Shown here: one piece after another, positions 1-58,184 of the stretch
Layout: the number at the start of each line of letters is the position of its first letter
Position numbering within the stretch: the stretch's first letter is position 1
Assembly: GCA_903959855.1 (NCBI GenBank)
Contig: CAJBYR010000280.1
Span: 1 to 58,184, forward strand
Direction: 5' to 3'
DNA from: an uncultured beta proteobacterium
GTDB lineage: Bacteria > Pseudomonadota > Gammaproteobacteria > Burkholderiales > Rhodocyclaceae
Length of the DNA stretch: 58,184 bases
Translations under genes and position numbers: made by a program
Notes under the pieces: model-generated
The model's database searches: none
What the model saw: the letters and a program-made list of their open reading frames with translations, nothing else
What the model was told of the DNA's origin: nothing

Positions 1-2
1 CA

Positions 3-287
3 TCGGCTGGTTCCGGTGATGGCTCGGGCAAGGCCGACACCGAGGGCAAGACGGAGGGCTCTGGCAAGACCGATGGAGCAAGTACCGGATCAACCGGCCG
101 TGGCAAGGACGGCGGCGGAACGGATACGGGCGGCAAGACCGCCGCTCAGGAGTCATCAGGCAGTTCGGCCGCTCCAAAACAGACCGTACAGGGAAGTCAA
201 TCGGCCGCAACGCCTCCCCCCGCACCTCCGCCATCAGGCCTGACAACATCGCAGTCCAGTACCGGCCCTGATTGTTCCGTGCAGTAG
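3..287 (+). CDS. C-terminal end of a truncated Gly/Ser/Lys/Thr-rich low-complexity protein
   Basis: Frame 3 is open from the window edge to TAG at 285-287: ...SAGSGDGSGKADTEGKTEGSGKTDGASTGSTGRGKDGG...GPDCSVQ*. Not in the ORF track because the start lies outside the window. Confidence 0.55.
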   Translation, partial: SAGSGDGSGKADTEGKTEGSGKTDGASTGSTGRGKDGGGTDTGGKTAAQESSGSSAAPKQTVQGSQSAATPPPAPPPSGLTTSQSSTGPDCSVQ

Positions 288-387
288 GAGGCCTTGTTAC
301 GCCGCCGTTGCTGCACCTGAAGCAACGGCAGACGCTTTTGCACACATGTCAGCACACTGCCCGGCGGAGGGGCTGTGATGTTGCTAT

Positions 388-477
388 TGGCGGATGGGGT
401 GAGATTCGAACTCACGAACGTCTTGCGACGTCGCCGGTTTTCAAGACCGGTGCATTCAACCGCTCTGCCACCCATCC
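388..477 (-). tRNA. tRNA-Ser (anticodon TGA)
   Basis: Reverse complement reads GGATGGGTGGCAGAGCGGTTGAATGCACCGGTCTTGAAAACCGG...GTTCGTGAGTTCGAATCTCACCCCATCCGCCA: acceptor pairing, long variable arm, GTTCGAATC T-loop, encoded CCA. Confidence 0.93.
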
Positions 478-526
478 GTCGGGGCGCGGATTTTAGCATC
501 GCGCTTTGCTGCCACGCTCGCGTGGC

Positions 527-1297
527 TCAGCCGAACCTGGAGAAATCCGGTTTGCGCTTTTCGAAGAAGGCGGCAAACGCCTCCTTGGCTTCCGGCGACA
601 CCAGGCGCTGACGAAATACATCCGCCTCGGCGCGCATGGTTTCGCCAATCAATACCTGTTGCGATCGCTTCAGTAGTTGTTTGGTGAGTCGTATCGACGC
701 CGCCGGCTGTGCCACCAGCTTGCGGCAGCGCTCAAGGGCGTGCTCAATCACTTGTCCGTCCGGCAGTACGGCATTCACCAGTCCCAGTTCGAAGGCAGTC
801 TGGGCATTGAAAACTTCGCCCAGCATCAACAGCTCCGCAGCGCGGGCGTATCCGGCGCGCAAGGGTAGCAAAAGGCTGGATGCAGCTTCGGGAGTCAGGC
901 CCAGATTGGCGAAGGGCAGGGCGAACCGGGTGCCCGCTCCCGCATAGGCCAGGTCGCAATGCAGCAGCATGGTGGTGCCGACGCCAACTGCAACGCCTTC
1001 GACGGCGGCGACAAATGGCTTTTCGAGCTCCGAGAAGCCCTTGATGAAGCGGAACACCGGTGCGCTGTCGTCCATCGGCGGTGTCGCAAGAAAGTCGGCC
1101 AGATCGTTGCCCGCGGTAAAGCTGCCGCCGCTACCCGAGATCAGGATCACGCGCACGGCAGGATCCTTTTCCGCATCGGCGAGGGCATCGGCCATCGACT
1201 GGTACATGGCGGCGGTCAGCGCGTTTTTCTTCTCCGGCCGCGCCATCTCGATGTGGCAAATGCCATTGAGCACCGCAACATTCACTGCGCTCGTCAT
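527..1297 (-). CDS. Enoyl-CoA hydratase/isomerase family protein
   Basis: Crotonase fold signatures: MARPEKKNALTAAMY, SGSGGSFTAGNDLADF, ANLGLTPEAASSLLLP. Confidence 0.9.
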   Translation of the reverse strand: MTSAVNVAVLNGICHIEMARPEKKNALTAAMYQSMADALADAEKDPAVRVILISGSGGSFTAGNDLADFLATPPMDDSAPVFRFIKGFSELEKPFVAAVEGVAVGVGTTMLLHCDLAYAGAGTRFALPFANLGLTPEAASSLLLPLRAGYARAAELLMLGEVFNAQTAFELGLVNAVLPDGQVIEHALERCRKLVAQPAASIRLTKQLLKRSQQVLIGETMRAEADVFRQRLVSPEAKEAFAAFFEKRKPDFSRFG

Positions 1298-1959
1298 TTC
1301 TTTAACCGTGACATGTAGGTTTCCATTGCGGATTTGCGATCGTCATTGACTTTCAGGGCATGGGGACGCTCGCCGATCATTTTGAGGTAGGCCTTGGCCT
1401 GTGGCAGAAGTTCATCGATGAAATCCCGGCCATAAATCTTGCGTGTGCTTTGGCTGATCAGGGGCAAATGTACCCAGGCGGCGCAGTCGGCGTGGGTGAA
1501 GTGGTCACCGCCGATGAACGGGGAGAAGCGGGCCAGGCGAGCCAGGCTGCGCAAACCTTTCTCCAGTAACGGTGCGACTTCGGCTTTGGTTTCGTCAGAC
1601 ACCGTGCCGCCGAAGAATGCCTCTTTGTACAGACGGCGTGCAGGCAATTCCAGATGCAGCTCGATATGCTCGATCAACTCGCGGCAACGGGCCCGGGCAT
1701 ACAGGTCCTGCGGATACAAAGGGGGCTCGGGCCAGCTGTCCTCGATGAATTCGGTGAGTACCTGGGATTCGCTGAGCACACCTTTCAGTGTGCGCAGGAA
1801 GGGCACCTTCCCCATCGGCGACTCACTGAGCATTTCCTCGTTTTGCGAGGGGTACGCGACGGCTTCGGAAAAAGGGACGCCTTTTTCCAGGAGAGACAGC
1901 TTGACCTTGTTGTAGTAGTTGCTGACGGCAAAGCCGCAGAGGGTGATTGGTGTAGTCAA
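1294..1959 (-). CDS. Glutathione S-transferase family protein
   Basis: [26 protein letters not shown]...[10 protein letters not shown]-terminal thioredoxin-like GST domain. A TTG start at 1957-1959 avoids the overlap with the next ORF seen in the track. Confidence 0.8.
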
Positions 1960-1960
1960 T

Positions 1961-3586
1961 TCAGGCTCCAGGAAAACGGTATTCGCGCAGCCGGTCGCGC
2001 AGCTGCAGCTTGGACAACTTGCCGGTCGCGGTGTGCGGCAGATCGTCGACAAAGATTACGTCGTCAGGTATCCACCATTTGGCGACCTTCCCGTCATAGA
2101 AGGCGATCAATTCATCGCGGCCGACTTCCTGCCCCGGCTTCTTGACGACGACCAGCAGCGGGCGTTCGTCCCACTTCGGGTGCGCGGCGCCGATCACGGC
2201 AGCTTCGGCCACCGCAGGGTGGGCGACCGCAATATTTTCCAGATCGATCGAGGATATCCATTCGCCGCCGGACTTGATGACGTCCTTGGAGCGATCGGTG
2301 ATCTGCATGTAGCCGTCGGGATCGATGGTGGCAACGTCGCCGGTGGGAAACCAGCCGTCGCGCAGCGGATTGCCGCCTTCGCTCTTGAAATAGCCGCTGG
2401 TAATCCAGGGGCCGCGCACCATCAGGTCGCCAAAGGCCTTGCCATCGTTGGGCAGGGTAGTGCCGTCACCATCGACGATCTTCAGTTCGACACCGAAGAT
2501 TCCGCGGCCCTGCTTGAGGCGAATGCGATCACGTTCCTCCGCAGAGAGGGCGAGGTGCTTGAACTTGTAGGTGTTGACCGTGCCCAGCGGGCTCATCTCC
2601 GTCATGCCCCAGGCATGCAGCACGGTGATGCCGAAATGCTCGTCGAAGGCGCGGATCATGGCCGGCGGTGCCGCGGAGCCGCCGATCACCAGCCGCTTGA
2701 CGGTGGATAGCTTGAGCTTGTTGCCCTGCAGATATTGCAGCAGACCGAGCCAGATGGTCGGCACGCCGGCAGACATGGTCACGCCTTCCTCTTCGAACAT
2801 CGCATAGAGGCTGGCGCCGTCCAGGTGCGGCCCCGGCATGACGAGCTTGGCGCCGGTCAGGGCGCAGGCATAGGGCAGGCCCCAGGCATTGACGTGGAAC
2901 ATCGGCACCACGGGCAGGATGCAGTCGCGGGCCGAACCGCCGAGTGCGTCCGGCAGGCTGGAACCATAGGCATGGAGTACCGTCGAGCGATGCGAATACA
3001 GCACCCCCTTGGGGTTGCCGGTGGTTCCCGAGGTGTAGCACAGCGAGGATGCCGTGTTCTCGTCGAACTCCGGCCACTCGAAATCGTCGCCTTGTGCGGC
3101 AACGAGGTCTTCGTAGCACTGCAAGCCTGGAATCGTGTTTTCCGGAATCTCGTCGCGCTTGCACAGGATGACCCAGCTCTTGACGCCCGGACAGTGGGGA
3201 ATCAGTGCCTCGACCAGCTTGACGAAGGTGACGTCAAAAAAGATGAAGCGATCGTCGGCGTGATTGACGATGTAGGAAATCTGCTCGGGAAACAGGCGCG
3301 GGTTGATGGTGTGGCAGATCGCCGCCATGCCCGAAACGGCGTAATAGATTTCAAAGTGCCGGTGCGTGTTCCAGGCCAGCGTGCCTATCCGGTCCTCGGC
3401 CTTGACGCCGAGAGCGATCAGGGCCTTTGCCAACTGGCGCGAGCGCTTGGCGGCGGCGGCATAGGTGTAGCGATGGGTGCCGCCGACCGCCAGGCGGGAC
3501 ACGATTTCGGTATCGCCGTGATTCGCTTCGGCATGCCGCAGCAGTCCGGAAATCATGAGCGGCTGATTCATCATCAGGCCAAGCAT
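1961..3586 (-). CDS. AMP-dependent (long-chain fatty) acyl-CoA ligase
   Basis: ANL-superfamily motifs: [63 protein letters not shown]. Confidence 0.92.
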
Positions 3587-3735
3587 CTGAACATCTCCTC
3601 TCTGTGTTGCTGGTCGTGCGCCAGCCTAGGGGAGGCAACCATAGCACTGGATGCGTCCGCGAACAATCCGCTTACTTCAGTATCGAGTGTTGGTTCCGCT
3701 TAGTGGAACCGTACCTGGCCGGATGTGGCGCGGTA

Positions 3736-4179
3736 TCAGGGGCGCCCGGCGTCGGCCCAGCAGTTCGGCGTTTCGTAAAGCCGCACGCGTTCCAGCTGAA
3801 GATGGTTGCCGTAAGTATCGCGGTAGAGCGGGTCGAGTATGGCAAAGGCCAGGCTGGCGAGGTTCTCGGCGGTGGGCACGCGATCAAGCACCACCGTCTT
3901 GTGCTCCGGGAGGCTGGCAAGAAACCCGACCACCGGCAGATCCTTGCACCAGACCAGGAAGGCGTGATCCCAGAGGTCGACGACGTGGCGCTTGGCGATA
4001 GCCTTGACCTCGGAAAAGTCCATCACCATGCCGTCGTCCGGGCGCTCGGAGGCGTCGATGACTCCTCCGCTGAGCGTGATTTCGAGCGCATAGCGGTGCC
4101 CGTGCAAGTGCCGGCACTGGCTTTGGTGATTCGGGATTCGATGGCCCGCGTCGAATTCGAGGCGGCGGGTTATGCGCAT
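3736..4179 (-). CDS. queD: 6-carboxytetrahydropterin synthase/6-pyruvoyl-tetrahydropterin synthase family (QueD-like)
   Basis: MRITRRLEFDAGHRIPNHQSQCRHLHGHRYALEITL: conserved His ligands of the PTPS/QueD fold. Confidence 0.85.
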   Translation of the reverse strand: MRITRRLEFDAGHRIPNHQSQCRHLHGHRYALEITLSGGVIDASERPDDGMVMDFSEVKAIAKRHVVDLWDHAFLVWCKDLPVVGFLASLPEHKTVVLDRVPTAENLASLAFAILDPLYRDTYGNHLQLERVRLYETPNCWADAGRP

Positions 4180-4304
4180 GGTCGGGGTCGCCCGGATTGT
4201 GGCAAAGTGTCCGCGATCGGCAGCGGACGAAGCTGCCGGATTATAGCGGCGGCAAATCGCCGTCCCGCCAGCGCCGACTTTCAAAATTGCCCACGCAACC
4301 CCGC

Positions 4305-5150
4305 ATGCCATCCAAAGCGCTCAGCACTACAGACCACTCCCGCGACAGCGCCGGCATGCGCTATGTATATCCGGTGATCTCCCGACGAGCCGGCGGCGTA
4401 TCGGTCGGGATCAACCTGAATCCCAACAACGCCTGCAACTGGCGCTGCATGTATTGCCAGGTTCCCGATCTCGTCCGCGGCGGGCCGCCGCCAATCGACC
4501 TTGGCTTGCTTGAGAGCGAACTGGATGGCTTCCTGCATTCGGCGACGGCAGGCGATTTCATGGCGACGCGCGTGCCTGCAGATTCGCGCCGTCTGGTCGA
4601 TGTGGCGTTTTCCGGCAACGGCGAACCGACCAGCGCCGCCGAGTTTGCCGGAGCGGTGGCGCTCGTCGGACGTGTGCTGGCGCAGCATGGATTGAGCGAT
4701 TCCATGCCGGTGCGTGTCATCACCAACGGCAGCCTGCTCGATCGCAAGGTGGTGCAGCACGGGCTTGCCCTGGTCGGAGGCATGGGCGGCGAAGTGTGGT
4801 TCAAGCTCGATGCCGGCTCGGCGGCTGGCATGGCGCGCATCAACGGCAGCCGCCTGCGCCCGGAGGCCGTCGCGCGGCGGCTGACCTTGTGCGCAGGCCT
4901 GGCCCCGACCTGGGTGCAGACCTGCCTGTTCAGCCTTGACGGCGCCGCGCCGGAAGAGCTTGAACTACGGGCTTACCTGGACTTGCTGCTACCCGTCGCC
5001 CCGTTGCTTGCCGGCGTGCATTTGTACGGTCTGGCGCGGCCTTCGATGCAACCCGAGGCGCCGCGATTGGGGCGCCTGCCGCAAGCCTGGATGGAGGGCT
5101 TTGCCGGGCGGCTCAGGGCCGGTGGCCTGGTCGTCCGGGTGAGCATCTGA
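4305..5150 (+). CDS. Radical SAM protein
   Basis: CNWRCMYC (CX3CX2C) followed by a radical-SAM-like domain; ATG at 4305. Confidence 0.8.
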   Translation: MPSKALSTTDHSRDSAGMRYVYPVISRRAGGVSVGINLNPNNACNWRCMYCQVPDLVRGGPPPIDLGLLESELDGFLHSATAGDFMATRVPADSRRLVDVAFSGNGEPTSAAEFAGAVALVGRVLAQHGLSDSMPVRVITNGSLLDRKVVQHGLALVGGMGGEVWFKLDAGSAAGMARINGSRLRPEAVARRLTLCAGLAPTWVQTCLFSLDGAAPEELELRAYLDLLLPVAPLLAGVHLYGLARPSMQPEAPRLGRLPQAWMEGFAGRLRAGGLVVRVSI

Positions 5151-5254
5151 ATCGGCTTGTCGGCGAGCCGATCCAGCCTTTTCTGTGCATCCGTTAAAAA
5201 CAAGCGCGGGTGACCTCGGGTAAAATCTGCGTTTTCGTTCGGCAGAGCATTTCG

Positions 5255-6493
5255 ATGGCATTGATTGTTCAAAAATACGGCGGGACCTCGATGGGCTCGC
5301 CCGAGCGCATCCGCAACGTCGCCCGGCGCGTTGCGCGCTGGAAGGCGCAGGGGCACCAGCTGGTGGTGGTGGTTTCGGCGATGAGCGGCGAAACCAATCG
5401 CCTGATCGCTTTGGCCAGGGATGTTTCGCCGCAGCCCGACGGGCGTGAGCTGGACGTCATGATTTCCACCGGCGAGCAGGTGACCATCGCCTTGCTGGCG
5501 ATGGCGCTCAAGGACATCGGCGTCGAGGCCCGCAGTTACACCGGCGGGCAGGTCAAGGTCCTGACCGACGCGACCTACACCAAGGCGCGCATCCTTCACA
5601 TTGACGAAAGCAACATGCGCCGCGATCTCGACAAGGGGACCGTGGTCATCGTCGCCGGCTTCCAGGGTGTCGACGAGGACGGAAACATCACCACCCTCGG
5701 CCGTGGCGGCTCGGATACCTCCGGCGTCGCCCTGGCGGCCGCGCTCAAGGCGGAGGAGTGCCAGATCTATACGGATGTCGACGGCGTATACACCACCGAT
5801 CCACGCATCGTTCCCGAGGCGCGCAAGCTGGAACGCGTCACCTTCGAGGAAATGCTGGAGTTGGCCAGCCTCGGCTCCAAAGTCCTGCAGATCCGTTCTG
5901 TGGAATTTGCCGGCAAATACAAGGTCAAGCTGCGCGTGCTTTCCAGTCTTGAGGAAGAGGGAAAGGAGACGTCCGGCACGCTGATTACTTTCGAGGAAGA
6001 CAAGAACATGGAACAACCGATCATTTCCGGCATCGCCTTCAATCGCGATGAAGCCAAGCTGACCGTGCTGGGCGTGCCTGACCGTCCCGGCATCGCCTAT
6101 CAGATCCTCGGTCCGATCGCCGAGAACAACATCGACGTCGACATGATCATCCAGAACGTCGGGCATGACGGCACCACGGATTTCTCGTTCACCGTGAATC
6201 GCGGCGACTATGCGCGTACCCGCACCATGCTGGAAGAGCAGATTTGCCCTGCCGTCGGTGCCCGTGCGATCAATGGCGACAACAAGATCTGTAAGGTGTC
6301 CGCGGTCGGCGTCGGCATGCGTTCGCATCCCGGTGTGGCGAGCAAGATGTTCCGTACCCTCGCCGAGGAGGGCATCAACATCCAGATGATTTCCACATCC
6401 GAAATCAAGATATCGGTGGTGGTGGACGAGAAGTATCTGGAGCTCGCCGTGCGCGTCCTGCATCGCGCTTTTGGCCTCGATCAGGCGCCCTGA
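5255..6493 (+). CDS. lysC: Aspartate kinase
   Basis: MALIVQKYGGTSMGSPERI..., GRGGSDTSGVALAAAL, C-terminal ACT domains. Confidence 0.95.
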   Translation: MALIVQKYGGTSMGSPERIRNVARRVARWKAQGHQLVVVVSAMSGETNRLIALARDVSPQPDGRELDVMISTGEQVTIALLAMALKDIGVEARSYTGGQVKVLTDATYTKARILHIDESNMRRDLDKGTVVIVAGFQGVDEDGNITTLGRGGSDTSGVALAAALKAEECQIYTDVDGVYTTDPRIVPEARKLERVTFEEMLELASLGSKVLQIRSVEFAGKYKVKLRVLSSLEEEGKETSGTLITFEEDKNMEQPIISGIAFNRDEAKLTVLGVPDRPGIAYQILGPIAENNIDVDMIIQNVGHDGTTDFSFTVNRGDYARTRTMLEEQICPAVGARAINGDNKICKVSAVGVGMRSHPGVASKMFRTLAEEGINIQMISTSEIKISVVVDEKYLELAVRVLHRAFGLDQAP

Positions 6494-6510
6494 AGCGTCG
6501 TCGCGGCGGT

Positions 6511-6540
6511 AAAAGCCCCAGCATTGCGCCGGGGTTTTTT
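6511..6540 (+). terminator. Rho-independent terminator after lysC
   Basis: AAAAGCCCC-agcattgcgcc-GGGGTTTTTT. Confidence 0.7.
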
Positions 6541-7032
6541 CTAGTAGATGCCCAAGGCGATGCCGGTCGCGAGTTGGGCTCCCAGATCGTGGCAGCGCAC
6601 CAGGTCTCCGGCTGCGATTGCCTTGGGTGCAAGAATTTCGTCCGGAGTCTGGGCGCGCGTGCAGACGATCAGCGGTTCGGCCACCGGCTTCAGGCGCCAC
6701 CCCGTGGCGATGCGCGCGATTTGGCGCGCGGCGTTGCTGCCGTCGCTGCCTGCGCAGATCAGTGACGCATACGGTCGGCCGTTGATCCGATCCAGCGCCG
6801 GATAGTAGCAACGGTCGAAAAAGTCCTTCATCACGCCCGAGATCGCCGCAAGATTTTCCGGGGTGGCGAACACATAGCCCTGCGCGTCGATCACGTCGTC
6901 CGGTGTTGCTTCCGGCGCGCGCAAAAGGCGCGTCGAAACACCGGTTTCCTGTTGCGCACCGGCAACAAGCGCTTCTGCCATTTGCCGTGTGCCATCGGTC
7001 ATCGAGTGGAAAACCACCAGCAGCGTCTTCAC
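6541..7032 (-). CDS. Flavodoxin-like/NADPH-dependent FMN reductase family protein
   Basis: VKTLLVVFHSMTDGTRQMAEALVAGAQQ...VFATPENLAAISGVMKDFFDRCYYPALDR; GTG start inferred at 7030-7032. Confidence 0.75.
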   Translation of the reverse strand: MKTLLVVFHSMTDGTRQMAEALVAGAQQETGVSTRLLRAPEATPDDVIDAQGYVFATPENLAAISGVMKDFFDRCYYPALDRINGRPYASLICAGSDGSNAARQIARIATGWRLKPVAEPLIVCTRAQTPDEILAPKAIAAGDLVRCHDLGAQLATGIALGIY

Positions 7033-7046
7033 GGCTTGCGCCTGCC

Positions 7047-7655
7047 TCAATCGAGGCCGGAGAGGAAGTGGCTGACTGCCCGAATTTCCTGATCCGTCAT
7101 CTTCGACGCCACGGAATGCATCAGGGTCTGGTCGGTGGTTCGCGAGCGTTCGATGAACCGGCGCAGCTGCAGCTCCAGGTAGTCGGCATGCTGTCCGGCC
7201 AGGCGCGGCAACATCTGGCCGCCGCGTGCGGTCGGACCGTGACAGACATAGCACGCAGCAACTCCACTGGCCGGGTTGCCCTGCATATAGAGGGCACGTC
7301 CCAGGGCGCCAAGCTGTTCGTCAGTGACGGGTGTCGGCTTCAGCGGCCGGGTGCTGAAGTAGCGGGCCAGTTGCACAATATCGTCGCCGCTCAGATCGGC
7401 CAGTTGCGGCTCCATGACAGGGCTGCGGCGCGCCCTGCTCTTGAAGTTGAACATCTGCTGCACCAGGTAATTGGCATTCTGGCCGCTCAATTTGGGAAAC
7501 ATCGCGTTGTTTCCCTGGCCGCCTTGTCCGTGACAGGATTCGCAACGTTCGCTGGCGATTTTTTCGATCCGCTCCGGGCCCGGAGGGGCCGCGGCGAGGC
7601 TGGTCGTCGCGATGGCCAGAAGCAGCAGTGAACTTGCGCTGAGCTTGATTCGCAT
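7047..7655 (-). CDS. Diheme cytochrome c (c4-like)
   Basis: Signal peptide; CESCH and CYVCH; repeated FPKLSGQNANYL / LPRLAGQHADYL motif typical of cytochrome c4 halves. Confidence 0.88.
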   Translation of the reverse strand: MRIKLSASSLLLLAIATTSLAAAPPGPERIEKIASERCESCHGQGGQGNNAMFPKLSGQNANYLVQQMFNFKSRARRSPVMEPQLADLSGDDIVQLARYFSTRPLKPTPVTDEQLGALGRALYMQGNPASGVAACYVCHGPTARGGQMLPRLAGQHADYLELQLRRFIERSRTTDQTLMHSVASKMTDQEIRAVSHFLSGLD

Positions 7656-7692
7656 TGCGGTGTCTCCGTTTGAGTTTGCTTTCCGGCAGCGT

Positions 7693-8598
7693 TCAGTTCC
7701 CACTATGCATCAATTGCCTGAGATTCTCGATGCGTTCCTCGCCGCCGGGGTGGGTGCTGAGGAATGGCATCCCCGAACTGCCGCTGGCGGCAAGCAGGTG
7801 GCGTTGCAGGCGGATGGCCCCGTCAGCAGCAAACCCCGCCTTGCGCATGTAGTCGAGGCCGGCGCGATCCGCCTCGCGCTCGTCGTCCCGGCTGTAGGCA
7901 CGGGTGGCCAGTACCGCCGTGGCATCTGTGGCCATGCTGGCGAAAGGCAAGCCGAACGCCGACAGCACAGCGCCCGCGAGGGAACTCGCCACCTCCGTGC
8001 GCTGGCGCCGGTCAATCTGCTTTTTGAGATGTTCGAGGCGCAAATGCGCCAGTTCATGACCGATCAGCGCCGCCCAGGCATCGTCATCGTCCGCCAGTAG
8101 TCTGACCATGCCCTGGCTGATGGCAATTGTGGGTTGGCTGTCGTTATAGAAAGCGAAGGCATTGACGGCGCCCGAGGCCAGAATTGCCAGTTCCGGTTTC
8201 GGTACTCCGTCATGTGTTTGCAGCAATCTATCGGCGATGGCCTTAATTTTCCGGGCCATGGATGTATCCATGGCGCCGTGGATGCCCTGGGGGCTGCGCA
8301 GCACGATGGCGGGTTGATCGACGCGCGCCAGTTCGTCGAGGCTCCAGAGAGTCATCCCGGTGTCCCCTTGATGAGCCGCCTGCCTGTGATTTGGCGGCGA
8401 CTGGCCTTGGTGCGAGACTCCGGGTGCGGCGCAGCCGGCGGTCATTGTTGTCACGGCGAGAACCACCAGCAGCAAGCTTGCCTGCGATGCCCGTGCTCGC
8501 GGCCCGGTGATCAATCCCTGCAATGTCGGAGAGTCGCAGCGCTTCCTGCGGAACGGATTTGATTCCGCTGGCAACACGAAAGTCGGCGCCGGTGCCAC
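7693..8598 (-). CDS. M48 family metalloprotease, putative lipoprotein
   Basis: HELAHLRLEHLKKQ (HEXXH); lipobox-like TMTAGC; start codon uncertain. Confidence 0.85.
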   Translation of the reverse strand: MAPAPTFVLPAESNPFRRKRCDSPTLQGLITGPRARASQASLLLVVLAVTTMTAGCAAPGVSHQGQSPPNHRQAAHQGDTGMTLWSLDELARVDQPAIVLRSPQGIHGAMDTSMARKIKAIADRLLQTHDGVPKPELAILASGAVNAFAFYNDSQPTIAISQGMVRLLADDDDAWAALIGHELAHLRLEHLKKQIDRRQRTEVASSLAGAVLSAFGLPFASMATDATAVLATRAYSRDDEREADRAGLDYMRKAGFAADGAIRLQRHLLAASGSSGMPFLSTHPGGEERIENLRQLMHSGN

Positions 8599-8603
8599 GG
8601 TGA

Positions 8604-9599
8604 TCAGGGACGCTGTCCCGGTGGATTCGGCGGCGAATCCGGCAATGGATGAAAGGCGCGGCTGACATAGTCTGCAATCGCGCCGATCTCGCCCGGGGAG
8701 AAGACATTTTTCCAGGCCGGCATCGATGTATTTGGCAGGCCGTCGCCGACCACGGCGATGAAGCGCGGGCGTGTCATCTGTGCCATGAATGCCGGGTCAC
8801 GCAGGTTTCGTGGATGGGGCTCGAGAAAGCTGCCGATCCAGTTTTTGCCGGTGCCGTCGGCGGCGTGGCAAAAGGCGCAATTTCCCTGAAACAGCTTTTC
8901 GCCGAGACGCTCCGAACGCGTCAAACCCTTCAGTCTGGGGCGCACATCGTGCATTGCATAGGGACTGGCGCTTGCGATCGCATCGGGCTTTGGCGGTGCC
9001 GTGAAGGAAAAATTGTTGCGCGGGTAGGAAAGCGGCCGGGCGTCCCATGTTGAGCCATCGCGCTCGCCGGGGCCGCGGTCATGACAAGTGATGCAGGTAC
9101 CGAGGAACAGCCGCTTGCCACGGGCCTGTTCCGCCGTGAGGCTTTCCCAGCTCTGGCTCATGGCGATCTCGCTGGTGGCAAACGGAAACGCAATCCGGTA
9201 GCGCTCGTGGTCCGGCCAGCCGTTTTCCGGCGTGTGGTAGCGGGTATTGACCGCCTTGCTGACCACGAACTCGTCATGTACGAAGCGCGCGACCGAGGTG
9301 ATTTCAGCCTCGGACAGAACGCTCGCAAACGACTTCATCGCCGTTCCCGGCCGCCCGACCTTCAGCGTGGCGACAATGCGAGCCTCGGGCAGGCTGGCGG
9401 GGGTCGCGGCAGTGAAATCGGCCGGCGGCGGGGTCAGGAAACTCGCCGCAACGGTTTTGGCGTTGCCGGAATAGCCGTGGCAGAAGTAACAGCGGAAATT
9501 GTAGATCGCGCGTCCGTCGGAGCCTGGCTCTGGAGCCGGCGCCGGACGGGCCGGAAACGGCAGCAAAAAAAGAACGACGACAAGCAGCAATCCTCTCAT
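8604..9599 (-). CDS. Triheme cytochrome c
   Basis: Signal peptide; CYFCH, CITCH, CAFCH. Confidence 0.88.
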   Translation of the reverse strand: MRGLLLVVVLFLLPFPARPAPAPEPGSDGRAIYNFRCYFCHGYSGNAKTVAASFLTPPPADFTAATPASLPEARIVATLKVGRPGTAMKSFASVLSEAEITSVARFVHDEFVVSKAVNTRYHTPENGWPDHERYRIAFPFATSEIAMSQSWESLTAEQARGKRLFLGTCITCHDRGPGERDGSTWDARPLSYPRNNFSFTAPPKPDAIASASPYAMHDVRPRLKGLTRSERLGEKLFQGNCAFCHAADGTGKNWIGSFLEPHPRNLRDPAFMAQMTRPRFIAVVGDGLPNTSMPAWKNVFSPGEIGAIADYVSRAFHPLPDSPPNPPGQRP

Positions 9600-9614
9600 C
9601 GGGTCAAACAGTGC

Positions 9615-10679
9615 TTACTTTGATTTGCCCTGCTTTTGCCCCGGCATGACGAAGCGCTGGAAGACAAATTCGGAGACATTGGCAATTTCCTGATTGCTTA
9701 GAACCTTGTTCCAGGCGGGCATTTCGGTGCCGAGGCGGCCCGTTGCAGTCGCCGCGTAGATTGCCGGCCGGTTGAATGCCGACGTAAACGCGGGGTCGAT
9801 GAAGATCCGTGGTTTCGGGTTGATGAAATAGGCGCGGGGCCCCTGGCCATCTCCCTTGGCGCCATGGCAGGTGGCACAGTTGGCCATGTAAAAGCGGCCG
9901 CCTGCAACCGCATCGCCCTTCAGGCTGTTGGGCATCGGCTGTTTCATGTCGGCCCCCGACGACTTGGCCGCGGGCAATGCCGCCCCGGTCTTTCGTCCGG
10001 CATGGGCGCTGGTGCCGGAAATTTCGGTCTGCGGCACCATCAAGGCGCTGCGCACATAGTCCACCACCGCTTCTATATCGGGCGCTTGCAGGCGGCTGCC
10101 GAACCCTGCCATCGCCGAACCGGGCCTGCCCATGGTGACGGAAGCAATCATGCGCTCGCGGGTCAATTCGGCTCGCGCCTGGGGGGAGGCAAGATCGCGC
10201 GCCGGCTTCGAGCCGCCGATTGCAAGTTCGCTGCCTTGTCCTTGCGCCCCGTGGCAGGTAATGCAGTTCTGCGCATAGAGGGTCTTGCCGCGTTGCAGCC
10301 GTGGATCAAGGGCCACGATCATGAACGTGCGGCGGATGTAGTCCGTGACCAATACGATTTCAGCAGGGCTGAGCTGGGTCTTCCAGCCGACCATGGCCGT
10401 GCCGGGTTTGCCATGGGTGATGATCGTGATCATCGCCTCGCGGGTCAATTCGCCGGCGGTGGTGAAATCCCGTGGCGGCGGATTCAGGCTGTTGCGCGCG
10501 CGGCTGCGTCCGTCGCCCCGGTCGCCATGGCAGACCGAGCAATAGTTGTGATACAGAGCATCCGGTCTTGATTCGGTACCTTTGGCGACACGTTCGCCGG
10601 CGAGAGCGGGAAAAGACCCGAAAAATCCCAGCATCGCGAGAACAAGAGCGATGCGGAAAGGGGAAATTAGGAATGGCAT
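9615..10679 (-). CDS. Triheme cytochrome c
   Basis: MPFLISPFRIALVLAMLGFFGSFPALA signal peptide; CSVCH, CITCH, CATCH. Confidence 0.88.
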   Translation of the reverse strand: MPFLISPFRIALVLAMLGFFGSFPALAGERVAKGTESRPDALYHNYCSVCHGDRGDGRSRARNSLNPPPRDFTTAGELTREAMITIITHGKPGTAMVGWKTQLSPAEIVLVTDYIRRTFMIVALDPRLQRGKTLYAQNCITCHGAQGQGSELAIGGSKPARDLASPQARAELTRERMIASVTMGRPGSAMAGFGSRLQAPDIEAVVDYVRSALMVPQTEISGTSAHAGRKTGAALPAAKSSGADMKQPMPNSLKGDAVAGGRFYMANCATCHGAKGDGQGPRAYFINPKPRIFIDPAFTSAFNRPAIYAATATGRLGTEMPAWNKVLSNQEIANVSEFVFQRFVMPGQKQGKSK

Positions 10680-10792
10680 GTTGATTGTGGCCTTGAAAAT
10701 GTTCCGGGGATGAGTCGCGCAGAGCCGACATGGTAGAGCCAATTCGCGCTTTGGAGCAATTCTGGAAGCAGGTATCGCACCGGACTTCGCTA

Positions 10793-10808
10793 TGGCGTGA
10801 ATCTTGCG
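10793..10808 (+). promoter_or_regulatory. Candidate sigma54 (-24/-12) promoter
   Basis: TGGCGTGAATCTTGCG versus TGGCACGNNNNTTGCW; GG at 10794-10795 and GC at 10806-10807 with exactly 10 nt between; 79 bp upstream of the ATG at 10887. Confidence 0.6.
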
Positions 10809-10886
10809 TAATTTCTCGGACGATTTCGGGCCGGCACGCCCTCGCTGCTGAGATGCCGGCTATGTCATAGAGGCCTGCACGCTGAC

Positions 10887-11270
10887 ATGAATTCAGTTTT
10901 TATCCGTATTTTATTGGTTCTCTCGCCATTGGTCCTGTGGATCTTTTCGCTCGGGCCGTCCGACGGAATTGCCACTGCGGCCGACAAGAACATCGGGCGG
11001 GACATATTCCTGCAAAACTGTGCGGCCTGCCATCTCCATGGCGTCGCCCAGGCGCCGCGGGTCGGCAATTTTGCGGAGTGGGAGCCACGGCTCGCCGCCG
11101 GGCGCAGCAATCTGCTGAATTCGGTATTGCGCGGCAAGGGCGGGATGCCGCCCAAGGGCGGCAATGCGTCGATTTCTGACGCACAGGCGGCCGCCGCGTT
11201 AGACTATGTCGTCGCACAGGTTCTGGCGCTTGACCGCGACGCACAAGTGGCCAGCAGATCCGGGATGTAG
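10887..11270 (+). CDS. Monoheme cytochrome c (c5-like)
   Basis: Signal peptide; CAACH; GMPPKGGN motif and heme-domain length. Confidence 0.87.
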   Translation: MNSVFIRILLVLSPLVLWIFSLGPSDGIATAADKNIGRDIFLQNCAACHLHGVAQAPRVGNFAEWEPRLAAGRSNLLNSVLRGKGGMPPKGGNASISDAQAAAALDYVVAQVLALDRDAQVASRSGM

Positions 11271-11338
11271 AGCGGTGTCCCCGATTTGAAAAAGGCCAGA
11301 GTGCAGCTAACCGGGCTTCAGTCGCATGTATTTCGGAA

Positions 11339-12172
11339 ATGTCTGACTATCAATTTCAAAAAATTCCCGGACGGGACCAGGCGCGGCGTGAGCGGGGTTT
11401 CCTTGCACGGTTTCCAGTGCTGATGCGAGGCGGCAATTGTCGTCGGGCAACGGTTTGGCTGGTTGCGATCCTGCTCGCCACCAGTGTCAATGCGGACGTC
11501 AGGGAGACGCCGCACAATCTCATCCGTTCCCGCGACAAGAGTGTCAGCGAGAAGCAGGTGTGCGTTTTCTGCCATACCCCCATGGATGCGATGGGCGACG
11601 CCGCGGCGGGTAGCGGCAGCGGCGTAAAGCCAAGCTGGCAGCAGTCGCTGGGCAAGGAGTTTGCATTCACGATTTACGATGACATCGGGCGGCTCGGGAT
11701 CGGCAAGCCGTCCGTCGGGTCCCAGTCGCTGGCCTGTCTATCCTGTCACGATTCAAACCAGGCCTACAGCGTGGGCCGCACCTCCGCCGATCATCCGTTC
11801 GGGGTTCCCTACCGCGGCGCCAAAGGGGTCGGGCTGCAGAATTTCGCTGCGATGACCCGTGAATCAGAATCGATTGCGCCATTCCGGGTGGCGCAGCATT
11901 TGTTGTCGCTCGAGGATTTTCGCGATGTCAGTCAGGGTACGGTCGAAGGGCGGACTATCTTCTGGGTATCGAGCAGGGGTGTTACGGTGCGCCGCACGCG
12001 CAGCGACCTGCCGCTGTATGCCCGCAGCACCGGCGATCCGCTGCTTGAAGGCGATCTGTCCGTCCCGCACATCGAATGCAGCAGTTGCCATGATCCGCAT
12101 ACCAAGAACGATGCTTTCCTGCGGGTTTCGGCAACTGGTAGTCAGTTATGCCTGACCTGCCATGACAAATAG
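11339..12172 (+). CDS. Tetraheme cytochrome c, doubled-CXXCH type
   Basis: CVFCH, CLSCH, CSSCH, CLTCH; same order as the ORF at 13647. The true start may be ATG 11423 (MRGGNCRRATVWLVAILLATSVNA signal peptide). Confidence 0.85.
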   Translation: MSDYQFQKIPGRDQARRERGFLARFPVLMRGGNCRRATVWLVAILLATSVNADVRETPHNLIRSRDKSVSEKQVCVFCHTPMDAMGDAAAGSGSGVKPSWQQSLGKEFAFTIYDDIGRLGIGKPSVGSQSLACLSCHDSNQAYSVGRTSADHPFGVPYRGAKGVGLQNFAAMTRESESIAPFRVAQHLLSLEDFRDVSQGTVEGRTIFWVSSRGVTVRRTRSDLPLYARSTGDPLLEGDLSVPHIECSSCHDPHTKNDAFLRVSATGSQLCLTCHDK

Positions 12173-12217
12173 GCGGAGATACCCTATGCTTTTAAAAATT
12201 CTTTACGGAGTCGCTCG

Positions 12218-13348
12218 ATGAGTTCGGAAATCCGCTGGGTTGAAAATGTGGCGATTCTGGTGGTCCTGTTCGGCTTGTCGGCCTGCGTTACGGTCGAAAA
12301 GCGCGACCTGGACAAGGTCGGGCGAGCCGCCCGGGTTCTGGTTTACCCGTCGCCGCCCGATGAACCGCGGTACGCCTTCGAGCGGGCGATCCGCTCGAGT
12401 GCCGATGTGATCCCGGAAGAAGACGAATCCGCATTGCGTCGCGCATTGACCGGCGGCAGCGGCGCTACCGCAGAGCGACTGAACAAGCCCTATGCAATCG
12501 CGGTTCACAAAGGCAAGATTTTCGTTTCCGATTCGGTCGGCCGGGCTGTGCGTGTGTTCGATGTTCCCGGCCAACGGTATTACAAGGTCGGCGACGAAGA
12601 CGGTCAGGGCAAAATCGCCAAGCCGCTGGGCATCGATCTCGACGGCCAGGGCAATCTTTATGTCGCAGACGCTACCCAGAAAGTCATCCTGGTGTTTGAT
12701 AACGAGGGCAAGTTTTTGCGCAAGTTCGGCGGGCCCAAGCAGTTTGATCGCTTGTCCAGCGTGACAGTCGACGATGCAGGAGAAAAAGTTTACGTGGTCG
12801 ACATCGGTGGCGTTTCCTCGGATCAGCACCGGGTGCGCGTGTTCAATGCCCGCAGCGGTGTGCATCTTTACGACATCGGCAAACGCGGTGAAGGCCCCGG
12901 CGAATTCAACCTGCCGCGCGACGTGGCGCTGGGCAAGGACGGCCGCATCTACGTGGTCGATGGCGGCAATTTCCGGGTGCAGATTTTCGACAAGGACGGC
13001 AAGTATCTGAAGAGCTTCGGTTCGGTGGGCAAGCAACTGGGCAACTTCGCCCGGCCCAAGGAGATTGCCACCGACCGCGAGGGCAACGTGTTTGTTGCCG
13101 ACACCGCATTCGGCAACTTCCAGATATTTACCGCAGAAGGCGAATTGCTCATGTTCGTCGGTGACCGCTCCGAGCAGGATCAGCCTGCCGGCTACATGCT
13201 GCCGTCCGGTATTGCCGTGGATGAAGATGGCAGGGTGTATTTTGTCGATCAGTGGTTTGCGCGGATCGACGTATTCCGGCCCTACAAGCTCAAGGAGTCC
13301 GAGGGCTACCTCGGCGCCCGGGCCAAGCCGAAGGTGGCGAAGAAATAG
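12218..13348 (+). CDS. NHL-repeat beta-propeller lipoprotein
   Basis: Lipobox GLSAC; repeated NLYVADATQK / GRIYVVDGGNFRVQIFD / GNVFVADTAFGNFQIF blades. Confidence 0.87.
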   Translation: MSSEIRWVENVAILVVLFGLSACVTVEKRDLDKVGRAARVLVYPSPPDEPRYAFERAIRSSADVIPEEDESALRRALTGGSGATAERLNKPYAIAVHKGKIFVSDSVGRAVRVFDVPGQRYYKVGDEDGQGKIAKPLGIDLDGQGNLYVADATQKVILVFDNEGKFLRKFGGPKQFDRLSSVTVDDAGEKVYVVDIGGVSSDQHRVRVFNARSGVHLYDIGKRGEGPGEFNLPRDVALGKDGRIYVVDGGNFRVQIFDKDGKYLKSFGSVGKQLGNFARPKEIATDREGNVFVADTAFGNFQIFTAEGELLMFVGDRSEQDQPAGYMLPSGIAVDEDGRVYFVDQWFARIDVFRPYKLKESEGYLGARAKPKVAKK

Positions 13349-13540
13349 CCGCGAAATGAACCGGTCTGTAGCGGTTTCTTGTCAAATCCGAGAATCGCAT
13401 TCCCAGTTTTGAAAAAATTCTCAAAGGCGCCGTCTCGCGGTGGAGGAATACCGTGTGTTCCCGAAGGGTTGGATGTGGCGTTTTCTTTGGCGCGCCTTAA
13501 AAATTACATAATTTCAGAGGCTTGCCTGCCGCTGGTGGCT

Positions 13541-13558
13541 GGAACCTCAAAAGGTTCC
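13541..13558. repeat. Perfect inverted repeat GGAACC-tcaaaa-GGTTCC
   Basis: Read directly; 24 bp upstream of the candidate sigma54 element. Confidence 0.55.
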
Positions 13559-13582
13559 GGAATGCCCTGAAATGCGGTCGGC

Positions 13583-13598
13583 TGGCACAAATGCTGCT
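13583..13598 (+). promoter_or_regulatory. Candidate sigma54 (-24/-12) promoter
   Basis: TGGCACAAATGCTGCT; GG-N10-GC spacing exact; upstream of the ATG at 13647. Confidence 0.75.
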
Positions 13599-13646
13599 TT
13601 ATGTTGCTCGTGACTTGCTTTAACTAATAACTGTCAGGAGAAAATC

Positions 13647-14516
13647 ATGAGCAGAATCAGAAGCGGGCTGATCGGCTGGGCATCGGGGGCAGTGCTTGCT
13701 CTTACCCTTGGCATGCCGGGCATTGCGGCCGCAGGGATTGCCAATACCAAACACAATCTGACCTCGGCCGGTCCGGGTGTAAATAAGACGACTGGTACCG
13801 ACCAGATCTGCGTGTTTTGCCACACGCCCCACGGTTCGAATCTGGCAGTGTCGGCTCCACTTTGGAATAAGGCATTGCCGGCCAGTTCGTATAAAACCTA
13901 CAATTCCACAGGGGACGGTGGTGGTTCGGGCGTTGCCACGACGGCAACTAACTCCATCGATGGCCAGATCTTGGCCGTAGGCTCCGTGTCGCTGGCCTGT
14001 CTGTCCTGCCATGATGGTTCGCAGGCCATGGACAATATGGTTAATGCCCCCGGGTCCGGTAGCACGGCGATTGGCACTGGGGGTTGGTCGGGAGCGAACC
14101 AGGCGACAGGTGCTATAAAGGCTGGATTGTTTTCAAACTTGGGTGTCGATCTTAATAACGATCATCCGATCGGAATCCAGTACTGCGGTGGTGGTGTAAC
14201 GGGTGGCGCGACCACGTCGGCCGCGGCTGATGCCACTGTCAGTTGCAACGATGCCGACTTTGTGACGACCGTGAAAAACGCGAAGATAAATGGTCAGCAA
14301 GTGTTCTGGGTGGAGCGTGATGGAACCGCGACCAAGCGCGGCAAGGAAGACATCATTCTCTACACCCGCGATTTCACCAGCGCGTTAGCAACCCCTTCCG
14401 TTGAGTGCGGAAGCTGTCATGACCCGCACGTTGAAACAAAGGGCACGGACAACGTTAATTTCATGCGCGTAACGACATCCGGTTCGCAAATCTGCCTGGC
14501 CTGTCACGTAAAGTAA
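13647..14516 (+). CDS. Tetraheme cytochrome c (OmcE-like candidate)
   Basis: Signal peptide; NTKHNLT...QICVFCHTPHGSN...APLWNK; CLSCHDGSQ; CGSCHDPH; GSQICLACHVK*. Confidence 0.88.
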   Translation: MSRIRSGLIGWASGAVLALTLGMPGIAAAGIANTKHNLTSAGPGVNKTTGTDQICVFCHTPHGSNLAVSAPLWNKALPASSYKTYNSTGDGGGSGVATTATNSIDGQILAVGSVSLACLSCHDGSQAMDNMVNAPGSGSTAIGTGGWSGANQATGAIKAGLFSNLGVDLNNDHPIGIQYCGGGVTGGATTSAAADATVSCNDADFVTTVKNAKINGQQVFWVERDGTATKRGKEDIILYTRDFTSALATPSVECGSCHDPHVETKGTDNVNFMRVTTSGSQICLACHVK

Positions 14517-14599
14517 GCGGTCGAAGCCTGACGCAAGTCGCGAACAGGTGCGGAGGGCCGGGTAGCCGGGTGCTGCTCTGAATCCTGCGGCCTAACTCC

Positions 14600-14631
14600 A
14601 GCCCCAAAGGAAACTTTGGGGCTGTTTTTTT
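14600..14631 (+). terminator. Rho-independent terminator after the tetraheme gene
   Basis: AGCCCCAAAG-gaaa-CTTTGGGGCT followed by a T-run. Confidence 0.88.
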
Positions 14632-14882
14632 GTCCTTACGCTGGACGCGTGTCTCGCCAGCCCTAACGAAACGCGCATCTTCATCAAACCATGTGGCGGC
14701 GGATTCCCGGATCCGGGGGCGGGCGGGTTTCGACGCCCGGGCATGGCTCGTGTGCAAGTTCAGTGGGCATCAGTCGCGGCCGGTATCACGCTCGCTCTGC
14801 CGTCCTTGCGCGATTTGACCGGCAGACCACTAGAATCGGGCCTTGATGTTTTTTGTGTGTGGCCCCTCAGGAAAGGCAAATA

Positions 14883-15938
14883 ATGAACAAGACATGGAAG
14901 TCATGTGCCGCTTTGGCGGCAGTGCTGTGTTGCTGGCTGAGCGCTGCGGCCGTTCGGGCGCAGGCTGTTTCCCCTCCCGCTGCTCCCCCCGCGGCGGCAG
15001 CCATGCCGGCGGCGGCTCCGGCGGCGGTGCCTCCGGTAGCGCCCCCCCAGCCGCTGTATGCTACCGTCAATGGCAAGCCGATCATGCAGGGCGAGTTCCA
15101 TGCCGCCTACGCCAATCATTTGCGGCAGAAGTTCTACCACGGTCAGGTGCCGCAGGAGCGTCTGCTTGAAGCACGCAAGGAAGTCAGCGACAAACTGATA
15201 GACCGGATACTCTTTCTGGAGGAAATCCAGCGCCGCGGCATCACTGCCGATCCGGCGGAGCTGGATCGGCGTGTGCAGGACTACGACCAGCGCTACGCCA
15301 ACAATCCAAACTGGCAGCGCAGTCGCGAGCTGATGTTGCCCGGCCTGCGCGAGAAACTTGCCGAGCAACTCGCCATCGGGCAACTTGAACAATCCGTCAG
15401 CAAGGTTCCGCTTCCCACAGGGGAAGAAGTCAGGGCTTTTTACGCCGCCCGGCCGGAGCTATTTACCGAGCCCGAGAAGTTCCGCTTGCATTCGATTCTG
15501 CTTGCTGTCGATCCCTCGTCGGCGCGTCCGGTGTGGGATGCCGCAACGCGGGAAGGGGAAGGTATCGTTCGCCGGATTCGTGCCGGTGCTGATTTTTCGG
15601 AGCAGGCGCGACTGTTTTCCAAAGATGCGAGCGCGGAAAGCGGTGGCGACCTGGGCTACCTGCACCGGGGCATGCTGCCCGATTCATTGCAGGCCCGGCT
15701 GGAAGAGTTCAAGTTGGGCGAAGTCGGTGGCCCCATCGAAATGCTGCAGGGCGTGGGCGTCTTCCGGCTTGACGAGCGGGTGCCGCCGAAATTGAATGAC
15801 TTCGATCGGGTGGCGGCGCGCGCGCACGATCTGCTGCATCGCGACCGGCAGACCCAGGCATGGAGCGATCTCGTCGCGAAACTTCGCCGCGATGCCGTGA
15901 TCGTGATTCACGAGCCCGCACCGGTAGCTGCCCAGTAA
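14883..15938 (+). CDS. Peptidyl-prolyl cis-trans isomerase, parvulin/SurA-like
   Basis: Signal peptide; Pro/Ala-rich linker; ATVNGKPIMQGEF; parvulin core EPEKFRLHSILLAV...FSEQARLFSKDASAESGGDLGYLHRGMLPDSL. Confidence 0.86.
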   Translation: MNKTWKSCAALAAVLCCWLSAAAVRAQAVSPPAAPPAAAAMPAAAPAAVPPVAPPQPLYATVNGKPIMQGEFHAAYANHLRQKFYHGQVPQERLLEARKEVSDKLIDRILFLEEIQRRGITADPAELDRRVQDYDQRYANNPNWQRSRELMLPGLREKLAEQLAIGQLEQSVSKVPLPTGEEVRAFYAARPELFTEPEKFRLHSILLAVDPSSARPVWDAATREGEGIVRRIRAGADFSEQARLFSKDASAESGGDLGYLHRGMLPDSLQARLEEFKLGEVGGPIEMLQGVGVFRLDERVPPKLNDFDRVAARAHDLLHRDRQTQAWSDLVAKLRRDAVIVIHEPAPVAAQ

Positions 15939-16009
15939 GCGGAGCAGCGCCTGTGCATCGTGGCGGGTGTCGCCAACGCGTCAAGTGGGTGCCGGTACGG
16001 CCTTAGCCC

Positions 16010-18373
16010 GTGAGGCGCGGCGTTCGCTTGTTCCGGCACCGGACTCTCTCCCGCCTGCTGCTCGGCGCATTCGGCGGAGCAGCGGTCTGCGGCGGGTTTG
16101 CATGGGCGGCAGACGGCCCGGTCAATGTGTCAGCACCGGGCACGGGCAACCGCGATGGCACTGACGAAAACAAGCAAGCCGGTCTTGTATTGCGTTTGTC
16201 GCCGCGGCTTGGCAAGTCGCGGCTTCGCTTACCGACCGATCGGTCACCGGTGCTCAGGCCCGACATCGCCGATGTACCGGTGCTTTCGCTTTCGTACCGG
16301 CTCGACAAGCGTGCATCGGGCGCTGTCGTGGCCGGGAGGGCTCCGGCTGTTGCCGCCGCATCGGCAGCGGATCTGCCTGCGCAAGAGAGCACCGGTGTGA
16401 TGATGGCGGCTACTGCGTATAGCCCCGGCTCGCCGGTCAGCCGGCTGGTCGAGGGTGAAGAACTGCCCGAGCCCGAGGCGCCGGTTCCGTTTGACCCGCA
16501 GCCCACGACGGTGCCGCGCGCGACCGCAAACCGCGAGGCATCCCGTGGCGGGGAACAAGGGCGGGATGCGGATGGCCTTCCGGACCTGAGCGCCGAGACT
16601 TGGGTCATGGCGCCGATACGCTGGAGCGGCATGACCAACACAAGTCTCAATGCCTTCGACGCCGGCGGGGGCTCGCAAAGTTTAAGTGATACCAATGCAA
16701 TCAGCCTGCAAGCCAACAGTTTCATCATGGCGCCTTACATCGCCCAATGGACCGGGGCGGTCGGCTACAGCGGCGCGAACAGCCGATCGACTTCGGCGAG
16801 CGGCCCGACCTTGAAGAGCGCAAGTTCGGCCTTGAATTACGCCGCAGGCGTGAGTGTTTTTCCGCAAAGCCGGTTTCCCCTCAGCATGAATATCGGCCGC
16901 TCTACCAGCGAATCGAAGTCCGGTGGCGGTGCGTCTTCGACGATCAGTTCGACGTTTACCGCCAACCAGGAATACCGGACGGACGAGGGGCGCGACCGCT
17001 ACACCGCAAACTTCGCCCGGAGCACCTACGGCAGTGGCAGCAACACCAGCCTCACTTCATCCCTGCAAGGGAGTTTTTCGACCTCCCGCGACTATGAATA
17101 CGAGCATCTGCTGGAAGGGCGGCACGCGATCACGGCCAACTTCGGCATGTCTTCCGCCACTGCTGACCTCATCGGTCAGAAGTCACAAACGTTCAATGCA
17201 AACCTCAGTCACGGCTGGACAGTGTATGAAGATCTGAGTTTCGCCAACCGGCTGAATCTGATCCGCAACCAGGTTGTCGTGGCCCAGGGCAATGCGTTAA
17301 CGCAGGCGGATTCGACCTTGCTCCTCGGGGCAAGCTCTTTTTCGTGGCGTCCGTTCGAAGATGAACCCCTGCGCTTATCCGGTGGCGGAAATTTCAGCCA
17401 GACCAAGACCATGGCGAATGGCACTGCAGTGGATATGCAGAATCTGGGCGCTTCGTTATCGGCCACCTACCAGTTCAACCAGCAGCTCTCCTTTGCCGGA
17501 AATGCCTCGCTGGTGTCAACCTCATCAGCCAGCATACATACCCTAGTGACCACCCAGGGTGCTACGGCGAGTTATAGCGGGATGCCCCTCAAGTTCGGAG
17601 ATTTCAACTATCAGTGGGGTCTTGGCGGCGGAGTCAATAACTCGACCTCGAGTGCGGGGGGAGGGGGTGTTTCGGCGAGCGTATCGGCCAACCACGGACT
17701 CAGTCGTCCTTACCTGATCGATGAAGGGAATGTGATAAATCTGAATGCGGGGCAGAGTGTTTCTGTAAGTCGGGCGTCGTCGAGCCTCAATACCGGTATC
17801 TCCAATACCTTGGGGGCTTCCTGGAGTACCCGATATGGTGATCAACTGACCGGCAATCTCAGCGCCAATCTGGCGGACAATACGAACCTGGGTGCGGATG
17901 GCCAAACCCGGTTTCAGACCATGAGCCTGCTTGGTAACGGAATTTATCAGGTTAGCTCGCGGGCGGCAGTGTCCCTGAATACCAACCTGAACTGGAGCCA
18001 GAGCGGTGGCGGAGGGGGGGCTTCTTCGACGCAGGCGCTGAACGGCGTTGTCGTCGATACGCGTGCATCCCAGCTTTCCGGTTCAGTCGGGATCTCCTAT
18101 TCGCACCGCAGCCCTTTTTCGATTCCATTTCTTGAATACACTGCTAGCGCGATTTGGACAGGCAGCCAGTCGGGCCGGCGAATCGTGGGGGGGGATGCCC
18201 AGTCAAGTCAGATCCAGTCAAGCGGTTCGTTTCAGCAGTTCGCCAATTACCGGCTCGGGCGGTTGGTATTCAGCCTGAGCAATTCGATCATTGGTCAGGG
18301 TGGCAGGAAAAGTGCTTCATTGTTCGGGTCGGTCACCCGGGAGTTTGACGGATTTTTTGACGGACGCTGGTAA
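16010..18373 (+). CDS. Putative outer-membrane beta-barrel protein (787 aa), candidate electron-conduit porin
   Basis: Signal-like N-terminus ending FAWA-ADG; long S/T/N/G-rich alternating amphipathic strands; C-terminal VTREFDGFFDGRW* with terminal aromatic; embedded in a multiheme cytochrome operon. Confidence 0.7.
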   Translation: MRRGVRLFRHRTLSRLLLGAFGGAAVCGGFAWAADGPVNVSAPGTGNRDGTDENKQAGLVLRLSPRLGKSRLRLPTDRSPVLRPDIADVPVLSLSYRLDKRASGAVVAGRAPAVAAASAADLPAQESTGVMMAATAYSPGSPVSRLVEGEELPEPEAPVPFDPQPTTVPRATANREASRGGEQGRDADGLPDLSAETWVMAPIRWSGMTNTSLNAFDAGGGSQSLSDTNAISLQANSFIMAPYIAQWTGAVGYSGANSRSTSASGPTLKSASSALNYAAGVSVFPQSRFPLSMNIGRSTSESKSGGGASSTISSTFTANQEYRTDEGRDRYTANFARSTYGSGSNTSLTSSLQGSFSTSRDYEYEHLLEGRHAITANFGMSSATADLIGQKSQTFNANLSHGWTVYEDLSFANRLNLIRNQVVVAQGNALTQADSTLLLGASSFSWRPFEDEPLRLSGGGNFSQTKTMANGTAVDMQNLGASLSATYQFNQQLSFAGNASLVSTSSASIHTLVTTQGATASYSGMPLKFGDFNYQWGLGGGVNNSTSSAGGGGVSASVSANHGLSRPYLIDEGNVINLNAGQSVSVSRASSSLNTGISNTLGASWSTRYGDQLTGNLSANLADNTNLGADGQTRFQTMSLLGNGIYQVSSRAAVSLNTNLNWSQSGGGGGASSTQALNGVVVDTRASQLSGSVGISYSHRSPFSIPFLEYTASAIWTGSQSGRRIVGGDAQSSQIQSSGSFQQFANYRLGRLVFSLSNSIIGQGGRKSASLFGSVTREFDGFFDGRW

Positions 18374-18431
18374 CGTCAACCCGGCCGCTACGGGTTGTGG
18401 AAAATTCAGGTTTGCTGAGGGAAGGATCTAT

Positions 18432-18842
18432 ATGTTTGGAAAATCTGCTGTGCAACGGCTGTTGCTTGTCGCGATGGCCCTGGCAACAGTGTTTCTGGTC
18501 GACATCGACGAGGCGCGGGCCGAGTATGGAGACGTCGTGATAAATAATTATTCCGACGCCGCGGGGATGCGCCCCGCGATATTTCCGCACTGGTTCCATC
18601 GTGTGCGCTTCCGGTGCAAGGTCTGCCATGCCGACCTTGGATTCAAGTTCAAGGCCGGAGGCAACGAAATCAACATGGTGAAGATCATCGATGGCCAGTT
18701 CTGCGGGGCTTGCCATAACGGCGAGCTTGCCTGGTCGGTGGAAAACTGCAACCTTTGCCATTCCGGCAAGCCGGGAACGCCGACGCAGGTTCACGAAAGC
18801 ACGGTCCAGAAACTTGCCCCTGCGGCGCTTCAAAAGAAATAG
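18432..18842 (+). CDS. c7-type triheme cytochrome
   Basis: EYGDVVIN...FPHWFHRVRFRCKVCH...CGACH...CNLCHSGK. Confidence 0.87.
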   Translation: MFGKSAVQRLLLVAMALATVFLVDIDEARAEYGDVVINNYSDAAGMRPAIFPHWFHRVRFRCKVCHADLGFKFKAGGNEINMVKIIDGQFCGACHNGELAWSVENCNLCHSGKPGTPTQVHESTVQKLAPAALQKK

Positions 18843-18853
18843 GGGGTGCGATC

Positions 18854-19822
18854 ATGAAACTGGAACGAATCATTCTTGCTTGCGTATCCCTGGCCGGATT
18901 TGCAAACACGACGCTGGCTGCGGATGCCGGCAAGGACCTTTATACCAAGACCTGTGCGGTATGTCATGCTGCGGGCATCGCCGGCGCGCCGCGCTACGGC
19001 AATGCTGCCGAGTGGCAACCGCGCATCGCCACCGGTGTGGCGCGCTTGTACAGCAATGCCATTCAGGGTACGTCCAAGGGTATGCCACCCAAGGGGGGAA
19101 ATGCCGAAGCGTCGGATGGCGACATCAAAGCGGCGGTTGACTATATGCTGGCGTCGGTCAAGGGCGGGGCGGCGAAGCCGGCGCCGGCCGTGGCGGCGGC
19201 CCCTGCAAAGCCCGCTGCGGCGGCAGCAACGGCTGCGCCGGCGGCAGCGCCGACGGCAGCGGTCGATCCATCCTCGAATACCTCGGGGGTGCCGGCAGCC
19301 GATATCAACTCCTTCAATCGCCTGTTGCGGCCGATCGGAAAACGCAATCCACCGCCGGTGGAAGATGGCATTCACGATCCGGCCAATGACGGCACGTTAG
19401 CGCTGATGGCACCCCTGGCCGCCTATGGTCCGTTGCCGAAAAGCCTGGCAGGAAACCGGGTCAACTGGGTCAAGGCGATCGAAGAGAACAAGATCAATCC
19501 GCGCTGGGACCGCAACGATCAGGCGGCGACTCCGGTGGTCATCGATCTCAACATCGTCCGCGAAGTCAAGGGTTCAATGCCGGATGTGGTTTATCCGCAC
19601 AAGCAGCACACCGAGTGGCTCGACTGCTCGAATTGCCACCCGGCCATCTTCGTTCCGCAGAAAGGCGCCAATGCGATCAGCATGGCTGCGATCCTGCTCG
19701 GTGAAAAGTGCGGCGTCTGTCACGGCAAAGTGGCTTTCCCGGTTTCGGAATGCCGGCTGTGCCATTCAAAGAAAAAGGACTTTCGACCTGCTCAGGCCCA
19801 AGCGGCTGCTGCGCCAAAGTGA
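18854..19822 (+). CDS. Tetraheme cytochrome: c5-like monoheme domain, Ala/Pro linker, c7-type triheme domain
   Basis: CAVCH...GMPPKGGN; AKPAPAVAAAPAKPAAAAATAAPAAAPTAAV linker; FPHKQHTEWLDCSNCH, CGVCH, CRLCH. Confidence 0.87.
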   Translation: MKLERIILACVSLAGFANTTLAADAGKDLYTKTCAVCHAAGIAGAPRYGNAAEWQPRIATGVARLYSNAIQGTSKGMPPKGGNAEASDGDIKAAVDYMLASVKGGAAKPAPAVAAAPAKPAAAAATAAPAAAPTAAVDPSSNTSGVPAADINSFNRLLRPIGKRNPPPVEDGIHDPANDGTLALMAPLAAYGPLPKSLAGNRVNWVKAIEENKINPRWDRNDQAATPVVIDLNIVREVKGSMPDVVYPHKQHTEWLDCSNCHPAIFVPQKGANAISMAAILLGEKCGVCHGKVAFPVSECRLCHSKKKDFRPAQAQAAAAPK

Positions 19823-19835
19823 TTAAGGAATAGCC

Positions 19836-20726
19836 ATGAAGACGATTCACGTAGCTCTGATTTGCCTGCTGCTGAGTGGCGGTGCTTTTGCTCAGGCCAC
19901 CGCAGCAACCCCTGACAGTGCGGCGTCGCGCCTGGCCGGCAACAAGATCGACAAAGGCCAGCTTGCTTCGAATCTTGATTCCGTCGGCAAGCTGCTGGAG
20001 ACTTCCTCGGCAGCCCGCCAGATCGAGTCAAGCAAGGCGCCGGAAGCGTTGCAGCGGCGGGATCGTGCCCGCGAGCTTTACAGTAACGCCAAGGCCGCGC
20101 TCGAGCAGGGCAATCTGGAAAAGGCCTCCGCCCTGCTGGCCGAAACCCGATCGGTCTTTTTCGACGCGGTCCGGTTTGCGGCACCGGAAGAAGTCACTGC
20201 AAAAAAGCTCGAAAATGACTATCTGCTGCGCCTTGAAAGCGTGCAGGCATTGCTGGGCGCCTACAAGCGGGTTTCAGGTGAAAAATCGGCCGGGGGCGTT
20301 ACCGATACTGTCGCTCAGATCGAGAAATCGATGGCCGCAGGCGCACTTCTGGCGAAAGATCGCAAGTTCAAGGAGGCGCGTGCCGAGGTCGACCGCGGCT
20401 ATCTGGTGGCCAAGGCGGGGCTGACCACGCTGCGCAGCGGCGATACCTTGACGCGGTCCTTGAACTTCGCCAACAAGGAAGAAGAGTTTCATTATGAAAT
20501 TGACCGGAACAATACCCATCAGATGCTGATCAAAGTGCTTGTTGATGAGCAAAAGTCTTCCGGTGAGATGGTCAGGAGCTTTCTATCCAAGGCAGCTGAG
20601 TTGCGGGTCAAGGCCGATGCTGCGGCCACCCGCAAGGATTACGCCGAAGCGGTAAAGCTGCTTGAGGATTCGACCTCCGAACTGGTCCGTGCGATTCGAA
20701 ATGCAGGAATATACATACCGGGATAA
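19836..20726 (+). CDS. Heme-free, predicted helical periplasmic protein of unknown function
   Basis: Signal peptide MKTIHVALICLLLSGGAFAQA; Ala/Glu/Lys/Leu-rich helical sequence; no CXXCH; co-directional within the cytochrome operon. Confidence 0.75.
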   Translation: MKTIHVALICLLLSGGAFAQATAATPDSAASRLAGNKIDKGQLASNLDSVGKLLETSSAARQIESSKAPEALQRRDRARELYSNAKAALEQGNLEKASALLAETRSVFFDAVRFAAPEEVTAKKLENDYLLRLESVQALLGAYKRVSGEKSAGGVTDTVAQIEKSMAAGALLAKDRKFKEARAEVDRGYLVAKAGLTTLRSGDTLTRSLNFANKEEEFHYEIDRNNTHQMLIKVLVDEQKSSGEMVRSFLSKAAELRVKADAAATRKDYAEAVKLLEDSTSELVRAIRNAGIYIPG

Positions 20727-20732
20727 CCCCTA

Positions 20733-21293
20733 GTGCCGACGTGGATCATTGTTGCAGCTTTGCTTTTGGTGAACGCCCCGGTACTGGCCGGGCCATGGGA
20801 CAAACTGCGCGAGGATGGCGTCCATGATCCGCGCAGCCCGGCGATCAACCGGCTGCAGGAGCCGGGAGATGCCCTGTCGAAACTTACCCCTGACAGCGCC
20901 GGAAACATGGTGCGCTGGGTTCAGTCGCTTGAAAAAGGCGAAATAAACCCGCGCGCCAATCTGCGGCCGGACACCAAGATCCGGCTCTATGATTCCGATG
21001 TGATGCTCAATCTGAATGGCGGGATGCCGATGGTGAAATTCCCGCACCGTCAGCACACGCTGTGGCTTGATTGCGCAAATTGCCACGACCATTTGTTCAA
21101 GGCCGAGGCAGGAGCCAACAAGCTCTCGATGCTGGCGATTCTGAACGGCGAGCAATGCGGGGTCTGCCATGGCGCGGTGTCCTTTCCCCTGACCGAGTGT
21201 TTCCGCTGCCACAACACTGCCAAGCCGGGCGGCAAGCCACCCCGGCCGAGCCTGCCGATTGCAATCCCGGCCGGTGCAGTCCCACCGAAGTGA
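20733..21293 (+). CDS. c7-type triheme cytochrome
   Basis: GTG start; FPHRQHTLWLDCANCH, CGVCH, CFRCH. Confidence 0.85.
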   Translation: MPTWIIVAALLLVNAPVLAGPWDKLREDGVHDPRSPAINRLQEPGDALSKLTPDSAGNMVRWVQSLEKGEINPRANLRPDTKIRLYDSDVMLNLNGGMPMVKFPHRQHTLWLDCANCHDHLFKAEAGANKLSMLAILNGEQCGVCHGAVSFPLTECFRCHNTAKPGGKPPRPSLPIAIPAGAVPPK

Positions 21294-21679
21294 GCCAGGT
21301 GCGGCGAATCCTTCAGGTTTGTCTGCTGCTGATTCCGGCCCTGGTTGCCGGGATTCCGCCGGCAGCGGCCGAGTATGCTGACGTGGTCCTCAATCGTCGG
21401 GCGGAAAAGGAGGGCATGCGTCCGGTCATATTCCCCCACTGGTTTCATCGCATCCGCTTTCGCTGCAAGGTATGCCACCAGGAGTTGGGTTTCAAAATGC
21501 GTGTCGGCAGCAACGATGTCAGGATGTCGGATATCGTCGAAGGAAAATTTTGCGGTGCGTGCCACAACGGCGATGTTGCCTGGGCACCGGACCAATGTGA
21601 TCTGTGTCATTCGGCCAAGCGCGGCTTGCCCACGGGAATATATGGCGGTCATGAGACTCTCGGCCCCGGACGCTGGTAG
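21290..21679 (+). CDS. c7-type triheme cytochrome
   Basis: GTGA overlap with the upstream stop; FPHWFHRIRFRCKVCH, CGACH, CDLCH; close relative of the ORF at 18432. Confidence 0.85.
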   Translation: MSQVRRILQVCLLLIPALVAGIPPAAAEYADVVLNRRAEKEGMRPVIFPHWFHRIRFRCKVCHQELGFKMRVGSNDVRMSDIVEGKFCGACHNGDVAWAPDQCDLCHSAKRGLPTGIYGGHETLGPGRW

Positions 21680-22598
21680 GCGCCGTGCATTCCTCTGCCG
21701 CTCGGCCGCCACCGCGCTGGCGCTTGGCATGGCCGGCTGCAGTGCGGCGGCGCCGGCGAAGCCGCGACGGGAACTGTGGCTTGATCCGGTGTTCGGTCTT
21801 TCCGGCGCGCGCCTGACGGACAAAACGGATCCCACCGGATTTCCTTTGCCCGGTGGTAAAGAGAGCTTCGTGTACTTCCAGTTTCCGGTCGCTGTTGTCG
21901 CCAGCCTTGAATCGATCTTTATTGCCGATGCAGGAACCGGCCGCTTGTTCCGCTACGTTCAGAGCAGCGGCCTGATGACGGCGATCCCCGGCGTCAGGGT
22001 TCGTCCCGGAATGCGATTGCAGGCCGCACTCGACGGCACGGTGTTTGCGCTGGATGCCATGGGTGGGGAAATCTCACGGTATTCAATGCAGGGCATTCCA
22101 CTGCCCGCGATGCAGCCGCGCATGCCGGGCAGCCGCTACCTGGATTTTGCGATTGATCTGCAAAGCGGAACGGTTCTTGCGGTTGACGCCGTATATCGGG
22201 TGGTGGACCGGATCGAGCCCATGGGTCGTATCGCCATTGTTCATATGAACCTTGGCACAACAGGCCCGCTGGCCCTCGATGGTTCGCTGCTGGTGGTTGC
22301 CGACGCGCAATGCAAATGTGTCAGCGAATGGCGCGGCGGACGCATGCTGCGAAGGCTTGCGGTCGGCTTGATCCGGTTGCCCAAGGCTCTGGCCGCGGAA
22401 AAGGGGGAAATTTATGTCCTGGATGGATTTGATCGCAGCATTTCGCGTGTCTCTGAGGGCGGGCTGGAAACCATCATCGCGGCCGACCTCAATCTGGTTT
22501 CTCCGGAGCAGATGACCGTCGCCGGTGGCATGATGTATGTGGCCGACGGTGCTGGTCGCAAAGTGATGGCTTTTAAAATCCGACGGCGTCAGGACTGA
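21642..22598 (+). CDS. Beta-propeller-like lipoprotein
   Basis: Lipobox LGMAGC; repeated IFIADAGTGRLFRY / LLVVADAQCKCVSEW / MMYVADGAGRKVMAFK blades. Confidence 0.75.
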   Translation: MAVMRLSAPDAGRRRAFLCRSAATALALGMAGCSAAAPAKPRRELWLDPVFGLSGARLTDKTDPTGFPLPGGKESFVYFQFPVAVVASLESIFIADAGTGRLFRYVQSSGLMTAIPGVRVRPGMRLQAALDGTVFALDAMGGEISRYSMQGIPLPAMQPRMPGSRYLDFAIDLQSGTVLAVDAVYRVVDRIEPMGRIAIVHMNLGTTGPLALDGSLLVVADAQCKCVSEWRGGRMLRRLAVGLIRLPKALAAEKGEIYVLDGFDRSISRVSEGGLETIIAADLNLVSPEQMTVAGGMMYVADGAGRKVMAFKIRRRQD

Positions 22599-23686
22599 TG
22601 ACACTGCGTCATTTACTGCTTGTTGTTATGTTTCTTGGATTGTTGTCCGGCTGTGCCGGCCAGGCCAGGAAGAACCTGTTCGTCATTGACGTGGATCAGA
22701 CCCAAAAAGGGCATCTGATGTTTCCGCCGGATATCGATGGCGATGTTCCGCGTTACGTCTACCTCGGCCATCTTTACGGAGACCGGAATTTCATCGATCC
22801 CGAGCCCAGAGGCCCCGGTTTGCTGGAAACCCTGGGGCGGATTCTGGATTTCATCAAGGGTGATGCGCCGCCACGCGAACTCTACCGGCCGCAAACGGGT
22901 GTAATCGACGAGGCGGGCCGGATTATGGTCGTCGATCGGGGAAGCCCTGGGGTGTTTGTGTTCGACGAAACCAAGGCGACCCTGGAGTTGTGGCAGCAGG
23001 CCGTGGGCTCGCAGATGTTCGTGAGTCCGGTCGGTATTGCCCTGGGGCCGGACGGCTTGCTGCTGGTGGCGGATAGCGAACTGGCGTTCGTTGCACAGCT
23101 TGACCGGCAAGGGAATCCCGCAAGCACCATCGGCAAAGGCCACTTGACCCGTCCGACCGGGATTGCCTACGAGGCATCGACCCGGCGCATCTTTGTTGCC
23201 GATACCGCCGATCATCAGATCAAACTGTTCGACTTGCAAGGCAAACTGCTCGACGTCTGGGGCGAGCGCGGCGACGGACCGGGCGAGTTCAACTTTCCGA
23301 CCTTCATCACTGTGCGCGACGGGAAACTTTATGTCTCAGATACGATCAATGCCCGGGTTCAGGTGCTGTCTACCGTAGACGGCAAGCATCTTGCAACGGT
23401 TGGCAAACTCGGGATGTACGTTGGTAACATGGTTCGACCCAAGGGTGTGGCTGTTGATGGCGAGGGAAATATTTATGTGGTTGAGTCTTTTTATGATCAT
23501 TTGCTGGTCTATAACTCCCGTGGCGAGTTCCTGATGCCGATCGGGGGCGTCGGCAGCGAGCCAGGCCAGTTTCACCTGCCATCCGGTGTCTGGATCGACG
23601 CGCGCAATCGCGTGTTCGTCGCGGATGGCCTGAACAGTCGTGTCTCTGTATTTCAGTTCCTGGGTGGAGGATCGGAGAGTGAATAG
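22598..23686 (+). CDS. NHL-repeat beta-propeller lipoprotein
   Basis: Lipobox LLSGC; RIFVADTADHQIKLFD, KLYVSDTINARVQVL, NIYVVESFYDHLLVY, RVFVADGLNSRVSVFQ. Confidence 0.87.
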   Translation: MTLRHLLLVVMFLGLLSGCAGQARKNLFVIDVDQTQKGHLMFPPDIDGDVPRYVYLGHLYGDRNFIDPEPRGPGLLETLGRILDFIKGDAPPRELYRPQTGVIDEAGRIMVVDRGSPGVFVFDETKATLELWQQAVGSQMFVSPVGIALGPDGLLLVADSELAFVAQLDRQGNPASTIGKGHLTRPTGIAYEASTRRIFVADTADHQIKLFDLQGKLLDVWGERGDGPGEFNFPTFITVRDGKLYVSDTINARVQVLSTVDGKHLATVGKLGMYVGNMVRPKGVAVDGEGNIYVVESFYDHLLVYNSRGEFLMPIGGVGSEPGQFHLPSGVWIDARNRVFVADGLNSRVSVFQFLGGGSESE

Positions 23687-26354
23687 GTTCTGGTTGCGGG
23701 TGGTTCTGCTGCTGGCCATTGGCGCCTTGAGCATTCCGTTCGCCCGTGCCGAACGCCAGTCAAAAGTCAGCGAAACCAAGCACAACCTGTCTACGAGCAG
23801 CGCGGACGGAAACACCAAATCCGGGACCGAAAGCCAGATTTGCGTCTTCTGCCATACGCCGCACGGCGCCAATACGACGAATGTTTCGCCACTGTGGAAC
23901 CGTGCCACCTCCGGCGCAACCTACAACGCGTACTCCTCCGAATCGCTGGACGCCAGATTCGTCCTGGCCAGCAACTGGCTGGGCCAACCGCTGGGAAGTT
24001 CGAAACTGTGCCTCTCGTGCCACGATGGCACGATTGCGCTGGGCAATGTCGTCAATGCCCCCGGTGCAGGTGCCGGCAGCGCCATCTCTGTTGCGGGCAG
24101 CACAACAACCACAATGCCGGCCGGCACCAACACCGATGGCGCCTCCCCGGCTCAATCGGGCTATACGCGTCTGATCGGCAGCGATCTGCGAAACGATCAT
24201 CCGATCTCGATCACCTATGACAGTACGCTGGCCGCACGGGACGGCGAACTGCGTGTGCCGAACGCCCAGCAGCAGATTACGGGCCTGGCGCAAAACAGCA
24301 ATCATCCCCTGGTCGGGCCGCGCGCTCCGGGTCAAGGCAGCGGCATCGGCAACTCGGCCGCCAGCAGCGGATTGTATGGTACGAAATCGACGCGCCCGGT
24401 GCTGCCCCTGGAAAACACCACCGGCGCTGGCAGCGGCACCGGGCAAGTGCAATGCACCACCTGTCACGATCCGCACATCAAGGAAACCGACCTCACAGCC
24501 GAGAAGAACATCAAGTTTTTGCGGCGGCCGCGTTTCCAGCTGGATGTAGCGACCGGCAACTACCAGGACGGCAAAGACATCATCTGCCTTGCCTGTCACG
24601 ACAAAGGCGGCGAAAGCTGGGCCCGCTCGGCGCATGCCAATAGTCAAGTTGCCCAGCAAACTTACAAAGATGCAGCCGCCAACCTTCGCGAATTTCCATT
24701 GAACATTCCCGTCTGGAAGGCCTCCTGCCTGAATTGCCACGATACGCACACCGTCAGCGGCGCGCGGCGCCTGACACGCGGTGGTGTGCTCAGCGGCACC
24801 AGCACCCCGGCGCTGGAAGAAACATGCTACCAGTGCCACCGCAGTACCGGTTCGATCCTCAACTCGGTGACCACGGTGCCGGATATATGGGCTGATTTTC
24901 AGCTGGCCCGCAAAATGCCGATCACTGCCGCCAACGAGCAAACCAGGCACGACATCGGCGGAAATTTTAACGACACCTATTTGGGAACGGGAACGTCGGG
25001 ATCAAATTGCACCGGCGCTACCAACAAGTGCGGTGCCGATTTTGTCGAGGCTGTTGAGTTTCTCGGCCCGCCTCCGGGTCACCTTTCCGGTAAGGCGACC
25101 AACTCCAATCGCCATGCCGAATGCACGGATTGCCACAACCCGCACCGGGTGGTGAAGAATCGTCTTTTTTATGGATCGGCGAGCGGGTCGTACAATATCA
25201 CTGCGCCGCAATCCGAGGGGACACACAATCATACGGACACCGCGATGCTGCATACCAATGTTGCTTCGGGAGTTTTGCGGGGAACCTGGGGGGTCGAACC
25301 GAGTTATTCGAGCGCATCTTTTCATAGCCTAGCTAGCGATTTCAAGGTTCGTCGCGGCGACCCGGGTATCGATTTTGTAGCGAATGATTCTACCCCCGAC
25401 GACAAGGGCTTTGTGACGCGCGAATATCAGGTGTGTCTCAAGTGCCATTCTTCTTATGCCTATGGCAGCACGCCGCCGGACTTGGGCGTTTCCACGCCAA
25501 GCGGAACCAACGGCCTGACAAAATACACGGACCAGGCCAAGGAATTTCAGGCACCGGACGCTCACAGAGGCGAACCCCTCAGCGTCGGAAATGCCGGTGG
25601 ATCGGTTGGATACAACGCGAACAACCACCGCTCGTGGCACCCGGTGATGCGTTCAACCGGCCGCGACGCCGGGAGTCGCGATTTGAATGCCGACAATGCG
25701 TTCCGGCTACCGTTCCGGAATGTCGGCACCCAAACCATGTACTGCAGCGATTGCCATGGGAGCAACACGGGCGGCACTACAGCGATCCCGGCGGGAACAA
25801 ACCAGTCCGCCGGCGAGGGCTCCGCCTGGGGGCCGCACGGCTCAGGCAATGATTTCATTTTAAAAGGAGTATGGACCGGTAATACCGGGCACAACACTGC
25901 CAATGCGCTTTGTCTGAAATGCCACAACCCCATAAGTTCAACGGGTTTTAATGGGCCTGTAGGGAATTTGCATGACGAACATCAAAAACGGATCGGGGGA
26001 ACCCTGCAATGTACCTGGTGCCATATCGCCGTACCGCATGGCTGGAAGAACAAGGCCTTGCTCGTCAATTTGAACGATGTGGGCGGCGAGGTGCCGGGTT
26101 ACTTGGCGACTGACAGTTTTGAGGTCGCCATTCAAAATAGCGCTGACAACTATACGGCGCCGCCATATTATCTGGAGGCAAAAAACAAGATTCGTTCTTT
26201 CGCGCAAAGTGGTAGTTGGGTAGAAGGCAACTGTGGATCATCGAATGTTGCAGGGAAAACGATCATCGCGAATAGTCAGGGCGGCACTAGTAATCGCGCA
26301 GGGTCAGGGAAAAACTGGATGACAGCGGGTGTCTGCAATTCGGGCATGCCGTAG
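23679..26354 (+). CDS. Undecaheme (11 CXXCH) cytochrome c
   Basis: GTG start overlapping the upstream stop, then signal peptide VNRFWLRVVLLLAIGALSIPFARA; CVFCH, CLSCH, CTTCH, CLACH, CLNCH, CYQCH, CTDCH, CLKCH, CSDCH, CLKCH, CTWCH. Confidence 0.88.
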   Translation: MNRFWLRVVLLLAIGALSIPFARAERQSKVSETKHNLSTSSADGNTKSGTESQICVFCHTPHGANTTNVSPLWNRATSGATYNAYSSESLDARFVLASNWLGQPLGSSKLCLSCHDGTIALGNVVNAPGAGAGSAISVAGSTTTTMPAGTNTDGASPAQSGYTRLIGSDLRNDHPISITYDSTLAARDGELRVPNAQQQITGLAQNSNHPLVGPRAPGQGSGIGNSAASSGLYGTKSTRPVLPLENTTGAGSGTGQVQCTTCHDPHIKETDLTAEKNIKFLRRPRFQLDVATGNYQDGKDIICLACHDKGGESWARSAHANSQVAQQTYKDAAANLREFPLNIPVWKASCLNCHDTHTVSGARRLTRGGVLSGTSTPALEETCYQCHRSTGSILNSVTTVPDIWADFQLARKMPITAANEQTRHDIGGNFNDTYLGTGTSGSNCTGATNKCGADFVEAVEFLGPPPGHLSGKATNSNRHAECTDCHNPHRVVKNRLFYGSASGSYNITAPQSEGTHNHTDTAMLHTNVASGVLRGTWGVEPSYSSASFHSLASDFKVRRGDPGIDFVANDSTPDDKGFVTREYQVCLKCHSSYAYGSTPPDLGVSTPSGTNGLTKYTDQAKEFQAPDAHRGEPLSVGNAGGSVGYNANNHRSWHPVMRSTGRDAGSRDLNADNAFRLPFRNVGTQTMYCSDCHGSNTGGTTAIPAGTNQSAGEGSAWGPHGSGNDFILKGVWTGNTGHNTANALCLKCHNPISSTGFNGPVGNLHDEHQKRIGGTLQCTWCHIAVPHGWKNKALLVNLNDVGGEVPGYLATDSFEVAIQNSADNYTAPPYYLEAKNKIRSFAQSGSWVEGNCGSSNVAGKTIIANSQGGTSNRAGSGKNWMTAGVCNSGMP

Positions 26355-26469
26355 CTCCGAGACATTCTCCCGATTTAAGTCCGTCTGCCATTGTCCGCGA
26401 AGCAAGTCGGACGCTTTCGTGGTGATCAATGGAAGCACCACTGCAGCGCGGTTACCGGCCACACCCATG

Positions 26470-27516
26470 TCACCCTTCTTGATGGACAGCGAGGACGTTC
26501 AGCACATTCCTGAGCGCGCCGGGTTTGAAACCGAAAACAAGATTGCACTCAATGAAACTGTCGCACCAGCATCCGCCGCAATCAGGTGCCTGAAGTTTTT
26601 CCAGTGCGTGGGCGAAGCCCAGTTCGGTGGTACTCCAGCCCTTGACCGCGCCCTGAAGATAGTTGCAGGGATAAAGCATCCCGTCCGGTGAAATCGAACA
26701 GAAGAGTTGCGCGGCATGGCAGCGCAAGCGGCCGGCATGCCAGGCGCCCTGCTTTTGTTGCGGTTGCTGCCGACCCCAATGGTCGCGATAGAAGGCAAAC
26801 AGATCCGTCGAGCTTGCTAGTGGCGTCGCCGGACGGTCGCGCTCGACGATCAGATAGTTCATGGCGGCGGTAAATGCTTCAGGATCGGGGAGCAGCTCTG
26901 CGGCATTGCGCGACTGCAGTCCTTCTTTCATCACCGGTAAAAAAGTCGCCCTGATGCCCTCCCGTGTTGCCAGCGCGATCACTTCAGGTATCAACCCGAT
27001 ATTGTTACGACCCAGCACGGTGGTGGTCCATACTTCGATGTTCGCAGCTCGCGCAGCACGGATGGCGGCGATGGCTCGGGCGTAAGACCCTTTGCCTCTG
27101 GCCTTATCGTGCACTGCTTGCGGGCCATCAAGGCTGATCGCAAGGAAGTCCAGCCCCGCGAGTTCTCCAATACGGCGCGGGATTTGTAACCCATTGCTTA
27201 CCAGATTGACGGTCAGACCGCGTCTTTTGGCATGACTGATGATGTTCCCCAGGTCGCGTCGTAGCATGGGTTCGCCACCCCCGAGACTGAGGCGTTCGGT
27301 ACCGGCATCGGCAACCTGGTCGATCAGTTGCAACACCGTTGCCGTGTCCATTTCGGGCGGTGGGTTGCTCCAGACGCCGCAGTATGCGCAGCGCAGGTTG
27401 CAGCGGTAGGTCAGCAACAGGTTGACGATCAGCGGTATGCGGGCGACACCGCTGCGACCCTTGAGAATCTTCCAGGCGGTTCCCGCAGGGGAGTGCCGAT
27501 AGCGCGCAAAGCTCAC
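26470..27516 (-). CDS. Radical SAM protein with C-terminal Cys-rich (SPASM-like) region
   Basis: CNLRCAYC; LSLGGGEPMLR; C-terminal CSISPDGMLYPCNYLQG...CGGCWCDSFIEC; GTG start overlaps the upstream stop. Confidence 0.85.
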   Translation of the reverse strand: MSFARYRHSPAGTAWKILKGRSGVARIPLIVNLLLTYRCNLRCAYCGVWSNPPPEMDTATVLQLIDQVADAGTERLSLGGGEPMLRRDLGNIISHAKRRGLTVNLVSNGLQIPRRIGELAGLDFLAISLDGPQAVHDKARGKGSYARAIAAIRAARAANIEVWTTTVLGRNNIGLIPEVIALATREGIRATFLPVMKEGLQSRNAAELLPDPEAFTAAMNYLIVERDRPATPLASSTDLFAFYRDHWGRQQPQQKQGAWHAGRLRCHAAQLFCSISPDGMLYPCNYLQGAVKGWSTTELGFAHALEKLQAPDCGGCWCDSFIECNLVFGFKPGALRNVLNVLAVHQEG

Positions 27517-28484
27517 TTGTTCGTTACCCGCGTTTGCCGATCCAGCAGCGATCGCGTCACGAAAGCGAATGGATTCTGTACCCAGGCCGCATTGCGGTGG
27601 TAGCAGTTCCACCAACACCTGCACTGGTCGGGAACGGCCTGCGGCAGCGTACGCAAGGCGCTCTCGATATCCGTCGTGTCATGATGCAAGGGCGCGCCGA
27701 CGGCGGGCGTATCCTGACAAGGCAACAAACGACCGTCGCTATCGATCGCGAGATAGGCTTTGCCAGCCATGCAATGGACTGCGGCGCGGCCTTCCACAAA
27801 CGGCACGAAGCCCGCAATGTAGTCGTCCGGTTCGTCGATGGCCATGCCGGAACGCTTCAGGGCTAGAAGTTCATCCTGCAGCGCTTTCAGGCCGGCGACT
27901 TTTTCGGGTGTATCAAATGCGTTCAGCGGCCCCGGGCGCTGCACCAGTTGCAGGTTGAGCGGGATGTGGTAACGGGCCAGTTCGTGGGCGACCCCGATGA
28001 TGGAATTGACATTGCGGCTGGTGATGACGGCCGTACCGCGCAATTCAAAGGATCTTCGCCTGGCATACTCCGCCATCAAGGGGAGCTTCCCGTAGGCGCT
28101 CTTGAGCGATGCATCCGAGTCGCCGCTGTGGTCGATCGAGAAGTTGAGGTAATCGAGGCCTTGCATCGCCTGCAGATGGCTTTCACTCAGGGTTCTGGCG
28201 TTGGTGCACAGACCGGCGATACCTAGTTCCGACAGTGCATTGATGACCTCGGGCAGACCCTTGTACAGCAGCGGCTCGCCCCCGGACACGGTGAAAATCG
28301 AAAAGCGGTGGGCGATACGGCGGGCGATCTTGATCCAGTCCTGTGGAGACAGGTCCGCGCTTTTCCCGTACGCCGTGCAGTAGCTGCAGGTCAGATCGCA
28401 ACGCCGGGTGACAATGAGATTGACTGCGGCACTGCGTTGCCAGGCGGCGCGCAATGTAGCGTTGGCCCATTTTCTGATACGCAT
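27513..28484 (-). CDS. Radical SAM protein with C-terminal Cys-rich (SPASM-like) region
   Basis: CDLTCSYC; TVSGGEPLLYKG; C-terminal CMAGKAYLAIDSDGRLLPCQDT...CRCWWNC. Confidence 0.85.
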   Translation of the reverse strand: MRIRKWANATLRAAWQRSAAVNLIVTRRCDLTCSYCTAYGKSADLSPQDWIKIARRIAHRFSIFTVSGGEPLLYKGLPEVINALSELGIAGLCTNARTLSESHLQAMQGLDYLNFSIDHSGDSDASLKSAYGKLPLMAEYARRRSFELRGTAVITSRNVNSIIGVAHELARYHIPLNLQLVQRPGPLNAFDTPEKVAGLKALQDELLALKRSGMAIDEPDDYIAGFVPFVEGRAAVHCMAGKAYLAIDSDGRLLPCQDTPAVGAPLHHDTTDIESALRTLPQAVPDQCRCWWNCYHRNAAWVQNPFAFVTRSLLDRQTRVTNK

Positions 28485-28485
28485 C

Positions 28486-30627
28486 TCAGGGTCTGCCCGG
28501 GCTTTGCCGGGCGGCCGGAGCGAAGAAGCGCCACAGGCGCCAGGGACGATAACTCACGGTGGCAAGGATGGCGCATTCAAACGAGCAGCGGCATTCGGTG
28601 GCAGCGATGTAGTCAGTGACCCGCCGCGCTTGCGGACTGGAAAGGAGGGCGCCAAGGTGGTCACCGTGGGCGTCAAGTCGGCCGAGGACAAAGTCGTTGT
28701 GTGTGGCGGCATGTTGCGGACGCACGATGTGAATCATCTCGCAGGGCAGTACCGTGCCGTCCGCATGAATCACCGCCAGGCGGCGTCCGGCCAGACATGT
28801 GCCGCAAGGCCAGGGAGATTCCGGGTGGCGCACGATCAGGGACATAGTGCGGTCGAGAGCGGTCAGGAGCCGCGTCAGCCCGGATATGCTTTGCGGGGGG
28901 CCACTGGGGGCAGCGAGCAGGGCACAGGCTGCATCGTAGCTTGCATCATCGATACCGCCCAGACTTGGATCGGCAGGGACACCACGCAGCCGGTTCAACT
29001 CGATCTGATCAGGCCGGAAATTGCGCAGGGTTGCGAGCGTGGCCTCAAGACGGCTGTGATTCGCTGCGGTGAGTGTCAGGCAGATATGCATGCGCAGTTG
29101 GGGCAGCCATTGGCGCGCTTCGTCAAGTAAGGTCAGCGAATGTTCGACCTTGCGATACAGACCGGGCAGTCCGCGTAACCTGTCGTGTTCGTCCCCGAGG
29201 TCGTCAACGGAGATCTTGATGATGATGCGTGCGCGCGGTCCGGCAGCGGCAAGCCTTGGCAGCAGGCGTTCGAGCCGTTTGGGGTAGGAGCCGTTGCTGG
29301 CGATGCTGAATGAGCGTACTCCAGCCGCGTAATACGCACCCAATACCTCGGCGATGTCGTCGCGCAACAATGGTTCGCCCCCGGTCAGCGATACGTGACC
29401 TAGGGGACCGGCGCTGGCCGCAATGCGCTGAATGCGCGGCAGGTCAAGTTCGTCGGCAGCGCCGATGCGCTGGCGCTGAGGGCTGTCAAAACAATGCGCG
29501 CAGTGGGCGTTGCAGCGGTGGGTCAGGAAGTGGATCAGGTAACCGCCGGCACCGGGGGTGACGAGGCTTTTCAGGTAGCGAAAGAACATGGCGGCGTCGA
29601 TGGTCTTGCGTTGCACGGGCAGTCGTACCGTGTCCATGACGCCGAGCAGTCCGCCGGCCACCAACGCCAGCGTGGCAACAAAGTGAAAGACCGCTACGAG
29701 TGGCAGGCTGAAGAGCGGCATGGTTTGCAGCAGGCGCGCGAGAAAGCGATGCGACCGCACGGTGGAGATCGTCAGCATGGCAATCCCGGCGGCGCTTAGC
29801 GCGGGTGCGAGAACGCCTCCCGCTAGAAACGCCACACCCAGCAAGAACAGCAGCCGCGCAGCGCCTTCACGCTGCCCGCCCATGACGTCGCTGAACTGCC
29901 GGTAGCGATGGATCAGGTGCATGTAACAGCGCGTCCGGAGCACAAGTTCCGACGCGTAATGGTACAAGCCTGGCTGTCGGTGTTCCACCCGCAACGTGCC
30001 GGAAAACCAATGTCGGTAACCGGCCTGGCCGAGACGAAGGCCCAAGTCGACATCTTCCAGCGTCATCCGTGGGTTTTCGATAAAGCCACCTACGGCTTCG
30101 AAGGCTGCTTTGCGCACGCCACAGACACAGCCATTGAGGTTGCCTGGCGCCCATTGGTCGATGATCGATTCCCGCATGGAGGCCTCGGCGGCGTCGAGAT
30201 AGCGGGAAAACACATCCTGGGCTAGATTGTTGTCGCGGTAACAACCGGAGAACGCTCCACAGTCAGGATGCTCGCGCATCAATGTGGCGCAGCGCTGAAG
30301 AAAATCGGCTTCGCACACGCGCGTGTCGGCGTCGAGAAAGATCAGCACCTCACCCCGCGCGGCTGTTGCTCCGGTGTTGCGTGCTGCGCCGGCACCCCGG
30401 CGCACCGGATGCGTGAGCAGTCTGATCCAAGGGTAGGCGGCGAGCATGGCGGCGGTATCGTCAGTGGATGCGTCATCGACGACAATGAATTCGCAACCAC
30501 CTGTAGTTGCGAGTTGTTGGCGGCAAAGGGAATCGAGCAGTGCGCCGATGAATGGCGCACCGTTGCGAACCGGCACGATCACTGACAGTAAGGGAGGCGG
30601 CAGCGCCGGGGCATTTGAACCGGTCAT
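28486..30627 (-). CDS. Glycosyltransferase family 2 - transmembrane - radical SAM fusion protein
   Basis: N-terminus LLSVIVPVRNGAPFIGALLDSL...FIVVDDASTDDT...FLDADTRV; hydrophobic segment; then LTHRCNAHCAHCF...SLTGGEPLLRDD and C-terminal Cys cluster, all in one uninterrupted ORF. Confidence 0.85.
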   Translation of the reverse strand: MTGSNAPALPPPLLSVIVPVRNGAPFIGALLDSLCRQQLATTGGCEFIVVDDASTDDTAAMLAAYPWIRLLTHPVRRGAGAARNTGATAARGEVLIFLDADTRVCEADFLQRCATLMREHPDCGAFSGCYRDNNLAQDVFSRYLDAAEASMRESIIDQWAPGNLNGCVCGVRKAAFEAVGGFIENPRMTLEDVDLGLRLGQAGYRHWFSGTLRVEHRQPGLYHYASELVLRTRCYMHLIHRYRQFSDVMGGQREGAARLLFLLGVAFLAGGVLAPALSAAGIAMLTISTVRSHRFLARLLQTMPLFSLPLVAVFHFVATLALVAGGLLGVMDTVRLPVQRKTIDAAMFFRYLKSLVTPGAGGYLIHFLTHRCNAHCAHCFDSPQRQRIGAADELDLPRIQRIAASAGPLGHVSLTGGEPLLRDDIAEVLGAYYAAGVRSFSIASNGSYPKRLERLLPRLAAAGPRARIIIKISVDDLGDEHDRLRGLPGLYRKVEHSLTLLDEARQWLPQLRMHICLTLTAANHSRLEATLATLRNFRPDQIELNRLRGVPADPSLGGIDDASYDAACALLAAPSGPPQSISGLTRLLTALDRTMSLIVRHPESPWPCGTCLAGRRLAVIHADGTVLPCEMIHIVRPQHAATHNDFVLGRLDAHGDHLGALLSSPQARRVTDYIAATECRCSFECAILATVSYRPWRLWRFFAPAARQSPGRP

Positions 30628-31907
30628 CCCGGCACGGTTTCTGACGGCACGGGGGGGGCATTCGCATCCGTTGATGCCAATGCGCCGCGGTAGCGATGAA
30701 GTGCGAGCAACAGCATGGTGAGGACGAAAAGAGTTCCGATCTGGACGTCCATATAAATGGCGCTTGGGCGAATCAGGTGCAGCGATGCAAAGCTCGCAAT
30801 CAGGATGACCATTTCCGTAACGCGAGCGCCGCGTTGGTGCATGTCAAGCCAGATCCATGCCATTGCCGGGACTAGCAGCATGAGATCGTAAAGATAAACG
30901 CTCGGCACCGCCAACAGTGTTGTCAGGCAGAGGATTGCCGACTGCAGACCCAGCGTGTCGCGGCGGGCGCGCCCACACCACCATGTCCATGCCACTATCA
31001 GGCTCATTATCGCTGCGCTGGCGATCTGCGCTAGCCATGCACTGTCAATCGATCCGCCGGCAAGACGCATTGTGGATATGATCGAAACCATCGGTTTGAA
31101 GTTGTATGCGCCAATCCCGAAGCCCTCCACCAGGTAAACCGAGGTTCCGATGAAGCCAAACCACGGGTCGTCGCCAAAGGCGATCAGGCTGAAAATAATG
31201 GTTGCGATAACGGTGGCTGAGGCGGCGCCAAAGACGCGCCAGTGACCGCCGCAAGCAAGCGCCAGAGGAATCAGGATGCCAAAGTGCGGCTTGACGCCGG
31301 CCAAACCTATACAAATGCCGGCCAGCATGGGGCGTGGAACAAGCCACGCCAGGCCCAGTCCGATGAAACCGGCGGTCAGGAAGCCGGTCTGACCATACAT
31401 GATGTTGTAAAACACCGGAGGGGCTGCCAGCCCAATCAACCAGAAGCTCTGGCCCTGAAGAATGGCGCGCAATGCAGCCAGATAAGGAATAGCGGTAACC
31501 GCCAGCCAGGCACACCAGGCGGAAAAATATGAAAGGTAAGCCAAGGGAATGGCGGCGAGGATAAAAGTTGGCGGATACATCCACGGGTGAAAGCCTATCG
31601 TGCGTGCCTGCTTTTCGCTAAGATTTCCGCCATATGCGGCTTGTGCTCCGCGCAGACCCGCTTGATACATCTCTTTCGGAATGTAAAGGTCGGATGCAGG
31701 TTGCTGCTTTACCAGCATCGATGCCGCGTAAAGCGAGGTGAAGTCAGTGAGCAAGGGCGCTTCGCCCCGCGCCGCAGAGCGTCGGCCATCGATGTGCAAA
31801 TAGCCGACGATAATCAGGTAGCCTATGAAAATTGCCACACCCAATACCGCCCAGGGTCTCGATCTCCAGCGTTGTGCTGCAGGGTCAACAGTCATGTTTT
31901 TATCCAT
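30624..31907 (-). CDS. Multi-pass membrane protein, GT87/DUF2029-like mannosyltransferase family
   Basis: Hydrophobic multi-TM ORF; DFTSLYAAS near the N-terminus; HPWMYPPTFILAAIPLAYL; GVKPHFGILIPLAL; stop/start overlap with the GT2-rSAM ORF. Confidence 0.7.
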   Translation of the reverse strand: MDKNMTVDPAAQRWRSRPWAVLGVAIFIGYLIIVGYLHIDGRRSAARGEAPLLTDFTSLYAASMLVKQQPASDLYIPKEMYQAGLRGAQAAYGGNLSEKQARTIGFHPWMYPPTFILAAIPLAYLSYFSAWCAWLAVTAIPYLAALRAILQGQSFWLIGLAAPPVFYNIMYGQTGFLTAGFIGLGLAWLVPRPMLAGICIGLAGVKPHFGILIPLALACGGHWRVFGAASATVIATIIFSLIAFGDDPWFGFIGTSVYLVEGFGIGAYNFKPMVSIISTMRLAGGSIDSAWLAQIASAAIMSLIVAWTWWCGRARRDTLGLQSAILCLTTLLAVPSVYLYDLMLLVPAMAWIWLDMHQRGARVTEMVILIASFASLHLIRPSAIYMDVQIGTLFVLTMLLLALHRYRGALASTDANAPPVPSETVPG

Positions 31908-32099
31908 AACACCGCATGCTAACTCACGGCATTTCTATCTGCCAGTTGGCAGTGCCGGGCGCGGCGAATGAGCCGATTTTCGAAGTCAGATTTTCCGCCG
32001 CCCTGCGGGAGCGGGCGGTATGTATAGCATCGGACTGGTCGAGAGTCGGCGGTGGCCCTACGCCGATGGGGTGCTTGTGTATGCCATACGAGGGCGCCC

Positions 32100-33359
32100 G
32101 TGAGTACTGAAACCATGCGCTGGCTGGACCGCTGGCTGGGCATTCCACTGTGTTTTTTGCTGTCGCTCGGTGTGTGGTGGCGCAACCGGTTTGCATCGGC
32201 ATCGGCCGGCGGGATGCAGCCGAGGAGGGTGCTGTGCATACAACTTGCGGAAATGGGCAGCCTGGTGCTGGCCGGCCCTGCAGTTCATTGGCTGCGAACG
32301 CGCGGGGTGACGCCGTTTGTTGTCAGCTTCGCGCGCAATCGCGACTGCGTGGCGTTGGCGGGGTTGGCGCCGGATGAGCACGTTTTCCTCTGGCGCACCG
32401 ATAACGCACAGGTTTTTGCGGCTGACTTTCTGCGCTTTTTGCGCTGGGCCTGGCAACTGCGCTTTGACGCCGCCATTGACTTTGAGCCCTGTTCGCGCTT
32501 TTCGGCATTGCTTTGCCTGTTGGCCGGTGCGCGGCTGCGCAGCGGTTTTGCGCATGACGGTGCGTATCGTGGCCGCCTTTACAATCTGCCCGTCCGTTAC
32601 CGCGAAGATTGTCATATCAGCGAGAACTTCCTGGCGCTTGCGGCGACCTTGTTGCCCGATGAGTCGTCGCAGGGCATTCCGGGGCACGAGGCGGCCTGGC
32701 GCGAGCAGCTTGTCGCCCCGGGCGAGGTGGATGCGGTGCCTATCGCTCGGGTTCTGGCGCAAGCGTTTCCGGCTGTTGCATGGTCATGTCGCCTGATCCT
32801 TTTTAACCCGAACGCCGGCGACCTGTTGCCGCAGCGACGCTGGCCCGCCGGGCGCTACGTGCGGCTGGCGCAAGCCGTGTTGCAACGCCATCCGGAGGCC
32901 TGCGTCGGGTTCATCGGGGCGGTGGCCGATGACGTGGCGGTTTCGGCAATGGTTGCCGCGGTGGCTTCGCCACGCTGTGCCAGCCTGGCCGGGGCCGTAT
33001 CGGTCAGTAGCCTGCCGCAACTGTTTGCACGTAGCTGCCTGCTCGTCAGCAACGACTCGGGGCCGGCCCATATTGCCTCGCTGTCGCAGACCCCGACGCT
33101 GGTTTTGTTCGGTCCGGAAACCCCGCGGCTGTATCTGCCGTTGGGGAGGGCGCGCGCGCTTTACGCGGCCTTGCCATGTTCGCCGTGCATTCGCCCGGCG
33201 AACCAGAGGCGCAGCAGCTGTCAGGACAACCTGTGCATGCAGGCGATTCAGGTTGAAGATGTCCTGACCGAAATCGACGCGATGCTGGATGGCGATTGCC
33301 CGAATGATCGGCGTGTTGCCAGCGCCGACATTCATCCGTCCATGATGGATCCGGCATGA
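32100..33359 (+). CDS. Glycosyltransferase family 9 (heptosyltransferase-like)
   Basis: VLCIQLAEMGSLVLAGPAVHWL; ILFNPNAGDLLPQRRWPAGRYVRLA; LVSNDSGPAHIASLSQTPTLVLFGPETP. Confidence 0.87.
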   Translation: MSTETMRWLDRWLGIPLCFLLSLGVWWRNRFASASAGGMQPRRVLCIQLAEMGSLVLAGPAVHWLRTRGVTPFVVSFARNRDCVALAGLAPDEHVFLWRTDNAQVFAADFLRFLRWAWQLRFDAAIDFEPCSRFSALLCLLAGARLRSGFAHDGAYRGRLYNLPVRYREDCHISENFLALAATLLPDESSQGIPGHEAAWREQLVAPGEVDAVPIARVLAQAFPAVAWSCRLILFNPNAGDLLPQRRWPAGRYVRLAQAVLQRHPEACVGFIGAVADDVAVSAMVAAVASPRCASLAGAVSVSSLPQLFARSCLLVSNDSGPAHIASLSQTPTLVLFGPETPRLYLPLGRARALYAALPCSPCIRPANQRRSSCQDNLCMQAIQVEDVLTEIDAMLDGDCPNDRRVASADIHPSMMDPA

Positions 33360-34555
33360 TTCCCCGGCGACGTATCGACATCGGCTGGGCCGATGTCGCA
33401 GATCTGCTTCGCGGTATCGGCGACAGCCCGTTCGATGCGGCCCGCCTGGTTGGCGAGTTCGAGGCTAGGTGTTCCGTTTTGCTTGGCGGCCGGCCGGTGC
33501 GCGCTACCGCAAGCGGGCGCGATGCGCTGGATCTGATTTTCGAGGGCTTGGGCTTGCGCGCCGGCGATGAACTTGTGGTACCTGCATATACCTTGGGCGA
33601 ATTGATTGTTCGCATGCAGAACAGGGGCCTGCGTCCGGTGGCCGCCGATGTCGATAGCGAAACCTTTACGGTGACTCCGGCCAGTGTTGCGCGGGCCATT
33701 ACGCCGCGTACCCGCGCGGTCATCGCCCTGCATGTGTTTGGTGCCCCTTGCGATATCCGCGGCATCGGTGCGCTTGCAGCCGGGCGTGGCCTGCCGCTGA
33801 TCGAGGACTGTGCCCACGCTTTTGGCGCCCGGGTTGGTGGCGAGCCGGCAGGGGCTTTCGGTACTGCGGCGCTGTTCAGCCTGGAAGTGGCGAAGCCGGT
33901 AAGCGCATTCGGCGGCGGTTTGCTGGTGTCGGCGAACCGGGAGTTGCATGGGGTGGCTGCTGCGCAACTCGCCCAGCGGCGATACAGCCCGTGGCCTGTC
34001 ACACGCAAGACCGCGCTGAAATGCGTCGAGGAGCTGATGGTGCGCAGCCCGGCGTACGGCATCGCCGCGCGCTTGATGTTCCGCGACAAGGGAACGGGTG
34101 GTTTCGAGCGGCTATATCGTGGCCTGCATGACCGGGTAAGGCCGGTGGATGTTACCTTCAGCGGTTTTCAGGCCCGTCGCGGAATGCGCCGGTTGGCTGG
34201 CCTGGCAATGCGCACCGGGGAGCTGAATGCGCTTTGGGCGCAGTTGGCCGCGGGGCTCCCGCCCGGCTTTCTGCCGCAGTCGCGTGCGCGCCATGGTGAA
34301 CCGGCAGCCTACAATTTTGTCGCCCGCTACACCGGTGATATTTCACAACTGCGCCGGCGTGCCCAGATGATGGGGCTTGATCTGGCCATTCATGGCGAGG
34401 TGCTCGATGATGTCGCCGCGATGCTGGGCCAGACAGACTGTCCCGGCGCGGCAAAGGTGTTTGCGCAGGCCGTGGCGATTCCGCTGCACCGGGGCATTGA
34501 TGCACGACGCCTGCAGCGTATCGTTGCTATCCTGGCAAAGGCAGCCCGGTCATGA
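33356..34555 (+). CDS. DegT/DnrJ/EryC1/StrS-family PLP-dependent aminotransferase
   Basis: RATASGRDALDLIFEGLGLRAGDELVVPAYT...LPLIEDCAHAFGARV...FSLEVAKPVSAFGGGLLV; ATGA overlap. Confidence 0.85.
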   Translation: MIPRRRIDIGWADVADLLRGIGDSPFDAARLVGEFEARCSVLLGGRPVRATASGRDALDLIFEGLGLRAGDELVVPAYTLGELIVRMQNRGLRPVAADVDSETFTVTPASVARAITPRTRAVIALHVFGAPCDIRGIGALAAGRGLPLIEDCAHAFGARVGGEPAGAFGTAALFSLEVAKPVSAFGGGLLVSANRELHGVAAAQLAQRRYSPWPVTRKTALKCVEELMVRSPAYGIAARLMFRDKGTGGFERLYRGLHDRVRPVDVTFSGFQARRGMRRLAGLAMRTGELNALWAQLAAGLPPGFLPQSRARHGEPAAYNFVARYTGDISQLRRRAQMMGLDLAIHGEVLDDVAAMLGQTDCPGAAKVFAQAVAIPLHRGIDARRLQRIVAILAKAARS

Positions 34556-35997
34556 GTGATGTCGCGCTGCTGCGGGTGGACCGCATCGGTGGTGCTGGCG
34601 GGCATCCGCGTCATCTGCATCCGGCCCTCGACTTGAAAATTCTTGAGGCCTCGCTGTCGCAAGGCGCCGCGATCGCTTCACCTCTGGTGGATGGCTGGCT
34701 GATCAAAGGGGGGCCGTCGGCCTGGGTGGAGCAGGCATTGGCCGGGAGGCCCCGGCTGGCAGTGATCAAGGGAGAAACGTGGTGCCTGGCCGAAGCCCTT
34801 GAGTGCGGGCGGCGACTGCGTCAGGCAGGGGTCACCACCATCGCCATCGGGCAGCAGGTAGCCCATGTCCAGCGAGCGCCGCGCCCTGACTGGCATGAGG
34901 CATTCGACCTGGCGCTGGCCGGCGAGCCCGAAGAGGAACTTATCGGCAGTCTGCCCCGTCTGCTGCAGGGTGACAGATCGACGTTCGATGATTACAGGCG
35001 GCGCTTCGAAACGGGCCATCAATTCGAGGTCGTGGAGCCGGACCGGTTGCCGCGTCCCGGATACTCGGCTGCTGAACAGCTGGCGTTTGCCTTCCCCTTT
35101 CCGTTGCCGGGTCAGCGCTTGCGGCGATGGGCTTATGTCTTGAGTGCGCGCGGTTGCCCGCATCGCTGCCGGCACTGCTCGACCGTGGTGCGCAAGAGTT
35201 CGGGCGAGCGCCTGCGCAAGCGTGACCCGTCGCAGGTGGCCGACGAGGTGGCGATGCATCTCGCCGCCGGTGCCGATGCCATTGCCTTCGAGGATGATAC
35301 CTTTCTGGTCGACAGACGCCATTTTCTGGCCATTTGCGAGGAGTTGTCACGGCGCAATATCCTGGTGCCCTGGATCGCCAATGCCCGTCCTGATGAGCTC
35401 GATGCGGAGCGGGTCGATGCTGCCGCCGCCGTCGGAGCGCGTCTTTTGAAGCTGGGCATCGAAACCGCGACACCGCGTCTTATCGAACTGATGGGCAAGG
35501 CGCGCGATGGCACAGCCTGGCGACGGCAGAGCGAAGAAGGCCTTGCGCGCCTGAAGCGGCGTGGCATTGCCTCGGTGGGACTGTTTCTGGTCGGTTTGCC
35601 GACGGAGACCGCAGCCGAAGTGGAGGAGACGGTGCGCTGGGCGCAAGCCCTGGCACCGGACTATGTGCAGGTGCAGATTTTCCGCAGCTATCCCGATATT
35701 CCATGGTGGCAACAACTCGCCCCGGAAGTGCGCGATGCCGATGCGGCGTATCACTACGGCCCCATCCGTAACACAGCGGCGGCGATTCCGCCGCAAGTGC
35801 TGCCGCTGCTGCAGCGCGATTTCTACCGGCGCTATTACTTGCGCGCCGGTTTCATGTTTTCTCATGCCTCTCGTTATTGGCGACATTACTGCAAGCCCGA
35901 AGGAATTGTGGCAACGCTGGCGCGGCTGCGCTACATGATGCGGCATGAGCCGGTGTTGCAGCTTCGCGGTGAAGGGGCGCAGTCTCGTGCAGACTGA
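34552..35997 (+). CDS. B12-binding-type radical SAM protein
   Basis: SARGCPHRCRHC; N-terminal region resembling a B12-binding domain; KLGIETATPRLIELMGK; GLFLVGLPTET. Confidence 0.83.
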   Translation: MSDVALLRVDRIGGAGGHPRHLHPALDLKILEASLSQGAAIASPLVDGWLIKGGPSAWVEQALAGRPRLAVIKGETWCLAEALECGRRLRQAGVTTIAIGQQVAHVQRAPRPDWHEAFDLALAGEPEEELIGSLPRLLQGDRSTFDDYRRRFETGHQFEVVEPDRLPRPGYSAAEQLAFAFPFPLPGQRLRRWAYVLSARGCPHRCRHCSTVVRKSSGERLRKRDPSQVADEVAMHLAAGADAIAFEDDTFLVDRRHFLAICEELSRRNILVPWIANARPDELDAERVDAAAAVGARLLKLGIETATPRLIELMGKARDGTAWRRQSEEGLARLKRRGIASVGLFLVGLPTETAAEVEETVRWAQALAPDYVQVQIFRSYPDIPWWQQLAPEVRDADAAYHYGPIRNTAAAIPPQVLPLLQRDFYRRYYLRAGFMFSHASRYWRHYCKPEGIVATLARLRYMMRHEPVLQLRGEGAQSRAD

Positions 35998-37021
35998 TCC
36001 TGAAGTCCGGGTGGCGGAAGCGGGCGCTTCTGCTGCAGCGGAAAAATTCACGCCGATCTGGCGGGTGCTTGCTGTTCTCGGATCGCTGCGGTTGACCCTT
36101 GTCAGCCTGCTCCTGCTGCTCGCGTCGGTTGTTTATATCTATGACAGCGGAGGCGAGGCCGAAGTGACCTTGCCATTGGCGTTTCCCGTGGTGATGTTGA
36201 CGAGTAACCTGCTCGCGGCGATTTTGACCAACAAGACCTTCCGCCGGCAACTTCCCTTACTGGTGTTTCATCTGGCGTTGCTGGCCATCATCGTCCTGGC
36301 GGCTGTGGGACGGATGACTTATCTGCGGGCGACCAGCGAAGTGTTGACCGGAGGCGAATACCTCGCCATGGATCGCATCGAGGCCGGGCCCTGGCACAGG
36401 GGCGCAAGGGATGCCGTGCATTTCGAGAATCTCGGCTTTCAGATTCAGTACAAGGCCGGATTGCAGCGTCACGCAACACGGAATCAGGTGCGCTGGCGGG
36501 ACGAAACCGGAATCCGGCGTACGGCGGATATCGGCGACCAGGTACCGCTGGTCATCCATGGCTATCGCTTTTACACATCGTCGAATAAGGGGTTCGCCGC
36601 CGTGTTCCGCTGGGAGCCGAACCAGGGCGAGGTCCAGACGGGATCAGTGATTTTTCCGAGCTACCCGTCCGCCAAGGACGACCAGTCGGCCATCTGGCGG
36701 CTGGCGGGCGAGGAGATTCGCGTCCGCTTGATCATTCCACAGAAACTTATCGACCCGGAGAACGAAGCCTGGTTTCGCATGCCCGATCAGCATGAAGTAA
36801 GCCTCGACTCGTCGTGGCGGGTCGCCACCTTGAAATCCGGCGAATCCATGCTGATACCCGCAGGCCGCATCGTCTATGTCGGCCTGACGACCTGGATGGG
36901 TTACAACGTGTTCTACGACTGGACGATGTCCTGGTTGCTTGCCGCCTGCAGTCTGGCCGTGTTGTCGCTGGGCTGGCACTTCTGGCGCAAATTCGCAGCA
37001 CGACCCTGGCAGGCAGAATAG
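35987..37021 (+). CDS. ResB-like cytochrome c biogenesis protein
   Basis: VLAVLGSLRLTLVSLLLLLASVVYIYDSG; large soluble domain; C-terminal TM. GTG start overlaps the upstream stop. Confidence 0.78.
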   Translation: MQTDPEVRVAEAGASAAAEKFTPIWRVLAVLGSLRLTLVSLLLLLASVVYIYDSGGEAEVTLPLAFPVVMLTSNLLAAILTNKTFRRQLPLLVFHLALLAIIVLAAVGRMTYLRATSEVLTGGEYLAMDRIEAGPWHRGARDAVHFENLGFQIQYKAGLQRHATRNQVRWRDETGIRRTADIGDQVPLVIHGYRFYTSSNKGFAAVFRWEPNQGEVQTGSVIFPSYPSAKDDQSAIWRLAGEEIRVRLIIPQKLIDPENEAWFRMPDQHEVSLDSSWRVATLKSGESMLIPAGRIVYVGLTTWMGYNVFYDWTMSWLLAACSLAVLSLGWHFWRKFAARPWQAE

Positions 37022-37152
37022 GGACGCCCCCCTTGGTCCGTTGCAGATTTGCCGGGCGCTCCACGACTCAAGACCGGGCGAGTTTCCGGTGCTTCAATCC
37101 ACCATTCGTCAATGGCGGTATCGAATGGTTCGCGAGAGGCGCGCTACCGTTT

Positions 37153-37749
37153 CTACTTGGTGTGGCAGGCAAGGCAAACCTGGCTGCCACTATTGGAGCC
37201 TTGTCGCAGAAAAGTTGCCGCCGTGCCAAGGTGAGGGTTGTGGCAGGTTGCACACTCAACCTTGCTGTTATAAAGCGGCAAAGTTGTCGATGGCTTGAAG
37301 TCTTCCGCCAATGACAAACCTGCGTAGAGCATGCCTATCGGATGGTCGTCGTTCAGGTCGGTGCCGATTTTCGCCCAACCTGTGATTTTGCCTCCGACCT
37401 GGCCATCGCCACCATCGCCGAGCCGGCCGCCTGCGGCGCCAAATCCTCCGACACCGGGGGAGTTGATCACGGTGTCAGTGGTTTGGGTTCCGTCATGACA
37501 CGTCAGGCAGGCTGTCGATACGCTGGCAGATGCCGGAAAGACGCCGCCGTTGTAGGTCTTGTTCCATAGCGGCGCATTCTGGGCAACACTCGACCCGTGA
37601 GGCGTGTGACAGAAGACGCAAACTTGCGTGGTCGCCTGCACGCCGGCCTTCTGTGTGCTGCTGAGGTCGTGCTTGCTACCGACTACCCCCTGTGCGTGGG
37701 ACAAAGGTAGGTACAAAACCAGGCACAAGACCGAAATGAGAGCCTTCAT
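37153..37749 (-). CDS. Tetraheme cytochrome c (OmcE-like candidate)
   Basis: MKALISVLCLVLYLPLSHA signal peptide; GSKHDLSS...VCVFCHTPHGSS...APLWNK; CLTCHDGTQ; CATCHNPH; GSQVCLACHTK*. A longer start at 37827 is possible. Confidence 0.87.
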   Translation of the reverse strand: MKALISVLCLVLYLPLSHAQGVVGSKHDLSSTQKAGVQATTQVCVFCHTPHGSSVAQNAPLWNKTYNGGVFPASASVSTACLTCHDGTQTTDTVINSPGVGGFGAAGGRLGDGGDGQVGGKITGWAKIGTDLNDDHPIGMLYAGLSLAEDFKPSTTLPLYNSKVECATCHNPHLGTAATFLRQGSNSGSQVCLACHTK

Positions 37750-37915
37750 GAGAGATTGCAGCACCAGTCTGCTGCGGCCTGCAAGGGGAATCGGTTTGAA
37801 GGCGCTTAATAGTTGTTTCATTTTCAAATCTCTCCCCGAAGTGAGATGTGCTTATGCTTTTTTATATGGCTACAGTGCCTGACGCTAGCTGACGGGATGC
37901 GTTTCGGGGGTTAGA

Positions 37916-37931
37916 AGCAAATGCTATGCCG
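37916..37931 (-). promoter_or_regulatory. Candidate sigma54 (-24/-12) promoter for the tetraheme gene at 37153
   Basis: Minus strand CGGCATAGCATTTGCT; GG-N10-GC spacing exact. Confidence 0.65.
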
Positions 37932-38138
37932 AAGTATTTTTTGTGATATTTGCTTTGGATATGGCCAGTGTGTGTGGAATACCCATGTCTAAGTTAGTGC
38001 GTTTCCCGGAATTGAGAAGTTGCGACCCTAGCGCTCTCGATTTTGAGAAGCTTTTGCCTCCGGCAAGCAAGCCCGTCGTCCGATAGGGCTACAGCCTGCT
38101 CCTTTGTGTCTTGATCAGAGAGTCCTGACCGCAGGAGG

Positions 38139-39734
38139 CTAGTTTTCGGCTGAGCGTCGTTTTGCCTCGGCACGCGCTGCGCGGGCTGCATGATTTTGCG
38201 GATAGGTGTCAAGCAGGAGATCCAATTCACGAATAGCCTGCATCCAGATTTCCCGCTTTTCGATGGGGCGCCAGGATTGCGCGATATCGGAACGCGCAAA
38301 CATCAGCCCGGCCGGTTCGGTGTTGACCAGCACCCATTTGTCTTGCCGGGCCAATTCTTGCGCAAGCGGAACGAATTCACCCGAATATGGCAATGTTGCG
38401 GGTGTCAGTATGAACTTGACGTCATAACGCGAAAGGAGTGACTTCCAGTCATTATCTGCGCGCATCACGCGATCATGATATTCAGAGGCGAATGAACTGC
38501 GTACGAAGTGTCCATCGACCGCAACCTTGTAGCTGGGGCCGAGTTCCCATGCGAGATATCCGCCATGATGGAAAAAATTCATCACATTGCCGCCAGTACT
38601 CATTTGCCGAATCATCACGGCAGCGCGGGAAAATACCGTTTCTGCGGCGACCCCGTAGCCCCATCGCTCGGCAGCAATCAGACCCGCCAGGGCATAGATT
38701 CCCAATATGCCGGCAATCCACCGCAATCGAAATGTGGTGAAAAATTGGCCATGACGATGAACTGCATGGTGCAGCGCCCTCGATAACGGGACGGCGATCA
38801 TCATGGCGAATAATCCGATGTTTCTTGCATAAATCCAGGCAACTGCTGCAAAGGCCGCAATCAGCAGCCAATCAGCAATGCGCTGCACGGGCGCGAAAAA
38901 CAAAGCTGCCATCGCCAGGATCAGGGTGAAGATAAAGTGCCATCGATATTCTGTCTTGAGTGCAGGCAAATACTCGACCAGATCCGAATTGAAGTTGATC
39001 AGGCTGCGCAGGATGACCAGGAACTGCTCCCAGCCGTTCGGGTTCAGCCAGGGCACCGCGATCAACAAAAGAACAATGCCCAGTACAAACCACAATTCCC
39101 GTGCCTTGCTTGTATGACGGTTGCGGGCAAGCTCAAAAATATACTGCGCAAGGTAACAAGCGAAGACGATTAACAGCAGTACTGCCGAGGTATGAAACAA
39201 GGACAGAACGGCAACCATGGGGGGCAACCAGAGCAAACGAAGACTTATGCGGTCTTTCAGCCACGCTTCGAGGATGAAAATCTCGGTGCCAAGAAAAACA
39301 AACAGAAGATTCTCCGGGCGATAAACAAAGCGGAATTCGGCCAGCAAATACACCAGAAGTCCGACGATGATGGAAGTTTCAATGCGGTTAGATGCTGGCT
39401 CCCTGTTTTGTGCGGCCATCAGGAGCATGAAGATTGCAGATGTCGCCAGGGCCGCATTGAATGCAGCCATGGCAAAAAAGCCGCCTATTTGATGCACTAA
39501 AAAATATAAAACGCCAAAGCCGATCGCCGAAAATGTTGCCGGTTCTCCCTGTGCCGGAAAGATATAGAACTCGGTTAGAGGTATTCTGCTTGAGGCGACG
39601 ATTTCACGTCCCTGGACCAGGTAGAACCAGATGTCCGGATCGGAAATCTGCCGGAACGACAATAAAAACAAGACACCCGCAAATCCAAGTAGTGACAGGG
39701 TTGCCCTACTAACTGATGGATCCGAGTTCAGGTT
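38139..39734 (-). CDS. Polytopic membrane protein, unknown (glycosyltransferase-like architecture)
   Basis: Many hydrophobic helices; SFRQISDPDIWFYLVQGREIVASSRIPLTEFY near the N-terminus; soluble C-terminal segment. Confidence 0.6.
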   Translation of the reverse strand, partial: NLNSDPSVSRATLSLLGFAGVLFLLSFRQISDPDIWFYLVQGREIVASSRIPLTEFYIFPAQGEPATFSAIGFGVLYFLVHQIGGFFAMAAFNAALATSAIFMLLMAAQNREPASNRIETSIIVGLLVYLLAEFRFVYRPENLLFVFLGTEIFILEAWLKDRISLRLLWLPPMVAVLSLFHTSAVLLLIVFACYLAQYIFELARNRHTSKARELWFVLGIVLLLIAVPWLNPNGWEQFLVILRSLINFNSDLVEYLPALKTEYRWHFIFTLILAMAALFFAPVQRIADWLLIAAFAAVAWIYARNIGLFAMMIAVPLSRALHHAVHRHGQFFTTFRLRWIAGILGIYALAGLIAAERWGYGVAAETVFSRAAVMIRQMSTGGNVMNFFHHGGYLAWELGPSYKVAVDGHFVRSSFASEYHDRVMRADNDWKSLLSRYDVKFILTPATLPYSGEFVPLAQELARQDKWVLVNTEPAGLMFARSDIAQSWRPIEKREIWMQAIRELDLLLDTYPQNHAARAARAEAKRRSAEN

Positions 39735-39889
39735 CATGACGATTATTTTGACGGCCGCGCTGATCAAGCGGCCGCAATTGCCGGCAACTGATTAAACTCG
39801 AACTGAAATCTCATTTTTCATTGAGTGGGGAGTTGTCGGTGCGCCTCGGGGTGCGGAATTCTCCCGCGTACCGGCTATGCTGAAACAAT

Positions 39890-40531
39890 TCAGCGCTTTC
39901 GTCGCCGGCCTTTCTGCGGTGCCAACTGATCCTGTGCCGAAAAAAAATGGGCGATGGCAGTAAGTTCTTCATCCAGCAGACCCCGATAGGCATCGTCCAT
40001 CAGGTAGGGAAACGGCCTTTCCTTAGACTTGAAAGCCAGTGTCTGCGCGATCAGGTAGTCCAATGACTGCCCGGCAGTCAATGGCGCTTCCTTGTCGGAT
40101 TCGCGCCCGTTGTCCAGATGGCAATCTGCGCAGCGTTTCAGGTAGAGGGCTTCGCCACGTGCTACGAGGTCCGGGTTGGTCACCGATTTCGGGCGCACGG
40201 CTTTTTGCTGCGCGTAGTGTTTTGCCAGCAACTCTACGCTGCCGGAGGGAATTTCCCGGTGGATGCGGACCTTGGGCGCCCGCTTGCCCTGGCGAAAGGC
40301 TTCAATCATGGCGACCAGCAACGCTTCGGGCTGGCCGTTAAGATGCGGCATGTCGGGTTCGACGCCGATGCCATCGGTTCCATGGCATTCGCTACAATTG
40401 TCGGTCAGATTTTTGTTTGCAGTTTCCTGCGCCAGGATCGGGGCGGAACCAAAAATTATGGCTGCGGTCAGTAACCACGTACTTCCAATGCGGCAATTCA
40501 TGGCGGCAGCGTGCAGGGAGTGTTTTTTCAT
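39890..40531 (-). CDS. Diheme cytochrome c (c4-like)
   Basis: CSECH and CADCH with MPHLNGQPEAL / APLTAGQSLDYL; ATG 40531 preferred because it lies downstream of the candidate promoter. Confidence 0.83.
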   Translation of the reverse strand: MKKHSLHAAAMNCRIGSTWLLTAAIIFGSAPILAQETANKNLTDNCSECHGTDGIGVEPDMPHLNGQPEALLVAMIEAFRQGKRAPKVRIHREIPSGSVELLAKHYAQQKAVRPKSVTNPDLVARGEALYLKRCADCHLDNGRESDKEAPLTAGQSLDYLIAQTLAFKSKERPFPYLMDDAYRGLLDEELTAIAHFFSAQDQLAPQKGRRRKR

Positions 40532-40566
40532 ACCTAATGATATTTGACTAATTATTGTGATCATCG

Positions 40567-40582
40567 TGCAATTCTACTGCCG
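40567..40582 (-). promoter_or_regulatory. Candidate sigma54 (-24/-12) promoter for the diheme gene at 39890
   Basis: Minus strand CGGCAGTAGAATTGCA; GG-N10-GC spacing exact. Confidence 0.65.
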
Positions 40583-40638
40583 CCAAATGCTTGCCGGTTC
40601 CGTCAGTCGCGATTCTGTGGCGTGGTGATCGTCTAGCT

Positions 40639-41454
40639 ATGGAACAGCTGGAGTTACAGATACTTTGGGCGGCAGTTGTGGCCTATGTGTTGTCCGGAGT
40701 CGTGGCGATTTTCGGCGTTGTCTTGAAGAAGGAGCCGCATCGCTTTGTGCTGGGTGCGCTTATTCTGGGTTTGGTGTTGCTCAGTGCTTCGCTGGGGCTT
40801 CGCTGGGGGCGTTTGGGGCACGGGCCATTCATCACAATGTTCGAGATTCTGGCGAGCAATGTATGGAGTTTCGGACTGATCTTCGGCATTGCTTACTGGC
40901 GTTACCCGTCGATACGTGGAACAGCGGCCGTGGTGATGCCGATCATATTTGTCATGTTGGGCTGGATGACGCTTTCCAGTACCCACGAGGGGCATTTTCC
41001 ACAAACCTTCCGTACCCCATGGTTGTATATCCATGTCGGTTTGTCCAAGGTATTCCTTGGTACGGTATTGGTGGCGGTAGGTATGGCAGGGGTGATCCTG
41101 TTGCGCCGTGCCGGCATCGGCGTGTCGCGTTTCGCCGGGCTACCGACGGATGAGCGCCTCGACGATCTGGCCTATCGGTTCATGGCGCTGGGCATAATTT
41201 TTCAGACGCTGATGCTGATTTCCGGCGCGATCTGGGCGCAGGATGCCTGGGGCCGGTACTGGGCCTGGGATCCGCTGGAAACATGGTCCTTCATCACCTG
41301 GATCATGCTGGCCTTCGCCTTGCATTGGCGTTTGACCATGAAAAGCTCGCTGGTGGTCGGTTCGTGGATGATTCTTGCAGTCTTCGTCTTCGCTTTCCTG
41401 ACCTTCTTCGGCATCCCCTTCGTGTCCGATTCGCCGCACAAAGGTGCGGTATGA
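40639..41454 (+). CDS. CcsA-like cytochrome c assembly protein
   Basis: WWD-type motif WAQDAWGRYWAWDPLETWSFITWIMLAFALHWR; multiple TM helices. Confidence 0.88.
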   Translation: MEQLELQILWAAVVAYVLSGVVAIFGVVLKKEPHRFVLGALILGLVLLSASLGLRWGRLGHGPFITMFEILASNVWSFGLIFGIAYWRYPSIRGTAAVVMPIIFVMLGWMTLSSTHEGHFPQTFRTPWLYIHVGLSKVFLGTVLVAVGMAGVILLRRAGIGVSRFAGLPTDERLDDLAYRFMALGIIFQTLMLISGAIWAQDAWGRYWAWDPLETWSFITWIMLAFALHWRLTMKSSLVVGSWMILAVFVFAFLTFFGIPFVSDSPHKGAV

Positions 41455-42824
41455 GGCTCGCTGCCATGCTGCCACAACATCGTCACGAGGCATCGGGGCA
41501 ACTGGCGCTGGGCTGGCTGGTGCTTGCGACAGCCGCCGTGGCGGCTTCGGCGCTGTTCGCCATCCTGATCGTGATGGCGCGCGTTCCCGGAATCGGGTCG
41601 CTGTTTCCCGGAACCGAGTTTTATCGCGTGGCCTTGACGCTGCATGTCGACTTGTCGCAATGGGTCTGGTTCATGGCTTTTGCCGGCATGCTCTGGAGCC
41701 TGGCGGCGCGTCGGGCGCCAGGGCCGTGGGCCTGGGCGGCGCTGGCGCTGGCGACGCTGGGTGCCCTGCTGATGGCGGTGTCTCCGGCCTTTGGCGCGGT
41801 GCGTCCGCTGATGAGCAATTACATGCCGGTGCTCGACAGCCCGGTGTTTCTGGCAGGGCTTGCGATCTACGGCCTGGCGGTGCTGATCAGCGCACTGGTC
41901 GCGTTGCTTGATGCCGCGCCGGTTTTCCGGCGTGCCGCCGGCACTGATATCACATATGACTCTCAGGACACCGTGATGAGCCTTGGCTTGCAGCTGGCGG
42001 CGGCTGTGGTCCTGGTCGCGCTGGCGGTGCTGGCCGTTACCTGGTGGCAAGTATCGGCCACCCTGAGCGGCCATGCGCTGTTCGAAACCCTGTTCTGGGG
42101 CCCCGGCCACATCTGGCAATTTTGTCTGACGACGCTGATGCTGCTGGCCTGGCTGGGCCTTTGTCCGCCGGCGCTGGCCTTGCCGTCAGCGCCAAGGCTC
42201 AGGCTGCTGCTGCTGCTGGGCGCTGCGCCGGCGCTGGTGTCGCCCTTGCTGCTGGTGCTGGCGCCGGAGAGCCCCGAATATTTTTCCGCCTTCACCCGGT
42301 TGATGCAATGGACCAGCTGGGAAATACCGCTGTTTCTCGGCAGCCTGCTGATAGTGCTGCACCGGCGCAGCAGGATGATCCCGGCCACGGGGCTGGCCCT
42401 GTCGCTGCTGCTGCTGGTCTGCGGCATCGTGCTGGGCACCATCATCGACGGGCAGACTACGCTGGTCACCGCGCACTATCACGGCACCATCGGCGCCGTG
42501 ACGCTGGCCTTCATGGGGCTGACCCACGGCGTGCTGCCGCTGCTGGGGCATGCCATGCCGCCGCAACCACGCATCGGGCTGCAACTGAGGCTCTACGGCT
42601 ACGGCATCCTGATGATGATGGCCGGTCTGGCCGGCGCCGGCCTGATGGGTGCGCCACGCAAGATGGCCGGAAATGTTGGCATCGAGTTCAGTGTCGAAAC
42701 AGTGTCGCGGGTGTTCCTCGGCATTGGCGGCAGCCTGGCCACCGCAGGCATCCTGATGTTCCTCTATCTGGTGCTGCGCCAGATGTGGCCGGGCGCTGCG
42801 CTGCGGGGGGCGCATCATGGCTGA
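41451..42824 (+). CDS. COX1-like (heme-copper oxidase subunit I superfamily) membrane protein
   Basis: LTLHVDLSQWVWFM, FWGPGHIWQF, TAHYHGTIGAVTLAFMGLTHG; no HH pair visible in the region expected to supply CuB ligands. Confidence 0.7.
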   Translation: MRLAAMLPQHRHEASGQLALGWLVLATAAVAASALFAILIVMARVPGIGSLFPGTEFYRVALTLHVDLSQWVWFMAFAGMLWSLAARRAPGPWAWAALALATLGALLMAVSPAFGAVRPLMSNYMPVLDSPVFLAGLAIYGLAVLISALVALLDAAPVFRRAAGTDITYDSQDTVMSLGLQLAAAVVLVALAVLAVTWWQVSATLSGHALFETLFWGPGHIWQFCLTTLMLLAWLGLCPPALALPSAPRLRLLLLLGAAPALVSPLLLVLAPESPEYFSAFTRLMQWTSWEIPLFLGSLLIVLHRRSRMIPATGLALSLLLLVCGIVLGTIIDGQTTLVTAHYHGTIGAVTLAFMGLTHGVLPLLGHAMPPQPRIGLQLRLYGYGILMMMAGLAGAGLMGAPRKMAGNVGIEFSVETVSRVFLGIGGSLATAGILMFLYLVLRQMWPGAALRGAHHG

Positions 42825-43380
42825 GACCATTCTCCCCGGCCGGCGTGGACGGGATCTGCGCATCATCGGGTTGGTCGTTACCGTGGCGCTGGTGACGGGT
42901 GGAGGGTATCTGCTTGACCGGTGGATTAACGGTACCGATCGTCCCGACCTAAAGGCGCATGTTGATGCCAAGCGTACGGAAGAGATCGATCTTCGCTTCA
43001 AGCAAGGGGTGATCATGCTCCACTCCAAGCAGTACGAGCATGCGATGACTGCCTTTCATCGTGTGCTGCAACTGGCGCCGAACATGCCGGAAGCTCACGT
43101 AAATATGGGCTTTGCCATGTTGGGTCAAAAACGCTTCAAGGAGGCCCTTGATTTTTTTGACGGCGCGACCGAGCTCAATCGCAACCAGCTGAATGCCTAT
43201 TACGGCATGGCCGAGGCGTACGAGGGGCTGGGTGACTATCGCGGCGCACTGGAGTCAATGGAAGCCTGGCTGCATCGGGCCAAGGCCGATGACCCCTTCC
43301 GTCGTAAGGGGGAGGCTGCGGTGTGGGAGTGGCGAGAACGTCTCAAGAAGGATATTCCGCCCGCTTCGGGGAAAAAATAG
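42817..43380 (+). CDS. TPR-repeat protein, membrane-anchored
   Basis: N-terminal TM; YEHAMTAFHRVLQLAPNMPEAHVNMGFAMLGQKRFKEALDFFDGATELN. Confidence 0.85.
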   Translation: MAETILPGRRGRDLRIIGLVVTVALVTGGGYLLDRWINGTDRPDLKAHVDAKRTEEIDLRFKQGVIMLHSKQYEHAMTAFHRVLQLAPNMPEAHVNMGFAMLGQKRFKEALDFFDGATELNRNQLNAYYGMAEAYEGLGDYRGALESMEAWLHRAKADDPFRRKGEAAVWEWRERLKKDIPPASGKK

Positions 43381-43462
43381 GTGTTGGCGCGAAGCTTGCG
43401 TTTAGGCCAATAGTTGGATAATGCAAGTCAATGATCAACAAAGCTGCAAACGGAGCAACTGA

Positions 43463-45436
43463 ATGATTCCTGAACTTGGCCAGTTTTCACTGATCCTGGC
43501 GCTGGCAGTTGCCTTGGTGCAGGGCGTCGTGCCCCTCGTCGGCAGCTTGCGCGGTGATTTGCGCTTGATGAGCATCGCCCGACCTGCTGCTGCGGCGCAG
43601 TTTCTGGTGATGGTTACTGCCTTTTCCTGCCTGGTGATCTCCTTCGTCACCAACGATTTCTCGGTGCTGTATGTCGCGCAGAACTCGAACTCGATGTTGC
43701 CCACCTTCTATAAGGTGACAGCTGTCTGGGGGGGGCACGAGGGTTCGATGCTGCTCTGGGTTTTCATCCTTTCGCTGTGGACGGTGGCAGTGGCGGCATT
43801 CAGTCAGCGCCTGCCGTTGCAGACGGTGGTCAACGCACTGGCTGTCATGGGTCTGATCGCAGTCGGCTTTTTGCTTTTTCTGCTGTTCACTTCAAACCCG
43901 TTTGATCGCCTTATACCGGCGGCCGTCGATGGCCGCGACCTCAATCCGCTGCTCCAGGATGTCGGCATGGCGATTCATCCGCCCTTGTTGTATATCGGTT
44001 ACGTGGGCTTTGCCGTTGCTTTCGCTTTTGCTCTCTCGGCTCTGATTTCGGGCAGGCTGGACGCTGCCTGGGCTCGCTGGTCGCGGCCATGGACCACGGT
44101 GGCCTGGCTGTTCCTGACATTGGGTATTGCCATCGGGTCCTGGTGGGCATACTACGAACTGGGCTGGGGCGGCTGGTGGTTCTGGGATCCGGTGGAAAAC
44201 GCCTCGTTCATGCCGTGGTTGGTCGGCACGGCGCTGATGCACTCTTTGGCCGTAACCGAAAAGCGCGGCGGATTCAAGAGTTGGACCGTGCTGCTGGCGA
44301 TCATGGCTTTTTCTCTTTCGCTGCTTGGTACCTTTCTGGTACGTTCCGGTGTGCTGAGTTCGGTTCACGCCTTTGCTACCGATCCGAAACGCGGCGTGTT
44401 CATACTGGGCTTTCTGGTTGCGGTCATCGGCATCTCTCTGATTCTTTATGCGTGGCGCGCGCCGTCGGTGGGGCTGGGGGGCAAGTTCGAGTTGTGGTCG
44501 CGCGAGACTTTCCTGCTGGTGAATAACGTGCTGCTGGTAGTCGCGGCGGGGGCAGTTCTGCTGGGCACGCTTTATCCGTTGTTCCTCGATGCGCTCGGAC
44601 TTGGAAAGGTGTCAGTCGGGCCGCCTTATTTCGAGGCGGTTTTTGCACCACTGATGGCTCCCCTTGTGCTGTTGATGGGGCTGGGTCCCTTTGCCCGCTG
44701 GAAGCAGGCACGTCTGATCGATTTCTGGCCGCGCTTGCGTTGGGCGGTGGGATTCTCCTTGGCTGCGGCGATTGCGTTGCCGTTGCTGCTGGGGCGTTGG
44801 TCACCACTGATTGCCTTTGGCCTGCTGCTCGGGTTCTGGGCGGTTGCTTCGAGCGTTACCGTGCTGGCAGAGCATCTGCGCGAGCGCGGTGGAAACGCTT
44901 CATTCGGCAAGCGGTTGGCATCGGTGCCTTTGGCGAAATGGGGCATGTTGTTGGCTCATGTCGGCATCGGTGTTTTCATATTTGGAGTTACCCTGGTCAA
45001 GGGCTACGAGACGGCGAGCGAAGTCAAGATGCAGCCTGGAGAAAAGGCGACGGCAGGTGGCTATGAGTTTCAGCTCATGGAAATCGGCGAGCGGCGCGGC
45101 CCCAACTACATGGCGGTGCGCGCTACGATGAACGTTACTCGCGGCGGTGTTCCGGTGACAGTGATGTATCCGGAGAAGCGCATGTACTTTGTGCAAAAAA
45201 TGCCAATGACCGAAGCGGCGATCGATACCAATATTTTTCGTGATCTTTACATCTCGCTGGGTGAGCCTGTCGACGCTACCTGGATCGTGCGTGTGCAGCA
45301 CAAGCCTCTGGTCAGCTGGATCTGGGGCGGTTGCCTCCTGATGGCCCTGGGCGGATTGCTGGCGGCATCTGATCGCAGATACCGGATTCAGAAACGCGAG
45401 GATGTCGCGGACATCGGCCGCGTGGTCACAGTTTAA
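43463..45436 (+). CDS. ccmF: Heme lyase CcmF/NrfE family
   Basis: GHEGSMLLWVFILSLW; WAYYELGWGGWWFWDPVENASFMPWL; C-terminal soluble domain. Confidence 0.93.
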   Translation: MIPELGQFSLILALAVALVQGVVPLVGSLRGDLRLMSIARPAAAAQFLVMVTAFSCLVISFVTNDFSVLYVAQNSNSMLPTFYKVTAVWGGHEGSMLLWVFILSLWTVAVAAFSQRLPLQTVVNALAVMGLIAVGFLLFLLFTSNPFDRLIPAAVDGRDLNPLLQDVGMAIHPPLLYIGYVGFAVAFAFALSALISGRLDAAWARWSRPWTTVAWLFLTLGIAIGSWWAYYELGWGGWWFWDPVENASFMPWLVGTALMHSLAVTEKRGGFKSWTVLLAIMAFSLSLLGTFLVRSGVLSSVHAFATDPKRGVFILGFLVAVIGISLILYAWRAPSVGLGGKFELWSRETFLLVNNVLLVVAAGAVLLGTLYPLFLDALGLGKVSVGPPYFEAVFAPLMAPLVLLMGLGPFARWKQARLIDFWPRLRWAVGFSLAAAIALPLLLGRWSPLIAFGLLLGFWAVASSVTVLAEHLRERGGNASFGKRLASVPLAKWGMLLAHVGIGVFIFGVTLVKGYETASEVKMQPGEKATAGGYEFQLMEIGERRGPNYMAVRATMNVTRGGVPVTVMYPEKRMYFVQKMPMTEAAIDTNIFRDLYISLGEPVDATWIVRVQHKPLVSWIWGGCLLMALGGLLAASDRRYRIQKREDVADIGRVVTV

Positions 45437-45445
45437 GGAGCTTCG

Positions 45446-45976
45446 ATGCGGCGTTTCCTGTTTCCTCTGGTAGTGTTCATTGTCCTTGCAGGCTTTCTCG
45501 CGGCTGGCCTGCGCCTGAATCCGCGCGAGGTTCCATCGCCCTTGATCGGCAAGCCGGTGCCGAACTTTCGTTTGGTGCAGTTGCATACCAGTGACAAGTT
45601 CATTGCACCTGAAGACCTTCGCGGAAAAGTCTGGCTACTTAATGTCTGGGCCTCGTGGTGTGTGTCCTGCCGCCAGGAACATCCGGTACTCATAGAGCTG
45701 GATCGACAGAAGAGAATCACCATCATTGGCCTCAATTACAAGGACGAGCGCTCGGCGGCGATCAACTGGTTGCAACAGCATGGGGGCGATCCCTATCTGG
45801 TGTCAGCGGTTGATGCGGATGGTCGGGTTGGCATCGACTTCGGTGTCTATGGAGTGCCGGAAACATTCCTGATCGACAAGAACGGCGTTATTCGCTACAA
45901 GCATATCGGTCCGGTGACGGCTGAAGTCCTGAAAGCCAAGATTTTGCCGTTGGCCGACGAGCTCTCCCGTGGTTAA
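45446..45976 (+). CDS. ccmG: Thiol:disulfide interchange protein DsbE/CcmG
   Basis: LLNVWASWCVSCRQEHP; GVYGVPETFLIDKNGVIRYKHIGP. Confidence 0.92.
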   Translation: MRRFLFPLVVFIVLAGFLAAGLRLNPREVPSPLIGKPVPNFRLVQLHTSDKFIAPEDLRGKVWLLNVWASWCVSCRQEHPVLIELDRQKRITIIGLNYKDERSAAINWLQQHGGDPYLVSAVDADGRVGIDFGVYGVPETFLIDKNGVIRYKHIGPVTAEVLKAKILPLADELSRG

Positions 45977-46493
45977 GATGAGCATGGCTTCGAATGCCTG
46001 GTTGCTAAAGTCGGCGCTGGTGCTACGGCGGTCGTTGCTGGTGCTGCTGTTGATTCCCGGGCTGCAGCAGGCATTGGCCGCGGACGGGATGGCTAAGCCT
46101 GTGGGTGAGCCGGTAATTGAGGCTCGCGTCAACAAACTTGCCGAGGAGTTGCGTTGCCTTACCTGCATGGGGCAAAGTATCGCGGATTCGCAGTCCTCTT
46201 TCTCGAGCGACATGAAGCGGGAGATTCGCGACATGATTCGGGCGGGCAAGAATGACCGCGAGATCATGGATTTCATGGTTCAGCGTTATGGCGACTTCGT
46301 ACTGTACCGCCCGCCTGTAAAGAGCACCACATGGCTGCTCTGGGGCGGCCCGTTCCTGATCCTGATCCTGAGCTTGATCTTCCTGATGCTGAAGCTGAAA
46401 AAGCGCGCCGGGCAGACGGCTGCGGAGCTCACCGCGACAGAGCATCAGGAGGCCGTGCGACTGCTGGGTAAGCGTGAGGGTGATCATTCATGA
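45969..46493 (+). CDS. ccmH: Cytochrome c maturation protein CcmH
   Basis: ELRCLTCMGQSIADSQSSFSSDMKREIRDMI (LRCxxC); RYGDFVLYRPP. Confidence 0.92.
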   Translation: MVKMSMASNAWLLKSALVLRRSLLVLLLIPGLQQALAADGMAKPVGEPVIEARVNKLAEELRCLTCMGQSIADSQSSFSSDMKREIRDMIRAGKNDREIMDFMVQRYGDFVLYRPPVKSTTWLLWGGPFLILILSLIFLMLKLKKRAGQTAAELTATEHQEAVRLLGKREGDHS

Positions 46494-47731
46494 GCACCTT
46501 CGTTGTTGTCGCAGTTTTGTTGACTCTTTCCGTTCTGGCGCTGCTGCTCGTGCCACTGCTGTTCAAGGAGCGCAAGCCGTACGTAGGCAGTGCCAGCGAG
46601 CTCAGCATCGCGGTGCTGCGTGACCAATTGAGTGACCTTGAAAGTCAGCGCAAGGCCGGTTTGCTGGACCCCCAGTTATTCGTTGAGGAACAGGCCGAAT
46701 TGGAACGTCGTGCCTTGGAAGATACAACTACCGCCCGCTCAACGACCTCCTATTCATCCTCGCGGAAAATGATAATTGTGGTCGCGATCGGCGTGATCGT
46801 GCCGGCGCTGACGCTTGGTCTGTATTTCTTTCTCGGCTCACCGGATACGCTGAAAGCGAAGCCTGCGGCGGACCCGACCGGCAACCATGCCTTGTCGCCC
46901 CAACAGATTCAGTCGATGGCGGACAAGCTGGCCGAACGGTTGCAAAGTAACCCCGATGATGGCGAGGGGTGGTTGATTCTGGGGCGCTCTTATACAACTT
47001 TGGGGCGCTACCCGGAAGCGGCGGCGGCCTTGGGGCGTGCAACTGCGCTGCTGCCGCCCAATCCCAACCTGCTTGCGGATTACGCTGATGTCGTGGCCAT
47101 GGCCCAGGGTCGCAGGCTTGCCGGCGAACCGGAGAAGATCATTGCCCGTGCCCTGAGTATCAATCCACGGCACATCAAGTCGTTGGCGCTGGCTGGTTCA
47201 GCGTCATTTGAACGCGGCGATTATGGCAACGCTGTCCAAACCTGGCGTACCATTTTGACCCTGGTTCCGCCCGACTCGAATGTTGCCCAGACTATCGGCA
47301 CCAGTATTGCCGATGCCGAACGCAGACTGGGAATTGCTGGTGTCCCATCGGTATCTGCCCCCGCTTCGCCTCAGGTCGCATCAGTCGCGGCATCGGTTTC
47401 CGGCACCGTGGTGCTAGCGCCGGAGTTGGTCGGCAAGATGCCTGCAAATGGCACTCTGTTCATTTTTGCCCGCGCCGTCGATGGATCGAGAGTTCCCCTT
47501 GCCATGTCACGGGTAAATCCGATAAAACTTCCTTACGCATTTACCCTCAATGACTCGATGTCGATGGCACCGAATGTACGCCTTTCTTCAGCGAAGTCGG
47601 TCGTGATTGGCGCACGCATATCGCTTGCCGGCGAGGCCTTGGCGAAACCTGGTGACTATGAGGGCTTCTCAGCACCCGTGAAAGTGGGTGCGGAAGGCAT
47701 CACGGTAACAATCGGCGCAATCGTCAAGTGA
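46490..47731 (+). CDS. ccmI: Cytochrome c maturation protein CcmI
   Basis: N-terminal TMs, TPR region (GWLILGRSYTTLGRYPEAAAALGRA), C-terminal domain; directly after ccmH. Confidence 0.88.
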   Translation: MSTFVVVAVLLTLSVLALLLVPLLFKERKPYVGSASELSIAVLRDQLSDLESQRKAGLLDPQLFVEEQAELERRALEDTTTARSTTSYSSSRKMIIVVAIGVIVPALTLGLYFFLGSPDTLKAKPAADPTGNHALSPQQIQSMADKLAERLQSNPDDGEGWLILGRSYTTLGRYPEAAAALGRATALLPPNPNLLADYADVVAMAQGRRLAGEPEKIIARALSINPRHIKSLALAGSASFERGDYGNAVQTWRTILTLVPPDSNVAQTIGTSIADAERRLGIAGVPSVSAPASPQVASVAASVSGTVVLAPELVGKMPANGTLFIFARAVDGSRVPLAMSRVNPIKLPYAFTLNDSMSMAPNVRLSSAKSVVIGARISLAGEALAKPGDYEGFSAPVKVGAEGITVTIGAIVK

Positions 47732-47779
47732 GCACTTTTCACTCTTGCGCCGCCAACACCCGCTCCATATGGATATGTT

Positions 47780-48343
47780 TCAGCGATGTGGCTTGGAGCG
47801 CTGGGTGGATTTTTCAGCGGTTTCCATGGCTTTGCGTGCTTCGACATGCCCCTTGCCTGCAGCAGTGCGAAACCAGCGGATCGCTTCATTTCGATCTTCA
47901 ATAACGCCTTTGCCAGCAAGAAAAAGCAAGCCCAGCGTGTAGGCGGCCTCGGCGTGTCCGGCACTTGCCGCCTGAAAGTACCAGATGGCTGCTTCCCGGT
48001 CCGGGTCGGCGACACTTTTCGCCGCGCTGCTGCCGAACAGGTAGGCATGTGCGATCTGGTACATGGCTTCGGCATTCCCGGTGGCGGCGGATTTTTTCCA
48101 CCAGTAGATCGCCATGTTCTCGTCTTCGGCAACACCTCGACCCTGATAATAGAGATCTCCAAGGCGAAACTGAGCCAGGGGGTTCCCTTCGCTGGCGAGT
48201 TTAAGGAGAACTTCTGTAGCCTTCGGGTTGCTGCCGGCCTCCAGCGCTTTGAGGGCGTCATCCAGAGGCGATGCGCTGCTGGCTTGAGGATGTGGCAGCA
48301 GTACTATCAACATAGCCAACGAAGCAAACCATTTGACGGACAT
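47780..48343 (-). CDS. Sel1-repeat protein
   Basis: Repeated AQFRLGDLYYQGRGVAEDENMAIYWWKKSAATGNAEAMYQIAHAYL. Confidence 0.85.
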   Translation of the reverse strand: MSVKWFASLAMLIVLLPHPQASSASPLDDALKALEAGSNPKATEVLLKLASEGNPLAQFRLGDLYYQGRGVAEDENMAIYWWKKSAATGNAEAMYQIAHAYLFGSSAAKSVADPDREAAIWYFQAASAGHAEAAYTLGLLFLAGKGVIEDRNEAIRWFRTAAGKGHVEARKAMETAEKSTQRSKPHR

Positions 48344-48445
48344 CAGTTTTCCTTGTCGTTTATGCGTTGCAGACTAATCGGACATTTCCGATAATTGTAC
48401 CGTCCCTCCCGTCGCTTCTGATATTTGAACGCATATTCATGATCC

Positions 48446-49972
48446 ATGTCGCAGCATAGTCAGCCCAACGTCGAACAAGTGCCAGAGCCTTCAGATCCGA
48501 AGCCAGGCGGGGGCTTGGGGACAAGCTTTAACCAGAAGGGCTCCAGGATTCTGGGTGGTCTGGTCATTTACCTGACTCTGGCGACTGGCGTTATTGGCTG
48601 GGAGAGAAAGCTGCTCTTCGAAGCGGTAAATCAGCTGGAGGCGGTCCACGTGCTGGAAGAGCAGCAACTCGCGCTGAACATTGCTGTTTCTCATGCCATC
48701 CTGACGGTGAACGAAAACTATTTTTCGGAAGATCTCGCTGCTGCGGCGCGACTACTAAACCTGGAGATCAATGGTGTAGTGTCGAAGCTTGCCCGGATGG
48801 AGGTCGAGTCAGGTGACTTGGGTGCTTACATTGCCAATCTGAACAGATTCAATGCGCAGCTTCAGCTGAATCCAACGCGCACTACGATTGCTGAATTGCG
48901 CGAGGAGTTCCATCAACTGGTACTCCGCCTCGATCTCATGACTACAGGAGTTCGTGAGCGGAAAGCGGCTGTTTTGGCCGGATATCGCGACGTTTTCAGG
49001 CGACTGACCACCGAATTGTTTGCGCTTATGATCATTGGAGTCGCAAGCATCGGCTGGCTCAGCACCATATTCTTCAGGCAGCTCTCGCGCGATATCGGCC
49101 TCGTCAAGGTTCGTGCTGGAGAGATAGTGAGGGGGTATCGAGGCCCGCCGCTGGCCGTGACTCGCAAGGATGAGCTAGGTGTTTTGATGTTGGCTGTCAA
49201 TGATATGGAAGCTGAACTCAGTTCGCGCGACAGCCAATTGGAACTGAGCAGGCAGCAACACTTCCATACAGAAAAAATGGCCGCAGTGGGCTCGCTTGCT
49301 GCAGCGGTGGCGCATGAAATAAATAATCCTCTTGCCGCCATCGTCGGCCTGGCTGAGAATCTGGTCAATGAAAGGGCGCAGGGTAGCCACAAGGGACGCG
49401 CGGCGGATGATCAGATCGATCTAATCCTCGAACAGGCGCGACGTGTAATGTCGATCACCCGTCAGATCGGGGAGTTTTCGTTGCAGCGTCCGCTGGTGCC
49501 GACATTTATCGACCTGAATGGCCTGATCAAGAGCACATGTGCCTTCATCAGTTTTGACAAGCGCTTTCGCGGGATAGCCATGAAACAGGAACTTGCCGAC
49601 GATCTGCCGGCGCTGTTGGTAATTTCGGACCATATTGTGCAGGTGTTAATGAACGTGTTGATCAACGCAGCCGATGCGCTCGAAGGGCGCGAGGATAGCG
49701 CTCCGTCGATCCTGGTAGAAACTCGCCTTGAGATCGGTTCGGTGATTCTCAGCGTGTCTGATAATGGTCCGGGAATTGCTTCGGAAAACCTGGGTCGGGT
49801 CTTTGATGCGCATTTCACTACCAAGCCCCCGGGGCGGGGCTCCGGACTTGGTTTGTCGTTGTGCCGCAGCCTGGTCCAGCAGGATGGTGGTGACATACAA
49901 GTACGCTCTGTTTCTGGGCAAGGTGCCACAGTGCGGATTATTCTGCCGATTCCAGCTGATACGGTGCATTAG
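48446..49972 (+). CDS. Membrane sensor histidine kinase (NtrB/ZraS-like)
   Basis: Two TM segments; H-box AVAHEINNPLAAIVGL; LMNVLINAADAL; DNGPGI; GSGLGLSL. Confidence 0.92.
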   Translation: MSQHSQPNVEQVPEPSDPKPGGGLGTSFNQKGSRILGGLVIYLTLATGVIGWERKLLFEAVNQLEAVHVLEEQQLALNIAVSHAILTVNENYFSEDLAAAARLLNLEINGVVSKLARMEVESGDLGAYIANLNRFNAQLQLNPTRTTIAELREEFHQLVLRLDLMTTGVRERKAAVLAGYRDVFRRLTTELFALMIIGVASIGWLSTIFFRQLSRDIGLVKVRAGEIVRGYRGPPLAVTRKDELGVLMLAVNDMEAELSSRDSQLELSRQQHFHTEKMAAVGSLAAAVAHEINNPLAAIVGLAENLVNERAQGSHKGRAADDQIDLILEQARRVMSITRQIGEFSLQRPLVPTFIDLNGLIKSTCAFISFDKRFRGIAMKQELADDLPALLVISDHIVQVLMNVLINAADALEGREDSAPSILVETRLEIGSVILSVSDNGPGIASENLGRVFDAHFTTKPPGRGSGLGLSLCRSLVQQDGGDIQVRSVSGQGATVRIILPIPADTVH

Positions 49973-49982
49973 GAGAAACTGA

Positions 49983-51395
49983 GTGCATGTACTGATCATC
50001 GATGACGAGTTGGCTCTGCGGCAAATCATTGCGGCTACGGTACGTCGTGCCGGCTATTCTGCAGACATAGCTGTCGGCGTCAAGGACGCAGCAGCGAAGC
50101 TGGTTCGCGGCGATATCGATGTCGCAATATGCGATATCAGGATGCAAGATGGCGACGGGGTCGATCTTGTGCGCAGCATGAAGAGCTCCGGAGTTCCAAC
50201 GCTTTTTATCATGGTTACGGCTTTCGCTTCGGTACAGACCGCTGTTGAGGCCCTGCGTGCGGGTGCGATGGATTACATGGTCAAGCCCGTAGACAGCGAG
50301 GAACTGCTTTACCGGTTGCGACAAGCGCAGACCTTGCTGGGCTTGAAGGCTGAAAACGTTGCACTTCGAAAAATCGTAAGTGGCGAGCGCGGCGATAGCC
50401 GTTTCAAATTTACCTCATCATCGATGGCTGCCGTTGAGCGCCTCGCAACCCGCGTCGCTGCTATCGATAGCACTGTTCTGATTACAGGCGAAAGCGGTAC
50501 CGGCAAAGGAGTCCTCGCGCGGTTCATTCATGATCAGAGCCGGCGCGCAGAGGCTCCATTCATTCCGGTTAACTGCAGTGCAATTCCCGAGAACCTGCTT
50601 GAGAGCGAGCTTTTCGGGCACACCAAGGGGGCCTTCTCCGGAGCTGCTCAGGCGCGAAAGGGCCTATTTGCTCAGGCGGACACCGGCACATTGTTTCTGG
50701 ATGAGATTGGCGAGCTCCCTCTGCACATGCAGACGAAAATGTTGCACGTGATCGAGGACAAGGAAATTCGTCCGGTCGGAGGCGAGCAGTTGCGAAAGGT
50801 AGATACGCGAATTGTAGTGGCGACCAATCGGGACCTGCCGATGATGGTAGCGGCAGGGAGCTTTCGCGAGGATCTTTTTTTCCGGATTTCGCAATTTCAC
50901 ATTGATATTCCACCGCTGCGGAATCGCGGTGAAGATATTTTGCGCCTGATCAACTTTTTCTTGGATGCGGCCAAACAAAAGGGCGAAACCAACATTGAGC
51001 TTGATTCTGCCGCGGAGGAATTGCTGCTGGAGTATCCGTGGCCCGGCAATGTTCGCGAACTCGAGAACGTAATTGGCCGCGCCATGATCATGTCTGATGG
51101 CGGGAAAATCACTATCGGGGATCTGCCGCCGAGCTTGTCTATTAGAACCGGGAAATTCGAAGGTGAGCAGAAGTCGCCTTTGGCGAGTCGAAGCTTGCGT
51201 GATCAAATTCGGCAGGCAGAAGCTGATATTATTTTTCGGGTTCTGACGGAGTGTGACGGCGATAGGAAAGCCGCTGCACGTCAGCTTGAAATAGGGCTCT
51301 CGAGTCTTTACCGTAAGCTGGAGGAGTTTGAAGCTTTGGGACAGGGGCTTGTTCGTACCAACGAAGACTTTCGACGATCCGAGCGAAATGGATAA
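49983..51395 (+). CDS. Sigma54-dependent response regulator (NtrC family)
   Basis: Receiver domain; GESGTGKGV Walker A; GAFSGA loop (variant of GAFTGA); GTLFLDEIGELP; C-terminal HTH region AARQLEIGLSSLYRKLEE. Confidence 0.95.
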   Translation: MHVLIIDDELALRQIIAATVRRAGYSADIAVGVKDAAAKLVRGDIDVAICDIRMQDGDGVDLVRSMKSSGVPTLFIMVTAFASVQTAVEALRAGAMDYMVKPVDSEELLYRLRQAQTLLGLKAENVALRKIVSGERGDSRFKFTSSSMAAVERLATRVAAIDSTVLITGESGTGKGVLARFIHDQSRRAEAPFIPVNCSAIPENLLESELFGHTKGAFSGAAQARKGLFAQADTGTLFLDEIGELPLHMQTKMLHVIEDKEIRPVGGEQLRKVDTRIVVATNRDLPMMVAAGSFREDLFFRISQFHIDIPPLRNRGEDILRLINFFLDAAKQKGETNIELDSAAEELLLEYPWPGNVRELENVIGRAMIMSDGGKITIGDLPPSLSIRTGKFEGEQKSPLASRSLRDQIRQAEADIIFRVLTECDGDRKAAARQLEIGLSSLYRKLEEFEALGQGLVRTNEDFRRSERNG

Positions 51396-51726
51396 GTGCA
51401 GGAATCATCAACGATAGAATGCGATCCGAGGTGCAGGTCTTCTTTCTAAGTGCGGCTTATTCTGGAGTAAGTGCGGTGCCGGTAACGGGAAAGGATTCCG
51501 GGCGCGCTGCGCCGGATAGAGTCCTGCTCGGTGAGCGTTGCACGGCGATCGTGACGTGAAGGTGCGAGAGGGTGATAACTAACTGCAGGTGAAAAAGCAG
51601 TTTGCTATCCGGCGATATCCGGAGTTGGACAAGGCGGTTCGATTGCTATCCAGCATATTTTGCGGTGGTGTGTCCTGGTCTGATTTTTCGACTGAAGAGC
51701 AATTCGGTGCAACTGAGGTGGACTTA

Positions 51727-52395
51727 ATGGTGAGTACTAATTTCTACAAAAGTTTGGCCGGGGCGGCAACTGCCGTGGTTTTATGCTTTGGTTTCGGCTC
51801 GATTCCCGCATTGGCCGGCCCCGATGAGGATTTTGCAGAGGGAAAGATTTCATATCAGAGAGCTGATTTTTCAACTGCAATTCCCGTGCTGCGCAGGGCT
51901 GCTGAAGCAGGGCATAGCGATGCACAGGTACTCTTGGCTTCGATTCTTGATGCCGCTGATTCGGATGACGAGGCGGTAGCTTGGTACAAAAAAGCTGCTG
52001 ATAAGGGTAATCCTGACGGGATTTTCGGTCTTGCCGGCATGCTTTTTTCGGGCGAAGGTGCTGCGAAGGACGTTAAGGCAGCCAGAGAGTTGTACACGCG
52101 TGCTGCGGAGACCGGGCACAAGGGGGCAATCGCCGCCCTTGCTCAAGGATATATACGTGGTGATCTTGATATCCCTGAGAGCGAGCGAGTCGGGAAGGTG
52201 GCGCTGAAATGGATTTCCCTGGCAGCTGACGATGGGATATTGGTCGCTTTGGATGCACTTGAGCAGGCGTATCGTGTTGGTGGTTATGGATTGCCACCGG
52301 ATGTCGCAAAGGCAAACGAATTAAAAAAGAAGAGCGATAAGATCAGGGGAGTCAAAGAAGGAAAGAAGGGGCGTCGTCGTGGAGAAGCCAAATGA
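51727..52395 (+). CDS. Sel1-repeat secreted protein
   Basis: Signal peptide from ATG 51727; repeats DAQVLLASILDAADSDDEAVAWYKKAADKGNPDGIFGLAGMLFSGEGAAKD. Confidence 0.82.
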   Translation: MVSTNFYKSLAGAATAVVLCFGFGSIPALAGPDEDFAEGKISYQRADFSTAIPVLRRAAEAGHSDAQVLLASILDAADSDDEAVAWYKKAADKGNPDGIFGLAGMLFSGEGAAKDVKAARELYTRAAETGHKGAIAALAQGYIRGDLDIPESERVGKVALKWISLAADDGILVALDALEQAYRVGGYGLPPDVAKANELKKKSDKIRGVKEGKKGRRRGEAK

Positions 52396-52706
52396 AGATT
52401 AAATTGGGCACTGGAATCCGGATTGTCGGACTCGTTGCTGCTCTGCTGCCTGATGTTGCACTTGCACTGGACTTGATGCGCGGGCAGCGGGTCTACAACA
52501 CACATTGTGCGGTTTGCCATGGAATGAACGGTATCCCCGTAATTCAGCAAGCGCCTAGCTTTGCTTCGAAGGAGCGTCTGATGCAACCGGATATGGTGCT
52601 ACTCCAGTCAGTAAAGATGGGGAAGTCGATCATGCCTCCATTCATGGGAATATTGAACAACGATGAGATTCTGGATGCTCTCAACTATGCACGGACGCTT
52701 CGCTGA
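52392..52706 (+). CDS. Monoheme cytochrome c
   Basis: Signal peptide; CAVCHGMNGIPV; ATGA overlap with the upstream ORF. Confidence 0.86.
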   Translation: MKIKLGTGIRIVGLVAALLPDVALALDLMRGQRVYNTHCAVCHGMNGIPVIQQAPSFASKERLMQPDMVLLQSVKMGKSIMPPFMGILNNDEILDALNYARTLR

Positions 52707-52719
52707 AGGAGTTTCATCG

Positions 52720-53781
52720 ATGTGCTTGTTTATTCGCGGTGCCATTGCGCTGACTGTAATGTACCTATGTACGTTACCTGCTGCGGTTATGGCACAAGGT
52801 GTCGAGAAGGTTGTTGAAAAGTTTGAAACCGGAAGCGGAACCTACGTTCGCTCGCTGCTTTATAACAAAGCAGGGAATTCGTTGTGGGTGGGAACTTCGG
52901 TTGGCGTGATGGAGATCGATCTCAAGACTATGTCGCCGAGAAATACCTTCACTCGAAACGATGGTCTGGCCAATGAGTACGTGTTTGCAGTTGGAATCGA
53001 TTCGGCAGGGTACACGTGGTTTGGGACCAATGCCGGTGGCGCATCGCGGTACAAGGACGGAAAGTGGAAGACCTATTTCCCGATGCATGGTCTTGCTGAC
53101 TACTGGATCTATTCGTTCGCCAATGACAAGAAAGGAAACCTCTGGATTGGTACCTGGGCTGGTGCCAATCTCTTTAACGTCAAGACCGGTAAATTTACTA
53201 CCTATGTAAAGGAGTTGATCAACGAATGGGTCTATGGCCTGGGGGTCGATAAGGACGGACGTGTCTGGTTTGGCACTGAAGGTGGTGTCTCGATGTACGA
53301 TGGGACGCGCTGGAAGTCCTGGACTCACAAAGATGGATTGGGCGCAGAAAACCCGGAGAACCTTCCCGCGAGTCCGAATACGGGCCTTGGCACCCGATCC
53401 CGCCATGATCTTGCGACGGAAGTGCAGGGGGCGGGATCATACAATCCCAACTACGTATTTTCGATTCTTGTGGCCAAGGACAACAGCATTTGGGCCGGCA
53501 CCTGGGGCGGCGGGGTCAGTCGTTGGGATGGTAAGAAATGGTCCAGTCTTTCGTCGGTAAATGGGCTGGCTGGAAACATTGTCTATTCTGTTGCTCAAGA
53601 TGGCGACGGGATTTTTTGGTTCGGCACCAACAAGGGCGTATCGCGTTTCGACGGGAAAAACTGGCGGACCATCGGCACCTCTGACGGGTTGCTCGACGAG
53701 CATGTATATTCAATTGCACTGACTCCGGGCAATGTGTGGGCCGGTACGAAGCGTGGTGTAGCCAGGATAGCGACAAAATGA
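52720..53781 (+). CDS. Secreted two-component-regulator-type propeller protein (no kinase domain)
   Basis: Repeated NSLWVGTSVGVMEID / YTWFGTNAGGASRYKDGKWKTY / SIWAGTWGGGVSRWDGKKW blades. Confidence 0.86.
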   Translation: MCLFIRGAIALTVMYLCTLPAAVMAQGVEKVVEKFETGSGTYVRSLLYNKAGNSLWVGTSVGVMEIDLKTMSPRNTFTRNDGLANEYVFAVGIDSAGYTWFGTNAGGASRYKDGKWKTYFPMHGLADYWIYSFANDKKGNLWIGTWAGANLFNVKTGKFTTYVKELINEWVYGLGVDKDGRVWFGTEGGVSMYDGTRWKSWTHKDGLGAENPENLPASPNTGLGTRSRHDLATEVQGAGSYNPNYVFSILVAKDNSIWAGTWGGGVSRWDGKKWSSLSSVNGLAGNIVYSVAQDGDGIFWFGTNKGVSRFDGKNWRTIGTSDGLLDEHVYSIALTPGNVWAGTKRGVARIATK

Positions 53782-55001
53782 ACATGAAAATTATCGCTTC
53801 GACTATGCGATCGGTCCCATCAATCATTGCGCTTGCATTGGCCTTGGGCACCGCAGGTGGAAGTTCAATAGCAGCTGATTCCGCAGCACGAGGTACGCCT
53901 TCCGGAAATCCTTCAATGGGTGCAAGCCACCCGCCTGTTGCGCCGCCTGTTCGCGAAGGGAAGGTTACCGTCGATCCGGCGGCCAAATTTACGCATTTCA
54001 GAGTTGGCAACAAGAACGTAAAGTCCTTGTATACCGACAGTGGCGTAGTTTGGGTTGGTACGTCCGGTGGTTTGATTCGCTACGATACAAAAGATGACAG
54101 TTTCAAGCTGTTCGATACCAAGAATGGCCTGCTTTCCAATGGCATGTTTTTCGTTGGCAAGGTCAAGGGGCGTATCGCGGTCGGTACCTATGGTGGCGGG
54201 CTGTCCTTGCTCGACGAGAAAACCGGAAATTGGCAGACCTACAATATTCCGGAAGGCCTTGGCGACGCGTTTATTTATGACGTTATCACAGCAAAAAACG
54301 GTGATATCTGGATCGCAACCTGGTCCGGAGCCAACCGTGTTCGGGGTGGTGATCTCGACAACCGCAGCAAGTGGGATCTCTATACCGTAGACAACACCAG
54401 AGGAGGGCTACCCAACGACTGGGTTTATGGTCTAGCCGAAGGTAAGGATGGCGATATCTGGCTGGCAACCGAAGGTGGAATGGCTCGATTCGCCAAAGGT
54501 CGCTGGGAAAACTGGAATCACGCGAAGGGTATGGGGGCATCCTATGATCGCGTAAAAAAGGATATTGCCTTCAAGAACGACCCGAGCAAGCAGTCGGTAC
54601 ATCACGCCAAGCAGAAGGAAGAAATGGGGCTGCAGGATGTCGATGTGGCATACAACCCCAACTATATAGTAGCGCTTGAGGTTGATTCGTCGGGACAGGT
54701 GTGGGCCGGCACGTGGGGCGGCGGTCTATCGAGGTTCGATGGACGGCGCTGGCAGAGCTATACCACTGCCGAAGGTTTGCCGGGAAACCATGTATTTGCT
54801 CTGCATATCGATCGCAAAGGTGAGCTCTGGATCGGCACCAATAGTGGGCTCGCGCGCTGGCAAAAGGGCAAGTTTTCGAAAGCATTGACTACTGCGGATG
54901 GGTTATTCGCGAATAACATTTTTGCCATGACTTCGTCTCCGGACGGGTCTCTTTGGGTTGGCAGCTATGGTGGGGTTGCTCATTTGCGGCCCGGAAAATA
55001 G
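53778..55001 (+). CDS. Secreted two-component-regulator-type propeller protein (no kinase domain)
   Basis: ATGA overlap; VVWVGTSGGLIRYDTKDD, QVWAGTWGGGLSRFDGRRWQSYT, ELWIGTNSGLARWQKGKF. Confidence 0.86.
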   Translation: MNMKIIASTMRSVPSIIALALALGTAGGSSIAADSAARGTPSGNPSMGASHPPVAPPVREGKVTVDPAAKFTHFRVGNKNVKSLYTDSGVVWVGTSGGLIRYDTKDDSFKLFDTKNGLLSNGMFFVGKVKGRIAVGTYGGGLSLLDEKTGNWQTYNIPEGLGDAFIYDVITAKNGDIWIATWSGANRVRGGDLDNRSKWDLYTVDNTRGGLPNDWVYGLAEGKDGDIWLATEGGMARFAKGRWENWNHAKGMGASYDRVKKDIAFKNDPSKQSVHHAKQKEEMGLQDVDVAYNPNYIVALEVDSSGQVWAGTWGGGLSRFDGRRWQSYTTAEGLPGNHVFALHIDRKGELWIGTNSGLARWQKGKFSKALTTADGLFANNIFAMTSSPDGSLWVGSYGGVAHLRPGK

Positions 55002-55653
55002 TGGGCTGCCCGGATTGGGCGCGGTTCTGCAGCTGCTAGGCATTTCGTGCGGTTTGCTTTTGTTACTGAGTTTCGGGTCTGCATATGGCTTCGCGCTGGG
55101 AGCAGAGAGCTCCGTGCTGGCGTTCCTTAAAGCTGCGCCGAATGTTGTTCCCGCTGAGCCCCTCACCGACAAAAGTGCTTCCGCCGAAGATGAAGTGCAT
55201 CCGGCACGTCGGGCGATAGAGAACAATCCGATTTATGATGAAACCAATCCCGAATATTCGCGATTGCAGCGCATTGACGAGGCAACCCGCAATCTGAAGC
55301 GTGATGCCATTGGATTTCCCGATTGGATGGCGGCGCTGCGTTCCGGCGCAATTTCACCCAGGGCCGGCCTTTCCGATCGAGAGAAAATGAATGTGTTCGA
55401 TATGGATGTGGTAATGAAGAACACAAAGGAAATGCCCTATGTGCTATTCCCGCATCAGTCTCATACGCTTTGGCTGGATTGTTCAAACTGTCATCCGGTA
55501 CCCTTTTTGCCAAGAACCGGCTCCAATCCCATTTCTATGGCTCAGATTTTTCGCGGCGAATATTGCGGCATGTGCCATGATCGCGTCGCCTTCATTACAT
55601 TTTTCTCTTGCAGTAGATGCCATAGCGTGTCGCAGGAAAGGTCGCCTAAGTAG
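54958..55653 (+). CDS. Membrane-anchored c7-type triheme cytochrome
   Basis: Hydrophobic N-terminus; FPHQSHTLWLDCSNCH, CGMCH, CSRCH; exact start uncertain. Confidence 0.83.
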   Translation: MAAMVGLLICGPENSGLPGLGAVLQLLGISCGLLLLLSFGSAYGFALGAESSVLAFLKAAPNVVPAEPLTDKSASAEDEVHPARRAIENNPIYDETNPEYSRLQRIDEATRNLKRDAIGFPDWMAALRSGAISPRAGLSDREKMNVFDMDVVMKNTKEMPYVLFPHQSHTLWLDCSNCHPVPFLPRTGSNPISMAQIFRGEYCGMCHDRVAFITFFSCSRCHSVSQERSPK

Positions 55654-55789
55654 GTCAGCTTGCCGGCAATTCCGCAGAACCGGAAATTTGATGTGGTCGC
55701 CTAAAACTGCCGAGCAAACCTGCCATGATTTTTGCTAGAGTATGGGCCGGCCCCCAACCTGTGGGGGACTTTACCTGGAGAACGAAAGA

Positions 55790-56053
55790 ATGGATCAGTC
55801 CCGTCGTAACATGCTAAAGCTGGGCGGCGCCGCGCTCGCGATGATTCCCGTAGTTGCGATCGCTGCGAAGAACGATGCAATGCGTACTTCGATGAAGTAC
55901 AAGGACACCCCCGAGGGTGACAAGAGCTGCGCTAACTGCGTGCAGTTTGTTCCCGGCAAGTCGGCTACGGATGCCGGCGGCTGCAAGATTTTCCCGGGCG
56001 ACACCGAAGTTTCCCCGAAAGGTTACTGCGTTGCATGGGCCAAGAAGGCCTGA
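55790..56053 (+). CDS. High-potential iron-sulfur protein (HiPIP)
   Basis: Tat-like SRRNMLKLGGAAL signal; CANCVQF...GGCKIFPG...GYCVAW (four Cys of HiPIP). Confidence 0.92.
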   Translation: MDQSRRNMLKLGGAALAMIPVVAIAAKNDAMRTSMKYKDTPEGDKSCANCVQFVPGKSATDAGGCKIFPGDTEVSPKGYCVAWAKKA

Positions 56054-56072
56054 TAGGTCTTGCTTCGGCATG

Positions 56073-56100
56073 AAAAGGGGCGGCAACGCCCCTTTTTTTT
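56073..56100 (+). terminator. Rho-independent terminator after HiPIP
   Basis: AAAAGGGGCG-gcaa-CGCCCCTTTTTTTT. Confidence 0.9.
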
Positions 56101-56241
56101 CGTCTGGCGCAGGCTCGCTCGCAAGGCCGATTGAATACAAGTCTGTTTAGGCTTCAATTTTGCTTGAACCCTCCTGCCGGATGTTCCCATTGTTTCCGTT
56201 ACCGGTTGAAGGCATCGGATATCCCCTGCCTTCAGGATATT

Positions 56242-56265
56242 CCACGTTTTACCGTCGAAACGTGG
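56242..56265. repeat. Perfect 8-bp inverted repeat CCACGTTT-taccgtcg-AAACGTGG
   Basis: Read directly; ends 24 bp before the inferred start of the PAS sensor. Confidence 0.7.
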
Positions 56266-56289
56266 CACAGGGTTTTCTCATAAATTGGA

Positions 56290-58184
56290 ATGGCTTTGCC
56301 AAACTTGATAAGCAAGCTCAGGGATCTGGTGCCTGGCCGGTTCGGCGCGATCCTGGTTTCGACTCTCGCGGCGGCGCTTTTCGTCATTCCTGTTGGCAGC
56401 TACTACACCCGCGATCATCACGGTCTGGTACCGCGCACTCGGGATGCCAATCGTGACTTGCAACTCCGCCTGGCAGTATCCGAGGCGCTGCTGAGGCAGG
56501 CGCTGGCGATACCGGGAATCCTTGTCGCCGGCACGGCGCCCGCCGCTACTCCCCAATCGTGGGAAGCTGCGGCGCGGGCAGCCCTCACTACCAACCGGAT
56601 TCTTAGCGGTATCGACATCATTCCGGACGGGGTCACAGGAATTCGACTGCGTCCGCAGGGGCAAATCGCCAATCTCGACATTGGTGCGTCTGCCGGTGGA
56701 TTCGATGCAACGCCAAGGATAGCGGCTGCACCCGTGGGAAGCGTCCTCAAACTGGATGGCGCACCTGGAATCTCCAATCCCCCGGGCGCCATTGTCGCGA
56801 CCCAAAGGCTGGTGCAGGAAAGCCCGGGAGCTCAATCGAGGGCATGGGGGCAGGTGGTTGTCGCCGTCTCGGTCGCCGAACTCACGAAATTGATCGGGCT
56901 GGGCGACCTTGCCGGCCAGGGGTATGCGCTGAGTCTCGAACATGTTGCCCCTGGCCAGCGGGCTGCAGCTATTGCTGCAATGGGTGGGGAGATTCGAGGT
57001 GGTGCCATCGTCCATGAAGTCCAGTTTGCTCCGGGGCAGCAACTGCAGTTGCGCGCAAACCTGCCGGTGGCATGGGACGTACCGGCGATCGCGACGGGGG
57101 AACTGTTACTTTTGCTGACCGGGGGACTCCTTGTCGGCCTGCTGACCTATCTTCTATTGCGCAATTCGGCGGAATTGGGGCAACAGGTGGCCGTGCGAAC
57201 CCTTCAGTTGTCCCTTGACAAGGAAGTCCTGAAATCGGAAGTGGATCTGCGCAAGCAGACCGAGGCCGAGCTCAAGGACTCGCATGCCCTGCTCGATTCG
57301 ATTTTCGAGCACATACCGAACATGATTGTCCTCAAGCGTGCGTCCGATCTGAGGGTGGTCCGGGTCAATCGCCTTGGCGAAACCCTGTTGGGTCAATCCA
57401 AAGCATCGCTTCTTGGGCAGTCGAGTCGGGATTTGTACCACGGCGAACAAGCCGAGAACGATACCGAGACCGATCTTGCTGCGATACGCGAGCAAAGTCT
57501 GGTCGAGATTCCAGAACAGCGCATGCAAGTTCCCGGCGAGGCGCCACGCTGGGTGAAGATGCGAAAGATTGCACTGTTCGACAGTGCGGGCAAGCCCTCT
57601 CATGTTCTCGGCATCGGGGAAGACATTACCACTCGCAGAAACCTTGATGAGGCACTGACCGAAAACCTCAACTTTGTCGAACAACTGCTTTCCGCCATTC
57701 CATCACCGGTGTTCTTCAAGGACGCCAAGCTTTGCTATATCGGCGTCAATCAGGCATTCGAGGATTTTTACGGCACCAAGAGCGAGACCCTGATCGGCAA
57801 GAGCGTATACGACATCGCGCCACCGGAACTGGCAGAGGTTTATGACAAGGCGGACAGGGAGTTGTTGGCCAGCGGCGGCCGCCAAACCTACGAAGCCAAG
57901 GTTCGTTGCGCCGATGGCGCCGTCAAGGACGTAATGTTTTTCAAAGCCGTGTTTTCCACGATGCAGGCTGAAGTCGGTGGCATCGTCGGCATTCTTCTCG
58001 ATGTCACCGAACAAAAGGCGGCACAAAGGCATGTATTGAGGCTGAACCGGACTTTGGCCGTCGTCAGTGAAACCAACGAAGCCATTCTGCGTACCCGCAG
58101 TTGCCAGGCGCTGATCCAGAAAACCGTCGAGACCTTGCATGAAAGCGGTGGCTTTCCGCTGGCCTGGGTTTATGCCCAGGAGTA
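56290..58184 (+). CDS. PAS-domain membrane sensor protein, 3' truncated by window edge
   Basis: Frame from ATG 56290 is open to the end: MALPNLISKLRDLVPGRFGAILVSTLAAALFV..., second TM, PAS repeats (DSIFEHIPNMIVLKRASDLRVVRVNRLGETLLGQ; LLSAIPSPVFFKDAKLCYIGVNQAFEDFYG), then a GAF-like start. Missing from the ORF track because it has no stop. Confidence 0.85.
   Translation, partial: MALPNLISKLRDLVPGRFGAILVSTLAAALFVIPVGSYYTRDHHGLVPRTRDANRDLQLRLAVSEALLRQALAIPGILVAGTAPAATPQSWEAAARAALTTNRILSGIDIIPDGVTGIRLRPQGQIANLDIGASAGGFDATPRIAAAPVGSVLKLDGAPGISNPPGAIVATQRLVQESPGAQSRAWGQVVVAVSVAELTKLIGLGDLAGQGYALSLEHVAPGQRAAAIAAMGGEIRGGAIVHEVQFAPGQQLQLRANLPVAWDVPAIATGELLLLLTGGLLVGLLTYLLLRNSAELGQQVAVRTLQLSLDKEVLKSEVDLRKQTEAELKDSHALLDSIFEHIPNMIVLKRASDLRVVRVNRLGETLLGQSKASLLGQSSRDLYHGEQAENDTETDLAAIREQSLVEIPEQRMQVPGEAPRWVKMRKIALFDSAGKPSHVLGIGEDITTRRNLDEALTENLNFVEQLLSAIPSPVFFKDAKLCYIGVNQAFEDFYGTKSETLIGKSVYDIAPPELAEVYDKADRELLASGGRQTYEAKVRCADGAVKDVMFFKAVFSTMQAEVGGIVGILLDVTEQKAAQRHVLRLNRTLAVVSETNEAILRTRSCQALIQKTVETLHESGGFPLAWVYAQE

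Follow-up and report, generated by a model that had tools for sequence, protein, structure and literature searches.

The window, a stretch of 58,184 nucleotides from a Sulfuritalea-like Rhodocyclales bacterium, very likely (a probability of about 85%) holds a complete Uet (undecaheme electron transfer) locus with a role in extracellular electron transfer, an assignment made by comparing gene content and order with the published Tenderia description. The Uet system probably carries electrons between the cell and extracellular solids; a literature search found no genetic test of any Uet system. The pathway (uetA-J) is known from "Ca. Tenderia electrophaga" and also from Gallionella and Leptothrix (PMC10734462, PMC5371394, PMC13386937), and since gene content and order match the Tenderia pathway, the locus is a further example of this named system and not the "related but distinct type" suggested in a preliminary description of the DNA. 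The broader proposal of that description, a candidate extracellular electron-transfer conduit with a folding factor in a betaproteobacterial host, is upheld.

The core comprises 14 consecutive plus-strand genes at 10887–26354 (the preliminary description spoke of 12, although its own list of open reading frames, all of which are present and co-directional, counts 14). Its figure of 33 hemes agrees with the CXXCH motifs of this stretch, which fall as 1, 4, 4, 3, 4, 3, 3, and 11 per cytochrome gene. Scans against Pfam and NCBIfam bear out the proposed domains, namely class I cytochrome c, paired-CXXCH, c7 triheme (TIGR04257), NHL, and PPIC-type peptidyl-prolyl isomerase (PPIase) domains. The published part list consists of a tetraheme UetA, PPIase UetB, porin UetC, trihemes UetD/E/G, TPR protein UetF, NHL proteins UetH/I and undecaheme UetJ (PMC10734462), and the window has the undecaheme, tetraheme, PPIase, trihemes, barrel and both NHL proteins, the match of UetH being weak.

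Conservation was counted over 53 well-flanked loci, viewed with a 10-kb flank. The cluster opens with a monoheme class I cytochrome c (10887..11270; Pfam; 21/53 loci), followed by an OmcE-like tetraheme of the "g2" subfamily (11339..12172; OmcE 7TFS, E=1.2e-13), an NHL propeller lipoprotein (12218..13348; Pfam NHL, E=8e-22; lipobox LSAC; 47/53 loci), the tetraheme UetA (13647..14516; OmcE 7TFS, E=5.5e-28) and the SurA/PpiC-type isomerase UetB (14853..15938; Pfam Rotamase_2, E=5e-12), whose true start may lie downstream of the TTG. Beyond the barrel gene uetC (16010..18373) are the c7 triheme UetD (18432..18842, start inferred; TIGR04257, E=3e-17) and UetE (18857..19822), a class I monoheme domain fused to a c7 triheme (Pfam Cytochrome_CBB3 and Cytochrome_C7) with a C-terminal part that shares 73–79% identity with seven of the eight homologues aligned. 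The helical protein at the UetF position (19836..20726) has a homologue in 53/53 loci, and the Pfam scan gave it no confident domain, TPR included. Two UetG-type c7 trihemes (20733..21293, TIGR04257 E=2e-15; 21263..21679, TIGR04257 E=8e-19 and PDB 3ov0 E=3e-37) precede the propeller lipoproteins UetH (21657..22598; weak NHL match, Tat-like signal, lipobox MAGC) and UetI (22598..23686; Pfam NHL, E=3e-25; lipobox LSGC), and the series closes with the undecaheme cytochrome UetJ (23640..26354; 11 CXXCH, as in most of its homologues). Two class I cytochromes c are encoded divergently on the minus strand, one with three hemes (8604..9599; Pfam Cytochrome_CBB3) and one with three heme-domain stretches (9615..10742; Pfam), and their homologues lie beside the cluster in 46/53 and 45/53 full-flank loci, respectively.

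UetC, the 787-aa product for which the preliminary description had supposed a beta-barrel and which has no family match in the Pfam/NCBIfam scan, is confidently modeled by AlphaFold2 (58 homologues) as a 28-stranded outer-membrane barrel, with pLDDT mostly >90 and the long strands following a disordered N-terminal stretch of about 195 residues. Beta alternation statistics and an aromatic C-terminus agree with this fold, and Foldseek matched the model to outer-membrane barrels including MtrB (6r2q_B). Sequence-profile comparison with the PDB gave no convincing barrel relative.

Since the identical gene order is seen again in dozens of genomes, the cluster is not a chance assembly. The scan recovered 481 relatives of UetE, and the whole UetA-J core occurs in 44/53 full-flank loci, in exactly the order of the window in 31/53; barrel, PPIase and cytochromes keep together in order across genera and also in gammaproteobacterial loci. 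Bearers include Leptothrix discophora, Ramlibacter lithotrophicus and an Aromatoleum strain, as well as the Rhodocyclales genome GT-UBC, whose full-length cluster (L037) has the window's genes in order; the Tenderia locus was not among the 80 loci returned. The apparent lack of UetA and UetJ in Aromatoleum-type loci is due to the 10-kb view, as a genome search located UetA (59–61%) and large OmcE-like proteins at other places in these genomes. A search of 72,556 plasmids gave no match.

The limits of the module first proposed (10887–26354) were too narrow, as related linked genes lie on both sides and the locus runs on to about 55.6 kb. Genes linked to Uet in relatives, all on the plus strand, encode a ResB-like heme-attachment protein (35945..37021; Pfam ResB), a CcsA-like cytochrome c assembly protein (40591..41454; Pfam), CcmF (43463..45436; Pfam CcmF_C, E=8e-126), CcmI/CycH (46490..47731; Pfam), a histidine kinase (48446..49972; Pfam), a response regulator that reads as sigma-54-activator-like (49983..51395) and two Reg_prop propeller proteins (52663..55001; Pfam Reg_prop). 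A fifth c7 triheme (54958..55653, plus strand; Pfam, A1 profile E=2e-35) shares a contig with UetE in 25 of 30 Uet-bearing genomes of the family. On the minus strand, a 224-aa tetraheme (37153..37827) provides a fourth OmcE-like domain (9YUQ, E=9e-19; OmcE, E=2e-18), for which no counterpart turned up in the six relatives examined. As a genomic marker of Uet, the linked genes for heme attachment and regulation may do better than the undecaheme gene alone. Neither this linkage nor the co-occurrence with MtrB/PioB described below was found in the papers searched, which did not include the founding Uet paper.

From these parts we infer a path in which periplasmic c7 trihemes (UetD, UetE and UetG types) and class I cytochromes would pass electrons to UetC, where a heme protein lodged in the barrel or beside it would provide the connection to the secreted undecaheme UetJ and the OmcE-like UetA outside. 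UetB may aid the folding of exported parts, the propeller lipoproteins (UetH, UetI and the protein encoded at 12218) may serve as scaffolds, the ResB, CcsA, CcmF and CcmI products would attach the many hemes, and the two-component system might control the heme-attachment genes.

Inward flow, with Fe(II) for instance as the extracellular donor, is only slightly favoured. The genome itself has RuBisCO and two barrel-plus-decaheme (MtoAB-type) loci without MtrC (no MtrC partner scored above the cut-off), favouring uptake, and in Tenderia on a cathode the trihemes of the cluster rank with the genes of highest expression (PMC5371394). In the host's family, MtrB/PioB conduits occur in 24/30 Uet-bearing genomes versus 62/268 others, by tests that ignore shared ancestry, and in the host's genus in 6/6 versus 2/7, which fits a lifestyle based on extracellular electrons. 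RuBisCO, considered as a marker of autotrophy and hence of inward flow, shows no significant association with Uet within the family (20/30 versus 134/268, p=0.12, shared ancestry again ignored), so that uptake is weakly supported. Uet thus goes with MtrB/PioB and not clearly with RuBisCO, and outward flow, in which the conduit would serve respiration of Mn(III)/Fe(III) or oxides, is a serious contender at somewhat under even odds. It draws on the undecaheme cytochrome reported in the Mn(III)-reducing Ca. Dechloromonas occultata and on the full-length cluster of GT-UBC, which is presumably that organism; against it stand the RuBisCO and MtrC-less MtoAB-type loci of the present genome and the cathodic origin of the best expression data.

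UetA, the g2 tetraheme and the N-terminus of UetJ (residues 23–202; OmcE, E=3e-17) are homologues of OmcE, a kinship that persists with all CXXCH motifs masked (HMM E=1.8e-21, and E=4e-32 for the UetJ N-terminus), whereas control c7 and MtrA-type proteins gave no match. Of the Geobacter filament cytochromes to which the preliminary description had likened the cluster, only OmcE held: it and 9YUQ were the only strong matches in PDB sequence searches, and OmcS and OmcZ were not matched. The four OmcE heme motifs and four non-motif histidines, OmcE His31, His58, His149 and His208, presumably the distal ligands of bis-His hemes, are kept in 52–54 of 54 UetA proteins and in 54/54 UetJ N-termini; the 37153 tetraheme likewise keeps the motifs and four further histidines, and g2 lacks exactly one, OmcE His58 (7TFS chain numbering), in 31/31 members. 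UetA, the UetJ N-terminus and g2 form separate clades. The AlphaFold2 model of UetJ was set aside for fold searches (mean pLDDT 56, and <50 in the OmcE-like N-terminus).

This kinship allows a sharper form of the Uet-conduit explanation, compatible with it, in which UetA might polymerise outside the cell as an OmcE-type filament, with UetJ as an adaptor between wire and conduit and g2 as chain end or cap. The masked homology, the histidine pattern and the distinct clades speak for this tentative proposal; against it, UetA exceeds OmcE in length by about 55 aa, and whether cytochrome filaments take part in extracellular electron transfer is itself a matter of dispute (PMC11077965). More speculative still is that Uet could serve Beta- and Gammaproteobacteria as a nanowire system, with UetA as the wire, the OmcE-like domain of UetJ on a seven-heme base docked on the 28-strand barrel, and g2 ending the chain. 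If the kinship means what it suggests, Uet would combine a porin-type conduit and cytochrome filaments in one operon, and its presence in culturable bacteria (Leptothrix, Ramlibacter, Aromatoleum, Dechloromonas) would offer a route to asking how wire and outer-membrane conduit are joined. No paper naming OmcE-like proteins in Uet clusters was found in a search that did not cover the founding Uet paper or many others, so novelty is unproven.

A role of the cytochromes in storing electrons or buffering redox state in the periplasm, beside an unrelated porin, is improbable, for although the trihemes are soluble periplasmic-type proteins, the ordered association of barrel, PPIase and cytochromes across genera and the homology of UetA and UetJ to an extracellular protein argue against it.

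Among known systems, the Tenderia Uet cluster, around Tel_16515-16545, shares the tetraheme, PPIase, porin, c7 trihemes flanking a gene for a helical or putative TPR protein (described as TPR in Tenderia; PMC5371394), two NHL propellers and undecaheme. The present locus differs in the extra class I heme domain of UetE, a second OmcE-like tetraheme, a third NHL lipoprotein, the divergent class I cytochromes and the linked heme-attachment and regulatory genes to 55.6 kb, differences that the founding paper may already list. PCC3 is recognised by a periplasmic cytochrome of 21–27 hemes (PMC10734462), and the largest cytochrome here has 11. MtrCAB, MtoAB and PioAB likewise join an outer-membrane barrel to multiheme cytochromes, but the Uet cluster has no decaheme MtrA, its barrel has 28 predicted strands, and the MtrB model TIGR03509 matches C263 and C264 in this genome and not the Uet barrel. 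The triheme c7 domain is common to PDB 3ov0, 3oue, 3ouq and 1rwj, which we take to be Geobacter GSU1996 and relatives, whereas Uet trihemes are single-triheme genes, one of them fused to a class I domain. The OmcE nanowire of Geobacter sulfurreducens (PDB 7TFS) has equal heme motifs in its homologues UetA, g2, the 37153 tetraheme and the UetJ N-terminus, but these sit within a barrel/c7 cluster and UetJ carries seven more hemes. The cluster of Ca. Dechloromonas occultata, presumably GT-UBC and the one named Occ by Szeinbaum in 2020, is similarly undecaheme-centred and belongs to the Rhodocyclales.

The stretch at 10887–26354 on the plus strand is occupied by 14 successive genes bearing 33 CXXCH motifs and represents a real, complete and well-conserved candidate locus for extracellular electron transfer (EET). 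The core genes are designated UetA–J (undecaheme electron transfer) after the pathway of "Ca. Tenderia electrophaga". The preliminary description had counted 12 genes; apart from this total, its gene-by-gene account was correct, and Pfam and NCBIfam searches recovered the expected domains for most ORFs, including a class I monoheme cytochrome, two paired-CXXCH tetrahemes, NHL propellers, a SurA/PpiC-type PPIase, c7 trihemes (TIGR04257), a class I-c7 fusion tetraheme and the 11-heme protein. The 787-aa ORF (UetC) and the helical ORF (UetF position) had no confident family in these databases.

UetC, previously noted as a putative beta-barrel, is predicted to be a porin-like barrel of a family separate from MtrB/PioB, because its AlphaFold2 model comprises about 195 disordered residues followed by 28 long strands (mostly pLDDT >90), Foldseek retrieves outer-membrane barrels with this model (probability 1.00, with low TM-scores; MtrB 6r2q_B at rank 44) and the MtrB/PioB model TIGR03509 does not match it. 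The hydrophobicity profile of 58 homologues, the set also used for AlphaFold2, alternates with period two (autocorrelation −0.205 at lag 1 and +0.178 at lag 2; shuffle sd about 0.04); F, Y or W is the C-terminal residue in 50.

Relatives of the locus were sought with a UetE profile in a species-level collection, where 481 stretches were confirmed to encode a UetE relative. The best 80 of these belong mostly to Rhodocyclales; the remainder come from other betaproteobacterial groups and, in some cases, from Gammaproteobacteria. The nearest are Rhodocyclales/Sulfuritalea MAGs (90–96%). Among 53 loci with full flanks, the entire UetA–J core is present in 44 and the gene order of the window is kept in 31. 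The distribution is patchy: Uet occurs in 6/13 genomes of the genus, 33/298 of the family and 20/398 of the order (the last two with weak matches counted in). A second, diverged UetF-like helical gene adjoins the first in many relatives (L038, L065, L067, L071, L081 and others). At L082 (Piscinibacter aquaticus) uetA, uetJ and their neighbours are broken into pieces in different frames, reflecting either decay or sequencing errors.

The locus extends beyond the cluster. Divergent class I cytochrome genes (8604–10742) lie beside it in 45–46 of the 53 loci, and it is adjoined by a minus-strand M48 metalloprotease gene (7693–8598) whose product is nearest to the barrel-assembly-enhancing protease BepA (E=3e-19, below the cut-off). 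Downstream, 35945–55653 encodes ResB, CcsA, CcmF, CcmI, a two-component system (histidine kinase and response regulator), a pair of Reg_prop proteins and the fifth c7 triheme of the locus; nearly the whole set adjoins Uet in two same-genus genomes, parts of it occur rearranged in four genomes of other genera, and the fifth triheme shares a contig with UetE in 25 of the 30 Uet-positive family genomes. Between the CcsA and TPR genes of this downstream set, a multi-TM protein of about 500 aa (41283–42824), conserved in several relatives, is possibly heme-copper-oxidase-like. The region 26470–35997 lies between the two EET halves and encodes radical SAM proteins, a fusion of glycosyltransferase and radical SAM (28486–30627), a DegT-type aminotransferase (33356) and other proteins; in two genomes of the same genus, homologues of 33356 and 34552 are found at the corresponding position. 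Since OmcE and OmcS filaments are glycosylated (PMC9473688), these genes could conceivably have a part in surface sugars or modification.

Four proteins of the window are homologues of OmcE, a Geobacter cytochrome filament subunit. In PDB, UetA matches OmcE (7TFS) at E=5.5e-28 and 9YUQ at 2.5e-22, the next match reaching only 0.12; residues 23–204 of UetJ match both entries at about 1e-17, the second tetraheme (g2) matches OmcE at 1e-13, and the 224-aa tetraheme at 37153 matches both at about 1e-18. When the genome was searched with this last protein, OmcE-like matches were confined to the window. With every heme motif masked, the UetA HMM still matches OmcE at 1.8e-21, and c7 and decaheme controls do not score. 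OmcE has four CXXCH motifs and five further His, four of which are kept in 52–54 of 54 UetA and 54/54 UetJ sequences; His58, the only conserved non-motif His lost in g2, is absent from 31/31 members. UetA, g2 and UetJ form separate clades. In OmcE and OmcS filaments a neighbouring subunit donates a His (PMC9473688), and polymerisation of UetA is no more than a reasonable guess. Entry 9YUQ, a multiheme cytochrome structure in which an OmcE-like tetraheme is present 16 times, is possibly another filament; a literature search found no paper on it. The OmcE kinship, the UetJ fusion and the linked heme-attachment and regulatory block most deserve specialist attention.

Regarding the direction of electron flow, the genome encodes RuBisCO and, at each of two other loci, an MtrB/PioB barrel with an adjoining decaheme cytochrome, neither locus including MtrC; this combination leans toward uptake. 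One of these loci has a two-component system nearby, together with a monoheme and a 9-heme protein. Ignoring phylogeny, MtrB/PioB barrels are much commoner in Uet-positive genomes of the family (24/30 vs 62/268, p=1e-9) and also within the genus (6/6 vs 2/7, p=0.02), and RuBisCO is only slightly, and not significantly, commoner in the family (20/30 vs 134/268, p=0.12). An undecaheme cytochrome has been reported in a Mn(III) reducer. Inward flow through Uet is slightly favoured, at little better than even odds (roughly 55%).

The Uet complex has been described for cathode-oxidising Tenderiales and Gallionella, with undecaheme UetJ, tetraheme UetA, triheme UetDEG, PPIase UetB, NHL UetHI and barrel UetC (Hoover et al., 2023, PMC10734462), and UetJ and a porin are present in Leptothrix-group genomes (PMC13386937). 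In Tenderia the three trihemes (Tel_16515, 16520, 16530) surround the TPR gene Tel_16525 and rank with the top genes by expression on the cathode; the undecaheme is Tel_16545 (Eddie et al., 2017, PMC5371394). The preliminary description had proposed an EET module of a related but distinct type; the EET candidacy stands and the distinctness does not, as the window, compared by published descriptions, agrees with the Tenderiales/Gallionella pathway part by part and in gene order, the UetF place being taken by a helical protein with no TPR match in Pfam, and the locus belongs to the already named Uet kind.

Follow-up and report, generated by a model that had tools for sequence, protein, structure and literature searches.

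The closest solved relative of the protein analyzed here is OmcE from Geobacter sulfurreducens (PDB 7TFS), a cytochrome filament in which one heme per subunit is ligated from the adjacent subunit (PMC9473688, PMC12307469). The hemes of OmcE and their ligands superimpose on those of OmcS (PMC9473688), in which the polymer bond is formed between His16 of one monomer and heme V of the next (PMC13319180). What cytochrome filaments do physiologically, and whether they carry current, is disputed (PMC11077965).

A second described system is the electron uptake cluster uetABCDEFGHIJ (uet, undecaheme electron transfer), which has been reported in Tenderiales and Gallionella (PMC10734462, PMC12575090); the available portions of these two accounts draw no link to OmcE. 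Here, both systems were compared with a 58,184-nucleotide stretch of betaproteobacterial DNA (CAJBYR010000280.1; hereafter "the window"). While the uet operon and the OmcE family are already known, the variation represented by a paralogue without one ligand histidine is new.

The uet operon and OmcE-family cytochromes of the window

As in the cluster of Tenderiales and Gallionella, to the extent that the available text covers it, a complete uet set is colocalised in the window, comprising the tetraheme UetA, the peptidyl-prolyl isomerase UetB, the porin-like UetC, the trihemes UetD, UetE and UetG, the propeller-type (NHL) proteins UetH and UetI and the undecaheme UetJ (Table 1). Compared with the cluster as described in the same text, the window and its Rhodocyclales relatives have an additional upstream tetraheme paralogue that lacks a His, and the window has four c7-type genes, one of which is fused to a monoheme domain. 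Most of the 80 named loci compared share this gene order; they derive from Beta- and Gammaproteobacteria, Magnetococcales and a Kiloniellaceae MAG, as well as from MAGs labelled Nitrospirae and Nitrospinota, labels that may be wrong. Within the window's own genus, only some members have uet. UetC, for which Pfam and NCBIfam give no match, has Ser/Gly/Asn-rich amphipathic strands and an aromatic C-terminus.

Table 1. Features of the uet region and of the stand-alone OmcE homologue, with positions in the window
Feature	Position	Strand	Description
Two c-type cytochromes	8604..10742	-	3 CxxCH each; divergently transcribed; syntenic with uet in most loci
Monoheme cytochrome c	10887..11270	+	Upstream of OmcE paralogue "B"
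OmcE paralogue "B" (11339 protein)	11423..12172 (listed ORF from 11339)	+	Four CxxCH, 7 of 8 ligand His; candidate filament cap
NHL beta-propeller	12218..13348	+	Predicted lipoprotein, LSAC lipobox
uetA	13647..14516	+	Tetraheme cytochrome of the OmcE family; candidate for the repeating subunit of a nanowire; ligand His 36 (NTKH), 59, 62 (CVFCHTPH), 122, 173 (NDHP), 258, 261 (CHDPH), 287
Intrinsic terminator	14599..14631	+	Directly follows uetA; 11-bp stem without mismatch, loop of 4 nt, T7 tail
uetB	14883..15938 (listed ORF from 14853; ATG 14883)	+	SurA/PPIC-type peptidyl-prolyl isomerase
uetC	16010..18373	+	787 aa; putative beta-barrel porin; role as in the available part of PMC10734462
uetD	18291..18842	+	c7-type triheme cytochrome
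uetE	18755..19822	+	Monoheme + c7 triheme cytochrome (4 hemes)
uetF-like	19836..20726	+	296 aa, no family, signal peptide
uetG-like	20733..21293	+	c7 triheme cytochrome
uetG-like, second	21071..21679	+	c7 triheme cytochrome; listed ORF overlaps the previous uetG-like
uetH-like	21345..22598	+	MAGC resembling a lipobox; without Pfam match; actual start probably farther downstream
uetI	22598..23686	+	NHL beta-propeller, predicted lipoprotein, LSGC lipobox
uetJ	23640..26354	+	Undecaheme cytochrome; N-terminal OmcE module with all 8 ligand His
Stand-alone OmcE homologue (37153 protein)	37153..37827	-	224 aa; retains all 8 ligand His

The ORF at 13647, which the earlier note had read as a tetraheme cytochrome resembling OmcE, is real and encodes 289 amino acids with a signal peptide and four CxxCH motifs; its ATG is preceded by a Shine-Dalgarno-like AGGAG. 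The product is secreted and is the OmcE homologue that forms the UetA component of the uet operon in this betaproteobacterial host. The resemblance was upheld against the solved filament sequence: among PDB sequences, 7TFS was the best match (E=5.5e-28), spanning the mature chain, and by sequence UetA is firmly assigned to the OmcE family. The two proteins have in common four CxxCH motifs, the same four distal His positions and secretion. UetA differs from OmcE in its longer variable loops (289 vs 232 amino acids), in its betaproteobacterial host and in an operon that holds a putative porin, a peptidyl-prolyl isomerase, c7 trihemes and an undecaheme partner; OmcE is a solved filament and UetA a candidate one. 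The second-best PDB match of UetA was 9YUQ (2.5e-22), a "putative multiheme cytochrome c" with 16 chains, which like UetA has exactly eight ligand His in its mature part.

Other members of the family in the window are the 37153 protein, named after the low end of its minus-strand ORF (9YUQ, 9.1e-19; 7TFS, 1.6e-18), the 11-heme UetJ (7TFS, 2.7e-17) and the 11339 protein, whose family profile matched 7TFS at 2.7e-24. At E 0.001, no further family members were found in the genome beyond the window. The fingerprint that the earlier note had described in the products of the ORFs at 13647 and 37153 is indeed common to both, which are 50% identical in alignment, and each has four CxxCH motifs and four distal His at the OmcE positions. 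The same order had also been claimed for the 11339 protein and the N-terminus of the 11-heme ORF. Both do align; the 11339 protein has CVFCHTPM rather than CVFCHTPH and lacks one distal His, and the 11-heme ORF contains an OmcE module without being a tetraheme subunit. As for the suggestion that at least two of these proteins may be nanowire subunits, the reading as a possible nanowire subunit of the OmcE family holds for UetA and is plausible for the 37153 protein, while the 11339 protein, missing one ligand His, is unsuited as a repeating subunit.

No close orthologue of the 37153 protein was found, nor did its gene have operon partners; a neighboring ORF (38139-39767) was considered as a porin and rejected, as it has about eight predicted TM helices. 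Between uet and the 37153 gene lie several genes for radical SAM proteins (one a glycosyltransferase fusion) together with GT87, GT9 and DegT-type genes (26470-37021), which could serve surface glycan synthesis; OmcE filaments have been reported to be glycosylated (PMC13319180). Further along the window, the cytochrome c maturation genes encoding CcmF, a CcmG-like thioredoxin, CcmH and CycH (43463-47731) place assembly and cargo together in the same 58-kb stretch as uet. At 52663-55653, a further c7-type cytochrome gene comes after genes for two Reg_prop beta-propeller proteins, an arrangement that resembles the propeller and c7 genes of uet and is possibly a second electron transfer unit. A histidine kinase and a sigma-54 response regulator (48446-51395), adjoining the Ccm and propeller genes, are candidate regulators of the island.

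Heme ligands and expression of uetA

UetA contains exactly eight His in total, the number needed by four bis-His hemes. These eight are invariant in 69 of 69 aligned UetA-family proteins, a set partly picked by CVFCHTPH; the search for related loci used this motif as one search word, and the conservation of His62 is in part due to selection there. Among uetA relatives found without the motif, CVFCHTPH was kept in every one in which it was readable, and whole-genome pattern counts agree with the conservation of His62.

AlphaFold2 monomer models, predicted without heme, were of low confidence for both UetA (pLDDT 59.8) and the 11339 protein (48.2) and were for this reason dropped for ligand assignment; with the UetA model, Foldseek returned 7TFS as the sole match below 0.001 (5.9e-4), with low TM-scores. 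OmcS (PDB 6EF8/6NEF), although a hexaheme protein without sequence homology to UetA, offers a point of comparison. His16 of OmcS is the His at position +3 of heme motif 1 (CEGCHTMH), and among the visible motifs a +3 His is found at 1, 3 and 5 and is absent at 2, 4 and 6. Similarly, UetA has a +3 His at motifs 1 and 3, its His62 corresponding in position to His16, which is inter-subunit in OmcS, and UetJ has one at motifs 1, 3, 5 and 7 wherever readable and never at 2, 4 or 6. As the simplest rule, we infer that heme n-2 is ligated by the +3 His of motif n, which for motif 1 would place the acceptor heme in a neighboring subunit. By this analogy with OmcS, rather than from a structure of UetA or OmcE, His62 may be the donor to the next subunit. 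The rule predicts heme 3 as the acceptor in OmcE, as opposed to heme 2, which is named by one review (PMC12203936).

In all 24 full-length UetJ proteins examined, 11 CxxCH motifs and an N-terminal OmcE module with four distal His were found. The UetJ chain continues covalently past this module to motif 5, which has a +3 His in every case. Under the n-2 rule, this His would satisfy heme 3 of the OmcE module in cis, so that the motif-1 His would be free to donate. Since 15 distal His are fully invariant in these 24 proteins and 11 are needed, counting does not settle the in-cis claim.

The strong terminator that follows uetA, whose stem starts 82 nt past the gene, has counterparts in other loci. 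Using a simple terminator finder, a terminator within 200 nt of the stop codon was found for 30 of 86 uetA genes (35%) as compared to 25 of 666 copies of eleven other operon genes (0-8% for the individual genes). For strong terminators, the counts were 28 of 86 and 8 of 666, respectively (Fisher p 8e-22, with kinship ignored), although the stems vary in sequence from lineage to lineage. In addition, uetA is preceded by a long gap (median 243 nt), as against spacings near zero between several of the downstream genes. With its terminator and long upstream gap, uetA looks separately expressed, as the gene of a many-copy subunit would be; such a terminator is expected for an abundant subunit.

A paralogue family lacking one ligand histidine

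Translation of the ORF listed from 11339 probably starts at 11423, which yields a normal signal peptide and matches the orthologues. In all 31 records of this family (the 11339 protein and 30 orthologue records, with a few genomes present twice), the +3 His of motif 1 is missing, and the replacing residue is M, I, L, N, A, T, S, Q or R. The 11339 protein keeps its other ligands. In the aligned family, the other seven ligands are present in 21 of 21 sequences, including the N-terminal T(K/P)H-type His, the DHP/EHP His, CHDPH and the CxxCH His, with Q, T, A, M, I, S or R at the eighth position. A conserved substitute ligand was rejected, as any extra His is kept in at most 8 of the 21.

In a tree of 139 domains, the 11339 family forms one group (SH-aLRT 94), which a TPQ protein encoded beside an ectothiorhodospiraceal uet locus joins (97). 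Separate losses of the His were found in a TPQ copy in Ramlibacter alkalitolerans and in locus L109, where uetA copies occur in tandem (8895-10753) and the one directly upstream of uetA has TPS instead of TPH. The motif-1 His has been lost at least three times, each time in a genome with an intact UetA. OmcE relatives with five hemes (CVYCHTPH and an extra CxxCH), which cluster separately in the tree, are encoded near three uet loci (L088, 4098-6209; L109, 6378-7310; L112, 334-1248).

Motif scans of 50 whole uet genomes identified 11 His-less CV(F/Y)CHTP sites, with no genome having more than one and an intact uetA always present; one further paralogue, in L085, has CVYCHAPR and escapes this pattern. 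A His-less paralogue is present in approximately 12 of the 50 genomes and in none of the other 38; therefore, such a cap would not be a general feature of uet genomes. Within the window's genus, an 11339 orthologue was found at full strength in 11 genomes, the window's included, and nearly every genome with a syntenic uetA carries one.

A candidate wire, its rivals and their implications

On these grounds, we consider UetA somewhat more probably than otherwise a filament subunit, and a nanowire function of UetA appears likely. In the proposed model, UetA would polymerise outside the cell into a heme wire, with His62 of each subunit given to a heme of the next. UetJ would join this wire to an outer-membrane conduit formed by the putative barrel UetC and the periplasmic c7 trihemes; as the base of the wire, it would be a donor only, offering its motif-1 His while its own acceptor heme is satisfied in cis by motif 5. 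At the other end, the 11339 protein would be an acceptor only, unable to donate. Accordingly worded, a Rhodocyclales-type uet locus could encode a complete polar nanowire with UetJ as base, UetA as repeat and the 11339 family as terminator, a proposal that we hold only tentatively. We infer the donation in trans, polymerisation, polarity and the roles of base and cap, and the base/cap model is speculative.

UetA could instead be a monomeric or short oligomeric extracellular cytochrome docked on UetJ, performing terminal electron exchange with Fe(II), a mineral or a cathode, and related to OmcE without polymerising. One UetA chain could in principle satisfy all eight ligands, and the available part of PMC10734462 describes UetA only as the extracellular tetraheme of a porin-cytochrome complex, with no polymer reported. 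However, the homology of UetA to a solved filament subunit covers all ligand positions, the +3 His logic derived from OmcS leaves the motif-1 His without a partner heme in cis, and the separate transcription unit with its terminator suggests an excess of UetA over UetJ; we regard the monomeric reading as unlikely.

The 11339 protein is without the ligand that would bridge subunits and is thus poorly suited as a repeating subunit; for this protein, the cap reading competes with two others. Should the missing His act in cis, a heme would have no sixth ligand, and the protein could be a cytochrome, soluble or on the cell surface, whose one open-coordination (high-spin) heme serves catalysis or binds a ligand. 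The conservation of the family (55% mean column identity), with motifs of its own such as DDIGR and PYRGA, would fit such a function, but the lost ligand matches the trans donor of OmcS, the replacing residues are variable, and Rhodocyclales-type loci always place the gene next to an NHL propeller gene and an intact uetA; an open heme seems rather unlikely. That the 11339 protein enters the polymer as a minor subunit, tuning filament stability rather than ending the filament, would be in line with all the other ligands being common to it and UetA; by the OmcS rule, however, each insertion of a subunit without the donor would break the coordination chain one way, and this role seems quite improbable.

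The anchoring of cytochrome nanowires to the cell has been called speculative (PMC12307469), and the tip proteins of cytochrome filaments were left aside in PMC9473688. The OmcE module of UetJ and the His-less paralogue make the questions of base and cap approachable by point mutation. Should UetA form a wire of the OmcE type, nanowires would also occur in bacteria presumed to draw electrons from iron or cathodes, and the gene order would tie the nanowire to a defined porin conduit. If the polar model is true, the end pieces of a cytochrome nanowire would, to our knowledge, be identified for the first time.
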